DNA of 64,000 nt, taken from contig OX485806.1 in NCBI GenBank assembly GCA_950295325.1, forward strand, positions 44,015,169 through 44,079,168, given 5' to 3'. The translations under genes and the position numbers were made by a program. This document shows, in pieces, positions 1 to 64,000 of this stretch. This DNA comes from Polytrichum commune (taxonomy: Eukaryota; Streptophyta; Polytrichopsida; Polytrichales; Polytrichaceae). The notes under the pieces were generated by a model. That model was not told the DNA's origin, did no database searches, and saw nothing but the letters and a program-made list of their open reading frames with translations. The first letter of the stretch is position 1. Each line of letters begins with the position of its first letter.

Positions 1-279
1 TCTGTATTCACCAGTGCAAAATTCCCACAATGATGATCCATTGTCGGCAACCCTAGAATTCTCACGGATGGTCAATGAAAAAATAGAAATAGCATTATCA
101 TAAATCTCGCATTCGACCCATATTGTACTATTTTGCAACAAAAACCTCATACTAAGGTGAAGGGAAGAGACAGATGCAAATTCGTTCGCATCTATGGGGA
201 AAAAAAGGGGGATCCCGACGCCATTGGCAAGGAGCTCAACCATTTCTGATAAACATGGCATTGTGGATGAGGAAGCCAT
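1..279 (-). CDS. MULE-like transposase of copy A, first exon (partial, runs off window)
   Basis: The minus strand reads an open frame of 93 codons from an ATG at 279 to the window edge. It closely matches the first exon of the copy C transposase at 53094-53378, codon for codon, with scattered substitutions (both begin MASSSTMP and contain VELxANGV and PIDAN). The copy B counterpart is the more diverged ORF starting at 16007. No known domain is recognisable in this N-terminal part. The start was chosen because the same ATG is kept in copy C. It is divergently placed 206 bp from the ATG of the ParB-methyltransferase gene. No break is visible in the part present; the rest lies left of the window. 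Confidence 0.65.
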   Translation of the reverse strand, partial: MASSSTMPCLSEMVELLANGVGIPLFFPIDANEFASVSSLHLSMRFLLQNSTIWVECEIYDNAISIFSLTIRENSRVADNGSSLWEFCTGEYR

Positions 280-485
280 GGACAAAGAGACAGACGAATA
301 AGAAAAAAATCCAAAAAAATGAATATGAGGCAAGGCGACTAGACGATTGGAAACCCTAAACTTTCAACAGTGCTACTATATAGGTATGAGAGGTAGGTGA
401 GGGGTCATTTTGTTAGTGAAGGAGATGTATGCCCAGATAGTAGAGAACACAAAAGATAGCAAGAGAGGGGAACTGGAACGTACAC
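280..485. promoter_or_regulatory. Putative bidirectional promoter of copy A
   Basis: This 206-bp spacer separates the divergent transposase (-) and ParB-methyltransferase (+) start codons. It aligns with the spacer of copy C at 52888-53093, inverted and of almost the same length. Both keep a TATATAG-type TATA element near the middle (about 376-381 here). That a single short spacer serves both genes is inferred from position and conservation; transcription cannot be seen. Confidence 0.5.
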
Positions 486-818
486 ATGAAGGAACCAAAC
501 CAAAATATAGTCTCTACAATCGATCCAAGTAAGAAGCGGGAGGCACGAATTTCAGCAATTCGAAACAGAGGAGATGGAGAGAATTTAAGAAGAAGGAGGA
601 AACATGCATAGAAGGGAGAGGGACCCTTATAGACTCGCAAAATATGTGTGCAGTGGACAAGGGAGGGTTGAATCTACTTTCGATAGACGAAGAAGCGGAG
701 GACATTGGTTCACAAGCACCATCTATGGCACAGAGCGAGCATCGGAACAATTCAAATGAAAGCGGGTTTCGCGAGGAGAGAAGAGAGAATTCGATTATTA
801 CAGTAAATTTGTCGTAGA
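486..818 (+). pseudogene. ParB-methyltransferase gene, copy A, exon 1 (frameshifted)
   Basis: Aligned to copy C (52887-52600, minus), this exon begins MKEPNQN and then lacks about ten bases in the Lys/Arg-rich stretch near 533-540, which shifts the frame. The original frame resumes downstream (TNFSNSKQRR, then IDEEAEDIGSQAPSMAQSEH) and runs to about 815. The product start is strongly basic (Lys/Arg runs, compatible with nuclear targeting) followed by an acidic Ser-rich tail. The exon is followed by the large repeat-filled intron 1. The gene is therefore broken from its first exon. Confidence 0.6.
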
Positions 819-959
819 AGTTATATGCACAAGGGACACTTAAGAATTTAGGTTTATGGGAATAAGAGAATGGAAATTCAAATCTATAGACATGGAAGAG
901 AATTTGCAAACAATAGGGCAAGCAAGATATGGGTCGGGATTTTGAAAACAAAAAACTTG

Positions 960-1205
960 AACATCGGTGGGTTTTTGACTTGAAAGAAGGGTATTGTATA
1001 TGTGTATGTATATGGACTAGTGTATATGTATGTATGTTGAAATTCTTTGGGAATGCACTAGAGTCCGACACTCTCAAAACCGAGAGAGTCTTGATTTAGA
1101 TTGCTTGGACCAGATTTTGACTTGAATGGGTTGTAATATGGATGTCTATATATGTTGCCTAGCTAGGGTGATAACTTAATATTCTTCTGGAATACACTAG
1201 AGTTG
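960..1205 (+). repeat. Intron-1 two-box tandem array of copy A, first part
   Basis: Degenerate first units of the 139-bp repeat that fills intron 1 of copy A, with an imperfect palindrome near 1061-1090 and the box GGACCAGATTTTGACTTGAA near 1108. The array is interrupted at 1205 by a solo LTR and continues at 2177. Confidence 0.75.
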
Positions 1206-2176
1206 TCGCAACCCTTGCTAGCCCCCTTAGCAATCTTGCCAATTTTCAATTCTAGCAAAGGTTACGAGCGCTAACCCTTCGCATACCGCCATGCTAATAG
1301 TTAGCTCCTCCTACCCAGGACCATATAATTCAAAGGAGGGGAACCAACCCTCCTACTTTGCTTTCGGGACTCACCCCTTAATCGGTAACCCATTTCTTCG
1401 ATGTGGACTTCCATCCATGAAAGTCCAATCCTATGTTGATTATCGCGTTGCCGGAGCAAGACTACAACAACCCGAAGAATACTAGGCAACTATGGCCTCA
1501 CAATGGGCCAAAGCCCATGGAGGCTGTGCCGTTCGGCCTCGGGTGGGTGAGGCCACACCACCTCACCCATATAAGCCTCTAGGACTCTACGCGGGGCCCC
1601 TACCCCACCGTCAACCAACCTCTTGTCTCTCCACCAAGAGTTGGGGCCAAGTAAACATTTTCCTTTAGCTGCTGGGCCTAGAAGCCCCCAACAACTTCAG
1701 ACCATCATAACTTCCTTGTATGATGTCTGATGCGAACAAGAAACCACTCCATCCTCGTCTATGCTTCACGTAGATGCCGATGGACTCCTCACTTGCCCCA
1801 TTCGGGTAAGTCTTGGGGAAGTTATGCCTGTTTGAACCTTGGCAGTCCCGGGAATCACTCCTAGGCACTGCTGTACCAGGGCGCTGTCCCGGGACAGCGC
1901 CCCACTCAAATGGCCATAACTCCTAGTTCACACCTCGGATTGAGGTGTTCTTGAGCTTTCTAGAATCACCACGCCATGACCTACGCATAGCTCATGGCCT
2001 TACCCTTGTGCCTCCTAGTCTCCGTGGGTGGGAGGCGTTCCCAACGCACGGGGCCCTCACCCACACTAGGATCACTTGGGCCCTCTCACCACGGCGCCAC
2101 AAGTCCCGGGTGTCACTCCGGGGTCCCCCTTGTGCCCATGGTGTTTCGGGCACACCTCATGGAGAGGTGCCCAACA
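1206..2176 (-). mobile_element. Solo LTR of a Ty3/gypsy family inserted in the repeat array
   Basis: A 971-bp sequence starting TGTCGCAACCC and ending GTGCCCAACA is flanked by perfect 5-bp repeats AGAGT at 1201-1205 and 2177-2181. The flanks rejoin to a normal array unit. The first 592 bp (1206-1797) match 62251-62842, where the same LTR end abuts a tRNA-Met-type primer-binding site. This sets the minus orientation and identifies the sequence as an LTR. No internal region remains, so it is a solo LTR left by LTR-LTR recombination. Short ORFs inside it are not considered genes. Confidence 0.85.
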
Positions 2177-3791
2177 AGAGTCCAACCCTTTTGGATCCGA
2201 GAAGGTCTTGGGTTGGGTTGCTTAGACCAGTTTTTGACTTGAATGGGTTGTAATATGGATGGATATATATGTTGCCAAGCTAGGGTGATAACTTGATATT
2301 CTTTTGGAATGCACTAGAATCCAACCCTTTTGGAACCTAGAGGGTCTTAGCTTGGATTGCCTAGACTAGATCTTGACTTGAATGGGTTGTAATATGGATG
2401 TGTATATATGTTGTTTACCTAGGGTGATAATTTGAAATTCTTTTGGAATGCACTACAGGACGACACTCTCGGATCCGAGAGGGTTTTGGGTTGGATTGCG
2501 TGGACCAAATTTTGATTTGAATGGGTTGTACTATGCATGTGTATATATATTGAGTACAGAGGGTGATAACTTGAAATTCTTTTGGAATGAACTAGAGTTC
2601 GACCCTCTTAGATCCGAGAGGGACTTGGGTTGGATTGCTTGGACCACATTTTGGCTTGAATTGGTTGTAATATGGATGGATATATATGTTGTCTAGCTAG
2701 GGTGATAACTTGAAATTCTTTTGGAATGCACTAGAGTCCAACCCTTTTGGAACCGACAGGGTCTTGGGTTGGATTGCTTGGAACAGATTTTGACTTGAAT
2801 GGGTTGTAATATGGATGTGTTTATATGTTGACTACCTAGGGTGATAACTTGAAATTCTTTTGGAATACACTAGAGGACGACCCTCTCGGATCCGAGAGGG
2901 TTTTGGGTTGGATTGCGTGGACCAAATTTTGACTTGAATGGGTTGTAATATGGATGTGTATATATGTTGAGTACGTAGGGTGATAACTTGAAATTCATTT
3001 GGAATGGACTAGAGTCCGACCCTCTTAGATCCGAGAGGGTTTTGGGTTGGATTGCGTGGACCAAATTTTGACTTGAATGGGTTGTAATATGGATGTGTAT
3101 ATATGTTGAGTACGTAGGGTGATAACTTGAAATTCATTTGGAATGGACTAGAGTCCGACCCTCTTAGATCCGAGAGGGTCTTGGGTTGGATTGCTTGGAC
3201 CAAATTTTGGCTTGAATAGGTTGTAATATGGATGGATATATATGTTGCCGAGCTAGGGTGATAACTTGATATTCTTTTGGAATACACTAGAGTCCAACCC
3301 TTTTGGATCCGAGAGGTCTTGGGTTGGGTTGCTTGGACCAGATTTTGACTTGAATGGGTTGTAATATGGATGGATATATATGTTGTCTAGCTAGGGTGAT
3401 AACTTGATATTATTTTGGAATGCACTTGAGTCCAACCATTTTGGAACCGACAGGGTCTTGGGTTGGATCGCTTGGAACAGATTTTGACTTGAATGGGTTG
3501 TAATATGGATGTGTTTATATGTTGACTTCCTAGGGTGATAACTTGAAATTCTTTTGGAATGCACTAGAGGACGACCCTCTCGGATCCGAGAGGGTATTGG
3601 GTTGGATTGCTCGGACCTGATTTTGACTTGAATGGGTTGTAATATGGATGTGTATATATGTTGACTACCTAGGGTGATAACTTGAAATTCTTTTGGAATG
3701 GACTAGAGTCTGACCCTCTCGGATCCGAGAGGGTCTTGGGTTGGATTGCATGGACCAAATTTTCACTTGAATGAGTTGTAATATGGATGTT
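2177..3791 (+). repeat. Intron-1 two-box tandem array of copy A, second part
   Basis: About twelve units with a 139-bp period (for example palindromes starting at 2881, 3020 and 3159). Each unit holds the 20-bp palindrome CCCTCTCGGATCCGAGAGGG or a near variant and then, about 16 bp later, GGACCAGATTTTGACTTGAA. The rest of the unit is AT-rich and less conserved (GGTTGTAATATGGATG, GGGTGATAACTTGAAATTC). Open frames through the units are fortuitous. Confidence 0.9.
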
Positions 3792-6700
3792 GTGGGCCCA
3801 ATATTTAGGCCACATATGTTCCTAAGCCTTTATAAGTTATTAAGGTGTGGGCTTGAATTTTCTATCAAGCTATTAAAACTTAAAAAGAGTGATGTTATTT
3901 TTCGTACATTAGAGTTATGTTAAGAATAGGTTTTGAGTTAATTAAAAGGATTGTATTTTGGCCTTATTGATTTCAGAAATAGTTAAAGGCTAGGTGGTCC
4001 TAAGGGTGCAAAGGTTCGAATCCAAGGTTTTAGCGTCCGAATTGGGCTGATTCGATATCTGTTTAGAGGTAAGGGGGGGGGGGGCTTTTGCAGATAATCC
4101 ATGGGAGCGGCGAGGGGAAGGGCCCTCCATCTCTCTCTCTAGATCTGTCTGTGTGTGGGGGGGGGAAAATGGTGTGCGGCCAGGGGAGTGAGGAACGCTG
4201 GGAGATCGGAAAAAATTCTCTTCCAGCCGGTTGCTGGATTCGGCAGCCAACTGTGTGAAGGAATCAGGGGCACCTCGAAGAGGAGGCGCAACCTCAGGAG
4301 GGGGCATAAGCGCTAATGCAGTCTGGGTGGAGGTAGGATGAAGGATCCTGAAGAGATGAGGTGGCGACTCTTGAGCTCGCCAACAGCTCGAGCCTGTGTC
4401 ATGAAGGGTGGACTCATTGCAGCAGTGGAAGGGCAAGGAACAACATAAAGGAGCTCAAGAATGTGAACCGCCTGCTATCGAGGATTCACAGGCAGGGTAG
4501 ACTAGAAATTGAACGGGGAAGCTGCCATCGGTAGAGGCAGAACAGGGCGGTTTTACCGAGTTGGAAGGGAGCATCCAGAGGAGGGAAGCATATCCTCGCA
4601 TCATTAGCCGAAGGATGAATCGTAGTTGATTTGGGTGGCCTCCACCTCGGCAGTCACATGGTTGAGATGCCCTGGGTGAATGAGCATTCTGGATTGACTT
4701 CTGATGCTTCCAAGATCCCACATTCAACAGGGAAGGGTGGCCAGGGCCAGGACTCAACTGGAAGAACCTACAGCCGAGACCTGGATTCACAGTTGTGGAT
4801 TGACGGCTATGGGAGAGGCATGGGCTGCACAACCGGAGGCCCTACAACTAACAACTGCTTGAAGCACTGGGGAAAGGTAGATTCCAAGGAATTCGACTGC
4901 AGTAGGAAAGGGGATGCGAGAGAGGCAGTCTGCGGGGGAACAGAAGGGGCTGGACTCAGTGGTCCGAGGTGCAGGTCCGAGGACCAGGAGGTGGTAGGAT
5001 GCTGAAGATAGTCCTGGAGGTATCCAACAGCAAATGAGGAGTTGAGAGAGGGGCCTTGGGGGTTAGGCCCACAGCCAGGTTACAAGCGGATGTCATTAGT
5101 GTCGTAGATTAGCTTGTAAGGAGGGGCTTAATGAGTTAATAAGTGAATTAGTGTCACTGGCATTGGCAAACAAATTGTACTTAGGTTACCTAATAGGCCA
5201 CATAGGAAGTGTTGAGAAGAGTTAGGTGAACAAATGTATTTGGTTGAAGTTAAGGTGAGTGTTTGATAGTCACAATGCAATGTAATGGGCAACCATTCTA
5301 AGGTGACCGAGTATTTCTAAATACTGGTCACCTTGTGCTTTGTGAATAAAATTGTGTGTTGAATTTGACATGCGGTTGGGGTTGAGGATACCAGTCTAAA
5401 CATAAGGGTTGGAAAGAACAACACGTGTGGGCCACAAGCTCCTACCCGGACTACGACGCATAAGGGTGGGAATTTAAGGCTGACATAAATGGTGCGTCCG
5501 TCGGGAGTGAAGCGGGATTAGGAGACAAGACTTGGAGGCGATTAGGAAAGACTTGGAGGCACGAACTTGTGAGAGAGGAAGGAGCACTTGGGTGTGGTAA
5601 GTGTTCACATTGGTTTTTGAATTTTGGGTTTGATTAGATTAGTTGCATTTCAATTCTATCCTTGGAATGAATTGCATTTTTAATTAAGCATTTTGTTTTG
5701 AGGAAGCAGCGCGGCTTGAGGTAATTCCTAAACTTTCTTAAGAATGGCATAAGGATATAACATTAAGCTTGCGATCATTAGCTCACTAAAATCTTAGAGG
5801 GATAATTAAATTTAGGAAGAGACAACTTTGACGCTTACCTTTGGGTGATTTTCCAAGTTAGGGGATTTTTGAATTTGATGTGTAGACTAGGATTGTTAGT
5901 TTAGAGGTATTATGATGATGTCGCATTGAATCACGGTCGAGAGTGAGTGCTAATGTGTAGGGGGAAGCGAATTGCTTAAGGTATGATATTCTTCCAAGTG
6001 AAATTGCTAATTAATTAAGGAAGGAATTTAGTACTTGTCTTTGTCGTTATCCGTTGTAGAGGGTAATTCCCTAGTCATCGCATTGTATTGGAGACGAGAG
6101 GGTGATACCTCAGTCTTCAATGCAGTGCATGGTGAAGGTCAGCTCCTCACTTTCGGTATTGTGGTGAGTGCCAATTTAAGGAAGAGTGCGGAGGTGATTC
6201 TCCGGCTTGACTAAGAATTGGCATGAACATGCCTATCCCCTGTTTGGGGTTTTCATTTAAGTGGGCTTGCAGGTTCTCTTCTTCATCTCCTCAAGTTTTT
6301 TTAATTACACCAAGATAAGTGAAAACATTAATGAGTGAAGGTAGTGAGGGGTATGTTTGGTCAGGTGAAGGTTAATCGATTCCTTAGGGAATGTAAGGTA
6401 AGACTCGATCTCAAAAACTAAGGTTGGAATTAGGAGTAGACAAAGTTACACCTAGGAGAAGATCATCTAGGATTTCCGAAGTTGGAATTAGATTAGAAAA
6501 TTGTTTGAATGTGGAACCTAGTGTTAAACCGTTGTTAGGAATAGTAGAGGAAGAAGCTCAACTCGGGGACGAGACAACTCTTCCTAAGTTGGGTGACAAA
6601 ATAGCATCAGAGACTGATACACTTAGGGAAGGCATTTCAATAGGAATTGATAGGGCCATAGGAGGGGATACACCAGTCACCATGAGTCAGGATAGAGGCG

Positions 6701-6865
6701 GAGACGTGCCCATACCACCTATGGATCCCATGGATCCATTGGTTAGACCGAGAGGTCTGCCAATTGTGGTTCCACAAAACTAAGCGGTGGTGGATATGCC
6801 ATCCCACCTCCTTAAGTTTTATAGAACTAAAGATGAGGATCCTTCTAGGCACATGGAGAGGTACA
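3792..6865 (+). mobile_element. Partial LTR retrotransposon (LTR, leader and start of gag) inside the array
   Basis: The array stops at about 3791 and an unrelated sequence starts TGTGGGCCCAATA, resembling the LTR-like start at 38152 (TGTGAGCCCAATA). A polyadenylation-type AATAAA occurs at about 5346. An LTR end near ACTACGACGCA (about 5461) is followed by TGGTGCGTCC at about 5491, a plausible primer-binding region. A leader and a gag N-terminus follow (6424-6865). The element is then cut and the array resumes in mid-unit, so the 3' part is missing. No matching second LTR is visible, and the exact LTR limits are inferred. Confidence 0.55.
6424..6865 (+). pseudogene. Retrotransposon gag N-terminal fragment
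   Basis: An open frame of 119 codons ends at a TAA (6781-6783) just after the sequence RPRGLPIVVPQN. The same frame continues beyond the stop with MPSHLLKFYRTKDEDPSRHM, a signature of plant Ty3/gypsy gag proteins just before the capsid domain. A single nonsense change and truncation by the repeat array at about 6866 leave only the N-terminal part. No zinc knuckle or pol follows. The start ATG at 6424 is the first in this frame after the leader. Confidence 0.6.
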
Positions 6866-9780
6866 TTGACCAGATTTTGACTTGAATGGGTTGTAATATG
6901 GATGTGTTTATATATTGAGTACGTAAATTTATATCTTGAAATTCTTTGGAATGCACTAGAGGCCGATCCTCTCGGATCTGAAAAGGTCTTGGGTTGGATT
7001 GTTTGGACCAGATTTTGACTTGAATGGGTTGTAATATGGACGTGTATATATGTTGAGTACCTAGGGTCATAACTTGAAATTCTTTTGGAATGGACTAGAG
7101 TCCGACCCTCTTGGATCCGAGAAGGTCTTGGGTTGGGTTGCTTGGACCAGATTTTGACTTGAATGGGTTGTAATATGTATCGATATATATGTTGCCAAGC
7201 TAGGGTGATAACTTGATATTCTTTTGGAATGGACTAGAGTCCGACCCTATCGGATCCGAGAGGATTTTTGGATGGGTTGCTTGGACCAGATTTTGACTTG
7301 AATGGGTAATAATATGGATGCGTATATATGTTGAGGACCTAGATTTATATCTTAAAATTCTTTGGAATGCACTAGAAGCCGACCCTATCGGATCCGGGAG
7401 AGTCTAGGGTTGGATTGTTTGAACCAGATTTTGACTTGAATGGGTTGTAATATGGATGTTCATATATGTTGAGTACGTAAATTTTTATCTTGAAATTCTT
7501 TGGAATGCACTATAGGCCGACCCTTCGGATCCGAGAGGGTCCTGGGTTGGGTTTCTTGGACAAAATTTTGACTTGAATGGGTTGTAATATGGATGGATGT
7601 ATATGTTACCAAGCTAGGGTGATAACTTGATATTCTTTTGGAATGGACTAGAGTCCGACCCTCTCGGATCCGAGAGGGTCTTGGGTTGGATTGTTTAGAC
7701 CATATTTTGACTTGAATGGGTTGTAATATGGATGTTTTTATATGTTGAGTACGTAAGTTTATATCTTGAAATTCTTTGGAATGCACTAGAGGCCGACCCT
7801 ATCGGATCCGAGAGGGTTTTTGGTTGGGTTGCTTGGACCCGATTTTGACTTGAATGGGTTGTAATATGGATGGATATATATGTTGTCTAGCTAGGGTGAT
7901 AACTTGATATTCTTTTGGAATGGACTAGAGTCCGACCCTCTCGGATCCAAGAGGGTTTTGGGTTGGATTGTTTGGACCATATTTTGACTTGAATTAGTTG
8001 TAATATGGATATTTTTATATGTTGATTACGTAAATTTATATCTTGAAATTCTTTGGAATGCACTAGAGGCCGACCCTATCGGATCCGAGAGGATTTTTGG
8101 ATGGGTTGCTTGGACCCGATTTTGACTTGAATGGGTTGTAATATGGATAGATATATATGTTGTCTAGCTAGGGTGATAACTTGATATTCTTTTGGAATGG
8201 ACTAGAGTCCGACCCTCTCGGATCCGAGAGGGTCTTGGGTTGGATTGTTTGGACCATATTTTGACTTAAATGGGTTGTAATATGGATGTTTTTATATGTT
8301 GAGTACGTAAATTTATATCTTGAAATTCTTTGGAATGCATTAGAGGGCGAGCCTCTTGGATCTGAGAGGGTCTTTGGTTGGGTTTATTGGGCCAAATTTT
8401 GACTTGAATACGTTGTAATATGGATGGATATATATGTTGCCAAGCTAGGGTGATAACTTGATATTATTTTGGAATGGACTAGAGTCTGACCCTCTCGGAT
8501 CCGAGAAGGTCTTGGGTTGGATTGTTTGGACCAGATTTTGTCTTTAATGGGATGTATATGTTGCCTAGCAAGGTGTGATAATTTGCAATGTTATTGTAAT
8601 GGACTAGGATCCGACCCTCTCGGATATGAGAGGGTCTTGGATTGGATTGTTTGGACTTGATTTTGACTTAAATGGGTTGTAATATGGATGTGTATATATG
8701 TTGAGTACCTAGGGTCATAACTTGAAATTTTTTTGGAATGGACTAGAGTCTGACCCTCTCGGATCAGAGAGGGTATTGGATTGGATTGCTTGGACCAAAT
8801 TTTGACTTGAATGGGTTGTAATATGGATGTGTATTTATGTTGAGTACCTAGATTCATATCTTGAAATTCTTTGGAATGCATTAAAGGCCGACCCTATCGG
8901 ATCCGAAAGGGTCTTGGGTTGGGTTGCTTGGACCTGATTTTGACTTGAATGGGTTGAAATGTGGATGGATATATATGTTGCCTAGCTAGGGTGATAGCTT
9001 GATATTCTTTTGGAATACACTAGAGTCCAACCGTTTTGGATCCGAGAAGGTCTTGGGTTGGGTTGCTTGGACCAGATTTTGACTTGAATGGGTTGTAATA
9101 TGGATGGATATATATGTTGCCTAGGTAGGGTGATAACTTGATATTATTTTGCAATGCACTAGAGTCCCACCCTTTTGGAACCAAGAGGGTCTTGGGTTGG
9201 GTTGCTTGGACTTTATTTTGACTTGAATGGGTTGTAATATAGATGTGTTTATATGTTGAGTACCTAGATTCATATCTTGAAATTCTTTGGAATGCACTAG
9301 AGGCGGACCCTCTCGGATCCGAGAGGGTCTTGGGTTGGGTTGTTTGGACCAGATTTTGACTTGAATGGGTTGTAATATGGATGGATATATATATGTTGCC
9401 TAGCTAGGGTGATAACTTGATATTCTTCTGGAATGCACTAGAGTCCAACCCTTTTGGATTCGAGAGGGTCTTGGGTTGGATTGCTTGGACCTGATTTTGA
9501 CTTGAATGGGTTGTAAAATGGATGTGTATATATGTGGACTAGGTAGATTCATTTGTTGAAAGTCTCTGGAATGCACTTGAGGCCGACCTTCTCGGATCTA
9601 AGAGGGTCTTGGGTTGGGTTACTTGGACCAGATTTTGTTTTGAATGGGTTGTAATATGGATGTGTACATAGATTGATTAGCTAGGTTCATATGTTGAAAT
9701 TGTTTGGAAATGCTGTAGAATTCGAGCCTCTCGGTTCCGAGAGGGTGTTGGTTTAGTATGTTTGAACTACATCTACACTT
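6866..9780 (+). repeat. Intron-1 two-box tandem array of copy A, third part
   Basis: About twenty-one further units of the same repeat. Two alternating subtypes appear: one with ATGGATGGATATATATGTTGCC and one with GTACGTAAATTTATATCTTG after the second box. Most keep the full palindrome with its central GGATCC. The array ends just before a small coding exon at 9817. This block and 2177-3791 were one array before the retrotransposon arrived. Confidence 0.9.
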
Positions 9781-9816
9781 GAGGTTCTAAAGCTTGTATG
9801 TGTGAATTTTTGCAAG

Positions 9817-9892
9817 GATCACAATCCATGGATCTTATTCTCTCGGAGGCGCCTCAATGGAGGACTATAATGTTCCATTGGAGGTTCCTGTG
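9817..9892 (+). pseudogene. ParB-methyltransferase gene, copy A, small exon 2
   Basis: A 76-bp exon bounded by an AG acceptor at 9815-9816 and a GT donor at 9893. The same exon is found on the minus strand in copy C (51531-51464) and copy D (36831-36754), where it encodes SQSMDLILSEEPSMKEHNVQ-type sequence. Copy A has lost one base relative to these, shifting the frame. Conservation of both splice borders in three copies is the main support for it being an exon. Confidence 0.6.
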
Positions 9893-10044
9893 GTAGGAAT
9901 TGGGGCATTATTTCATCCCTTTTGTCAATAGATGTTTCATTCATTGGAGTTCCCTTTTTTCCTTGTTCTCCTTACACCGCCTTGAGTTGTTTGTGTTTCA
10001 GTTAATTTGGCCGTTGGCTTATGTTTTTCCGGTTGCCCTTGTAG

Positions 10045-11499
10045 AGTGATGCACCTATTGCAACCGATTTTTTGCGTCCACTTGATGAGTCCAACCCAGA
10101 GGACACAAAACTATTGATTCGGAAATCAGAGAAAGAGGATTCTAATGTAGTGATTCACCGGGTTCGAATTAAACCTCTTCTTAAGTCGCGTTTCTCTATC
10201 CCACTATGTTGCTTGCGTTGTCCTCCACTTGTTCGTCCCATCAACGAGGTTGATGTCGTTCGGTTGGAAAATTAGTTTGTCATGGGTTACCGTGACGGTG
10301 ACCGAGCCTTGTATGTCTCTCCCTACAACAACCTCAATGAGGTACTCCATGTCTCTGATGACATCCTCAATTCCTGGAGTTCATTATGGCAAAAGGCCAA
10401 CGAGGAATTCGACGCCATGCTCCAAAATGACCCTGACCTTGCTCACCTTTATGGCAAGATGTTCTACGTGTGGAAGGGTAACCATCGTTTGTCGGCTTGG
10501 TGGAGGCACATTAATAAGCATCACTCGCTGGATAAAGATTGGCATATCGTTGTTGACTGTATTGTCATGGATCCAAGAAATTCCACCGCGGTTTTCTTAA
10601 ATGCCATGAATGACATCAATTGGTAAGTTCAGTTTTCTTTTCCTTTTTTTTATCCTTGTTTTATGTTGCATTGTTTCTTTGATTCTCATTATTTTGATTT
10701 TTAGGTCCACGGAGCACGATCATGTTAAGGACAACCTCCCTGCCAAATTGCTTTGCATTCGTACATTTGGAAAATTGAAGCTTGAGGATTTCAAGGACTT
10801 CATTTTTGTTCACGACTACAAGACTTGCGAGTCTAAGATGGAAAAGAATCCTACTTGGTATCCTCTCACATTGAATGTCTTTGTCAAGTTCTTATACAAT
10901 GTAATTTTACTCTTCGCTTTTGTTTTTTTCTATCCTCATGTTCTATGCATTTATCTTTACACACATCTCTGTTTGTTTTAGAGAGAGATATCCAATGCGG
11001 CGGATATTGCTGCACAATTATACCGTGAGGCCACTCCCGAGGCTCTTAGATCTGCTCCTGGGATTTGGGACGCTATGACAAAAACGCAAGATGGATTGAT
11101 AAAAAATATTCGATCTCGGAGCTTTGAAAAGTTCATCTCCGTCACCCACAAGGACAACGGCGATGACTTCTTCCAAGAGGTACTCCCTTCACCTCTTCAT
11201 TTTTTATTTGCTTCCAAGTTCGTGTTTTTCCATTTGTGCTTTAAGTATATTTTCTTATATTGCACTAGTCTATTTTGCAGATTGACCGTCATTTTTCCAC
11301 CTTCTTTGTCTCGGATATGACTATTGAGAACCTCCAAAAGTTGGCAACTACACATGTGGATGCTTCTTTTAAGGCTAGGTGGCTTCGATGGTGGAATTCC
11401 CCCGCCGATGTTAAAACCAAAAATAGCTTCCCCTCTTCTCTTCCTCTTTGCGAGAAAGTCCTCAATGATTGGCTTCACAAAGCTTCTTTTTGGGCACAA
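10045..11499 (+). pseudogene. ParB-methyltransferase gene, copy A, exons 3-6 (ParB-like domain and middle region)
   Basis: Four exons with clean GT-AG borders: 10045-10622, 10705-10900, 10982-11179 and 11281-11499. The first encodes a ParB-like domain: a start resembling I-x-L-C-x-L with VRPI, then, after an acidic segment, YVWKGNHRLSAWW followed by a beta-strand-like VDCIV. This matches the ParB/sulfiredoxin-fold pattern with its G-x-H-R motif. A nonsense TAG at 10273-10275 replaces a Glu codon present in copy C. The next exons encode STEHDHVKDN..., REISNAADIAAQLYREATPE... and IDRHFSTFF...SFWAQ, which I cannot assign to a family. The gene continues after a second repeat-filled intron at 30332. 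In bacteria and phages, ParB-like domains fused to DNA methyltransferases are common; a eukaryotic intron-containing version is unusual. Confidence 0.6.
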
Positions 11500-11544
11500 G
11501 TACTCCACTACCTTCTTCAGCATAGTAGGATTAGATTTTAACTT

Positions 11545-12090
11545 GAATGTTGTCTAATATGTATGTGTGAATAGGTTGAAGATGTGTGGACAAGCTTGGT
11601 TGATATGTTCACATAGCTTGCCTATGCACTAGAATTTGACCCTCTCTAGAACCGAGAGGGTTTTGATTGCGGTTGTGTGGTCTAGATTATGAATTGAATG
11701 GGTTTAATATAGATATGTATATATGTGGACTAGCTAGGGTGAATTGTTGAAATTCTTTGGGAATGCACTAGAGTCCGACCCTCTCCGATCCGACAGGGTC
11801 TTGCATTGGGTTGCATGGAGCAGATTTTGACTTGAATGGGTTGTAATATGGATGTGTATATATGTTGAGTACTAGATTCATATCAGGAAATTCTTTGGGA
11901 ATCCACTAGAGTCCGATCCTCTCGGATCCGAGAGGGTCATGGTTGCGGTTGTTTGGACCAGATTTAGACTTGAATGGGTTGTAATATGGATGTATATATA
12001 TGTTGACTACCTAGGGTGATATCTTGAAATTCTTTTGGAATGGACTAGAGTCCGACCCTCTCGGATCCGACAAGGTCTTGGGTTGCGTTG
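11545..12090 (+). repeat. Second-intron two-box array of copy A, left part
   Basis: Four units of the two-box repeat, with palindromes near 11639, 11777, 11916 and 12054, directly after the exon ending at 11499. The array stops in mid-unit at 12090, where copy B begins, and resumes in mid-unit at 28940. Confidence 0.85.
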
Positions 12091-12161
12091 TGAATGACGT
12101 GTGTCATACACGTTTATGAAAAAGAACATATATATGAGACTAATAAATAAATTTGATTACT

Positions 12162-15100
12162 CTAAACTGTAGCATGGGCTAAGATCCCCCTTTCAAGAAT
12201 TGTTTTCACCTCCAAGAAACTGAGGGTAGGCGCATGCATGAAGAGGTCATGGTCGGCCTCTAGTTTGCAGACTTGTACGTAGAGATAATAAAGATGCTTA
12301 CAAGGTCGGAATGGACACCCGCGTCTACCCAGCTTAGCCATTGTCTCTTTGAACGCCGGACAATTACAGTCTGGGTAGGCACTGATTGAGAGATGGTAAA
12401 CTGATTCCGTGGGAGCTGGTTTAGATTGCAAAGTTACAACGCATCCAAAACCTGGTTGAGGTATCATTACTACCTTCAGATTACTTGCCTTCATTGCTCT
12501 AGCGGAATCAATGTTTTGCATGTGCTTCGAACTGGCACAAGTGATTGAGCGGCGCATGTTCTTTGACTTTCGTGTTTTAGGATAAACGTCCGCATTATCT
12601 GGCATTGGAACCTGTGACAGATCCGGTGGCGGTGCTGAACTGTTGAACGTGCGGCTCACAGGAACGCTTTGCTTTTGGGGAAGTTGAAATCCCGCATTCT
12701 CCAACGCCTCAATCTCGGAATGTGTGAGATTGGTCCCTATCTTCACAGGCCAAACCGACGGGATGGGAGGTCGTTCCTCGTAATCCGAAAATGGCTCTAT
12801 CCATCGTCGACGATACCCCTTCACACACCTCTCAATATCGTCAGCACAGAAAAAAAACTGCTCCACCACCTTCTGGTTGCCTTTTTGAGGGTGGGTCCAA
12901 AGGCCAGTGTATGTGGGAGCTGGTGTGCTCTTCCCGTTTTGGACGATACGGGATGTACACTTTTTTCGAGTGACAGCCATCTGCGCCCAACAAGCCTTCG
13001 CAGAAACCTTATTAAGTCGGGCAATGTGCCATAGCTTCTCATTCACACGAGTCTCCTCCACGACCGTCACCCGTCCAATATCTATGCCAGTTGAGGCAGG
13101 GGGTTGTGCTGGGCGTTCCACTTCCACTTGAACTTCCTCCTGGATGGTACTCAGATTTTGAGCACAAGCACGTGTCACCCTCCGACCCACTCGAGGACGT
13201 GAAAAATTAACAGTGTCTGGCCTATGAGTTTCTTCTTCGGCGCCAAGAGGAAGATCCGGCTTTCGTTTCCTCGACCCAAAAACCTCAGCTCCTTCAAGGT
13301 GTGCGTCTCGAGTACAGAAATCTTCGGCTCCGGGCATGTTCAAGATGGCTGCGTTCAGGGTAGTCGGATCCCTGGTTCGGTGAGCTCTGCGTTGGGCTGT
13401 CCGAAGTCGAAGTTCTTCTCTCGAGGGTCCAGAGCCTCCCGCTCCACCTTTGAGGTATTGATAGTACCCCACCACTTGCAGGAATGCTCTAACGTAATCG
13501 TCGACGGTTGCTACGTAGAGATCGCCACCCCTATTGTCGGACGCTTGCAACCATTTGTTGTGAACGGTCTCAGCAAGGTTGCAAGAGGGCATTTCAACTA
13601 GTTCATCCGGAGAATATTTCTTCTCCTGTACGAAGGCAACTGGTTAGAAAATGTTTGGAAACTCAATTCAGCAAGGAGAAGTTGTGGTGGGCCATGCCTG
13701 CTGCAACGCATGGATCCTCTAAAAATAGACATATTTTTCAGAAGAAGTTGTTGAGACACTGAAATAAATCTCAATGATGAAAACATAAAATTTAAAAGCT
13801 AAAGATTTGATATTGTTTAGATACTACATTAGACGCAGAGATAAGAATGCAAATTTAAATCATTAAAATTTTTGAATGAAAGAGTGCATACTTACCAGTT
13901 CCATGAATCCACCCCACTGCCTGTATCGGAAATGCCAAAACACAAGCCAGTGGTTCAAATGGTGGAGGCCAGCGTCAGAGGTGGCACCCGAAGATGTCCA
14001 CCAGGCTTTGATTGCCAAGTAACGTGTTTCAGCCTCTGCCACAGACCGTGCATCTTTGTACTGCATACATAATTTCTTGTGTTGATCTTGCAATTCGTGC
14101 ACGATGTATTGTTTGGTGTGTTTTTCTAGGGATTGCGTCCAATGGAAATAACACGTTCGCTCGCAGCCTTCCATGGGTATCTTTGGGTCTCCGGATCCGT
14201 AGATGATGCGCACAACGTTCCAATTGGCTTGCGCACTATCAACCATGAAACCTTTGAACTGCGGCTTGTGTATTCCATGCCTACCCATGACATGGTTAAG
14301 GTTCTTCCAGAAAACGAGTTGAGCATCTTTGTCTTGAGATTGGAAATCACAGCAAGCAATGGTGAGTACACGTTGGTAAGAGGAGTCGTACACGTGGCAG
14401 GCCATGGTGGTCCAGTTGGCAACTCGTTTGACGTGGTCGAACATCATCCAGGAGTGCTCTAAATCGCCGCTAGGTTGCATTCGGCGGACAAGGTCAACAC
14501 CACTGCCAGGTCCAACCTCGGACATCTTGAATATGAAGACCTTGTCGGAGTCATCCCCTTAGCCTGGAAACATGTTTCGTTGCACGTAGGCCTAGTTGCT
14601 AAGCCCTCTGAGCTTAGTGATGCCATCAAGAACGCCATATCTGCGCAAATACTTGAAACTGTAGACACGGTTTTTTAAGTTAGGGGAATTGAGCTCCTTG
14701 CAGCATTGGAAGATAGGCTCTAGCTGTTCCAGAGAAATTAAGGTGGGAGGGTCGTCTTCTTCGCGGAGCAAGACGTTACCTAAAACATCCTTGCTAGTTT
14801 CCAAGACTATTTTGGAAATGGTAGCCTGCGGGTTGCGGTCAACATGTTGTTCGATAAAATCGTCGATTATCTTCCGCGTGCCCCTATAGTCTCTTACCTT
14901 GACAGGATGTTTGTGGTTGCCTACATGGACGCAAGCACGCTCTTGCGTATCATCTCAAAAAACGTAAAAGATTTTTGCATTACAAGAGGCTACACAAACA
15001 GGAGGTTCTTTACAGATCTTACAGACTAATGTTGAAGTTGGAGGTGGAGCGTCTGCAACAAGGAAGGCATCTTTTGAAGAACCTTCGAACTCGACCTCGT

Positions 15101-16007
15101 TCATTCCATATGCGCGTTCAGGCCGATGCAGAAACCCACATTTGGGATTGTGGCATTGAAGATGACCTACACAGTTAGACGACCGGAATGACAGCCCCGG
15201 CGTGTTACTGATGTTAGTAGTCATAGTCTTTGTCCATATATGACCATCGTAACGTTTGTCCATACCTTCCATAGATTTAGCATTCTTATGGACGGCAGAT
15301 GGAAGGGTGGGAGGAAGAATGAAGATTACATCCCCATTGAACGACGGTGACAGGAAATCTACGTTCTCAGTACGGATGGAATCATAGTTCAGTTTTTTTA
15401 GGATTGACTTGCTTCCAGGCATACTACCCAGGGAACGAAGGGAGGGAAGAATGTTTATGAGTTTAGTAGTTTGCGAAGGTATAAGGAAAAGAGTAGTCCT
15501 ACATGAATCTTAAGAAGAGGAGGGAGATGGACGCTTAGCACTAGACCGGATTGATGGATGGGAAGGCCTCCCCTCTTCATCAGAAGAATCAAACAAATCG
15601 ATGCTAACGCGGAGACCTGGTTCGATCTTGACACGAGACAGTAAGGGGGCTTCAGTGCACAGTGTGGAGGAACTGCGAGGAGTGAGTAGGACTGTAGTCG
15701 CATTCATGGACTCCGACAAGCCAAAGACGCGATACCTTCCGGGCTTGATTTTCCAAACGTGAGCATTATTGTCTAACGTTACGGGCTGGACGTATAAGGA
15801 ATAAAGGACATTTTGAGTTTCCGGAGAGACAACATCTATCTCTAACCACAAGCTATCAGCATCGAAACCAAAACGAATGGATAGCCACTTGGGAGTGAGA
15901 TCAGCGGTTCCATCAGGGCCAGTAGGTATGCATGTAGGGATAAGAGATCCAGGGGAAACAAGTTCGATGGCATCGAAGAGTGGAGCTTGGACAGCAGTGG
16001 AAGACAT
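12162..16007 (-). pseudogene. MULE-like transposase with SWIM zinc finger, copy B
   Basis: Reading down the minus strand from an ATG at 16007: an N-terminal domain of unknown function; a block with SNCVGHLQCHNPKCGFLH and CKICKEPPVC, then HVGNHKHPV (about 15180-14880), resembling a WRKY/GCM/FLYWCH-type Cys/His zinc-binding fold; a catalytic-like region (14560-13896) with SDH/FDH-type acidic residue, FMVDSAQANW and CYFHWTQ (the D and C-x2-H pattern of MULE transposases); an intron 13895-13626 with GT-AG borders; and a last exon (13625-12162) ending in a SWIM finger C-N-C ... C-K-H near residues 420-445 of that exon. In-frame stops at 15510-15512 (possibly removed by a small intron), 14953-14955, and TAG/TAA near 14583 and 14565 make it a pseudogene. 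MULE transposases cut and paste DNA; SWIM fingers are common in that family. Confidence 0.7.
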
Positions 16008-16200
16008 TGAGAAACAATTTGACAATGCTATGGGAGAGGGAATTTGCAAAAGAGGGATCGAAAAGAAACAATGAAATATATACATGAGAGGTTGATGAAG
16101 ACGTTGGACATCCCAGACATGTACAGAATGTAGTCAGAAAATGTTTGGTTAAATATGAGAAATATTAATAATATGTATGAACAGTAATGTGAACAATACA

Positions 16201-16638
16201 TCATGGAGTGCCAGATGAAAATGGGGCCTTTGCCATATGGGGCCCTTTGCCATATTTGTCATTGTCATGTTTATGACAATGGTCAATCCCTAAACTACGA
16301 ACTGCAGTGCATCCTACGCAATCGAGTTTCTGACCTTTGGTTCTCCTCAATATGGATCTAGAGTAAGTGCGGGGTTTAATAACCCCTGCTCTAGAATAGG
16401 GATGAATCTTGAAAGTAGACTTCTTCTGTAACAGTGATGCATCAACTGCCCGCAAAGATGGAGTCTGTGGTTGAGGAGTGGGGACGACGACCGCCGGAGT
16501 AACTGAGCAGTCAGGTGGGTTGGCAGTCTTCATGTTGTTGACGTCTGCAGAACCATCGATTGACAACGTGGTGTCAATTTGAGATGAACTAGGAGCACCT
16601 ACTGGAGCAAGGCTTGGGAGACGTGAGTCAGTACCCAT
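16201..16638 (-). CDS. Unassigned ORF between the divergent genes of copy B
   Basis: A 145-codon open frame starting at 16638 that copies A and C lack, because their intergenic spacer is only about 206 bp. The N-terminal two thirds is rich in Ser, Thr and Pro; the C-terminal third is basic (RRTKGQKLD) and then has CVGCTAVRSLGIDHCHKH, a small Cys/His cluster that could bind zinc. I do not recognise the family. Same orientation as the transposase and about 190 bp upstream of its start, so it could be a lost upstream exon, an accessory gene, or chance. Confidence 0.35.
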   Translation of the reverse strand: MGTDSRLPSLAPVGAPSSSQIDTTLSIDGSADVNNMKTANPPDCSVTPAVVVPTPQPQTPSLRAVDASLLQKKSTFKIHPYSRAGVIKPRTYSRSILRRTKGQKLDCVGCTAVRSLGIDHCHKHDNDKYGKGPHMAKAPFSSGTP

Positions 16639-17314
16639 TGGAGAAGATATTGATGAGATGACATGAGGGGAAATGGTAGCAATAATCGGGCATTATATAC
16701 AATTTGGGTAGACAGGAATACCCAAATATTTGACAACCTATTAGATCAAATAATAGTCAATATTTATTCAAGTAAATTTTGGACAACCTGTTTCATATAG
16801 GATTATAATGTACTCCATTAATAGTCATTACTTTATGACCACCAAATATGATACATGTCAGTATAGACTAATTTTCCTACGCACCAAATAAAAACACATT
16901 CTTGATTACCCAATATATGCTATGCCGAAATGCTGAAGTTAAACCTTAAAGTTGTCTATACCTTTTATGGGAAAATATTTATGGAGGCCGTCATTGTCAG
17001 GGGAGATGCGTAAATATATTGACAAATTCGAAATAGATTAATAACTGATGTCAGTGTTGTCAATGATCTAATCTCGATTCCAACGTTTTAGGGTTTAGGC
17101 GCGGAATTATAATTAGAGGACATAGCGTGCTAGAAATTAAATACAAAGGAAAGGGATTCGGAGTGTTTGCAATGGCTTTTCGGAGTGTTCGGAGTGTTTG
17201 CAATGGTCTTTCGGAGTGTTCGGAGTGTTTGGTTTTGTTTCTTTGTGTTGTAGTTGGGTCTCTAGTTTAATCGTTGTTGTACAAATTTGTGTTCATTTAT
17301 CGAAGTACCTAGCT
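16639..17314. other. Intergenic region of copy B
   Basis: AT-rich sequence without a supported gene. Near 17157-17233 a short tandem repeat (units with TTCGGAGTGTTCGGAGTGTTTG) lies just before the ATG of the ParB-methyltransferase gene. It may hold the promoter of that gene, but no clear TATA element is seen. Confidence 0.4.
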
Positions 17315-18020
17315 ATGGAGGCTACGAGCAGTAAAACAGACAAAGTGAATGAGGCAGGTCGGGGGAGGAAGAAGAAGAGAGGTGGTATGAAATTCAGTGG
17401 GTCCAAGGCTTTGCGGCGGAACGCGTTGCGGAAGAGGGATGCGTCGGGTTCTTGCGAAGACGATAGAATAGTAGATGAAACTGATAAGATCGATGAGGAC
17501 GAGGCAGGAGGGTTTGGACAGACTATAAAGATGCAGGTGTTGAACATGTATGCAGTTGAAGAAAATGTTGAGGGTGAAGATGGAAGGGACAACAATAATG
17601 CGATTGAAGAGCAAGAATGTAGAAGGGACTCAAAATCGAGGAGTGATTCTTTGGGATTCGAACAAGACAGTGACGAAGAAGGGATCGATGGAGTTGTAAG
17701 TTTGAAGACCCTAAAGCCTTGAAAGATGAGTGTTAAACTTCAGTCAGTCTTACTTGCCTAGATGTGTTTGTACACTGCGATGAGATTGAGACATTGTTTG
17801 GTGAGATTTTTGGGCAGCAAGAAGTGCAGAGAGGTGTTGCAATCGAAGGAGCAACCAGCGAAGACGTGGTGGACAGCCAGAAACAAGGAGAGGAAGAAGA
17901 ATTAGGAGATGGATTACCGGTACTTATCCCAAACCCTAGAGAGAATGTAAATGAGGAAAATCGTCCGATGTTTATGATACTCCGACATCCAAATGGTTAC
18001 ATACAAAACAAGTTGATATA
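17315..18020 (+). pseudogene. ParB-methyltransferase gene, copy B, N-terminal exons
   Basis: Exon 1 (17315-17695, exactly 127 codons) begins MEATSSKTDK and contains RGRKKKRGGMKFSGSKALRR. This aligns with the basic N-terminus of copy C (KRKKRKGGTSFSNSKQRR) and suggests nuclear targeting. An acidic Ser-rich tail follows, and a GT donor lies at 17696. A second open stretch (17764-18018) is also acidic (EEEELGDGLP). The frame across the apparent intron (acceptor at 17760-17761) does not match perfectly, so either the splice site differs or the frame is broken. Intron 1 with several repeat arrays follows, up to about 22300. Confidence 0.5.
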
Positions 18021-18329
18021 AAGTTGTGAAATCCCGTGGGGTGAACCCGACGAGGAGAATGTGCTTGAAATCAAGAATGAACATGACGTCGGATTAGGAT
18101 CACATAAGGATATATAACGATTGCTTATAACGATTGTTTGTCACGTGATAGCTTCCAGTTGTCTGTACGTGTTGAGAACTTCTGATTATTTATTCTGTAG
18201 ATGTCTTTCTTATTGACTAAGTAGCAATTGCCGATGAAACGAGATAAATCAATAAATTCATTCTATGTGACTTTTAAATTGCACTTAGATAGTTCATTAC
18301 ATTATTGGGACCCGTGAAAGGCCGTGGAA

Positions 18330-18540
18330 GAGCGGGACCCTTGAAGGGCCGGGTATAACTAGCCGGGCTCTAGTAGCCCTTGCCGGCCCGGGACACTATG
18401 ACGGGCCGGGACCATGTGAAGGCCCGGGACCCTTTGTCGGGCCGGGTCCCTTTGTCGAGCCGAGTCCCCTTATCGGGCCGGGTCCATTTGTCGGGCCGAG
18501 TCCCCTTGTCGGGCCGGGATCCTTTATTCGGGAGGGTTTA
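18330..18540 (+). repeat. GC-rich 20-bp tandem repeats in intron 1 of copy B
   Basis: Degenerate units around GGGCCGGGTCCCTTTGTCGG repeat about ten times. The core GGGTCC/GGACCC and GGGCC give local inverted repeats, echoing the palindromic nature of the longer arrays that follow. The open frame on the minus strand here (Gly-Pro repeats) is a by-product of the repeat. Confidence 0.7.
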
Positions 18541-18819
18541 GGGATGTATTCACAGTTGATCGTCCTATGAAGGAGTCCAAAAGAGCTCAAGGAGTTACAA
18601 GGATGGAGGGCACCACCGGAGACTTGGAGAACGTAAGTCCATCTTCATCGACATATTTTCATGAGTCCATTGTTCCGAAGGAGTAAAGAAGTTTCTAGTG
18701 GCCTCAAAGTATGAGGTATGTGTGATTTTGGAAACCCTAATCTATTGTATGCTTAAGTTGTATACATGTTAGATGCTTGATCAGATTGGCTTCATCGAAT
18801 GCGAAACCCTTGAGATCTC

Positions 18820-20110
18820 AAGCCTATGATGAGGCAACCCAGCCTCGGAGGCTGGGTTTGTTATTTTTGTGATTTCAAGCTTTTGATTTTAGACCTGGTG
18901 CCAGAGATGTCGCAGGCACCCCTCTTTCGCACTCTCGAGTTAGATTCTGGCAGCCTATGATGAGGCAACCCAGCCTCGGAGGCTGGGTTTGCTTTTTTGT
19001 AATTTCAAGCTTTTGATTTTAGACCTAGTGCTTGCGATAGCGTAGGCACCCCTCTCTCGCACTCTCGAGTTGGTTTCTGGTAGCCTATGATGAGGCAACC
19101 CAGCCAGCCTCGGAGGCTGGGTTTTTTTTTGTGATGTTAGGTTTTTGATTTTGGACCTGGTGCCTGCGATAGAGCAGGCACCCCTCTCTCGCACTTTCAA
19201 GTTGGAATTCTGGCAGCCTATGATTAGGGAACCCAGCCTCGGAGGCTGGGCTTGTTTTTTTGATTTTAAGCTTTTGATTTTAGACATTTGAATTTGGATT
19301 CTAGCAGCCTATGATGAGGGAACCCTGCCTCGGAGGCTGGGTTAATTTTTGTGATGTTAAGTTTTTGATTTTGGACCTGGTGCCTCAGATAGCGCAGGCA
19401 CCCCTCTTTCGAACTCTCAAGTTGGATTCTGGCAGCCTATGATGAGGGAACCCAGCCTCGGAGGCTGGGTTCGTTTTTATTTTATTTTAAGCATTTGATG
19501 TTAGACCTTTGAATTTGGATTCTGGTAGCCTATGATGAGGCAACCTAGCCAGCCTCGGAGGCTGGGTTAATTTTTGTGATGTTAAGTTTTTGATTTTGGA
19601 CCTCGTGCCTGCGATAGCGCAGGCACCCCTCTCTCGCACTCTCAAGTTGGATTCTGGCAGCCTATGATAAGGGAACCCAGCCTCGGAGGCTGGGGTTTTT
19701 TTTTTGATTTTAGGTTTTGATTTTAGACATTTGAATTTGGATTCTGGCAGCCTATGATGAGGGAACCCAGCCTCCGAGGCTGGGTTAATTTTTGTGATGT
19801 TAAGTTTTTGATTTTGGACCTGGTGCCTGCGTTAGCGCAGGCACCCTTCTCTCGCACTCTCAAGTTGGATTCTGGTAGCCTATGATGAGGCAACCTAGCC
19901 AGCCTTGGAGGCTGGGTTAATTTTTGTGATGTTAAGTTTTTGATTTTGGACCTGGTGCCTGCGATAGCGCAAGCACCCCTCTCTCGCACTCTCAAGTTGG
20001 ATTCTGGCAAGCTATGATGAGGGAACCCAACCTCGGAGGTTAGGTTCGTTTTATTTTATTTTAAGCATTTGATGTTAGACCTTTGAATTTGGATTCTGGT
20101 AGCCTCAATG
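18820..20110 (+). repeat. Double-hairpin tandem array in intron 1 of copy B, first block
   Basis: Units of alternating length (about 95-140 bp) contain AACCCAGCCTCGGAGGCTGG plus GTT, an inverted repeat with a 10-bp stem. In about every other unit there is also GGTGCCTGCG ... CGCAGGCACC, a second 10-bp stem around ATAG. Both are preceded by a TTTTGATTTTGGACCTGG or TTTTAGACC stretch that recalls the second box of the other arrays. Each unit opens with GCAGCCTATGATGAGG. Confidence 0.85.
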
Positions 20111-21190
20111 TGGCAAATGAGTAGTCCATTCGCATCTACAAGCAGCGTAGATGAAGATGGAGGGGTCATTTGTCAAAATCGGAAAATGTATGAAAAAATT
20201 ATGATGGTCTGAAGTTTCTAGGGGCTTTTTGGTAGGGACCCTCTCGGATCCAAGAGGGTGGTGGAGGGGTGGGATCTCCACATCATATTTTACTTTGGGA
20301 CCTAGGTTTGAAGGATGTGTGAGGTATTTCTTTGGGTATATGATATGTGAGAGTATATGTTTGTGTACATGATATGTCACATACACACCTTCTCGGATCC
20401 GAGAGGGTGGTGGAGGGGTGGGATCCCCACACCATATTATGCTTTGAGATCTAGGTTTGAAGGATGTGTGAGGTATTTCTTTGGGTATTTGATATGGGAG
20501 AGTATGTGTTTGTGCACATGATATGTCACATAGACACCCTCTCGGATCCGAGAGGGTGGCGGAGGGGTGGGATCCCCACATCAGATTTTGCTTTGGGACC
20601 TAGCTTTGAATAGGCATAACTCCCTCAATACTTGCCCGAACGTGGCAAATGAGTAGTCCATTCGCATCTACATAAAGCGTAGATGAAGATGAAGAGGTCA
20701 TTTGTCAAAATCGAGGAATGTATGAGAAAGGTATGATGGTCTGAAGTTTCTAGGGGCTTCTTGGTAGGTACCCTCTCGGATCCGAGAGGGTGGTGGAGGG
20801 GTGGGATCCCCACACCATATTATGCTTTGGGATCTAGGTTTGAAGGATGTGTGAGGTATTTCTTTGGGTATATGATATGGGAGAGTATATGTTTGTGCTC
20901 ATGATATGTCACATAGACACCCTCTCGGATCCGAGAGGGTGGCGGAGGTGTAGGATCCCCACATCAGATTTTGCTTTGGGACCTAGCTTTGAATAGGCAT
21001 AACTTCCTCAATACTTGCCCGAACGTGGCAAATGAGTAGTCCATTCGCATCTACATAAAGCGTAGATGAAGATGCAGGGGTCATTTGTCAAAATTGGAGA
21101 ATGTATGAGAAAGTTATGATGCTCTGAAGTTTCTAGGGGCTTCTTGCTAGGGACCCTCTCGGATCCGAGAGGGTGGTGGAGGTGATGGTG
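20110..21190 (+). repeat. Higher-order palindrome repeat in intron 1 of copy B
   Basis: A longer unit (roughly 520 bp apart for equivalent parts, for example the GTAGTCCATTCGCATCTAC segments at about 20121, 20654 and 21038) contains one or two palindromes ACCCTCTCGGATCCGAGAGG followed by a GGTGGTGGAGGGGTGGGATC segment. The palindrome is the same as in copies A, C and D although the surrounding sequence is unrelated. Confidence 0.8.
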
Positions 21191-21655
21191 AAATAATTGG
21201 GTATGGACTAGAGAAGGACCCTCTCGGATCCGAGAGGGTCTTCACTTGAGGGCTTGAGGACCACATTTTGATTTCAAGGCTAGGCATTTAGTATGTGTAG
21301 TTGGGTCAACTTGTTTGGACTGATTCGGTTTTGATGGTGAATTAGTTGGGTATGGAGTAGAGAAGGACCCTCTCGGATCCGAGAGGGTCTTCACTTGAGG
21401 GCTTGAGGACCACATTTTGATTTCAAGGCTAGGCACTTAGTACGTTTAGTTGGGTCAACTTGTTTGGACTGCTTCGATTCTCATGGTGAATTAGTTGGGT
21501 ATGGAGTAGAGAAGGACCCCCTCGGATCCAAGAGGGTCTTCACTTGAGGGCTTGAGGACCACAATTTGATTTCAAGGCCAGGCACTTAGGATGTGTAGTT
21601 GGGTTGAACTTGTTTGGACTGCTTCGGTTTTGATGGTGAATTACTTGGGTATGGA
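21191..21655 (+). repeat. Two-box array of copy B (149-bp units)
   Basis: Three units with palindromes starting at 21219, 21368 and about 21516 (period about 149 bp). The second box is GAGGACCACATTTTGATTTC, a recognisable version of the box in copies A, C and D. This shows the same two-box design in the most diverged copy. Confidence 0.85.
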
Positions 21656-22240
21656 CTAGATGATGAGGGAACCCAGCCTCGGAGGCTGGGTTATTTTTTT
21701 TGATGTTAAGTTTTTGATTTTGGACCTGGTGCCTGCGTTAGCGCAGGCACCCCTCTCTCGCACTCTCAAGTTGGATTCTGACAGCCTATGATGAGGGAAC
21801 CCAACCTCGGAGGCTGGGTTTTTTTTTTGATTTTAAGCTTTTGATTTTAGACCTTTGAATTTGGATTCTGGCAGCCTATGATGATGGAACCCAGCCTCGG
21901 AGGTTGGGTTCATTTTTTTTGATTTAAAGCTTGTGAATTTAGACCTTTGAATTTGGATTCTAGCAGCCTATGATGAGGGAACCCAACCTCGGAGGCTGGG
22001 TTAATTTTTGTGATGTTAAGTTTTTGATTTTGGACCTGGTGCCTGCGATAGCGCAGGCACCCCTCTCTCGCACTCTCAAGTTGGAATTCCGGCAGCCTAT
22101 GATGAGGGAACCCAGCCTCGGAGGCTGGGTTTGTTTTTTTGATTTTAAGCTTTTGATTTTAGACCTTTCAAGTTGGAAATTGGCAGCCTATGATGAGGGA
22201 ACCCAGCCTCGGAGGCTGGGTTTTTTTTTGTGTGTTTAAG
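21656..22240 (+). repeat. Double-hairpin tandem array in intron 1 of copy B, second block
   Basis: Return of the units with the CCCAGCCTCGGAGGCTGGG hairpin and the GGTGCCTGCG/CGCAGGCACC hairpin, six hairpins of the first type. The two blocks flank the palindrome arrays, which suggests the latter expanded inside an older array. Confidence 0.85.
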
Positions 22241-22474
22241 GTTGTTCATCTTAATGTTATTCACTTTTTCTAAATCATATTCATTTGTTTTCCATATGCA
22301 GGTTTCTCCACGTATGATGACTCCGACTACAACAGTTTAGTCATTGGTTTACATGCTGTGACAACTATGTCTAATTATCTTGTCCAATTGACTCCTCCAA
22401 GACTTGTTATTCATGGGATTATTGATTTATAGTCTTTTCCTAATGGTATTGTGTTTCGTTTACCTATCTTGCAG

Positions 22475-23863
22475 ATGACTTTAGGCGATGTGCTTGTACC
22501 TGAGCAAGTCCCACCTCCATCTATAGATTCCTTTGAGGAGTTTAGCATTCCTTCGGAGAATCAACATTCTTCTACCTCATATGTTGCCGACATGGAAGAG
22601 GATATTCCTCCGAATGCCCCATCCTCCAGTCAACACGCTGCCGATACTAGCCATCATGTTGAGGAAGCCGATACCATACAGGACGCCACCCAAGAAGCGA
22701 TTGAGTCGAGCGACATACGCTCGCCAAAGCCCTTCCGTCCTCCTAGTGGTGTTGAACTTGGCATTGTTCACATGCCCCCTCATCTGGAGGACAAGGACCC
22801 TATGTGGAGCGCAAATGAGATGAGGTTGCTGCAGAAGAGTGACTATAACACAGTCATCTCCAAGCTTCGCACCAAACCCATTAAGAAGTCTCGATTCCTT
22901 ATTCCTCTTTGCCGTCTCAAGACCTACCCGAAGGTGCGTCCAATTGTCGATTCAGACGTCGAGATGTTGGCTAACGAGTTCATCAAAGGGTATCGAGAAG
23001 GTGATCGAATATTGTACGTGTCTCCTTTCGACATCACGGACAAGGACCTAGCGGTTCGAGAGGACGACGCCATCTGGTCTAACCCGCTATGGAAAGCCAC
23101 TAATGATGAGTTCGAGGAGTACTTGTCCTTTGATCATGATCTCCATCATTTTCGGAACAAATACTTTTACGTCTACGAAGGCAATCACCGCGTGACGGCT
23201 TGGATGGGTTACATCCACAAGTACCATTCCAATAATTCTGACTGGTACATTTCGGTTGACTGTATTGTTCTCAACGCGATGAACAACATCAACTGGTAAC
23301 TATACTTGCAAATCCATTTCCATTCATTTCATATTCAATTCAATCAGTGAAAGCTTGTTTTAATTCTGATATTGTAACTCACAGGTCCACGGAACATGAT
23401 TATGTTCAAGACAGTACTATTGCCAAGTTGCAAAGAATTCGAACCTTCGGCGCATTCAAACTTTCTGATTTCAAAGGTCTTATTAGCAAAGAGGACATGG
23501 CTATTTGCGAAGTTTATAAACCCCGTGTACCGTCATGGTATCCACTCACAATGGACATTTTCGTTAAATTCCTTCACGCAGTGAGTTTTCTTGAATTATG
23601 TACTTATCATTTTCATATTATGAAGTGCATCATGCGTTTCTTGCATCTTAATTATTGTCATACAGAGACAATGCGCTGCTGCACCCGACGCTGCTTGCTC
23701 GAACTACTACGAGACCGTGCCCGAGAATGAGAGGACTGGGCTTGGAGTCTAGAGCGCGATGAACAAGGCGATCACGAAGTGTGTCAAGTATTGGCGCAGC
23801 CAAAGGTTCGACAAGATGGTTGCAATCGCCAACCCAACCAATGGAGAGTTATTTGAACACGAG
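22475..23863 (+). pseudogene. ParB-methyltransferase gene, copy B, ParB-like domain exons
   Basis: Exons 22475-23295, 23385-23580 and 23666-23863, all with GT-AG borders. The first is open for 273 codons: a Ser/Pro/acidic linker, then a ParB-like domain from about 22880: SRFLIPLCRLKTY, VRPIVDSDVEMLANEFIKGY, then FYVYEGNHRVTAWMGYI and a VDCIVL strand. The G-N-H-R motif corresponds to the conserved G-x-x-R of ParB/sulfiredoxin-fold domains. The order of elements (strand, helix with La-x-x-I/F-x-x-G, G-x-H-R, final strand) supports the assignment. This is the best-preserved ParB domain in the window. A TAG at 23750-23752 replaces a Trp found in copies A and C, so the transcript as it stands would be truncated. 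Confidence 0.65.
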
Positions 23864-23939
23864 GTATTCAATTCCTTGGTCACATTTTCAGTTTCCAAGT
23901 CATCTGGTCTTTTTGCTTTTTCACTTTATTTTTGTTCCT

Positions 23940-24097
23940 ATCAACTCTACTCTCAACTCAACTCGCAACTCTCACCTCTCAACTGTCAACTGTCAACTCA
24001 ACTCGCAACTCTCAACTCTCAACTCTCAACTCTCATCTCTCATCTCTCAACTCTCAACTCACAACTCACAACTCAACTCTCAACTCTCAACACTCAA

Positions 24098-24128
<31 letters not shown>
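23940..24128 (+). repeat. CAACTCT heptamer microsatellite in an intron of copy B
   Basis: Near-perfect tandem CAACTCT with CAACTCA and CATCTCT variants, about 190 bp, wholly inside the intron 23864-24142. It is a pyrimidine-rich run just before the AG acceptor, so it may act as an oversized polypyrimidine tract. ORFs through it (Ser-Gln-Leu repeats) are not genes. Confidence 0.9.
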
Positions 24129-24142
24129 CATTTTCCACGCAG

Positions 24143-25447
24143 CTCAATAAACACTATACTAGCGGGAAATCATTGGACTTGACCGTTGAGCGACTTCATA
24201 AAATTGCAACCACCAAGGTCCATCAAGACTTCAAAGGAAAATGGTTGCAATTGTGGAACGGAACGGACGAGGAACGGGCAGCCTACCGATTTCCCCTAGA
24301 TCGTCCAATGAAGGACAAATTCCTCGACGCCTGGTTGCCAAGGGCTTCTATCTGGGCTCAGGTATGACGATACTTACTTCCTCTAGGCTCTTCATTTTTA
24401 ATCCGTTCTAATCAATGTTACTTCTAACACCCATCGTTTCATAATGTATGTCAGTTGTCTACTTTCCTTAATGACCACATCGACAACTATGTCGCTAAAC
24501 TTAAGATCAACATTGAGTGGAGCGCCGTTGTTCTCAAGCCGGCGGAATACGTGGAGAAATGGAGATCGCTATTGTGGAAGAAGGCTTTCCCCTTCTACCT
24601 CTCGGAAAATGCAAGCCCAAGGTTTCTGAAAGGTTCAGAGCTCCTAAAGATTGAAGGTGGAATTTTAGCGGGCCGCTTGTTTTACAGGTTTGTATGATTT
24701 GACTTCTTGTTTGATTCAGTGTTCTCTTTGTCTCTATCACCCTTACTAAATGTAACGCATATATACAGGTACATGAAGCAAGAGCTCATCGCCAAACGTG
24801 CTCTTCCGGCTTAGGAAGTTCCGACTCATGTCGAGCTCAAACCGTCTACACAAACGCCTATTGAGGAACTTTGGACCGAAGACCAACGCAATCGATTTCC
24901 CAATGAGGTGTTGCTCACAGGTGGTTGGTTCCTCGAGTGCCCACCAAACTTCGTTCCTGAGGAGGAGAAACACCTCGTCCCTGTCCCGGAACCATATGCA
25001 GGAGGAGCGGCTCCTATGGTCACTGACTTAAACGACGACGACGACGACGAGGAAATTCAGCCTGAACCTGCTCCGAAGCCAAAAGTTCAACGTCGAGGGA
25101 AGGTTCGTTCTCGCGACGGTTCCATTGTTGCAGCCTCACCTGCAGGAGTTCAAATTCCGGTAGGACCTCCTTTGGCTTCGACTCAGACTTCGCAACGCAC
25201 GGTTTCTAATCCGCCATCACCTCCACGTTCCAACTTGGATGTTCAATCTAGCCAAACTCATCATGTCACACACTCTGGCCGTGGTGTACCACCCCCGAAA
25301 GGTGTAGGTGCCATTTCGTCTTCGCCGTTTAAGACGAGCCTACCGATGTTTCTTGAGCATGGAAACTTCTGTGCCTTGCTTAACCAGTCTGAACACCAGA
25401 AATTCATGGATCGGCAACTTGTCCGTATCGTAGACCACATTATCAAG
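24143..25447 (+). pseudogene. ParB-methyltransferase gene, copy B, middle exons
   Basis: Exons 24143-24361, 24455-24687 and 24769-25447. The first encodes LTVERLHKIATTKV...PRASIWAQ, equivalent to the copy A exon ending SFWAQ. In copies A and C the next intron is filled with repeats; here it is short (24362-24454). The second encodes a Trp-rich segment (EYVEKWRSLLWKKAFPFYL). The third starts YMKQELIAKRALP, has a TAG at 24812-24814, then a stretch GGWFLECPPNFVPEEE conserved in copy A, an Asp run, and a long Pro/Ser/basic linker. None of these middle parts matches a family I know. The linker leads into the methyltransferase-like domain. Confidence 0.55.
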
Positions 25448-25556
25448 GTCACACAATCCCATATATCACTAACACTATCAATTTGACAATTTTCTTGGAC
25501 TAGTGAGGTTTTTTATTATCGGTAACTCATGCTTTCCACTACTCTTATTCATACAG

Positions 25557-26837
25557 ATCGGGGTCGGCCGTACTTATCTTTGTGAATCGATGCAAATGCG
25601 GCCTAGGCATCCTGGAATTGATCTCGTGATTGTTGACGCTCCCGAAGACTTGGTCGTGCCTGTCATCTCCCCCATGTCCATACCATCGTGGAACAAGCGA
25701 GAGATAGAGTACTTTGACCAACTCTTCGCCTTCGCAGATTGTCACTTGACCGATGACGGAGTTGTTCTACTCTTCCATCCCAAGGATCGTCGAATCGAGA
25801 AGAAGTTAGATAGTAAAATCAAAATCTATGATTTTACGATTGTCCGGGATTGGTGGGGCTATAATCCCATTCCCATGGCCTCCTCCCTTCCACACCAGAA
25901 AGAGGTATTATCTTTTATGTTCATAATTTGAATTTCTCAATCCGACAATCAGTTTCAATATCTACTTATCCTTGAGGTTGTCTTACAGACCCATAACTTC
26001 AACATTAAGGTCTTTGCACGCCTTAGTTCCAAGTTCCGCACTCGCCGATTGCGACCACAGTTCGTACAAATGGAGATCCTTCCCGAAGAGCGCGACGACT
26101 TGACGAACTTCACGACAACCGAGTCCCAACTTCTACGCCCTAGCGGACTTCCTTGGCGTGGCTCGCGTGAGAAGGACCCATCCTTTGTTCAGTGCTTCAT
26201 CGAGTGTCTTACAAACGAGCGTGATATCGTCTGCGACTGGAGCCCTAGTACAGGTTTTCAATATCTCCCTTCATCGTTTACAACAGCTGAAACTGAATTC
26301 CACTTTCTAAATTCCGTTTTCCAACCTGCAGGTGCTTCTGTCATTGCTTGCCAACGTTCAAACCGACACCTCATCGCGTTGGAGCCGGATTCAGAAATCT
26401 TTGAGGCGCTTCTCAAGCCTTACGTGGATGCGATCCCGCAACCAGAAGAGCGCGCGGATTCAACCACAGACTCTGATTCTGAGGAAGACATCGCGCCAAA
26501 GAAGAAGGGTCGCAAGTATTGCGGTGCGTCTTAACTCCATGTCTTAAGTCTTTCAAACATTTAATGTATTCATAGAATTTGTCATGCTGACTTTGTTTTA
26601 TTGTTTAGTGACGCAGGTCTCGCACAACGTTTGATCCGCCACGCTAATGTCTACATGAGTCCTCCTACTTCGTTCGCCTTACCTTCATATGCCGAACGTA
26701 TAGCACAGGATTTCATACGCGCCCCATCTCCAATCCTTTCAGATTCTCCACGTCAACTTTTTAACCCTACAGTGCTTAGATACATGGATGTCGAGGCTGA
26801 TCAATGTGACCAGAGTTTCGATGTTGGTTCACCTTGA
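25557..26837 (+). pseudogene. ParB-methyltransferase gene, copy B, methyltransferase-like domain and C-terminus
   Basis: Exons 25557-25904, 25989-26253, 26332-26523 and 26617-26837, all open and in frame. The order of motifs is that of beta-class N4/N6 amino-methyltransferases: a beta strand DLVIVDAPEDL at the place of the catalytic DPPY, SWNKREIEYFDQLFAFA and DDGVVLLFHPK (the K/D-G-G-x-L region), then LPWRGSREKDPSFVQCFIECL, and late in the chain CDWSPSTGASVIACQRSNRHLIALEPD, matching the D-P-F-x-G-S-G ... G-R-x-x-I-G-I-E-x-D S-adenosylmethionine site. DPPY has become DAPE and the G-x-G is S-x-G, so activity is doubtful. A 70-residue tail is conserved in all copies. The stop is TGA at 26835-26837. 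Confidence 0.6.
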
Positions 26838-28699
26838 TCATGACTATCCATATGTTTGTTTCTTTTCTCTCGCCACGTGCATAATGTAGCCATTTCAAAT
26901 GGCCATTTCTTTTTAAAATAAAACATCTACAAGTTTCTTTGTGTCATAGCTATTGTAGACTTGTCAAAGAAGTTCAAAGAAGTTGAAGTTTGAAAGTTTG
27001 AGTTAAGCCATTTGCACTGAAATGCATGTGCACACTTCAAACTTGAACATTGAATTGACTCTATCTAACAAAACCTAGTAAGGACATGTCTTCGGTTTTT
27101 ATGTCAATTGTATATAAATTGTTGAAGTGCATTTTGTTTATTTTAAAGCTTAGAAATATATACATATATATTGTATTCTTCCATAAATGCTACCGTTGTT
27201 GAACCCTAGTTTCAACTCGTTTCTTCAATTGGATAATCTCACTAGAAGGACAATGCATTTCCTTCAATGGTTATTTTGCATTTTTAAAAATATGAATAGC
27301 ATTTTAACACAAAAAAATAAGTTTTATTGCCTCCAAACACCCGTGGGGCGTTTGGTTATGTTTATGGGCACATGCTGCCAATTATAATTGCAGCATTGTA
27401 CTAACTGAAAAAGCTGAATGATTGCCAACCCTTAAAAGTTGCCTAAGTTCAGAGGGGGCCTTGGCGAGAATAATAATGAAAATTCTTGTTTATACTCCAT
27501 CTTTAGTCGTTTCTTAAAGAAGCAACCTGTCATAGAATATTTTAATCTCCTTAACGAGGTAAATTCTCCATTTAAGTACTAAGTTGAAGACCATATTTAT
27601 GGTGTAAATATGGTCAAGTGCATCATATAATTTAGCATACAGTTCTAGCATCAATGTCAAAATTTGTGATGTATGGGAGGGAATTATGAAAATAAGGAGT
27701 GAGAATTAAAACTCAAAACATCCATTCTTTAGGGTTTTGAGATATAAGAAGCAATGTCAATAAGGAGGTTAATACAAGAGAATTTATAGTATATTGCATG
27801 GGAGAGTCAACAATTTAAATAAGTTACATTGGAGTGTGTTATTTGAATACATTTTTTCGAGGGGGCACCTATTCATAATTAGTATGTGATTAGTTGAAGA
27901 TCAAAGAACAAAATCATGGGGGGGAAAGGGGGACATGGGCAATAATGATCTTTTCTTCCACATAACATTTTGGTTGGAGGATAACATTCAAGGGCTTTTA
28001 CATAATGAGCAAATTCAGCTTTACCGTGATTCGGTAACTTAAATGAATGGCATTCACTTTTCACGTTCACTCTAGATTTGCACCCATAGCATTGCATATC
28101 TAGAACTCATCCACCGTGAAAACCCTAGAATAGTATGTAACTTTGAGTACTATTGTATCTTAGTAATTTGACATCAAAATTTGAGGCCAATCAACAATTA
28201 ACCTAAAGGGGTCAAGTCTAGATAATGTATGGATGAAAGTTATGCTCGTACGTGATAATCACCCTTTTCTAGCCACTTCAAAAGAGCCATGTGTCAAGAG
28301 GTTTTGGGCTTAAAGTAGACGTGCTTAATTCAGTTACTTATGTTAATGAACACCTATCTTTGAGTGGTATGTGGTTAGATGTAGCTACAAAAATGGAAAC
28401 CCAAACAAATAAAAAAGATCGGACTATATACTCTATAGTATAATGACCATCCTAGACGCAATACCTAATGAACATATTTGAGGGGACCTACCTACATGAC
28501 CGATTAACGAGCACAAGAATATTCACTTGTTGGATTGTATAAATTTCGCCATTTACATTATTGTTTCGAGGATGCCCGCATCTAAATGATGAAGGCAACC
28601 CTAATTACGCCCTTAGCCTTAAACACTAAAACAAATTTGTGAATTAATTAAAACACAATTTCATTTCAACCTTGAACGGTCCTCATTTAAATCACCCTT
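26838..28699. other. 3' flank of copy B, no gene supported
   Basis: AT-rich sequence downstream of the ParB-methyltransferase stop. A polyadenylation-like AAAATAAAACATC occurs near 26916. The only longer frame (27879-28097, minus, with several Cys) has no support. No repeats of the two-box type are seen here, unlike the 3' flank of copy C. Confidence 0.5.
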
Positions 28700-28939
28700 T
28701 CATTTAAACGATGACATCAGCCCTAATTTCACTATATATATATTAACAAAAATTTGTTGTAGGACCCCCTTCCACGGATTTGGGGTACTCTTTTCCCTAA
28801 AAATATACATTTACAATTTTGTCCGGACCAAATTCAGTGGTAATAAGATCCTTATGTTTCAATAAATTTTTGAAAAGCGAGCGGAGAAATTCACGAAAAC
28901 ATGACGCTCACCGCTCTACGCTCATGCTGTAACTTTCCC
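28700..28939 (-). repeat. Right terminal inverted repeat region of copy B
   Basis: The outer part reads, on the minus strand, GGGAAAGTTACAGCATGAGC and then GTAGAGCGGTGAGC, a diverged form of the GGGAAACTTAGTAGTGTGAGC end of copies A and C. The inner part has GACATCAGCCCTAATTT (about 28704), shared with copy A (GACGTCAGCCCTAATTT at about 36196). Long terminal repeats of this kind are typical of MULE elements. Confidence 0.65.
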
Positions 28940-30331
28940 CGGGTGATATCTTGAAATTCTTTGGGAATCCACTAGAGTCCGACCCTCTCGCATCCGACAA
29001 GGTCTTGGGTTGGAGTGTTTGGACCAGATTTTGACTTGAATAGGTTGTAATATGGATGTATATATATGTTCACTACCTAGATTCATATCTTGAAATTCTT
29101 TGGGAATCCACTAGAGTCCCACCCTCTCCGAACCGAGAGGGTCTTGGTTGCGTTTGTTTGGACCAGATTTTGACTTTAATGGGTTTTAATATGGTTGTAT
29201 ATATATTTTGACTAGCTAGGGTGATAACTTAAAATCCTTTTGGAATGCGCTAGAGGCCGACCGTCTTGGATCCGAGAGGGTCTTGGTTGCGTTTGTTTGG
29301 ACCAGATTTTGACTTGAATGGGTTGTAATATGGTTGTATATATATTTTGACTCTCTAGGGTGATAACTTGAAATCCTTTTGGAATCCACTAGAATCCGAT
29401 CCTGTCGGATCCGAGAGGGTCTTGGTTGTGGTTGTTTGGACCAGATTTAGACTTGAATGGGTTGTAATATGGATGTATATATATGTTGACTACCTAGGGT
29501 GATATCTTGAAATTCTTTTGGAATGGACTAGAGTCCGACCCTCTCGGATCCGACAAGGTTTTGGGTTGCGTTGCTTGGACCAGATTTTGACTTGAATGGG
29601 TTGTAATATGGATGTGTATATATTTTGAGTACCTAGATTCATATCTTGAAATTCTTTGGGAATCTACTAGAGTCCCATCCTCTCCAAACGGAGAGGGTCT
29701 TGGTTGCGTTTGTTTGGACCAGATTTAGACTTGAATGGGTTGTAATATGGATGTATATATATGTTGACTACCTAGGGTGATATCTTGAAATTCTTTTTGA
29801 ATGGACTAGAGTTCGACCCTCTCGGATCCGACAAGGTCTTGGGTTGCGTTGCTTGGACCAGATTTTAACTTGAATGGGTTGTAATATGGATGTATATATA
29901 TATTGATTACGTAGGGTGATATCTTGGAATTCTTTGGGAATGCACTAGAGTCCGACCTTCTCAGATCCGACAAGGTCTTGGGTTGGGTTGCTTGGACCAA
30001 ATTTTGACTTGAATGGGTTGTAATATGGATGTGTATATATGTTGAGTACCTAGATTCATATTTTGAAATTCTTTGGAAATCCACTAGAGTCTGATCCTCT
30101 CGGATTCGAGAGGGTCTTGGTTGCGGTTGTTTGGACCTGAATTAGACTTGAATGGGTTGCAATATGGATGTATATTTATGTTGACTACCTAGGGTGATAT
30201 CTTGAAATTCTTTTGGAATACACTAGAGTCCGACCCTCTCGGATCCGACAGGGTTTTGGGTTGGGTGGCTTGGACCAGATTTTGACTTGAATGGGTTGTA
30301 ATATGGATGTGTATATATGTTGAGTACCTAG
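28940..30331 (+). repeat. Second-intron two-box array of copy A, right part
   Basis: Ten units continuing the array that was split by copy B. Several palindromes have GATCCGACAAGG, so the right arm is damaged in this sub-family, while the second box GGACCAGATTTTGACTTGAA is well kept. The array ends at CCTAG immediately before coding sequence at 30332. Confidence 0.85.
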
Positions 30332-31134
30332 ACATCGACTGGGCTTCTACGGAAGATCTTTTGCAACCTGCTCATTTTGTCGAGCATTGGAGGCTCATTT
30401 TGTGGGACAAGGCTTTTCGGGTGTATTTTGACGACTAGGGAGACTTGATGTTGACCAAAGGGCTCGATCTCATGGAGTTCGAGGAAGGCCCCATAGCTAT
30501 CTAGCGTGTTGCTTATCGGTAATCATTTTTCTTTTTCTTTTCTCCTTCATATCTTCGTTTGGTTTCACTTATTCCACTCCATTTCTTTGTTCTTATGTTC
30601 TTCAATCTCTAGATATATTCACCGTGAGCTTGTCGTGAAGAATGCTCTTCCTTCTTCGTCCTTCCCGTCATTCCTTGAAGATTGGATCGATGACAACTCA
30701 AATCTTTGTGTGTACACACCCATTCAACTTGCAAAATTTCCAAGTGTGCATTTTGGTGGCTGGTGGTTGGTACTTGGATAGCTCTCGTGGATTCGTTCCC
30801 GACGTAGAATAACCCTTCTACAACAACCTCGCTTCCTTTGCGCCTGAGGTTCTTGAATTGGAGGAAGAGCCGGAAGAAGATGTTCCCACCATATCATTGA
30901 ATATTTGTTTTTTTTCCTAAATTTTCTTTGCATTTTGGCTTTGCAGGTTGGAGCGAGACATACTCGTCTGAATACCAAGCCTAAGGTTCACACAGGGCTT
31001 GATATATTCTTTGCAGATGTGCACGAGAACCTGCGTGTGCCGAACATCTCGTCATCATCCTCGGATGTTCCTCAGTGGAACAAACGTTATTCCACGTACT
31101 TTGAGGTTTTGTTTGCCTTCGCAAGCGTAAACCT
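30332..31134 (+). pseudogene. ParB-methyltransferase gene, copy A, exons 7 to 9 (5' part)
   Basis: Exon 30332-30518 lacks the first 60 or so bases present in copy C (LEKGVEDEIA...); the array runs straight into it. It carries TAG stops at 30436 and 30502. Exon 30613 to about 30889 starts YIHRELVVKNALPS and is frameshifted near 30760. The Pro/Ser linker of copy C is deleted. Exon 30947-31134 starts the methyltransferase-like domain (DIFFADVHENLRVP, QWNKRYSTYFEVLFAFAS) and is cut by a 3.76-kb insertion at 31135. The catalytic position reads DVHE instead of DPPY. Confidence 0.6.
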
Positions 31135-32108
31135 TTGTGGGAGCCCAAAAATCCACGGAAGTCCGGATTGGCTTCCTAACCGGATTAATATCCGGATAAT
31201 ACCCTGGTATTGGTCTCAAAGTAGGGTTTCCTTGGGTAGGTTAGTTGTTTTACGAAATAAGGTTCTAGGCATCCGCCTTACGCATTAAAATGGTTAGAAC
31301 GGATACTTTGGCTGGACCGGATATTAATCCGGGGAGACCGTTTAAAAACGGCAAGGTCCGGAGCGTCCGGTCCGGAAAACGGTTACACCGGAACCCGAAT
31401 GGTTGCAACGGAATATGAAAGGTTGCGGAGGAAACGGTTACGGACCCATACCCGTAAGAGGAAGAGGGAGAAAATACTTAAGGGAATTTCGAGCCATTTG
31501 CGTGAGCGGCATTGTTGAGAGAACGAGTGGTGAGCTATTTTTTTCGAGTCAGCAGCAGTTGGATTGCTGGGATTCCTTAGTGGTTAGCGGATAGAATTCC
31601 GAAGGGAAGAAGCCAGGGATTGTTGGAGGTTTGAGGGTGCGAAGCAAAATGCCGGAAGCATGAGAGGGAGCAGGTCCCAATTCCCGTGAAATGAACATCG
31701 GAGGTATGGGCAGGGGTTTACGAATTTCCGAGAGGAAAGGGTGAGGGCTGGGCTAGCCGCCGAGATAATTTTTATGTAGGAAAATTCCGAACGGATCCTG
31801 ATTTGAAGGACGGATTCCATCCCGAGAATTGTAGGAACCTTAGAGAGCGGAGAGTGATAGAATTCATCCTCCCCATACTCAGTCCGGAAAAGCCGACGCG
31901 GCTCAACATCACTATGGCCAACACCATGTTTGGAACAATGTCCGGAGTCCACCCCGTCAATTGGGGTAGATTAATTCAGGAGTATGTGGAGAAATCTCTC
32001 CCCCACATTGGTCGAAAACCCTCCTTTCTTTCCCCCTACATCCTCTACCAGCTCCACGGCTGCATCAATGATGCGTAAGAGGATTAGCTGACGATCGCGG
32101 AAGACGAA

Positions 32109-32825
32109 GTGGTGTACAAGCTCGGTCTGGAAGTCAAGATTGCGGAAACCGGAACAGAGGACTCAAATGACACCGCAGTTCTGGAACCACCTCCCGCTTC
32201 ATCCCCACCGAAAATCCGGAAACCAGCCTCACCACCACCACGACAGGAAGCCGGACACAGCCAGGAAGTGCCCTGGAGGGACATCGACCTATCTACATTT
32301 GAGTTCTCGGAAGCCCCCTTCAAGCGTGTCCGAAATGAGTTGACGGAGCTCCAGAAACAATATTTCCGGATGGAGCACATCACTTGCGGGGTGAACAGGG
32401 CCTTAGGCAACTGTGGACCCGGAAATATCCTCTGGGAGTTGGCCAAGCGGACGGACGGGAAACAGATGGAGACCCTGGAGACGGAGAAGGAACAGGTGGC
32501 GGCACAGGTGGCCATTATGACCCGGGAGCTCGCCCAGAAGAGCGAGGAGATCTGGAAGTACCAGGCGGAACAAGCTGTGGTTCTGAGCCAACCGGGATTT
32601 GGTGGGCCATCCAGGAGACTTCGTCAACAAAGCGCACGTCTACGACCAACTGATGGAGTCAGCGGATCCATCTTCCGCCCGACAAACGCTACGGATCCTT
32701 GTGAAGTACTCCTGCTCCATGAAGGATCTGCTCAAGGAGATCCAGAAGCTTCTACCTTTCAGTGGCACCCCCAGGCGGATGCTTTATCCTGGTCCACCCG
32801 GGTTTCCAACAGGCACGGTATATGA
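32109..32825 (+). CDS. Hypothetical protein with coiled coil, carried by the 3.76-kb insertion
   Basis: An open frame of 238 codons. Residues 20-60 are Pro/Ser-rich. Residues 70-160 include TELQKQYFRMEHI and METLETEKEQVAAQVAIMTR with regular heptad-like Leu/Ile/Val spacing, so a coiled coil is likely. The C-terminal third lacks recognisable features. The layout recalls gag-like proteins of non-autonomous retroelements, but no zinc knuckle is present. A second smaller frame (33175-33546) follows and may be a broken continuation. Confidence 0.4.
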   Translation: MVYKLGLEVKIAETGTEDSNDTAVLEPPPASSPPKIRKPASPPPRQEAGHSQEVPWRDIDLSTFEFSEAPFKRVRNELTELQKQYFRMEHITCGVNRALGNCGPGNILWELAKRTDGKQMETLETEKEQVAAQVAIMTRELAQKSEEIWKYQAEQAVVLSQPGFGGPSRRLRQQSARLRPTDGVSGSIFRPTNATDPCEVLLLHEGSAQGDPEASTFQWHPQADALSWSTRVSNRHGI

Positions 32826-33599
32826 GGTGATAGGGGAGGTTGAGCTAGTTCCAGCCTCATAGGCGGGTGCGGGGTCCAGCCAGCCAGAGGGCATTTCCCA
32901 GCCACCGGAATCCGGAAGATTTCCGGATCGAGAGGAGACTCCTGTTTCGAAACGGACCCGCTCATCCCTAGTTCGACAGAAGAGTACAAAACGGTCAGCC
33001 AGGTCCGGACGTGGACAATAACCGAATCCGGATCAGGGTAGGGCGTCAAGGCGGTCCCGAAAGCTGGAGAAGGCCAGAACTCCGGAAAGGATGAGGACGC
33101 CAGATCGGACGAAGACTCCGGATAGGGGTAAGGCCCCGGTGTCGTAGGTTTCGCAAGCTCCCGCTCTTGACTGTATGATAGTGGAGTCGTGGGCTCCTCC
33201 TCCCTCATACGCGATGTCCGCAAGGGATCCCCGGACGACTTGCATCTCATGTGGTCGGAACAAAGAGCGGACCATTGGAGGTGACCCTTCACTTGGCCAG
33301 AGGTTCTGGAAGGAGAAGAATGTTTCCGGTGCAGCGCGATTCGGAGCAAGTGACGGATCAGGAGAGGATCCGCCCGTGGCAGACGATTCCGAAGAAGAGA
33401 TCGCCCCCTCCCCAAACATGAGGAGGGTATTTACAAGGCTGGACGAGCGACGACTTTTGACCCCCGGAGGAGGCTCTTCCGCCATCAGCGGGCCTGCGAG
33501 TCAATCCAAGGAAAGGACGGCTTCGGAGAAGCATCACACCACCTAGTTTAGATTTAGGCATATAGCTGCAGATAGTTCAGAATTAGGAAGGGAGAGTTT

Positions 33600-34001
33600 T
33601 TGATACCCCTTTTGAGTTTTTGGCAAAAATGTAAATTCAAATTTTTGTCAACGCGAAAAGCGGATCGAGATTGGGAAATTCCGCGAAGGATGCGTTTCCG
33701 AATTTCTCGCTGCCTGGGGTTTTGAGGGCGGCCGCCTGGGCCGCCACCAGTAGTTAGGTATTGTGGCCTTTACTTAAGGCTAAATAAGGAGCTTGAGAAG
33801 GGTTCTCTTCTCCGATGTTGTATTTTGTTGCTCCCTATTCAATAAAGCTTTAATTCTCCATATATTCTGAATTGTTTTGTGCACGGAATGTTAGGAAAAA
33901 TGTTGCAGATCTAGAGGGAATGGATGAGTAGGAAATACAGATTTGACAAAGGTGAGGAATCCCGGATCGGATCCGACTGCAGTACTATGGATCCTTTCTG
34001 A
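33600..34001. other. Noncoding part of the 3.76-kb insertion
   Basis: No gene is supported. A possible polyadenylation signal AATAAA occurs at 33841-33846 following a TTCTCTTCTCCGATGTTG segment, which looks like the end of a transcription unit or an R-region. Confidence 0.35.
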
Positions 34002-34890
34002 GTGTAGTGGGAAGGAAACCTCATTATTCCGGATGTTTGGGTAACGTCCATGTGAGATAGCCGTCGTTAGGACTCGGTAAGATCAGGGAGGTGCCGGACT
34101 TACGCCATCCGATTTTCTGAAGAGGTCTCATAGTCTTTGGGCGGGGCAATCCGGAAAGTGGTACGGATCGCCTAGTTATCTCAGATTTAGTGGAGCCTAA
34201 GTTCGTTGTAGCCGGATCGGTCTGTCAGAAGGAGGAGAGAAACCAGAGCGATTAGGATTCCGGTCCGGATATCATTTCCGACGTGTAGTGGGAAGGAAAC
34301 CTCATTATTCCAGATGCCTAGGTAACGTCCATGTGAGATAGCCATCGTTAGGACTGGGTAAGATCAGGGAGGTGTCGGACTTACGCCATCCGACCTTCTG
34401 AAGAGGTCTCACAGTCTTTGGGCGGGGCAATCCGGGAAGTGGCACGGATCACCCAGTTATTCCGGATTAACAGATCTCTGGCCGAATCTTGACCTTTTTG
34501 TCGTTGTAGTTTCGGGAACCATCCGGATTCTCTGTTTGACCTACTAGGAAAAATTAGTCCGATCCGGACTGGTTGTGAGAGACATCCGGATTTTGATCCT
34601 ACAGGGAGGTAGGATGTAGATAGGTAGGTATTGAGGGAAGATGAACATAGGAGTCAGACTTAAATATAAAGGTTCAATCCGGAAGGCAAGTCCCGGGACA
34701 AGGGCTTCCAAAGGACTATCCGGATCCGGAAAGCCGATCCGGCCGGTGGTCGATTTTCAAGCATGAAAAGAGGGTCCCTGACATCCTGCACTTCACAGAA
34801 TTCCTGGACGATATTCGGATCATCCGGACAGACCGGATTAAGCATTAAAAAATGCTTATCCGGAAACTTTTGGTTTTCGTGTGGTCCCAC

Positions 34891-36046
34891 AACCTCCATG
34901 ACGACGGCGTTGTTGTCTTTGCACACGTCGTTGATCCTGATGTCTCTAGATCCATTCACAACTGGGTACATACAGAGAACTTCTACATTGCCAAAGACTG
35001 GTTTCGCATGAACGACCTCGATCTCCAATCGTCCACTAATCCTTCCGAGTTGGTTATTCCTTTCTAGCCTTATCATTTTTTAATCTTACATTTTTTTTTC
35101 CTTTCAGTCTTATATTCCTAATTCTACCGTTCGCATTTCTTACAGACTCGCAAGTTCTTCATCAAGGTGAATGTCAGTAATGAATCTGTTTTAAATGTTT
35201 GGACCTCGGACTTCGAAGACATAGGTTACAATCTCAAGAGAGATGGTTGGCTCAATAGCTTCGCCGATGCGAAGAACCAGTCGATGAGGGAAGACGGGGT
35301 GCCTTAGAGAGGTGCTCGTGAAAAACGCCCCGAGTTCTTCTCCATCATTTTCTCCGCCCTCACGGACAACGACGACATTATCATGTATTGGCAATGTGGC
35401 GTTGGTTAGTTTTTCATCTCTTTGTTTTTTAATGTTTTGCTTTCTTTTATACTTGTTTCATTTCCCATTCATTCTTTTATGCTCGCCTTCTCGCATTTCG
35501 TTGTTCTAGGAGGTTCCGTCATTGCATTCCGATCCATCAACGCCAAATTGTGGCGCTTGAGTCGGACATCGACATCTCCAAGTCCATCATCCTTCCCATG
35601 CGTAAGCCTGAACAATAATACATTTATCAACATGTTGCCCCACAACGAGGGTCGGTTTTTGCTCTTCCTCCCTGGAAAATAGCGAATCACAATTTCGATT
35701 TGTTGTGTGCATAAGTTTGTTCTTGGCTTCTAACTTGCTTGCTTGCATTTCTATCTTTTTGGATCGGAATTTTTGACTTGTGCTCATTTTGTTTGTTTTT
35801 TCGTCCTATATGTGCAGAGTTCAAAATGAGAGCCCCATTCGTGTCCTTAATTCGGACATGTTTGCAACCCCTTCGACGACGCTCGAGCTCCCTTTGTATG
35901 CCGCTGACCTTGCCCATCTTTTGGTCAAAGCACCGTCCCCTCCTCCTGGTGGTACCCGCCCTTTCAACAAGGTAGTATTGGATTTCCTAGACATAAAGGC
36001 CGAGCAGGGCGAGGATAGTGATAGACATGGTACTCCAAGTTGTTGA
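34891..36046 (+). pseudogene. ParB-methyltransferase gene, copy A, methyltransferase-like C-terminal exons
   Basis: Exons 34891-35052 (continuing NLHDDGVVVFAHV), 35146-35404, 35510 to about 35707 and 35819-36046. The second has a TAG at 35305-35307 where copies B and C have Trp (PWRGxREK). The cofactor-site strand reads MYWQCGVG followed in the next exon by GSVIAFRS, keeping the G-x-G. A base lost near 35530 shifts the frame in the third exon. The last exon is open (RVQNESPIRVLNSDMF...) and ends with TGA at 36044-36046. Splice borders are conserved in copies B and C. Confidence 0.6.
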
Positions 36047-36169
36047 CTACGCCTCGTGCATTTGGAACCTCAATATCATGTGTATTGTTTATGTTTAAGT
36101 TTTCTATAAATTCATTTGTTGAATTTCCATGTATCTTTTGCAAACCCCATTCAATTTCTTCTTCATCTT

Positions 36170-36459
36170 ATGTTGTTGTTTGATTTCATTTGTTGACGTC
36201 AGCCCTAATTTTCCCTTAATTTTACAACCTAAGAACTACACTACTTGGACCTTGATAACAAATACATTCTTCCACACCTTCACAATCGAATTAGATTGTG
36301 TTAAAAAATCCACGGGAATGGGGTACCTTTTCAACAAATTGAATATAAAGTATCTCCAAAATCCACGGTCATAGGCACTCTTTCTATGAAAATTGCCCAC
36401 CAAACTTCGAATTTTCCGCTCTCCACTCTCCACTCTATGCTCACACTACTAAGTTTCCC
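36170..36459 (-). repeat. Right terminal inverted repeat of copy A
   Basis: On the minus strand it starts GGGAAACTTAGTAGTGTGAG and continues through GGAGAGTGGAGAGCGGAAAA. The whole region of about 290 bp matches, in inverted orientation, the left end of copy C (40684-40960), including GACGTCAGCCCTA. The next base, 36460, already belongs to the coding exon of copy D, which fixes the element end at 36459 or so. Long inverted ends fit a MULE. Confidence 0.75.
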
Positions 36460-36605
36460 CGCGACTTGGCAAGAGGTTTTAACCGAACCCGGTGAATCAC
36501 AGAATTAGAGTCGTCTTTTTGCGATCTCCGAATCAAGAACTCAGTCTCTTCTGGATTGCACTCATCAAGAGGTCGCAAAGAGTTGGTTGCAACTGGTCCA
36601 TCATT
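36460..36605 (-). pseudogene. ParB-methyltransferase gene, copy D, exon 3 truncated by copy A
   Basis: Minus-strand exon beginning at 36605 after a TAG acceptor. It encodes NDGPVATNSLRPLDECNPEE...IHRVRLKPLAKSR, the lead-in to the ParB-like domain, without stops. It ends abruptly at the Arg codon of KSR where the terminal repeat of copy A starts. In copy C the same codons continue RFSLLLCCLRC. The rest of D would lie to the left of copy A, outside the window. Confidence 0.7.
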
Positions 36606-36753
36606 CTACAAAGGTAACCATAAAAAATTTGGTAGTGCCAAAATTATTGAAAGTACAATGAAAGCGAGGCGATGTTTGAAAGACGACGAAAAAAAAACCA
36701 ATAAATGAAACATGTGTTGCCACAATAATTGAGGAAATGGCTTATAATCGTAC

Positions 36754-36831
36754 CAGAGGAACCTCCGATTGAACATTATGGTCCTTCATTGAAGGATCCA
36801 CTGATAGAATGAGTACCATGGATTGTGATTC
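36754..36831 (-). pseudogene. ParB-methyltransferase gene, copy D, small exon 2
   Basis: A 78-bp exon on the minus strand with AG acceptor (36832-36833) and GT donor (36753), open in the frame SQSMVLILSVDPSMKDHNVQ. It matches the small exon of copies A and C. It is followed upstream by the intron 1 array of copy D. Confidence 0.65.
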
Positions 36832-38151
36832 CTACACAAATGCATGACAACCTTGAAGTCGTAATCTGGTCCTAATGTCCTACCCCGTGACTATGAAACA
36901 TACATGCCTCACAACCTTAAGCTCCAAATCTGGTCCCTATGATCCTACCCCATGACCTTCTCGGATCCGAGAGGGTCCAAGTCTAGCCCATTTACAACTA
37001 GGCCGAACTAGTCTAAGCAAGTTAATTCTATCTACACATACATGCCTCACAACATTCCAATCAAAATCTGGTCATTATGATCCACCCCATGACCCTCTCG
37101 GATCCGAAAGGGTCCTATTCTAGCCCATACGCAACCAAACTGAACTAGTCTACACAAGTCAACCCTATCTACACATACATGCCACACAACATTGAGCTCA
37201 GAATTTGGTACTTATGGCCGACTCGAAACAACTAAGCCGAACAAGTCCACACAAGAAATATCTACCTACACATACATACCTCACAATATTCCACTCCAAA
37301 TCTGGTCCTTAGGAACCTACTCCATGACCCTCTCGAATCCGAGAAGGTCCTATTCCACCCCATACATAACTAATTTGAACCAGTACACACAAGAAATATC
37401 TACTTAAACATACATGCCTCACAACATTCCAATCAAAATCTGGTCCTTATGATCCTACACCATGACCCTCTCGGATCCGAGAGGGTCTAAGTCTAGCCCA
37501 TTAACAACTAGGCCGAACCACTCTAAACAAGAATTCTATGTACACATACATGCCTCTCAACATTCCACTCGAAATCTGGTCCTTATGATCCTACCCCATG
37601 ACCCTCTCTGATCCGAGAGGGTCCAATTCTAGCCCATTTCCAAATAGGCCAAACTAGTTTTAACAAGTCAACTCTATGTACACATACATGCCTCTCAACA
37701 TTCCACTCAAAATCTGGTCCTTATGATCCTACTACATGACCCTCTCGGATCGGAGAGGGTCCTATTCTAGCCCATTTACAACTACGCCGAACTAGTCTAA
37801 ACTAGTCAACTCTATCTTCACAAAGATGACACACAACATTAAGCTCCAAATCTGGTCCCTTGGCCGATTCGAAACAATCAACTCCAACTAGTCCACACAA
37901 GAAATATCTACCTACACATACATACCTCACAATATTCCACTCCAAATTTGGTCCTTATGAGCCTACTCCATGACCCTCTCGGATCCGAGAGGGTCTTAAT
38001 CCAGTCCATACATAACTAATTTGAACCAGTACACACAAGAAATATCTACCTAAACATACATGCCTCACAACATTCCAATCCAAATCTGGTCATTATGATC
38101 CTACCCCATGACGCTCTCGGATCCGAGAGGTTCCTGTTCTAGTGTGAGCCC

Positions 38152-38705
38152 AATACAGTGCCCACAAATATTTTTAAGCTTAGAATTCATTAAGAGTTGG
38201 CAATTGAGTTTTCATTGCTTATGTTGAAAACATAAACAGAGTGAGGATTGGATTGTATTGCAATTTAAGACGTAGGCTAGTGATTAGGAGTTTTATGGTT
38301 AGGAAGTAGGGTAGGGATTAGTTAAGGAGGTGCTGGGATTAAATTGGCCGTATTAGGATCAGCAGAGTTTAAATTAGGGAGAGGTCACTAGACCCCTAGT
38401 ATTTTCCGGAAGTTGGGTCTGTTTCCGGCGGTTGGGTCCTCGGGAGCCTCTGGTTCAAGGGAGACAGTCGAAGTAAGGCGGCGAAGGCTGGTGGTAGCGG
38501 TATGTGATGGAGGGTTGCAAAGAGGGCACTGGCTGCGGCATTGGGTGAGGGAAGTGAGAGGACAGCTGAAAGAAGATGACCCAGGCAAGGGGACGAGTAA
38601 CTGGCGTGCCTGAATAGAATTTTAGGGAATGAGGTTGGGAAGGCTGGAGCTGCACCAAGCATTTAGCCAACCAGTAGATGGAACTGCAAGGGGGAGGAAG
38701 CCATA
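38152..38705 (+). mobile_element. LTR-like fragment in the array of copy D
   Basis: A non-array sequence starting TGTGAGCCCAATACAG, similar to the LTR start at 3792. It ends near CTCTACCTTA without CA and without a clean target duplication, and the array resumes in a different phase. Short ORFs in it are not supported as genes. Probably a truncated LTR. Confidence 0.5.
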
Positions 38706-39155
38706 AATCTCTACCTTAGGGTCCTATTCTAGCCCATACATAACTAAGCCGAGCCAGTACACACAAGAAATTTCGACTTAAACATACATGCCTCACAACA
38801 TTCCAATCAAAATCTGGTCATTATGATCCTACCCCATGACCCTCTCGGATCCGAAAGGGTCCAAGTCTAGCCCATTTACAACTAGGCCGAACTAGTCTAA
38901 ACAAGTAAACTCTATCTACACATACATGCCTCACAACATTCCAATCTAAATCTGGTCATTATGATCCTACCCCATGACCCTCTTGGATCCGAAAGGGTCC
39001 TATTCTAGCCCATACGCAACTAAGCCGAACTAATCTACACAAGTGAACCCTATCTACACATACATGCTTCACAACATTGAGCCCAAAATTTGGTCCTTAT
39101 GGCGGACTCAAAACAATCAAGCCGAACAAGTCCACACAAGAAATATCTACCTACA

Positions 39156-39413
39156 GATCACTATATTCGTTAATTTGGGATTTTTTCGGCATTTTGAGAC
39201 AGTTACAAATATAAGAACATGGATAAAATCACACATATATTGGAGAATGTTGTAAGATGCAAATACTTTGAAGCGGGTGTTCATATCAAGAACCCAATTA
39301 AGAACTCATATCAAGATGGTTTAGGTAGGACAAACCAAACATTAGACCATGTTGTTGTGGTCCATATATTAATTTGAGACAAGATAAAGTCTCAAATTAA
39401 CGAATATAGTGAT
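39156..39413. mobile_element. MITE of about 258 bp in the array of copy D
   Basis: Inverted ends ATCACTATATTCGTTAATTT plus a few more bases (21-24 bp match) bound a 258-bp AT-rich sequence with no coding capacity. It is flanked by TACA at 39152-39155 and 39414-39417, and removal restores the array unit TACACATACATACC. Next to the right end is a second small inverted repeat TTTGAGAC/GTCTCAAA. The size, ends and TA-containing duplication fit a miniature inverted-repeat transposable element, possibly Tc1/mariner-like. Confidence 0.75.
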
Positions 39414-40683
39414 TACACATACATACCTCACAATATTCCACTCCAAATCTGGTCCTTATGAGCCTACTCCATGATCCTCTCGGATCCGAGAGGGTCCTAT
39501 TCCAGCCCATACATAAGTAATTTGAACGAGTACACACAAGAAATATCTACTTAAACATACATGCCTCACAACATTCCAATCAAAATCTGGTCCTTATGAT
39601 CCTACCGCATGACCCTCTCAGATTCGAGAGGGTCCAAGTCTAGCCCATTAACAATTAGGGCAAACTAATCTAAACAAGTCAACTCTATCTACACAAAGAT
39701 GACTCCCAACATTAAGCTCCAAATGTGGTCCGAAACAACTAAGCCGAACAAGTCCACACTAGAAATATCTACCTACACATACATACCTCACAATATTCCA
39801 CTCCAAATCAGGTCCTTATGAGCCTACTCCATGACCCTCTCAGATCTAAGATGGTCCTATTCCAGCCCATACATAACTAATTTGAACCCGTACACACAAG
39901 AAATATCTACTTAGAAATACATGCCTCACAACATTCCAATCAAAATCTGGTCATTATGATCCTACCCCATGACCTTCTCGAATCCGAAAGGGTCCAAGTC
40001 TAGCCCATTTACAACTAGGCCGAACTAGTTTTAACAAGTTAACTTTTTGTACACATACATGCCTCTCAACATTCCACTCGAAATATGGTCCTTATGATCC
40101 TACCCCATGACCCTCTCGGATCCGAGACGGTCCAAGTCTAGCCCATTTCCAACTAGTCCGATCTAGTCTAAACAAATCAACTCTATGTACACAAATATGA
40201 CTTTCAACATTCCACTCAAAATCTGGTCCTAATGATCCTACCCCATGACCCTCTCGGATCCGAGAGGGTCCTATTCTAGCCCATACGCAACTAAGCCGAA
40301 CTAGTCTACACAAGTCAACCCTATCTTCACGTACATACCTCACAACATTGAGCCCAAAATTTGGTCCTTATGGCCGACTTGAAACAACTAAGCCGAACAA
40401 GTCCACACAAGAAATATCTACCTACACATACATACCTCACAATATTCCACTCCAAATTTGGTCCTTATGAGCCTACTCCATGACCCTCTCGGATCCAAGA
40501 GGGTCCTATTCCAGCCCATACATAATTAATTTGAACGAGTACACACAAGAAATATCTACTTAAACATACATGCCTCACAACATTCCAATCAAAATCTGGT
40601 CATTATGATCCTACCCCATGACCCTCTAGGGTCCGAAAGGGTCCAAGTCTAGCCCATGAACAACTAGGCCGAACTAGTCTACA

Positions 40684-40960
40684 GGGAAACTTAGTAGTGT
40701 GAGCGTAGCGCGGAGATTGGAGAGCGGAAAAATTGGACTTTGTTGGATAATTTTAGGACAAGCACTGCCTATTTCCGTGGAATCTTTAGATAGTTTGAAT
40801 TCAATTTGTTGGAAAGGCAACCCCATTCCCGTGGAGATAATAACCCAACCTAGTTCGAGGAACAACTGGAACCTAAAGGCGTGGAGGAATGTATTTGTTA
40901 TCAAAGATCTTATAGTCTAGGTTTCAAATGGTTTCATATTAAAATAGGGCTGACGTCAGC
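40684..40960 (+). repeat. Left terminal inverted repeat of copy C
   Basis: Starts GGGAAACTTAGTAGTGTGAG and then GGAGATTGGAGAGCGGAAAA. It runs about 280 bp, matching the inverted right end of copy A, and ends near GGGCTGACGTCAGC. Same end sequence also at 59881. Confidence 0.8.
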
Positions 40961-41533
40961 AATTGAAATTGAACAACAACATAAGAATCCACCTTTGCGA
41001 GGTAGGCCTAACACAAAATCAAAAGACCCTACCATTCCGAATATTCACAACCGTTGATTTATTTTGTTTTTATCATGTGTGAAGACTCGCATGAATAGAA
41101 ATCCATTGAAATAGCATTTGATTGAGGGCCTGGTCACATATTGGTTCACACTACACTTGAAAATCCGTGACCACACTACATATTTTTGGAGGTGTATTGG
41201 GACGGCCTTTGGACACCTTCTGGTGGGCTCTCACAATGTCATGGTCACGGGTCTTGGCTCGTGTGTGAAGTAGCCCTTAAATGTACTTAAGTGTTCTTAA
41301 ATGATTTCGTCCAAAGTGATACATTGCCCCAAGTAGCTACAGTACTCTTTCCAATAACTCTTAGATGTCCAGAATTCCCATACACAAAATATTTGATTGG
41401 CCGAGATAATGTAGGTGAAGTTAGGTGCCAAAGTCAAGACTTACAAAAATGTGTATCCAGTTCAATTTGCTACAAATAGTTTACTCCAAAAAAAAAATGT
41501 GCGCAAAAAAATCCGTTTGGCTCCTCCACATGT

Positions 41534-42037
41534 CTACACCCTATCGGCCGGGCATGTCCAATACGGTGCACCTGGATGAAAGCTCATGTCATAGAATTCC
41601 ACCGCACATAATGACATCTCCAATTCATCCCGTAGCCTAGATAATCTCCACAATGACAAATCCCCCAAGTGCGACATAAGAATCCTCCGCGAAATCCGTG
41701 AGCTGACGTGGCGGCTATGTGAGAACCACATCAAGTTCTGTTGAATTTGAGTGATGAGGTTATGTTCACGTGGCAAACAAACCCTTATGACAGAATTGGG
41801 ACCCATCGCGTATTCATATTGAGCCAAATGAAGAGCATTGTACTCTGTACTTCTATCCACAATTGTTTTCCATGCTTTGCAAAATAACCTCAAACTGTGG
41901 ATTAGCAACAAACGGAATTGGGTGTCCAATGCCGTCTCTGCATCCATATCCACCTTTGCGGCACCCACCAACAAGTTTAGAACCAAGACTGTCAATTGTA
42001 CATCTAGGTCCAGATACATTACAAGTGGCTCCATCAC
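41534..42037 (-). CDS. Hypothetical ORF in the 3' flank of copy C, possible captured gene fragment
   Basis: An open frame of 167 codons with well-mixed composition, unlike the surrounding AT-rich or repetitive DNA. It has no counterpart in the 3' flank of copy A, which is only about 410 bp in total. The stretch RLFCKAWKTIVDRSTEY faintly recalls the end of F-box domains (C-K-x-W), but the conserved leading Leu-Pro part is absent. MULE elements often capture host gene pieces, which would fit. The assignment is weak. Confidence 0.3.
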   Translation of the reverse strand: MMEPLVMYLDLDVQLTVLVLNLLVGAAKVDMDAETALDTQFRLLLIHSLRLFCKAWKTIVDRSTEYNALHLAQYEYAMGPNSVIRVCLPREHNLITQIQQNLMWFSHSRHVSSRISRRILMSHLGDLSLWRLSRLRDELEMSLCAVEFYDMSFHPGAPYWTCPADRV

Positions 42038-42149
42038 ATGGGATTGGCGCGATCTTCCCCAACCTGATGCGCCAACCCCAACCAGCTAGAAAATTAGACA
42101 CATCCAAAACACCCAAAATTCATCTTATGCATCAAACCCAAGAATCTTG

Positions 42150-42385
42150 CCTACCCTCCACCCTCTCGGATCCAAGAGATTAAACCCAAATACAAAATTT
42201 CATCTTATGCATCAAACCCAAAAATATGGCCTACCCTCCACCCTCTCGGATCCAAGAGACCAAACCCAAACACAAAATTTCATCTTATGCATCAAACCCA
42301 AGAATCTTGCCTACCCTCCACCCTCTCGGATCCAAGAGACTAAACCCAAACACAAAATTTCATCTTATGCATCAAACCCAAGAAT
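42150..42385 (+). repeat. Short palindrome repeat in the 3' flank of copy C
   Basis: Three to four units of about 70 bp with CCACCCTCTCGGATCCAAGA and AAATTTCATCTTATGCATCA. The left arm of the common palindrome is intact but the right arm is broken (GGATCCAAGAG), so it is a decayed relative of the main arrays. Confidence 0.75.
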
Positions 42386-42479
42386 TTGGCCTACAAAAAC
42401 ATGGACAAAAATTCAAATTGGGCAGAGTTCGAACACTCACCAGAATGCAGTAGGAGAATGCAATGAAAACTTGCATTTG

Positions 42480-43290
42480 TTTTGAAGCGCATGTGCTTGG
42501 AAGTCCTCCATTGCACAAGTAGATCACTTAGTGCATTTTAAAAACGACGTGCGGCATAATATAAAGAGGATTAAAATCATTTGAAATAAAAATTATAAAG
42601 GGATTCCAAATAATGAAGGGGCCATTAAATGTAGACAATCCCATTATAAGTAAGTTAGATGGACATAAAATGTGGGCCATCATAATTTTATAAAATTAAT
42701 ATAGGGGCTGAAGATAAGGATCCTAGAAGGTATGTTTAGTATGGTATGTAAATGGGTTTAGGATTCACGGGGATGGATGATAATTGGGATTTCCGTTTGT
42801 CCAAAATTACTTCAAAGGAATATAGAGTACAAAAAATTGTAGTGACTTGGACAATATAGGTAATGGAAGGGTGCAAAGAAATGGGCCATTTCTTAAATTT
42901 AAGTAATTATAGGGAGGCTTTAATTCAACCCTTGAGGGTAAATAGCCCCAAAACAAAAAAACCCCAGCCGCACGTGGTGCACAAAAATGCCTTAGACTGA
43001 TCTACCCGTGCTCCATTGTGGAAAGGGTGGACGGGGATGTGACCATCATTGGTATGATATTCGATTTGAGTGCATTACATTAGTATGGAAAATCCTAACT
43101 TGATTAAGGGATCCTAGCTAGTACACCATATAATGAAGGGGGATGCAATATTTATCATTATACCCACATGCAAAAATCTAGTTCATACCCCCAACCCATG
43201 GACACTTGCCGAGAGAGACAAATTCCAGTCCAAAAACAAACGAGTTAAAAAAAACAACCAAGTAGTTGAACCTATTATCACATAATAGCC
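42480..43290. other. AT-rich 3' flank of copy C, nothing recognised
   Basis: No open frame of note, no repeat and no terminal sequence was seen. It separates the short repeat block from the array at 43300-44625. Confidence 0.4.
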
Positions 43291-43299
43291 CTAATCTGG

Positions 43300-44625
43300 T
43301 CCTACATTCCTAGCCTAAGACCCTCTCGGTTCCGAGAGGGTCAAATTCCAGCCAAAATACAAACTAGTTGAACCTACCAACTTAATAGTTGAAACTATCC
43401 ACACAACCACACATCCAAGCTTTCAAACTGAAATTGCAAAATCTGATCCTACATTTGTAGCCTAAGACCACCTTGGTTCTGAGAGGGTCAAATTCCAGCC
43501 AAAAAACAAACTAGTAGAGCCTCTCAACCAACTAGTTGAACCTAAGTACACATAGAAACTTTCAACCTTCAAATACAAAATATGGTCCTACATTACTAGT
43601 CTAAGACCCTCTCGGTTCCGAGTGGGTCAAATTCCAGCCAAAAAACAAACTAGTAGAACCTATCAACCAACTAGTTGAACCTAAGTACACATAAAAACTT
43701 TCAACCTTCAAATACAAAATCTAGTCCTACATTACTAGAACCCAAAAACAAACTAGTTGAACATATCAACCAACTAGTTGAAACTATCCACAAATGCAAG
43801 CTTTCAAACTGAAATTGCAAAATCTGGTCCTACATTCCTAGCCTAAGACCAAAAAGGAGCCATTTGAACCTATCAACCAACTAGTTCAACCTATGTACAC
43901 ATACAAGCTTCCAACCTTAAAGTGCAAAATCTGGTCCTTCAATACTACAGTAAGACCCTCTTGGTTCCAAGAGGGTCAAATTCCAGCTCAAATACAAACC
44001 ACTTGAACCCAAAATCAAACTAGTTGAACCCACCAACCAAGTAGTTGAAACTATCCACACATATAAGATTTCAAACTGAAATTGCAAAATCTGGTCCTAC
44101 ATTACGTGTCTCAGACCCTCTCGGAACCGAGAGGGTCAAATTCCAACACAAAAACTAACCAGTTGAACCAATCAAACAACTAGTTCAACCAATGAAATTC
44201 TAGCCCAAAAATAGACCAGTTGAACCTAACAACCAACTAGTTGAACCTATTTACACAAACAAGCTAAAAACCTTGAAGGTCAAAATCTGGTCCTTCAATA
44301 CTACATTAAGACCCTTTGGGTTCCGAGAGGGTGTAATTCTAGCCACCAAACAAAATAGTTGAACCTATCCACACAAACAAGCTACCAACCGTTAACTACA
44401 AAATCTGGTTCTATATTCCTACACTAAGACCCTCTCGGTTCCGAGAGGGTGAAATTCCAGCCCAAAAACAAACCAGTTGGACCTATATACACATAGATGC
44501 TTTCAACCTTGAAGTGGAAAATGTTGTTCGTCGATACTAAACTACTATCCTGTCGGTTCCGAGAGGGTGAAATTCCAGTCCACATACAAAATAGTTCATT
44601 CAATGAACAAACTAGTTAAAGGAGT
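43300..44625 (-). repeat. Two-box tandem array in the 3' flank of copy C
   Basis: About nine units with CCCTCTCGGTTCCGAGAGGG or CGGAACCG centre variants (stem kept, centre changed from GATC) and GGACCAGATTTTG on the minus strand. Typical filler is CAACTAGTTGAACC. Unlike the other arrays it lies downstream of the gene, between the last exon (44722) and the element end. Confidence 0.85.
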
Positions 44626-44721
44626 TCAATAGGGCACATGGAAAGTCAACAAATGAACTTATGAAAAACTAGAACATAAACAATACATATGAGATGGAGG
44701 TTCCAAACGCACGAGGCGTAG

Positions 44722-46065
44722 TCAACAACTTGGGCTACCATGTATATTTCTATTCTTACCTTGCTCTGCCTCTATGTCTAGGAAATCCGATACTAGTTTG
44801 TTGAAAGGATGGGTACGACCAGGAGGTGGGGACGGTGCCTCCGCCAAAAGGTGGGCAAGGTCTGCGGCATAGTAAGGGAACTCGAATGTCGTCGAAAGGG
44901 TTGCAAACATGTCCGCATTAAGGACACGAATCGGGCTCTCATTTTGAACTCTGCACATATAGGAAGAGGAAACAACAAACATGAGCACAAGCCAAAAATT
45001 CCAATATGAGAAGATAGAAATGCAAGCAAGCAAGTTAGAAGCCAAGAACAAACTTACGCACAGAGCAAATCGAAATTGCGCTTCGTCATCTTCCGAGGAG
45101 GAGAAGCAAAAACTGATCCTTGTTGTGGGGCACCATGATGTGAAGTGTGTTCTTGCGCATGGGGAGTAGGATGGACTTGAAGATGTCGATGTCCGACTCA
45201 AACGCCACAATATGTTGTTGAATGGAGCGGCATGCAATGACGGAACCTCCTAGAAGCTTGAAATACAAGAAGGTGAGCATAAAGAAATGAATGGGAAATG
45301 AAACAAGTATAAAAAAAAGCAAAATATTAAACAACAAAGAGAAGAAAAACAAAGAGATGAAGAACCAACCAATGCCACATTGCCAATCCATGATAATCTC
45401 GTCCTTGTCTATGAGAGCAGAGAAAATGATGGAGGAGAACTCGGGGCGTTTTTCACGAGCACCCCTCCAAGGTATCCCGTCTTCCCTCATCGATTGGTTT
45501 TTTGCATCGGCAAAGCTGTTGAGCCAACCATCTCTCTTGAGATTGTCACCCATGTTTTCAAAGTCCGAGGTCCGGACATTCAAAACAGATTCATTACGGA
45601 CAAACATCGTAATGAAGAACTTGCGAGTCTGCAAGAAATGTGAAGGGTAGAATTAGGAATAAAAAAATGTAACGGAAAAAAAGACAATAATAAAGAAAGA
45701 TGAGGTTAGAAAGCAATTACCAACTCAGAAATATTAGTGGGCGATTAGAGATCGAGGTCATTCATGCCAAATCAATCTTCGGCAATGTAAAAGTCCTCTG
45801 TATGTGCCCAGTTGTGAATTGATCTAGATACATCCGGATCAGCAACGTGTGCAAACACAAGAACGCCGTCGTCATGGAGGTTGGCGCTTGCGAAGGCAAA
45901 CAGAACCTCAAAGTACGTGGAAGAACGTTTGTTCCAATGAGGAACATCCGACGATGATGACGAGATTTTTGGCACACGGAGGTTCTCCGACACATCTGCA
46001 AATAGTAAATCAAGCCCTGTGTGAACCTTAGGCTTTGTATTCGGACGAGTACGACCCGCTCCAAC
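44722..46065 (-). pseudogene. ParB-methyltransferase gene, copy C, methyltransferase-like domain and C-terminus
   Basis: Exons 46065-45721, 45628-45370, 45249-45058 and 44950-44722 (descending). Motifs in order: DLLFADVSENLRVP at the DPPY position, HWNKRSSTYFEVLFAFAS, DDGVLVFAHV, IPWRGAREKRPEF, then IIMDWQCGIG followed after the intron by GSVIACRSIQQHIVAFESD. This copy keeps the full G-x-G of the S-adenosylmethionine site and an acidic residue at the end of the second strand, but not the catalytic DPPY. TGA and TAA stops occur near 45771 and 45745; otherwise long stretches are open. The last exon ends with TGA at 44722-44724. Confidence 0.6.
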
Positions 46066-47131
46066 CTGCGAAGAAAAAAACAACCGGTCCATCATATGGA
46101 ATGAATGGGAAAACAAGAGAATGTCGTACAAAGCTTTAGTAAGGAATTCTTGGATGCAGCGGTAAGCTGGAGGGGCAACCTTGGACCGCATGAGATCCTC
46201 TATAAGCTCCCCCATGTGGATATTCTCAATCAAAGAGAGAGAAGAAGACTTCTCCGAAGAGGTTGTGGATGTATCCGGAGCGACGGCCTTCCTCTTGCGC
46301 GGCACAGAGGGAATGGTCACACCGCTATGGGAAGGACCAGGAACAGGAACAGGAGAAGGAGTTGCCGTTGGACTTCTAACAACCGTGGTAGCTGGAACTG
46401 GAGTGCGTTGAACGGAAGCCTTCGTGAAAGAATGGTTGGACACTTGACTGGAGGCCACCTTCTTGCCTTTGCCCTTGCCCTTCACAGGCACAACCTCTTT
46501 GTCATTCATGGGAGGGGTTGGATTCTCTTGTTCGTCCGGCTCTTCCTCCAATTCAATTACCTCAGGGGCAGAGGAAGCAAGGCTGTTGTAGAGGGGTTCC
46601 TCTACGTTGGGAACGAATCCACGAGAACAATCCAAGTTTCAACCACCAGCCACCAAATGCATGCGTGGAAATTTTACAAGTTGTATAGGCGTGTACATAC
46701 AAAGATTTGAATTGTCATCGATCCAATCTTGAAGGAATAATGGCAACGACAAAGAAGGAACAGCATTCTTCACGTGAAGCTCTCGGTGAATGTACCTACA
46801 AAGTGAAGAAAATGAGAACAAAGAAATGGAGTGAGAAACGTGAAAAAAAACGAAGATAAGAGGGAGAAAAGAAAAACAAGGATGATTACCGATAAGCAAC
46901 GCGCTTGATAGCAATGGGTCCTTCCTTAAACTCCATGAGATTGAGCCCTTTGGTGAACTTCAAGACACCTTTGTCATCAAAATATTATCGGAAAGCCTTG
47001 TCCCACAAAATGAGCCTCCAATGCTCCACAAAATGAGCAGGTTGCAAAAGATCTTCCGTAGAAGTCCAGTCGATGTCGATGGAGCATTTATTTTCAAATG
47101 ACGCAATCTCATCCTCAACCCCCTTCTCCAA
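46066..47131 (-). pseudogene. ParB-methyltransferase gene, copy C, linker and preceding exons
   Basis: Exon 47131-46890 starts LEKGVEDEIASFENK and includes STEDLLQPAHFVEHWRLILW, with a TAA at 46985-46987. Exon 46795 to about 46140 starts YIHRELHVKNAVPS and has a TGA near 46638 in place of the Trp of GGW. It then encodes a long Pro/Ser/Thr-rich and basic linker (KGKGKGKKVASSQ, VPRKRKAVAPD) that could carry a nuclear localisation signal. An intron or read-through stretch leads to the exon at 46065. The linker is missing in copy A and shorter and different in copy B. Confidence 0.55.
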
Positions 47132-47189
47132 CTGAGATGAAAGAAAACAAAAGTTAGAAATGTGGTTAAACTCTGGTTCTTCACACCTA

Positions 47190-48900
47190 CACAAAGACCC
47201 TCTCGGTTCCGAGAGGGTGAAATTTCAGCCCACAAACAAACTAGTTGAACCTATGCATACAAACAAGCTTTCAACCTTGATGTGCAAAATCTGGTCCTAC
47301 ATTCCCACCCTACGACCCTCTCGGTTCCAGGAGGGTCACATTCAAGCCCACAAACACACTAGTTGAACCTAACGACCAACTAGTTGAACGTATTCAAACA
47401 AACAAGTTTTCAACCTTCAAGAGGGAAATTTGGTCCTTCACACCTACACAAATTCGGTTCCCAGAGGGTCAAATTCCAGCACACATAAATAGTAGTGCAA
47501 CCTCTCAACCACCTAGTTCAACCTATGTACACATACAAACTTTCAACCTTAATGTGCAAAATGTAGTCCTTCATTACTACACGAAGACCCTCTCGGTACC
47601 GAGAGGGTGAAATTCCAGCCCCAAAACAAACTAGTTGAACCTATCCACACATACAAGCTAACAACTTTAGTGTGCAAAATCTGGTCTTATATTTCTATCC
47701 TAACACCCTCTCGGAACCGAGAGGGTGAAATTCTAGCCCACAAACAACTAGTTGAACCTAACGACCAACTAGTTCAACCTATCCACACATACAAGCTAAC
47801 AACCTTCAACTGGAAAATATGGTCCTATATTTCTACACGAAGACCCTCTCGGTTCCGAGAGAGTAAAATTCCAGCCCCAAAACAAACCAGTTGAACCTAT
47901 CCACACATACAAGCTTTCAACCTTAGTGTGCAGAATCTGGTCCTATATTTCTATCCTAAGACCCTATCGGTTCCGAGAGGATGAAATTCTAGCCCACAAA
48001 CAAACTAGTTGAACCTAACGACCAACTAGTTGAACCTATCCACACATACAAGCTTTCAACCTTAATGTGCAAAATTTGGTCCTATATTACTACACGAAGA
48101 CCCTCTTGGTTCCGAAAGGGTGAAATTCCAGCCATAAAACAAACCAGTTGAACCTAACAACTAACTAGTTGAACCTATCCACACATACAAGCTTTCAACC
48201 TTCAACTGGAAAATCAGGTCTTATATTGCTACTCGAAGACCCGAGATGATTTAAATTCTAGCCCCAAAACAAACCAGTCGAACCTAACAACTAAGTAGTT
48301 GAACCTATCCACACATACAAACTAACAACCTTAATGTGCAAAATATGGTCCTATATTACTATACGAAGACCCTCTCGGTTCCGAAAGGGTGAAATTCCAG
48401 CCCCAAACCAAACAAGTTGAACCTAACAACTAACTAGTTGAACCTATCCACACATATAAGCTAACAACCTTAGTGTGCAGAATCTGGTCCTATATTTCTA
48501 TCCTAAGACCCTCTCGGTTCCGAGAGGATGAAATTCTAGCCCACAAACAAACTAGTTGAACCTAACGACCAACTAGTTGAACCTATCCACACATACAAAC
48601 TAACAACCTTAATGTGCAAAATCTGGTCCTATATTACTACACGAAGACCCTCTCGGTTCCGAGAGGGTGAAATTCCAGCCCCAAAACAAACCAGTTGAAC
48701 CTAACAACTAATTAGTTGGACCTATACACACATACAAGCTAACAACCTTAGTGTGCATAATCTGGTGAAAGTCCAGCCCCAAAACAAATGAGTTGAACGT
48801 GACACCCAATTTGTTGAACTTATCCACACAAACAAGCTGTCAACCTTCAAGAAGAAAATCTGGTCCTCCTCGATTCTGAGCCTACCAACCATCTAGTTGA
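47190..48900 (-). repeat. Second-intron two-box tandem array of copy C
   Basis: About eleven units (118-137 bp) with CCCTCTCGGTTCCGAGAGGG or CGGAACCG and, on the minus strand, GGACCAGATTTTGCAC as second box. Palindromes begin for example at 47198, 47316, 47588, 47706 and 47843. It fills the same intron that holds the array 11545-30331 in copy A. Confidence 0.9.
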
Positions 48901-48984
48901 TTTAGATGGTTTCAAATAGTAAAATTGGGAATGACAATGATTGAAGACAACAAATATAAAAGAGGAAGGCCATGGAGTACCTGT

Positions 48985-50173
48985 GCCCAATAAAAAGCTT
49001 TGTTAAGCCTGTCATCGAGGACTTTCTCGCGAAGAGGAAGAGAAAAGGGGAATGTGAGGCCAAATCCACCACCTTTAAGCGTCATAGTCCGGGTGATGGT
49101 TTTGAGAATTACATGTGTCATACCAAAACTCGTGGTAACATTGAATGTACTTCCATCTCAACAAGCTCCCAACTCACTTGAAATCATGATGCTTTATTAA
49201 TGCTAGTCTCTTGAATAGGTAAAGCATTGGCATTTTCAAGGGTCGACAAACTACTACACTTAACCTTACTAAGTCCCCTACAAATCTCTATGAATTCTAC
49301 TAATTCCACTAATCCTTCTACTAATTCCCACACAACTCTAATTCTAAAACTCAATTCTATGAGAGGAACAACAAGAGGGAGAGAGAGAGAAGCAGAGGGG
49401 AAGGGAGAGGATAAGGGGACCTCGTATGAACCTCTCCCCTTTACCCACACTCCCCTCTCAATACAACATGCTCATGTGCCCACACACACGTGTGCACCCA
49501 CACATGCAAGATGGAAGAGAGAGTGAATAGGAACACAAGTGAGTGAAGAAGGTGAGAGAAAGGAATATATAAGGGAAGGGAAGGGGCGAGCACCCCTCAA
49601 AGCTCAAGATAAGCCCCTCGATCCTCTCCTACTTTGTAGGCTCTTATCCCATCCGCTAAGTAAGCCCCTCGATCCTCTCTTACTTCTTAGGTTTTTATCC
49701 TATCCGCTAAGTAAGCCCCTCGATCCTCTCTTACTTCGTAGGCTCTTATCCTATCCGCTAAGCCTTCAACTCCTAAACCAACAAGATGGATCCCAATTCA
49801 AATATTTAAACTCAAGGAGCTCCCCTTGGTCCACCACATGCTACACTCACCTAACCAAAGAATTTCCTTCATGCCGCTAAGCTTTTAATTAATCACACCA
49901 CATAAGCCTAAGGCCTAAACATAACTTCATACCTGAGAATAATCATAAAACATCAAAATATAACTCCTAATGGTTTCAAAGGGTTAATAACACATGTGGG
50001 CACCATTTTGGGCTCATAGGGAACTTGTTTTTGGTTTTGACCTCGGCGAGGGAATTCCACCACCGAAGCCACCTAGCCTTAAAGGAAGCATCCACATGTG
50101 TTGTTGCCACCTTTTGGAGTTTTTCAATAGTCATATCCGAGACAAGGAAGGTGGAGAAATGATGGTCAATTTA
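48985..50173 (-). pseudogene. ParB-methyltransferase gene, copy C, SFWAQ-type exon split by an insertion
   Basis: The exon of copy A at 11281-11499 is found here in two pieces on the minus strand. 50173-50019 encodes IDHHFSTFLVSDMTIEKLQK...; 49052 to about 48985 encodes LPLREKVLDDRLNKAFYWAQ. They are separated by a 966-bp insertion. The AG acceptor in front of the first piece has mutated to AA. The second piece ends at a conserved GT donor before the repeat-filled intron. Confidence 0.6.
49053..50018 (-). mobile_element. 966-bp LTR-like insertion in an exon of copy C
   Basis: Flanked by perfect 5-bp repeats GGGAA (49048-49052 and 50019-50023); removal restores the exon. On the plus strand it starts TGTGAGGCC and ends GGGCTCATA, giving short inverted ends. 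It contains three copies of a unit of about 60 bp (CCCCTCGATCCTCTCTTACT, 49615-49760) and no coding region. It is best explained as a solo LTR. The TATGAGCCC start on the minus strand resembles the TGTGAGCCC piece at 38152. Confidence 0.7.
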
Positions 50174-50271
50174 ATAAATAAAATAGTGTTACGTGAGAAA
50201 ATATACATAAAGCACGAGTTCAAATACACAAAAATTGAAGCAAATCAAAATTGAATATGTCAAGGAAGTAC

Positions 50272-51301
50272 CTCTTGGAAGAAGTCATCGCCGTTGTTCT
50301 TGTCTGCGATGGAGATGAACTTTTCAAAGCTCCGAGATTGAATACTTCTGATCAATCTATCCTGTGCTTTGGTCATAACATCCCAAATCCCAGGAGTAGA
50401 TCTAAGAGCCTCGGGAGTGGCCTCGCGGTATAACCGTGCAGCAGTGTCCGCTGAATTGGATATATCTTTCTACAATAAACATAATTGTGTGTAAGGATAC
50501 ATGCATAAAACATGATAAAGGAAACAAATATTATCGAGGAGCATAATTACCTTATATAAGAACTTGACAAAGACATCCAATGTGAGGGGATACCAAATAG
50601 GATTCTTCTCCATCTTAGACTCGCACATCTTGTAGTTGTCAATAGAAACGACGTCCTTGAAATCCTCAAGCTCCATTATTCCAAATGTTCGAATCCGAAG
50701 CAATTTGGCAGGGAGGTTGTCCTTGACATGATCGTGCTCCGTGGACCTAAAAAACAAAGTAATGAGAATCATAGTAATACGGATAATAAACAAAGAAAAT
50801 AAACAAGGAAAATAAAGCTCATCTTACCAACTGATGTCATTCATGGCATTCAAGAAGACTATGGTGGAATTCCACCACGTAGAACATCTTGCCAGAAAGG
50901 TGTTCAAGGTCAGGGTCATTTTGGAGCATGGCGTCGAATTCCTCATTGGCCTCTTGCCATAATGAACTCCAAGAACTGTGGATGTCATTGGAGACATGGA
51001 GTACCTCATTGAGGTTGTTGTAGGGAGAAACATACAAGGCTCGGTCACCATCACGGTAACCCATGACGAACTCATTTTCCAACTGAGCGACATCAACCTC
51101 GTTGATGGGACGAACAAGTGGAAGACATCGCAAGCAACACAATAGGAGAGAGAAACGCGACTTAAGAAGAGGCTTGATTCAAACCCGGTGAATCACAGCA
51201 TTAGAGTTTTTTTTTTATGATCTCCGAATCAAGAACTCAGTCTCCTCTGGGTTGGACTCATCAAGAGGACGCAAAGAGTCGGTTCCAACAGGTGCATCAT
51301 T
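50272..51301 (-). pseudogene. ParB-methyltransferase gene, copy C, ParB-like and following exons
   Basis: Exons 51301-50828, 50746-50551 and 50469-50272 (descending), GT-AG borders conserved with copy A. The ParB-like part has LVRPINEVDVAQLENEFVMGY and SGKMFYVV. It then jumps directly to a sequence near the exon end: about 110 bp coding for the GNHR motif and the last strand are deleted. TAA and TGA stops lie near 51214 and 51184. The next two exons (STEHDHVKDNLPAKLL..., KDISNSADTAARLYREATPE...) are open. This copy could not make a functional ParB domain. Confidence 0.6.
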
Positions 51302-51463
51302 CTACAAAGGTAGCCACAAAAAACATTCAGTAGTGGCGAAAAAATTCAAAACACGAACAACCCGAGGCGATGTTTCAAAATCAAAGAGAAAAATGTATTC
51401 AAAAAATGAAACATATATTGAAAAAATTGATGAAGCACTGCCCCAATTCATACCACAGGAACC

Positions 51464-51531
51464 TCCAATTGAACATTGTGTTCCTTCATTGATGGCTCCT
51501 CCGATAGAATGAGATCCATGGATTGTGATCC
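51464..51531 (-). pseudogene. ParB-methyltransferase gene, copy C, small exon 2
   Basis: 68-bp exon open in the frame SQSMDLILSEEPSMKEHNVQ, with AG acceptor at 51532-51533 and GT donor at 51463. Same exon in copies A and D. The intron 1 array lies directly upstream. Confidence 0.65.
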
Positions 51532-51569
51532 CTGTACAAATTCAGGACACGATGAGTTCACACTAGTTC

Positions 51570-52455
51570 AACCTATCTACACATGCATGCTTACTCTCGT
51601 CCTACTTCCTATCCAATGAAACTCTCGGTTCCTAAATTGCTCCACTAAGACCCTCTAGGAACCGAGAGGGTCCAATCCAGTCCACATACACACTAGTCCA
51701 ACCTATATACACAAACAAGCTTTTAACCTTCAAGATCAAAATATGGTCCTACATTCCTCCACATAGACCCTCTCGGTTCCGAGAGGGTGCAATCCATTCC
51801 ACTTACAAAGTAGTCCAACCTATATACCCTAACAAACTTTCAACCTCCGCGTGCAAAATCTGGTCCTAAATTGCTCCACATATACCCTCTCGGAACCGAG
51901 AGGGTCCAATCCATTCCACTTTCAAACTAGTCCAACCTATATATCCTAACAAGCTTTCAACCTCCTCGTGCAAAATCTGGTCCCAAATTGCTCCACATAT
52001 ATCCTCTCGGAACCGAGAGGGTGCAATCCATTCCACTTACAAAGTACTCCAACCTATCTACCAAATAATCCAACCTATATACCCTAACAAGCTTTCAACC
52101 TCCCCATGCAAAATCTGGTCCTAAATTTCTCCACATATACCCTCTCGGAACCGAGAGGGTGCAATCCATTCCACTTACAAAGTACTCCAACCTATCTACC
52201 AAATAGTCCAACCTATATACACAAACAAGCTTTCAACCTTCGAGTTCAGAATCTGGTCCTTCGTTCCTACCCTAAGACCCTCTCGGAACCCAAAGGGTCC
52301 AATCCATTCCACATACAGAGTAGTCCAACCTATATACACAAAGAAGCTTTCAACCTTCAAGTGCAAAATCTGGTCCTACATTCCTCCACTAGGACCCTTT
52401 CGGAACCGAGAGGGTCCACTCCATTCCACATACAAAGTATTCCAACCTATATACA
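51570..52455 (-). repeat. Intron-1 two-box tandem array of copy C
   Basis: Seven to eight units with CCCTCTCGGAACCGAGAGGG or CGGTTCCG centre, and GGACCAGATTTTGCAC on the minus strand. The filler (CATTCCACTTACAAAGTA, CCAACCTATATAC) differs from that of the second-intron array of the same copy, so the two arrays evolved separately. Confidence 0.9.
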
Positions 52456-52599
52456 AGGTGTCTTCCATATTTAGAGATTTGAATTTCCATTCTCATATTT
52501 CCATATTCCTAAAACTTGTCGTAACCCTTGTCCATATAACCTCAACTACAAACTTACTGTAATAGTTGTATTATCTCTTGTCTCCTCGCGAGACCCACT

Positions 52600-52887
52600 C
52601 TAATTAGAATTGTTCCGATGCTCGCTCTCTGCCATAGATGGTGCTTGTGAACCACTGTCCTCCCCTTCTTCGTCTATCGACTGCAGATTCAACCCTCCTT
52701 TGTCCAATGCAGACGTATTCTTCGAGTTTGATGGGGTCCCTCTTCCTTCTATGCACGTTTCCTTTTTCTTCTTAAGCTCTCTCCGTCTCCTCTGTTTTGA
52801 ATTGCTGAAACTCGTGCCTCCTTTTCTCTTTTTCCGCTTATTTCCTGGATCGATTGTGGAGACTGTATTTTGGTCTGGTTCCTTCAT
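52600..52887 (-). pseudogene. ParB-methyltransferase gene, copy C, exon 1
   Basis: Starts with ATG at 52887; 95 codons open. It has KRKKRKGGTSFSNSKQRRRR and KKKKET, a strong nuclear-localisation-like basic region, and then an acidic segment (SIDEEGEDSGSQ). A TAG at 52600-52602 follows, whereas copy A continues in the same frame with Glu (NSNESGF), so the stop is probably a nonsense mutation. It is divergent from the transposase gene starting at 53094. Confidence 0.6.
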
Positions 52888-53093
52888 GTGCGCGTTCTAG
52901 TTTCCCTCTCTTGCTCTCTTTTGTGCTCTCTATTCTCTGGGCATCCCTCTCTTTCACTCACAAAATGACCCCTCACCTACCTCTCATACCTATATAGTAC
53001 CACTTTTGAAAGTGTAGGGTTTCCAATCGTCGGGTAGCCTTCCCTCGTATTCCTATTTTTGGATATTTTTCTTATGCGTCCCTCCCTTTGTCC
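52888..53093. promoter_or_regulatory. Putative bidirectional promoter of copy C
   Basis: A 206-bp spacer between divergent ATGs, matching 280-485 of copy A inverted. It contains CTATATAGTACC (about 52990), the conserved TATA-like element, and pyrimidine-rich flanks (CTCTCTTGCTCTC). Confidence 0.5.
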
Positions 53094-56000
53094 ATGGCTT
53101 CCTCGTCCACAATGCCATCTTTATCGGAAATGGTTGAGCTTCGTGCCAATGGCGTCGAGATCCCCCTTCTTTTCCCCATAGATGCGAACGGATTTGCATC
53201 TGTCTCTTCCTTTCACCTTAGTATGAGGTTTTCGTTGCAAAACAATACAATATGGGTCGAACGCGAGATTTATGATAATGCTACTTCTCTTTTGTCATTG
53301 ACCATCCGTGAGCATTCTAGGGTTGCCGACAACAGATCTTCAGTGTGGGAACTTTGCGCTGGTAAATACAGGGTGTAAGGACTCCCAGATTCTTGCTCCA
53401 ATGTATCCATGGAAATCCGTACCTGTGAACCCTTTGAGTGGTCCACCATTCCGCGGGATCACTTTTAGTTAGAATGTTAGCATTAAAAGTTAGAATTGAT
53501 AGGGAATTTAGGAAAAATTAGTTCATTTAGCATTTAGCCTAGAAGAAGGAGGTCAAAATGAAACTAAGTAGTGCTAGAAGATAGCAAAGTAGAAAAAATA
53601 TGCTAGCTAGTAAAAACAACTAGCTAAGCGAATATTAGTAGATGCTAGCTATTAAGTAAATGTTAGTAGATGCTAGCTAAGCAAATATTAGTAGATGCTA
53701 GCTATTAAGCAAATGTTAGTAGATGCTAGCTAAGCAAGTGTTAGTTTATTAGTTAGTGTGAGGCACACAAGACTATTGGAGGTGTTTTGCGTAAGAAGAC
53801 AAAACCGGCTTAAAGACTTTTGAAGAAAATTAGAAAGACAGCAAGGGGGCTACTTGCCCACTTGCCCCCTTGCCAACTCGATGGCGGAAAAATTAGAAAG
53901 ATATCTAAAGGTTTTTGTCGGAGCCACCTCGGCGAGAGGGTGGCAACCTCAACCGGGAAAACCCCCGAGCCAAAATTTCGGGAAAGGATTTGAAAAATGG
54001 ATCCGGTGGAGGAGGGGTCCAACCCTTTTGTGAGAGGGTTTAAAAACCCCTCCTTCCACCTTGTGGCTCTTTCTCTTTCTATAGTTTTTGGGCGAAGCCC
54101 TGTTTCAATGTAGTTAGGAGAAAATCCTTTAGCATGTATTCTCAATGGCTTAAGACAAGGGCTTCAGAAACTCCTCACTCTCTCTTCCTCTAATGTTTAG
54201 GCGATGCCCTGCGTCAATGTAGTTAGGAAAAAATCCTTTAGCATGCATTCTCAATGGCCTAAAAGAAAGGCTTGAGAACCTCCTCTACTCTCTCTCCTAG
54301 TTAGAATGTGTGTTTATTAACACACCAACAAAATTATTCCTTCTTTTGTAGAGGTAGGTTGGATAGTAGAGTTTTTAGTGGAGGCATTGTAGACCTCATC
54401 TGCCAATGCCTTGAAGGCCTAGTTCAGAAGCTAGAACAAGATACTTATCATTTTCCTCTTAGAGATATTTCCTATAGCTATCCATAGCCGTTTTCCATTT
54501 GTGATTTGGTTAAGATGACAATTAGTTATGGATTTTCAAAGATGGAGTAGAAAAACTCGGTGGTCTTGTGGGTAGCGGCTGCTGGATCAGACCTGCAAGC
54601 CCAATAGGAATTTTAATTCCAAGAAGTTATATTTTTCCCAAGTAGAACTTTTGTGTAGCTTTCCAAAATGGCTTAGAACATTTGATTTGAGCATGATTTG
54701 AATTAGATATGAATTGTGCAAGATGGGACACATAGTTTGAGAACTTTTGGTTGACTGCTGCATTACAGAGGATCTGCTGGGTTCACTTCGGCTTACCTTT
54801 CTAATCACATATTTTTATCAAATACGTCTTTTTAATATCTCTCTAGGGTCATATAGAACGTTTGATTTGAATAAGATTTGAATTAGATATGAATTGTTGA
54901 AGGCCAGATACATAGTTTAAGCCTTCTTGATTGACTGCTGTATTACAAGGAGTTTGCTGAATTTCTTTTAGCTTAACCTGCTGATGTCATAATTTTTCTA
55001 GTTAAAATTTGTTCATAGCTTTCCAATGGTATAAGGAAAGCCTAGATCCAAGTAGTAAGGAATGTGCTATGAATTTTTGAAGTTAGAAGGTAGATAGGTG
55101 GGTTGGAAGGGTCGGTTGAATCGACCTCACACTTCCAACCCTCATAACTTTTGCAATTCTTATCGATTAAAGTGATTTTTAGATCATTGGAAAGATAATT
55201 AGGTGCACTAAGTATAAATATTATTCTTAGGATTAAATTACAGTGCAGAATAAATACTTTATATTTTAATTGTTAACTAAGGTAAGCTTACTACCAAACT
55301 AGTTACAAAGAAGGAGGCAAGGTCGACGCTAGGGAAGTGGAGCAAGAAAGGAGGTAGCGGCTCGGCCTACATCGAGCCCAAATCAACCGAGGAGAATTGA
55401 GGTAAATTTACTAACGCTAGCCTTCTATTTAGGGTTGGAGGGAGCACGGCTAAGGTACGCATCTCTAAACCCACTCACCTATCTCGTAAGGTCAAGTGGC
55501 TTGACCACTTGACCGCCAAGGGAGTACCCAATTCCATTATTTTCGGGGCCCTTGGTATGTTTTGTGGTAGTAGCTTCATTTATTAGCAAGTTTCGTGTGT
55601 GGTAAGTCGGATTAATCACCGACACGACCACTCTGAATGTTGTTGGTGGAAAGGTGGGGTTAATGACCCGCGAATCCACTATTATGTTGTTGGCCCCATA
55701 GATTGGGAGTAATGGCCCCAATTTATGAAGATTGCGCAACAGGTTGTACCTGCAGGTTGCCCGTCACCCTGGTCCCATTGAGTTGCATTTCGTGGTCTAT
55801 CCAGTGTAAACACATTTAACAATCAAAACATACAAAATAAATCGTAAACCCTTGTTGGCAAGAGACCCGAATCGGAAACTTGACTCGGTAGAGTGACACC
55901 ACCCTTCGAACCATTGATGTCCGAAGGGTTTGAGATGTTACTCGACCTTCAAAGGACCTGCACGAGGCCTTAGAAGGTTCCGAGGTAAGGGGTACACCAA

Positions 56001-59000
56001 CCAGGTAAGGGGTGATGCCTAATATGTTAATGTAGTGAGTTAGGACGTGCAAACAAAAATAAGTAATTAAGAAGGAATTTGTTGAAGGGTGGGACTTAGG
56101 CCAAGTTCCCCCGCTTAGAAACTAAATAGAACTAAATAAAGAAATATGAAGAATTGAATGGTCCATCAAATTGTTGTTATTCCGTTCGTTGAGTTAGGGT
56201 GGTATGAGTCACACCCGGTTGGGTGTATCAGAACCATCCCAATTCACAAATTAGGATTGCCTTGGTTTCAAGGCTGGTGCGTCTGCGCGTAGAATAGGTT
56301 GTAGGTTAAGGTTAGAACTAGATATGAAATTGGTTAGTGGAGTTTAAAGCCACATTAGTAAAAAACTAAGGCCCAACCTCCGGAGGTACTACGACGCATA
56401 TTTAATCTCCCTTAAAAATCTAACTACTCACGTTATACACCTATCATTCGGGTTCGGCTTGGGCGCCTGCAAGTGCAGGCCACCTTCACCGAAGGGCTTG
56501 TGTGATACTTTTAGGCTCCCTCAAAAGGGGGTGGCCCAAAAATACCACAGTACCCGTCCCCATTCCTCTTCTTCCACTTTAAACACTCCTCCCGTGGTCA
56601 AGGTTAAGATTGAACCTCATATACACAGTGTCATACATCTTTAGATTCCTCCGATGCTGATGAGCCCCCTCTATTCACTCCCTTTGTCAAGCCATCCCCT
56701 TCCTCCCTCAATTCCCCCTTGCTGACCCTCGCCCTTGTAGGCCTTCAACCTTTATGTCCTCTTCCTCCTTCCCCTGCCAAACCATCATTTCTATTCTTGA
56801 ATGCCTACGTTCTCTTGCTTCTACGCCCGGTAGGAAGAACATCCTCAAGAAGCTAGATTATGACACTTTGCAAATTCAAGAGGTCAATTTCCTCCCCCCT
56901 CGCTTTGATGGGAATCGGATGTTTGTCCTCCCCCCAGTAGGCGTCTCGTCCTCTCATACGAAGGCCAAATCCTTGGACGGCATGGACAAACGCTATGACG
57001 GCCGTGTTTGGACCAAAACTCAGACCACCAATATCACCAATGACATGGGCCTTGCTTTTCGCTACCTCCACTTGCGTTGGCCACCTCCAGTGCCAAAATC
57101 CTCAGTGCAATTACCTACAACGTGCTCATCGGACCTGCCCGGTCAATGATATTGATTTCGACGGATTCACCAAAGAGCCCTTCCCCGTTGGTGGACCCTT
57201 GCCTTTGGGATCCACTCTAATGTGCCGGATCTGTAAGGAGCCTCCCAAATGCATTGCACCATGTCACGCCAAAATTTTCTACGTCCACGACAATGACACC
57301 ACTCAGCGTGTCTGCATTCATGTGGGCAACCATCGTCACCCCGTCAAGGTTGACAACTGCAGAGATAGCCGCAAGCACATCGACGCCCTTATCGAGGAGC
57401 ACGTCGAGCGAACGCCCCAAGCCACTCATAGCAAAATCGTTCTTGAAGTCAGCAAAGACATGTGGGTGAGTTCAACTTCCGCAATGAGAGTGATCCTCAT
57501 CAACTTCTTTCTTTGGAAGAACTTGAGCTCATTTTTTATCGTTGCAAAGAGTTGAATTCCTCGCACCTCCGAAACAAGGTTACCTTTTTCAAATACTTAC
57601 ATAGGTTAGGAGTTATGGATAGCATCGCCAAGCTTAGAGGTGTCAGCACTTGGGCCTATGTCCAGCGGAATCAGTTCCCGGGCCAAGGTAACGAGACAGA
57701 CAGTTTTTGTTTTCAAGATGTTTGAAGTCGGCCCTAGTAGTGGGGTCGACTTGGTTAGGCGCATGCAACCTGGCAGGGATCTCGGGCATGCTTGGATCAT
57801 GTCCGACCATGTCAAACGCGTCGCCAAGTGGACCACCATGGCCTACCACGTATACGACGGAACCTACCAGTGTGTCATGACCATCGCTTGCTGCGACTTC
57901 CAATCCGAGGACAATGATGCTCAAGTGTTTTTCTGGCATAACCTCAATCACGTCATGGCCCGCCATGGAATCCCCAAGCCTCACTTCAAAGGCTTCATGG
58001 CGGACAGTGCGCAAGCCAATTGGAATGCCGTCAGGTTTGTCTACGGGTCTGGTGATCCAAAGGTTCCCATCGATGGGTGTGAGAGAACCTGCTTTTTCGA
58101 TTGGACACAGTCTTCGGAGAGACACACCAAATTCTATATCAAACACGACTTGCAAGACCAACACAAACGTCTCTACCTCCAGTATCGCGGCGCATCCTCT
58201 ATGCAGTGAGCTGAGACGAGGTACCTCGCCATCAAGGTCTGGTGGGCTTCGTCTAACTGCACCTCCGAGCATGGACTGAAACACCTCCAACTTTGGTTTG
58301 CCTTCTGGCACTTCCGATATCGACAATGGGGTGGCTTCGTGGAATTGGTGCGTCTTTACTGTTATTACTTCTTGTTTTTTGTTTTAAATTTCATTTTCCC
58401 AAACTTTGTTTATTTCTCACACTACCATTTCATTGGCAAGAGAAAATCATGACCGCCGAGGAATTTGCACAAATGCCCAATTGCAACCTTGCCGAATCCA
58501 TTCACAACAAATGACTTTAAGCGTCCGACAACAAAGGTGGCGATTTATACGTGGCCACTGTGGATGACTACATTCAAGCGTTCCTCCAAGTTATGGTGTA
58601 CCATCAATTTCTGAAATGTGGCATTGGGGGTGATGGCCCTAGCAAAAAATAACTCAAGCTTCGATGTGCTCAACGTCGTGTTCTACAGAAGGTTCTCCTC
58701 GACCTGCCCGGCGGGGACGAATTCTGCACCCGTAGTCCCCACCTCGAGGGTGCAGAGATATTCGGCTCGCAAAAACGGAAGCCCGACACTCCCATTGAAG
58801 ACGACGATAAAACCCACCGCCTTGACACCATCAACTTCTCTCGCCCTCGTGTCGCTCAGAGAACCACAAGATCTCATGCTTCTCCTTTGCCTACCATCGT
58901 CAAGGGGTCCTATCCGTCTGTGCTAGAGGTTTCACCACCCCCTCCTACTGGTCTGGATTTTCGCTGTGTCACTGCTATTTAAGAATCCAAAGTGGACGAG

Positions 59001-59873
59001 AAGCTCTGGCGTATTGCTCGCGTTCCTTACAATTCCTCCAAGGCATGTTGGGCCATGCATGGTGTCACCAAAAAGAAATGCACTGCAAAAATCGTCTCCA
59101 ACTCCAAAAAGACCCCTGCCCCGGCATACCTTGGAATTTGGTACTATGACAAATTTACAACACCTAAAGTTGAGAAGTTATTTTTTTGCCCTAACGGCAT
59201 TGAGCGTTGTGTCAAAGGTTCACGACGCAAGTGGGTCGACAAATTCTATGCTGACCAATAATGACCTCCGATCCCTCTTGTGTGGCCTGCCAAGCTTGGT
59301 ACCAACCTCACTCGTCTGGAGATCCTCAAGCTTGAAAATGCCGGCTCTCAATTCCCGCAAAAAGAACGCATCATGCCCACTCGCCTCTTTAACACATCCG
59401 CTCCTCCCCTGGACCTCTCAGGAGTAGACGTTCCAGCCAACCCAGACTCTTATCTTCCTTCCAGGCAGTCTAAGTCTACCAGACGGTCTGCCACCGCACC
59501 ATCAACAAAACAAATGGAGATGGTGGCGTCTGCACGAGCTATGGACGGGACCATCTTGAAGGTCACCATGATTCTACCTCCTAGATTTGGTTGTGTGATC
59601 ATGTTGCAGTCCAAGCCTGTACCTACACAATCCATTTACCAACTCACCGTGAGTTCTCTGCTCGGGTGTAATTGCCCGGCATTCAAGGATATGATATCAA
59701 AATTTGGCCGCAAACAAAATTCGTTCTTGCATTGTAAGCACCTTTACTTCATCTTTGTGAAGGTCTCTGATGTAGACCCGGACGTTGACTTGTTCATTCA
59801 CGCCCCGACATTTAACTTCAATGAGGTCAAATTCATCCTCGAAGGGGGCCTCTTGACACAATCTACTTCTTAG
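53094..59873 (+). pseudogene. MULE-like transposase with SWIM zinc finger, copy C
   Basis: First exon from ATG 53094 (start shared with copy A), with a TAA at 53379-53381. It is split by an insertion at 53469-56506 and resumes at about 56515 (VVKVKIEPH). The zinc-binding block is at about 57075-57345: CVGHLQCQNPQCNYLQR, CRICKEPPKC, then HVGNHRHPV. The catalytic-like block is at about 57718-58350: FMADSAQANWNAV and CFFDWTQ, where the usual His of the C-x2-H motif has become Asp. An intron follows (donor at about 58349). The last part has the SWIM finger CNCPAF...CKH at about 59670-59740 and ends at TAG 59871-59873. Frameshifts near 57080, 57470 and 57700 and stops at 58207, 58513 and 58979 make it non-functional. 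Same domain order as copy B. Confidence 0.7.
53469..56506. mobile_element. 3.04-kb noncoding insertion in the transposase of copy C
   Basis: The coding sequence is interrupted between two perfect 8-bp repeats ACTTTTAG (53461-53468 and 56507-56514). The insert has no convincing coding region. It contains 40-bp-scale repeats around GTTAGTAGATGCTAGCTA (53640-53745) and a duplicated segment of about 120 bp (54080-54290, AATCCTTTAGCATGCATTCT). GTGTATCAGAACC at about 56222 resembles a tRNA-Met primer site. Inverted ends are not visible. An 8-bp duplication would suit hAT-type DNA elements, whereas the primer-like motif suggests a terminal-repeat retroelement; the class is open. Confidence 0.55.
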
Positions 59874-59880
59874 AATTCCT

Positions 59881-59935
59881 GGGAAACTTAGTAGTGTGAG
59901 CGGAGAGAGGAAATTGGAGAGCGGAAAATTTTGCA
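59881..59935 (+). repeat. Terminal-repeat sequence next to the transposase of copy C, direct orientation
   Basis: GGGAAACTTAGTAGTGTGAG and then GGAAATTGGAGAGCGGAAAA match the first 50 bp of the left end of copy C (40684) in the same direction. An ordinary right end would be inverted. It starts seven bases after the transposase stop and fades at about 59935 into Ty3/gypsy sequence. It may be the left end of another copy inserted here and then cut, or the product of a rearrangement. Confidence 0.65.
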
Positions 59936-60019
59936 CCACTAAAGTTTGGACTTTATTCCCTCAAGCCAAAGAACAAGTTCATGTTGTGGAGAAATTAACC
60001 TCCAAGCTAAGTGTGCTAC

Positions 60020-62236
60020 TAGCGTCTCTCCCCCACTAAAGGAGATTGATGTCCTCATCAATGCCTACGCTTCATTTTATTGGAATGTCTATCCTTAGTT
60101 TCTTCAAAGTGCTTAACCAATTCCTTGGCGATCATCATGTTTCTTGCCATTACCCAAGCGGCTTCCTTCTTATGGTATCCTCACCATTTCACCAAATACT
60201 CATTTGTACATTTTTTTTCCTTCTCACTTGGGCTTCCTACACTTGAGGATGCCCTCCTACCTCATGTTTCAAATTACCTCCACAAGGTCGGGAGGTGGCC
60301 TAATCACTTGCTTGTGATCGGGCCACAAGGTGTCGTCCTTAAATGGTTTTAAGAATGAGACATGAAATGTCGGATGCACTTTGATCTCGGGCGGTAATTC
60401 CAACTCATAGATGTCCTTGAACACTTGTTCTACAATGGAAAACGGAGCTCCAATTTTGGACATGAACTTTGTAGTGAGGCCTTCCGGCTAAGTGAAGTTG
60501 TTCACATTCAACAACACCTTTTTGCCCACCTCATTCTCCACTTCGCGTCTTCCGGCATTGACTTGCACTCCATAGCACCTTCGGGCTATCTTCCACCAAC
60601 AACTTGGTCATCTCCAAGACTTGTTTACCATCCTTGGCCAAGTCCTCACCATCTTGGTTGAACTTTAGTGTTGAATGTGCCCCAAAAACTTGGTGACAAG
60701 GCTCATCCCACTCTTGGGATAGCCATTTTCCTCCATAAGGTGAGTCAGGTCCTAGCAACCTTAGAAAAATCTCGAATGAAGTGGTGGTAATAGTCGGCTA
60801 GGCCAACAAATGACCTAAGCCCTTTTTCAATCAAGGGCCAATTCTCCTTTTAGATTGCCTTGACATTCTTCATGTTCGTCCACCAACTTCCCATGTCACC
60901 ACATACCTCAAGAACTCAATCTCTCGTTGAGCAAAGTTATTTTCCACTCCTTGGCGGTAACTTTTTGGGCAACACATTGGTGAATACATCCTTGTATCTC
61001 ACCAACATCCCACCAATTTGGTTTGGGGGAAGCCCATCTTTCGTAGCCTCCCCATGAGTTCCTTGGAGTTGCTCCAATTCAACCACGACCATTATCATTA
61101 TCATTTTATTTTATTTTTATTCATTTGGTCCATTCGACTTGGTTCCTCCTACCATAGGAGTCCTTGTCAACTTGAAGTTCAATTCTTTGCCATCATGGCG
61201 CATCACAAACGCACCGAAAACTCACCAACTTGCGCCTCACATCTATCATGTGAGTTTCAAAGAAGGTGACCTTTACAATGACATGCACCTTATCCAATGT
61301 CCCACATTAAAAGGTTACATGCATCGCAACCTCCTTTGCTTCATGCGGTTCGCCCTTTTGCAAACCGCACCTTGGTGGGTTTGCCCGCTCTATCAATTGG
61401 CAAGCCCCAACCTCTTTGTAAGTTTTGAGTTCACGAAGGAGTAGTAGCCTCTTTGTCAACCCATGAGACATTTCTCCCATTCTTTTGAGCCTCAAGGTAC
61501 AAAATACTTGGCCTCGGCTTAAAACTACTAGCCTTGGCCACAGAGCCATTGTCCAACATTCAGTCCGCGCAACAATATACTTTGACTTGGTCCAATGGGC
61601 CAAACTACTTGTGTTTATTTCCTTGGGACCTATTTTGGATAAACCCACTTTGTGGTGATGCGCCGCCCAACTTATTTTTGGGACCATCGGCTTCAATGTT
61701 TTTCAAATCTTAAAGATCCCTGATACGTCTTCAAGAAGCTTTGAGGATTTGCACATGGTATTCACCACCCGCTTTTGAAACCCATCAAAAACGATGTATT
61801 TCTTAGAGAACTTGTTCATCTAAGATGTACAATTCATTTGGGTATAAAATTCGCGCATATACGCCTTAAGAGGCCCGGACACCTCATTTCCACCAAATTC
61901 ATTCCAACATCAATAGCTTCCAAGCATTTCGAATTGGAATTTCAATCCAACATTGATGCCCGCCAAGGTTTTGGGTGCATTCGGTATTCTAGGCCCCAAA
62001 TACTCTTTGAGGTTTGCGGGAGCCCTTTCAAAGCACTCCTTCATTTTCCTTACCGAATCCACCCTCATGCCCACCATTGTCATTAGAACCAATGGTATGG
62101 TCAAACTCCACTTGCACATGATCCTTATTCCAATTTGAGCCTCACAACCTTTTGGAATCCCCGGGGTCACCATCATAACCCGCATTTTTTTATAGCCATG
62201 TCTCCCTCAAAGTGTTAGCTCAAACATTGGAACCCT
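60020..62236 (-). pseudogene. Ty3/gypsy internal region (gag and pol), heavily deleted
   Basis: On the minus strand, reading from the primer-binding site: an open frame at 62185-61910 and broken gag-like pieces to about 61300; YKDVFTNVLPKKLPP at about 60990-60945, the start of the reverse-transcriptase domain; LRSFVGLADYYHHFI at about 60815-60770, the start of the RNase H part, only about 100 bp later, so most of the reverse transcriptase is gone; then 60758-60531 and 60463-60269 with the integrase C-terminus (ELELPPEIKVHPTFHVSFLK). A purine tract GTGGGGGAGAGACGC at about 60025-60042 is a likely polypurine tract. Many stops make it inactive. No 3' LTR follows. Confidence 0.65.
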
Positions 62237-62248
62237 GCTCTGATACCA
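62237..62248 (-). other. Retrotransposon primer-binding site (tRNA-iMet type)
   Basis: The minus strand reads TGGTATCAGAGC two bases after the LTR end GGGTTGCGACA. This is the standard primer-binding site complementary to initiator tRNA-Met, and it fixes the LTR border at 62251 and the minus orientation. Confidence 0.85.
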
Positions 62249-62250
62249 CA

Positions 62251-62842
62251 TGTCGCAACCCTTGCTAGCTTCCTTAACAATCTTGCCAAATTTTGTTTCT
62301 AGCAAAGGTTACGAGCGCTAACCCTTCGCATTCCGCCATGCTAATGGTTAGCTCCTCCTACCCCGGACCATATATTTCAAAGGAAGGAACCAACCCTCTT
62401 ACTTTGGTTTTGGGACTCACCCCTTAATCAATAACTCATTTCTTCGATGTGGACTTCCATCCATGGAACTCCAATCCTATGTTGATCATCATATTGTCGG
62501 AGCAATACTATAACAACCCGAATCGTACTAGGCAACTATGGCCTCACATTGGGCCAATGCCCATGGAGGCCGTGCCGTTGGGCCTCGGGTGGGTGAGGCC
62601 ACACCACCTCACCCCTATAAGCCTCTAGGACTCTACGCGGGGCCCCTACCCCACCGTCAAGAAACCTCTTGTCTCTCTACCAAGAGGTGGGGCCAAGTAG
62701 ACATTTTCCCTTAGCTGTTGGGCCTAGAAGCCCCAGCAGCTTCAGACCATCATAACTTCCTTGTATGATGTCTAATGCCAACAGCCAACCACTCCATCTT
62801 CATCTACGCTTCACGTAGATGCCGATGGACTCCTCACTTGCC
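62251..62842 (-). mobile_element. Truncated 5' LTR of the Ty3/gypsy element
   Basis: 592 bp matching the first 592 bp (1206-1797) of the complete 971-bp solo LTR. The remaining 379 bp of the LTR are absent; instead the sequence runs directly into gag coding sequence at 62843. This is a recombinant or nested junction. Confidence 0.8.
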
Positions 62843-64000
62843 TCCTTCTCTTTGCCGCTCTTGTTTTTAGCCTTTGTCGGCTCTCTTTTATCCTTAGTCT
62901 TCTTCTCAGCTGGTTGATGGTATAAAGGTACGAACTCCTCTGGCGTTGGGAGAGCTTCGCCCTCTTCCCTTTGCGTCTCTCGGACGGCTTGGCTCACCTC
63001 CCGGTGTATTTGCCTTTCTCTTTGCCACTCACTCTCGTTGATAAGGCCTTTGCCTAGTTGTCTATCATTTTTCCTTGCTTCTTAATTTCCTCCTTCACTC
63101 GGGAGTTTTTCATCACTACCTTCATCACTACTACCTTCATCTTTGCTCTTGGAATCCGTATCACTATCACTACTATCGGACGTGCTATCACCCTCCGAAT
63201 CATCTTTATCATCATTCTTCTCTTCTTGTTCTTTTGCCGCCCTTTGGGCTCTAGTCACTTCACACACATTGGGGGTGACCACATTTGCTCCTACGATGGA
63301 CTTTGTGTTGTTGTTGGGATATCTTCCCATTTCTTGTTGATGTCTTATAAAGAGTTGGCATTCTGGCTTCCTGTGCCTTTTTTGATTACAATAGTAACAC
63401 TCATCGGTGTTGCCTTCCCGCCGTGGTAACCCAGAATACCCGGTTGTCAGCACTGCCTTGGTATTAGTATTATCCATCATATGTCGGGGATATTCAGGTT
63501 GCATGTGGTTATGGGGTTTAGGGTTTAGGGTTTAGGGTGGAGGTCCCTTAGGTCCTCTTCGGTAGAGGTATCCATCTTCTCTCCGGTAATCTTGGCCGCG
63601 GTAGGGGTATGGCGCATCCCTCCTAAAATCATTTCTATAGCCTTCATTGGTCCTATAGTATTGGCCGTTGTAAGGTCTTTCTTCCCCGAAAGGGGCCTAC
63701 CGCCTCCCGTCGGTAATCGCTTTCTCGGTATGGGGGTCTTTCTTCCCTCCTATACTCTAATGCCGGAGGGGGTCTCGGACGCACATCCTCCAATTCTCTC
63801 CTCTTAAGGGATTCTCTCTTCCTATTGTTGTTCAGTTGAGGTTGTATTTGGTTCACTCCATATTTTATTTCTCTTGGTCGTTGAGCTTCATGCCTCTCAT
63901 ACACAAATTCATTGGTGTTGTGGGTGAGGCTATTGCAATTAGTACATTGCTTCATTTGACACTCTTGCACATAGTGTCCGGGGTTTCGGCATCTTCGGCA
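62843..64000 (-). pseudogene. Ty3/gypsy gag C-terminal region with zinc knuckles (partial)
   Basis: On the minus strand from the window edge: a zinc knuckle C-x2-C-x4-H-x4-C (RRCRNPGHYVQEC, 64000 to about 63960), a second, degenerate one (CTNCNSLTHNTNEF, last Cys lost), an Arg/Pro-rich stretch (63900-63660), a broken segment with a telomere-like run, then a frame from 63504 to 63082 with another knuckle (CYYCNQKRHRKPEC) and a long Asp/Ser/Glu-rich acidic tail. A last frame (62997-62843) is charged (KKTKDKREPTKAKNKSGKEK) and passes into the LTR. Several knuckles suggest a gag that binds nucleic acid. No protease follows; the element is broken by the LTR junction at 62842. Confidence 0.65.
63515..63538 (+). 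repeat. Interstitial telomere-type repeat (TTTAGGG)
   Basis: Three and a half units of GGGTTTA in a row inside the broken gag region of the gypsy element. TTTAGGG is the usual telomere motif of plants and many green algae. The run is too short for a telomere. Confidence 0.8.

What the first reader, a model, noticed from the sequence alone, without database searches (positions are those of the whole stretch)
22475..26837. ParB-like domain fused to an N4/N6-type DNA methyltransferase-like domain in a eukaryotic transposon gene with many introns
Seen: three separate copies (A, B, C) share an exon series with a segment containing VRPI and GNHR followed by a final strand, and 500 or more residues later a region with strand-D-x-P/H-E, D-D-G-V-x-x-F and D-W-x-x-x-x-G-x-S-V-I-A ... 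E-x-D. Known: phages and bacteria often encode ParB-N domains joined to beta-class amino-methyltransferases. Inference: this plant-type mobile element acquired such a fusion and domesticated it with introns and a nuclear-type basic N-terminus. I know of no described plant MULE carrying this protein.
Basis: partly seen in the sequence, partly recalled or inferred. Interest (0 to 1): 0.95.

Follow-up and report, generated by a model that had tools for sequence, protein, structure and literature searches.

The report
Plant transposon with ParB-methyltransferase-like gene
A family of jumping genes in a plant genome carries, beside a transposase-like gene, a ten-exon gene whose protein ends in a worn-down bacterial-type DNA methyltransferase and begins with a possible ParB-like domain, often with a palindrome-bearing repeat array just upstream, hinting that the element recognises and epigenetically manages its own DNA.

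Summary
In detail: the window has three copies (A, B, C) of a multi-exon gene. Copy B is decayed (two in-frame stops; the left 435 bp of its element are missing). Genome relatives show an accessory gene divergent from a transposase-like gene, in DNA transposons with 10-bp target duplications (4 of 4 delimited insertions; three are B-type, 13.9 kb). One relative reads as 10 GT-AG exons, 1135 aa, no internal stop. Mean dN/dS is about 0.2 in both halves.
The methyltransferase half is supported: a family profile matches an N6-adenine methyltransferase (DpnA) at E=7e-6, and a sister lineage passes the PF01555 cut-off. The rows that cover motif IV have lost DPPY (D-x-P/S-E/D/K); the sister keeps D-I-P-Y. 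The ParB half fits by motif order only, with no significant match. "MULE" fits by target duplication and SWIM-like motif, not by Pfam.
ParB-methyltransferase accessory genes are already reported in algal transposons (PMC12477816), so this is a new variant of a known kind, here in a plant. New: motif loss under purifying selection, and tandem arrays 242-350 bp upstream of exon 1 in 19 of 23 copies, mostly with 22-26-bp palindromes. Best mechanism: VANC-like self-recognition against silencing (inferred).

The parts
12092..28940 (.). B-type element (copy B); right end ...CTCATGCTGTAACTTTCCCC present, left 435 bp including the left terminus missing
   Evidence: Right ends line up to the base in the 12 sequences examined; left end from three whole relatives, window homology starts at element position 436
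12162..16133 (-). transposase-like gene of the B element, several ORFs; SWIM-like CxC...CxH in 12162-13643, CYFHW (CxxH) in 13863-14558
   Evidence: ORFs; DNA 92-97% identical to the 493+738 aa ORF region of a TSD-bounded relative; no MULE or SWIM Pfam match
18821..22229 (.). tandem arrays upstream of the accessory gene, with palindromes AACCCAGCCTCGGAGGCTGGGTT, GGTGCCTGCGATAGCGCAGGCACC, ACCCTCTCGGATCCGAGAGGGT
22475..23295 (+). copy B exon 1: acidic N-terminus and possible ParB/sulfiredoxin-like domain (VRPI ... GNHR)
   Evidence: exon end AACTG|GTAACT
23385..23580 (+). copy B exon 2
   Evidence: borders carried over from L013
23666..23863 (+). copy B exon 3, with in-frame TAG 23750-23752
24143..24361 (+). 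copy B exon 4
24455..24687 (+). copy B exon 5
24769..25447 (+). copy B exon 6, with in-frame TAG 24812-24814; low-complexity linker
25557..25904 (+). copy B exon 7: MTase motif IV region, IDLVIVDAPEDL ... LTDDGVVLLF
25989..26253 (+). copy B exon 8: end of MTase domain up to motif I strand (REK..., IVCDWSPSTG)
26332..26523 (+). copy B exon 9: helix and acidic strand after motif I (SVIACQRSNRHLIALEPD), KKKGRK
26617..26837 (+). copy B exon 10, C-terminal tail and stop
6868..9751 (.). 139-bp tandem array upstream of copy A, palindrome GACCCTCTCGGATCCGAGAGGGTC
10066..11499 (+). copy A exons 1-4 (interrupted gene; a stop in exon 1)
28941..30331 (.). 139-bp array of copy A resuming after the inserted B element
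30328..35696 (+). copy A, later exons (30328-30519, 30947-31135, 34867-35052, 35146-35406, 35538-35696), split again between 31135 and 34867
45149..51280 (-). copy C of the gene (exon 1 at 51280 down to the MTase end at 45149), with stops
51630..52455 (.). 117/138-bp array upstream of copy C, palindrome ACCCTCTCGGTTCCGAGAGGGT
56664..59873 (+). transposase-like gene divergent from copy C (split ORFs); the ends of this element were not looked for

Best explanation
Shown: the feature is the accessory gene of a high-copy plant DNA transposon (13.9 kb in the B type, 10-bp target duplications), transcribed away from a transposase-like gene. In an uninterrupted relative it reads as a 10-exon, 1135-aa protein. 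Its C-terminal part is descended from a beta-class amino DNA methyltransferase (N6_N4_Mtase) whose catalytic aromatic motif is lost in the window lineages. Both this part and the N-terminal globular part are under purifying selection. Likely but not shown: the N-terminal part is ParB/sulfiredoxin-like. Inferred: the protein is a self-recognition factor. It binds, as a dimer, the palindrome repeated in the tandem array just upstream of its own gene and elsewhere in the element, much as ParB loads on parS clusters and VANC loads on motif arrays of VANDAL MULEs, and there keeps element promoters free of host silencing. The SAM-type domain now works as a ligand-binding or DNA-holding module in the window lineages, and possibly still methylates in the D-I-P-Y lineage.
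For: Element limits and 10-bp target duplications in 3 of 3 B-type copies tested and in one E-type insertion of about 10.2 kb; divergent gene pair inside the B type; 10 exons with GT-AG introns, 1135 aa, no internal stop in L013. MTase: profile of unaltered fragments hits DpnA at E=6.8e-6, then a collagen-like protein 0.74 and CcrM 0.84 (same region with a first alignment at 4.4e-5); PHROG (DNA) methyltransferase families for L034 at 3e-4 and L028 at 5e-4; PF01555 over its cut-off at two chromosomal loci of a sister lineage, one of which was read in part, and the family profile recognises its two pieces at 6e-8 and 2e-9. Motif IV is D-[AVIL]-[PS]-[EDK] in 8 of 8 rows that cover it, against D-I-P-Y in the sister. 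Selection: dN/dS 0.22 (exon 1) and 0.23 (MTase exons), ratios of means over 78 pairs of 13 copies. Arrays upstream of exon 1 in 20 of 23 copies, gap 242-350 bp in 19 and 498 in one; best palindrome equalled by at most 2 of 100 shuffles in 15 of those 20; 36 near-perfect 24-bp palindromes in the window against 0-1 in 5 shuffles; 330 exact copies of one 24-mer in the genome, 0 of its reversed control. VANC precedent read in passages of PMC5735166.
Confidence: 0.45

Rival explanations
1. The protein still methylates DNA: it binds the element's own arrays and writes N6-methyladenine or N4-methylcytosine there (the view taken for the algal proteins), with D-x-P-E/D as an unusual but working catalytic motif or with the D-I-P-Y lineage supplying activity in trans.
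For: Beta-class MTase ancestry; motif I region conserved including the acidic residue after the next strand; sister lineage keeps D-I-P-Y; published proposal of binding and modifying the own transposon (passage).
Against: The aromatic fourth residue of motif IV (its role is recalled) is E, D or K in the 8 rows that cover it, and also E in L027 and copy A; motif I is altered in B (DWSPSTG).
Confidence: 0.25
2. The protein serves the transposition reaction rather than silencing: a ParB-like clamp on palindromic repeats that pairs the ends or shields the excised DNA.
For: ParB-like order of motifs; arrays lie between the two genes and, for copy A, on both sides of exons 1-4.
Against: The clearest arrays are next to exon 1, not next to the termini; transposase-only families are common among MULE-like elements (general knowledge).
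Confidence: 0.15
3. A captured host gene carried as passenger (Pack-MULE type) without function for the element.
For: MULE-like elements often capture genes (PMC6431247, passages).
Against: The gene recurs beside a related transposase-like gene in B, C and E types, and its exon set recurs in A, D and F types; purifying selection, with dN/dS mostly 0.14-0.28 between lineages in the printed pairs but about 0.25-2 between the youngest copies.
Confidence: 0.05
4. The N-terminal domain is not ParB/sulfiredoxin but an unrelated a+b DNA- or protein-binding fold with a chance GNHR motif.
For: No significant match in any search.
Against: Motif order and spacing, predicted strand/helix order, and the independent report of ParB + MTase accessory proteins of nearly the same length (1104 aa) and orientation in algal transposons.
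Confidence: 0.25

Closest known systems
ParB + DNA MTase accessory gene of Sola1-1_Ec32 in Ectocarpus, and the green and red algal relatives cited there (Iyer 2011; Petroll 2025) (PMC12477816, passages only; the two cited works are not held)
   Same: One long accessory protein (1104 aa there, 1135 aa here), gene on the strand opposite to the transposase, ParB-like part plus N4/N6 MTase part, large DNA transposon
   Different: Here a plant genome and a TSD-10, SWIM-motif transposase-like partner instead of Sola1; catalytic motif degenerate in the window lineages; palindrome-bearing arrays next to the gene. Whether the algal proteins are homologous to these could not be tested
VANC anti-silencing proteins of VANDAL MULEs in Arabidopsis (PMC5735166, passages)
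   Same: Accessory protein of a MULE-type element; [quoted passage not shown]
   Different: No MTase or ParB domain is described in the passages read; the VANC21 motif is 9 bp (YAGTATTAY), not a 22-26 bp palindrome
Phage and bacterial ParB-methylase fusions (L045, Latilactobacillus phage; Bce_0392 in PMC5512222, passages)
   Same: ParB_N followed by N6_N4_Mtase in one protein
   Different: L045 has DPPY and both Pfam domains over their cut-offs, one open frame of 384 aa
N4CMT of bdelloid rotifers (PMC8885841, passages)
   Same: Bacterial-type amino-MTase taken up by a eukaryote and tied to transposons
   Different: A rotifer gene with a chromodomain, tied to transposon silencing, not described as carried by a transposon in the passages read
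C5 DNMTs in retrotransposons and TET/JBP in DNA transposons (PMC5890265, PMC12730594, search listing with starts of abstracts only)
   Same: Mobile elements carrying DNA-modification enzymes
   Different: Other enzyme families and other element classes

Membership tests
N6_N4_Mtase (PF01555), beta-class amino-MTases | Significant profile match | tested here: met
   Met for the family: DpnA E=6.8e-6, PF01555 over cut-off at 2 chromosomal sister loci (32.2 and 30.6 bits, cut-off 26.7), linked to the family by profile. Window exons alone and the whole L013 protein: no Pfam match
N6_N4_Mtase (PF01555), beta-class amino-MTases | (D/N/S)PP(Y/F/W) catalytic motif (recalled) | tested here: not met
   DAPE, DLPK, DVPD, DVPE, DIPE, DVSE in 8 of 8 rows that cover it; DIPY in the sister
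N6_N4_Mtase (PF01555), beta-class amino-MTases | Motif I after motif IV (permuted order), with acidic residue after the next strand | tested here: met
ParB_N (PF02195) / ParB-sulfiredoxin superfamily | Significant sequence or profile match | tested here: not met
[quoted passage not shown]
   Predicted order of strands and helices agrees, but pLDDT 43.5 and no Foldseek match at E<=0.001
ParB_N (PF02195) / ParB-sulfiredoxin superfamily | Arg after strand 1 and G-x-x-R-x-x-A after strand 3 | tested here: met
   R69 and G150/R153/A156 invariant in the 16 rows aligned, which were chosen without stops; one phage ParB has GNHRFKA. Single decayed copies depart (window C, L022)
Mutator-like elements (MULE) | 8-11 bp target site duplication | tested here: met
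   10 bp in 3 of 3 B-type copies and in one E-type insertion; range from a PMC6446971 passage
Mutator-like elements (MULE) | MULE transposase domain (PF10551) | tested here: not met
   No match in hmmscan; none of the 150 listed genome matches (of 271 candidates) lies at the transposase-like genes of the window, L029, L030 or L031
Mutator-like elements (MULE) | SWIM zinc finger | tested here: inconclusive
   CxC...CxH by eye in B and E types; PF04434 11.8 bits against cut-off 19.6 in L011
Algal ParB-MTase transposon accessory proteins | ParB-like + amino-MTase protein encoded opposite to the transposase of a DNA transposon | tested here: inconclusive
   Architecture agrees, ParB part not significant; no algal sequence at hand for a homology test
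VANC | Binding of own tandem-repeated motifs and loss of methylation | not testable with these tools
   Only the array layout could be shown

The most novel reading that the evidence does not exclude
A plant transposon superfamily runs a ParB/parS-like self-recognition system: a ParB-fold protein fused to a methyltransferase that has become a conserved pseudo-enzyme loads on 22-26-bp palindrome arrays next to its own gene and wards off host silencing, while a rarer lineage with D-I-P-Y still writes a bacterial-type base mark in plant DNA.
Probability: 0.2. Interest if true: 0.85.

Novelty: new variant of a known kind. Interest (0 to 1): 0.6.

Why it matters
It extends ParB-methyltransferase transposon accessory proteins, reported in algae, to a plant genome (GRAS and LFY families present), in a very high-copy family with near-identical young copies. 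It shows the methyltransferase motif lost while the domain is kept by selection, and offers candidate DNA targets (palindrome-bearing arrays), so the open question of what these accessory proteins do becomes directly testable.

Tried and rejected
Pfam, PHROG, NCBIfam and PDB searches with single window exons: empty or chance matches, and none for the whole L013 protein in Pfam. Relatives in viral and prokaryotic collections: 13, 5 and 59 pattern matches, none confirmed. Structure prediction of both domains: too poor to use; Foldseek on exon 1 gave 0 of 124 matches at E<=0.001; the MTase model was not searched. hhalign of exon 1 against 11 ParB sequences: E 0.073, 2 of 60 shuffles at least as good; with the insert cut out E 0.049, 7 of 200; first half alone 11 of 200, second half alone 3 of 200. 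This is reported as not significant. Host-gene capture was considered and disfavoured (selection, recurrence in several types). Endogenous virus was considered: no viral relative was confirmed, and the target duplications and transposase-like partner argue for a DNA transposon. The claim that no such element is described was dropped. Paper searches made on this question.
Full report
What is there. Copy B of the gene lies at 22475-26837 and two related copies lie around it: A on the same strand, split by insertions, and C on the other strand. Copy B carries two in-frame TAG codons. The window sits at 44.0 Mb of contig 4 of a 408-Mb assembly in 64 contigs. GRAS (70 matches) and LFY (4 matches) domains, with no match in the 14 control genomes, mark it as a plant (that these families mean plant is general knowledge). 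The species is not known to me.

A transposon gene. Exon 1 has 141 scored matches in the genome, 16 of them 79-100% identical (itself included), the rest 41-53%; the MTase exon has 150 scored matches in each of two searches. I fetched 20 copies. In the 12 sequences whose right end I examined, homology stops at the same base...GCTGTAACTTTCCCC; L024 and L025 end differently. For three B-type copies the upstream side was fetched too, and in all three a 10-bp target duplication flanks an element of 13.85-13.93 kb: ACGAAACAAT, GTATGTGCGC, CTGATTTCCA. The ends are imperfect inverted repeats sharing GCATGAGCGTAGAGC. The left part holds a transposase-like gene on the minus strand (ORFs of 738 and 493 aa in one copy), the right part the accessory gene on the plus strand. 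In the other two copies the 493-aa frame is split, so none of the three shows both genes uninterrupted: L012 and L010 have a stop in an MTase exon, and L013 has the split transposase-like frame. The window copy lacks the first 435 bp of the element.

Other types. Copy C has the same divergent layout with the ORFs at 56664-59873; its ends were not looked for. A further type (E) sits inside exon 6 of another B copy: an insertion of about 10.2 kb with the 10-bp duplication GTTTCTTGAG and similar ends (GAGGGAAGCTATCTTATGAGCG.../...CGCTCATAAGATAGCACTCCCC) holds an MTase-like gene on one side (L034) and a transposase-like gene on the other (L011); the 5.3 kb between these two loci were not read.

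The transposase-like protein. It shows CxC...CxH (SWIM-like) and CYFHW (CxxH), read by eye with motif meanings recalled. Its only Pfam match is DUF4074 below cut-off (0.12-0.19), and none of the 150 listed PF10551 matches, of 271 candidates, lies at these loci. A related type gives a sub-threshold SWIM match. I call it MULE-like on the 10-bp duplication, within the 8-11 bp range given in PMC6446971, not on family membership.

The uninterrupted relative. L013 reads as ten exons, nine GT-AG introns, 1135 aa and one terminal stop. Its first 95 residues are acidic. The whole protein has no Pfam match at E up to 10.

The ParB half. Across the 16 rows chosen, R69, P70, G150, H152, R153 and A156 (numbering of the first row) are invariant. 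The proposed register places VRP on the ParB NPR and GNHRVTA on G-x-x-R-x-x-A, with about 45 extra residues between. hhalign follows this register once the extra stretch is removed, but only at E 0.049 and with 7 of 200 shuffles as good; with the stretch kept it does not. AlphaFold is of low confidence, although the order of strands and helices agrees, and Foldseek has nothing at E<=0.001. I rate the ParB reading at about 0.7, leaning on the published algal case.

Selection. Among 13 B-type copies (78 pairs; L011, L018, L020 and the duplicate loci L034, L035 left out) the ratio of mean dN to mean dS is 0.22 for exon 1 and 0.23 for the MTase exons. In the pairs printed (those with copy B or L013) it is mostly 0.14-0.28 between lineages, with exceptions (copy B against L009: 1.0 in exon 1 and 0.42 in the MTase exons; against L014: 0.66 in the MTase exons), and 0.25-2 between L013 and its closest copies. 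Codons with stops were skipped; for most pairs of different types dS is saturated. This is what a gene needed while elements are active, and decaying after insertion, would give.

The arrays. In 20 of 23 sequences (20 fetched copies and window A, B, C) a tandem array of 117-360-bp units ends upstream of exon 1, 242-350 bp away in 19 and 498 bp in L028; L010, L026 and L027 have none within 800 bp (in types other than B the distance is to the start of the exon-1 match, not to a known start codon). The unit often contains a 22-26-bp palindrome: GACCCCTGCGCTGGCGCAGGGGTC, GACCCCTGCGTTGGCGCAGGGGTC, GGTGCCTGCGATAGCGCAGGCACC, GACCCTCTCGGATCCGAGAGGGTC or ACCCTCTCGGTTCCGAGAGGGT. At most 2 of 100 mononucleotide shuffles of the unit match it in 15 of 20; not in L013, L022, L023, L025, L028; L024 is among the 15 with a 27-bp one of another sort. 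A looser count was less clear: a control stretch without arrays (26900-28900) also exceeded its shuffles (7 against 1.4), and some arrays hardly did (L016 3 against 2.0; L024 6 against 3.4). In 19 array rows of the window that were chosen for a palindrome, the core is far better conserved than the flanks, though that choice favours the core. The window holds 36 near-perfect 24-bp palindromes, five shuffles 0-1. One 24-mer occurs 330 times in the genome, with 0 for the reversed control. The resemblance to VANC targets, motif arrays in introns and upstream regions that differ between related families, was read in passages of PMC5735166.

What is known. [quoted passage not shown] the two cited works are not held). 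The kind is therefore known. I found no paper on a land plant case in the listings, which cover open-licence papers only.

Verdict. A real, selected, high-copy transposon gene; MTase ancestry established for the family, ParB ancestry likely but unproven, catalytic motif lost in the window lineages. Self-recognition of palindrome-bearing arrays to resist silencing is my best mechanism (0.45), with self-methylation as the main rival.

Noticed in passing
G000:C12:29034-30278, C10, C23: Small contigs of the assembly carry Pfam-positive ParB_N (C10, C12, C23) and N6_N4_Mtase (C10, C12); on C12 both lie in 501-aa open frames, probably one, so these look like bacterial or phage contaminant contigs.
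   Followed up: no
G000:C4:44111740-44112387 (about 33 kb right of the window): A copy of the D-I-P-Y sister lineage in a 577-aa open frame, one of nine 95-98% alike copies.
   Followed up: partly
window 23941-24128; L016 4911-5178 and 6507-6859: A TCAACTC heptamer microsatellite sits in introns 3 and 6 of the gene and expands differently between copies.
   Followed up: no
window 10024-11432 and 50019-51322; 2-906 and 52454-53371: Long inverted repeats 84-89% alike: copies A and C are related elements in opposite orientation in one nested cluster.
   Followed up: partly
G000, e.g. C3:5249899, C1:62616961; C2:64967365, C5:45074671: A subfamily whose exon-7 matches share the same score in ten copies, and another score in nine, many with open frames of 452 aa or more, points to a recent burst.
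   Followed up: partly
L028:8645-9088: This copy has no intron between the last two MTase exons, as has the E type (L034), so intron presence varies within the family.
   Followed up: no
L011:48-2731: The E-type transposase-like gene has open N-terminal and SWIM parts, but only about 100 bp between them, as if the middle with the DDE core were deleted.
   Followed up: no
L026:7723-8162: The last 430 bp of this copy, whose gene is only about 45-50% alike to B in protein, are 92-94% identical to B-type right ends, as if ends were exchanged or kept between types.
   Followed up: no
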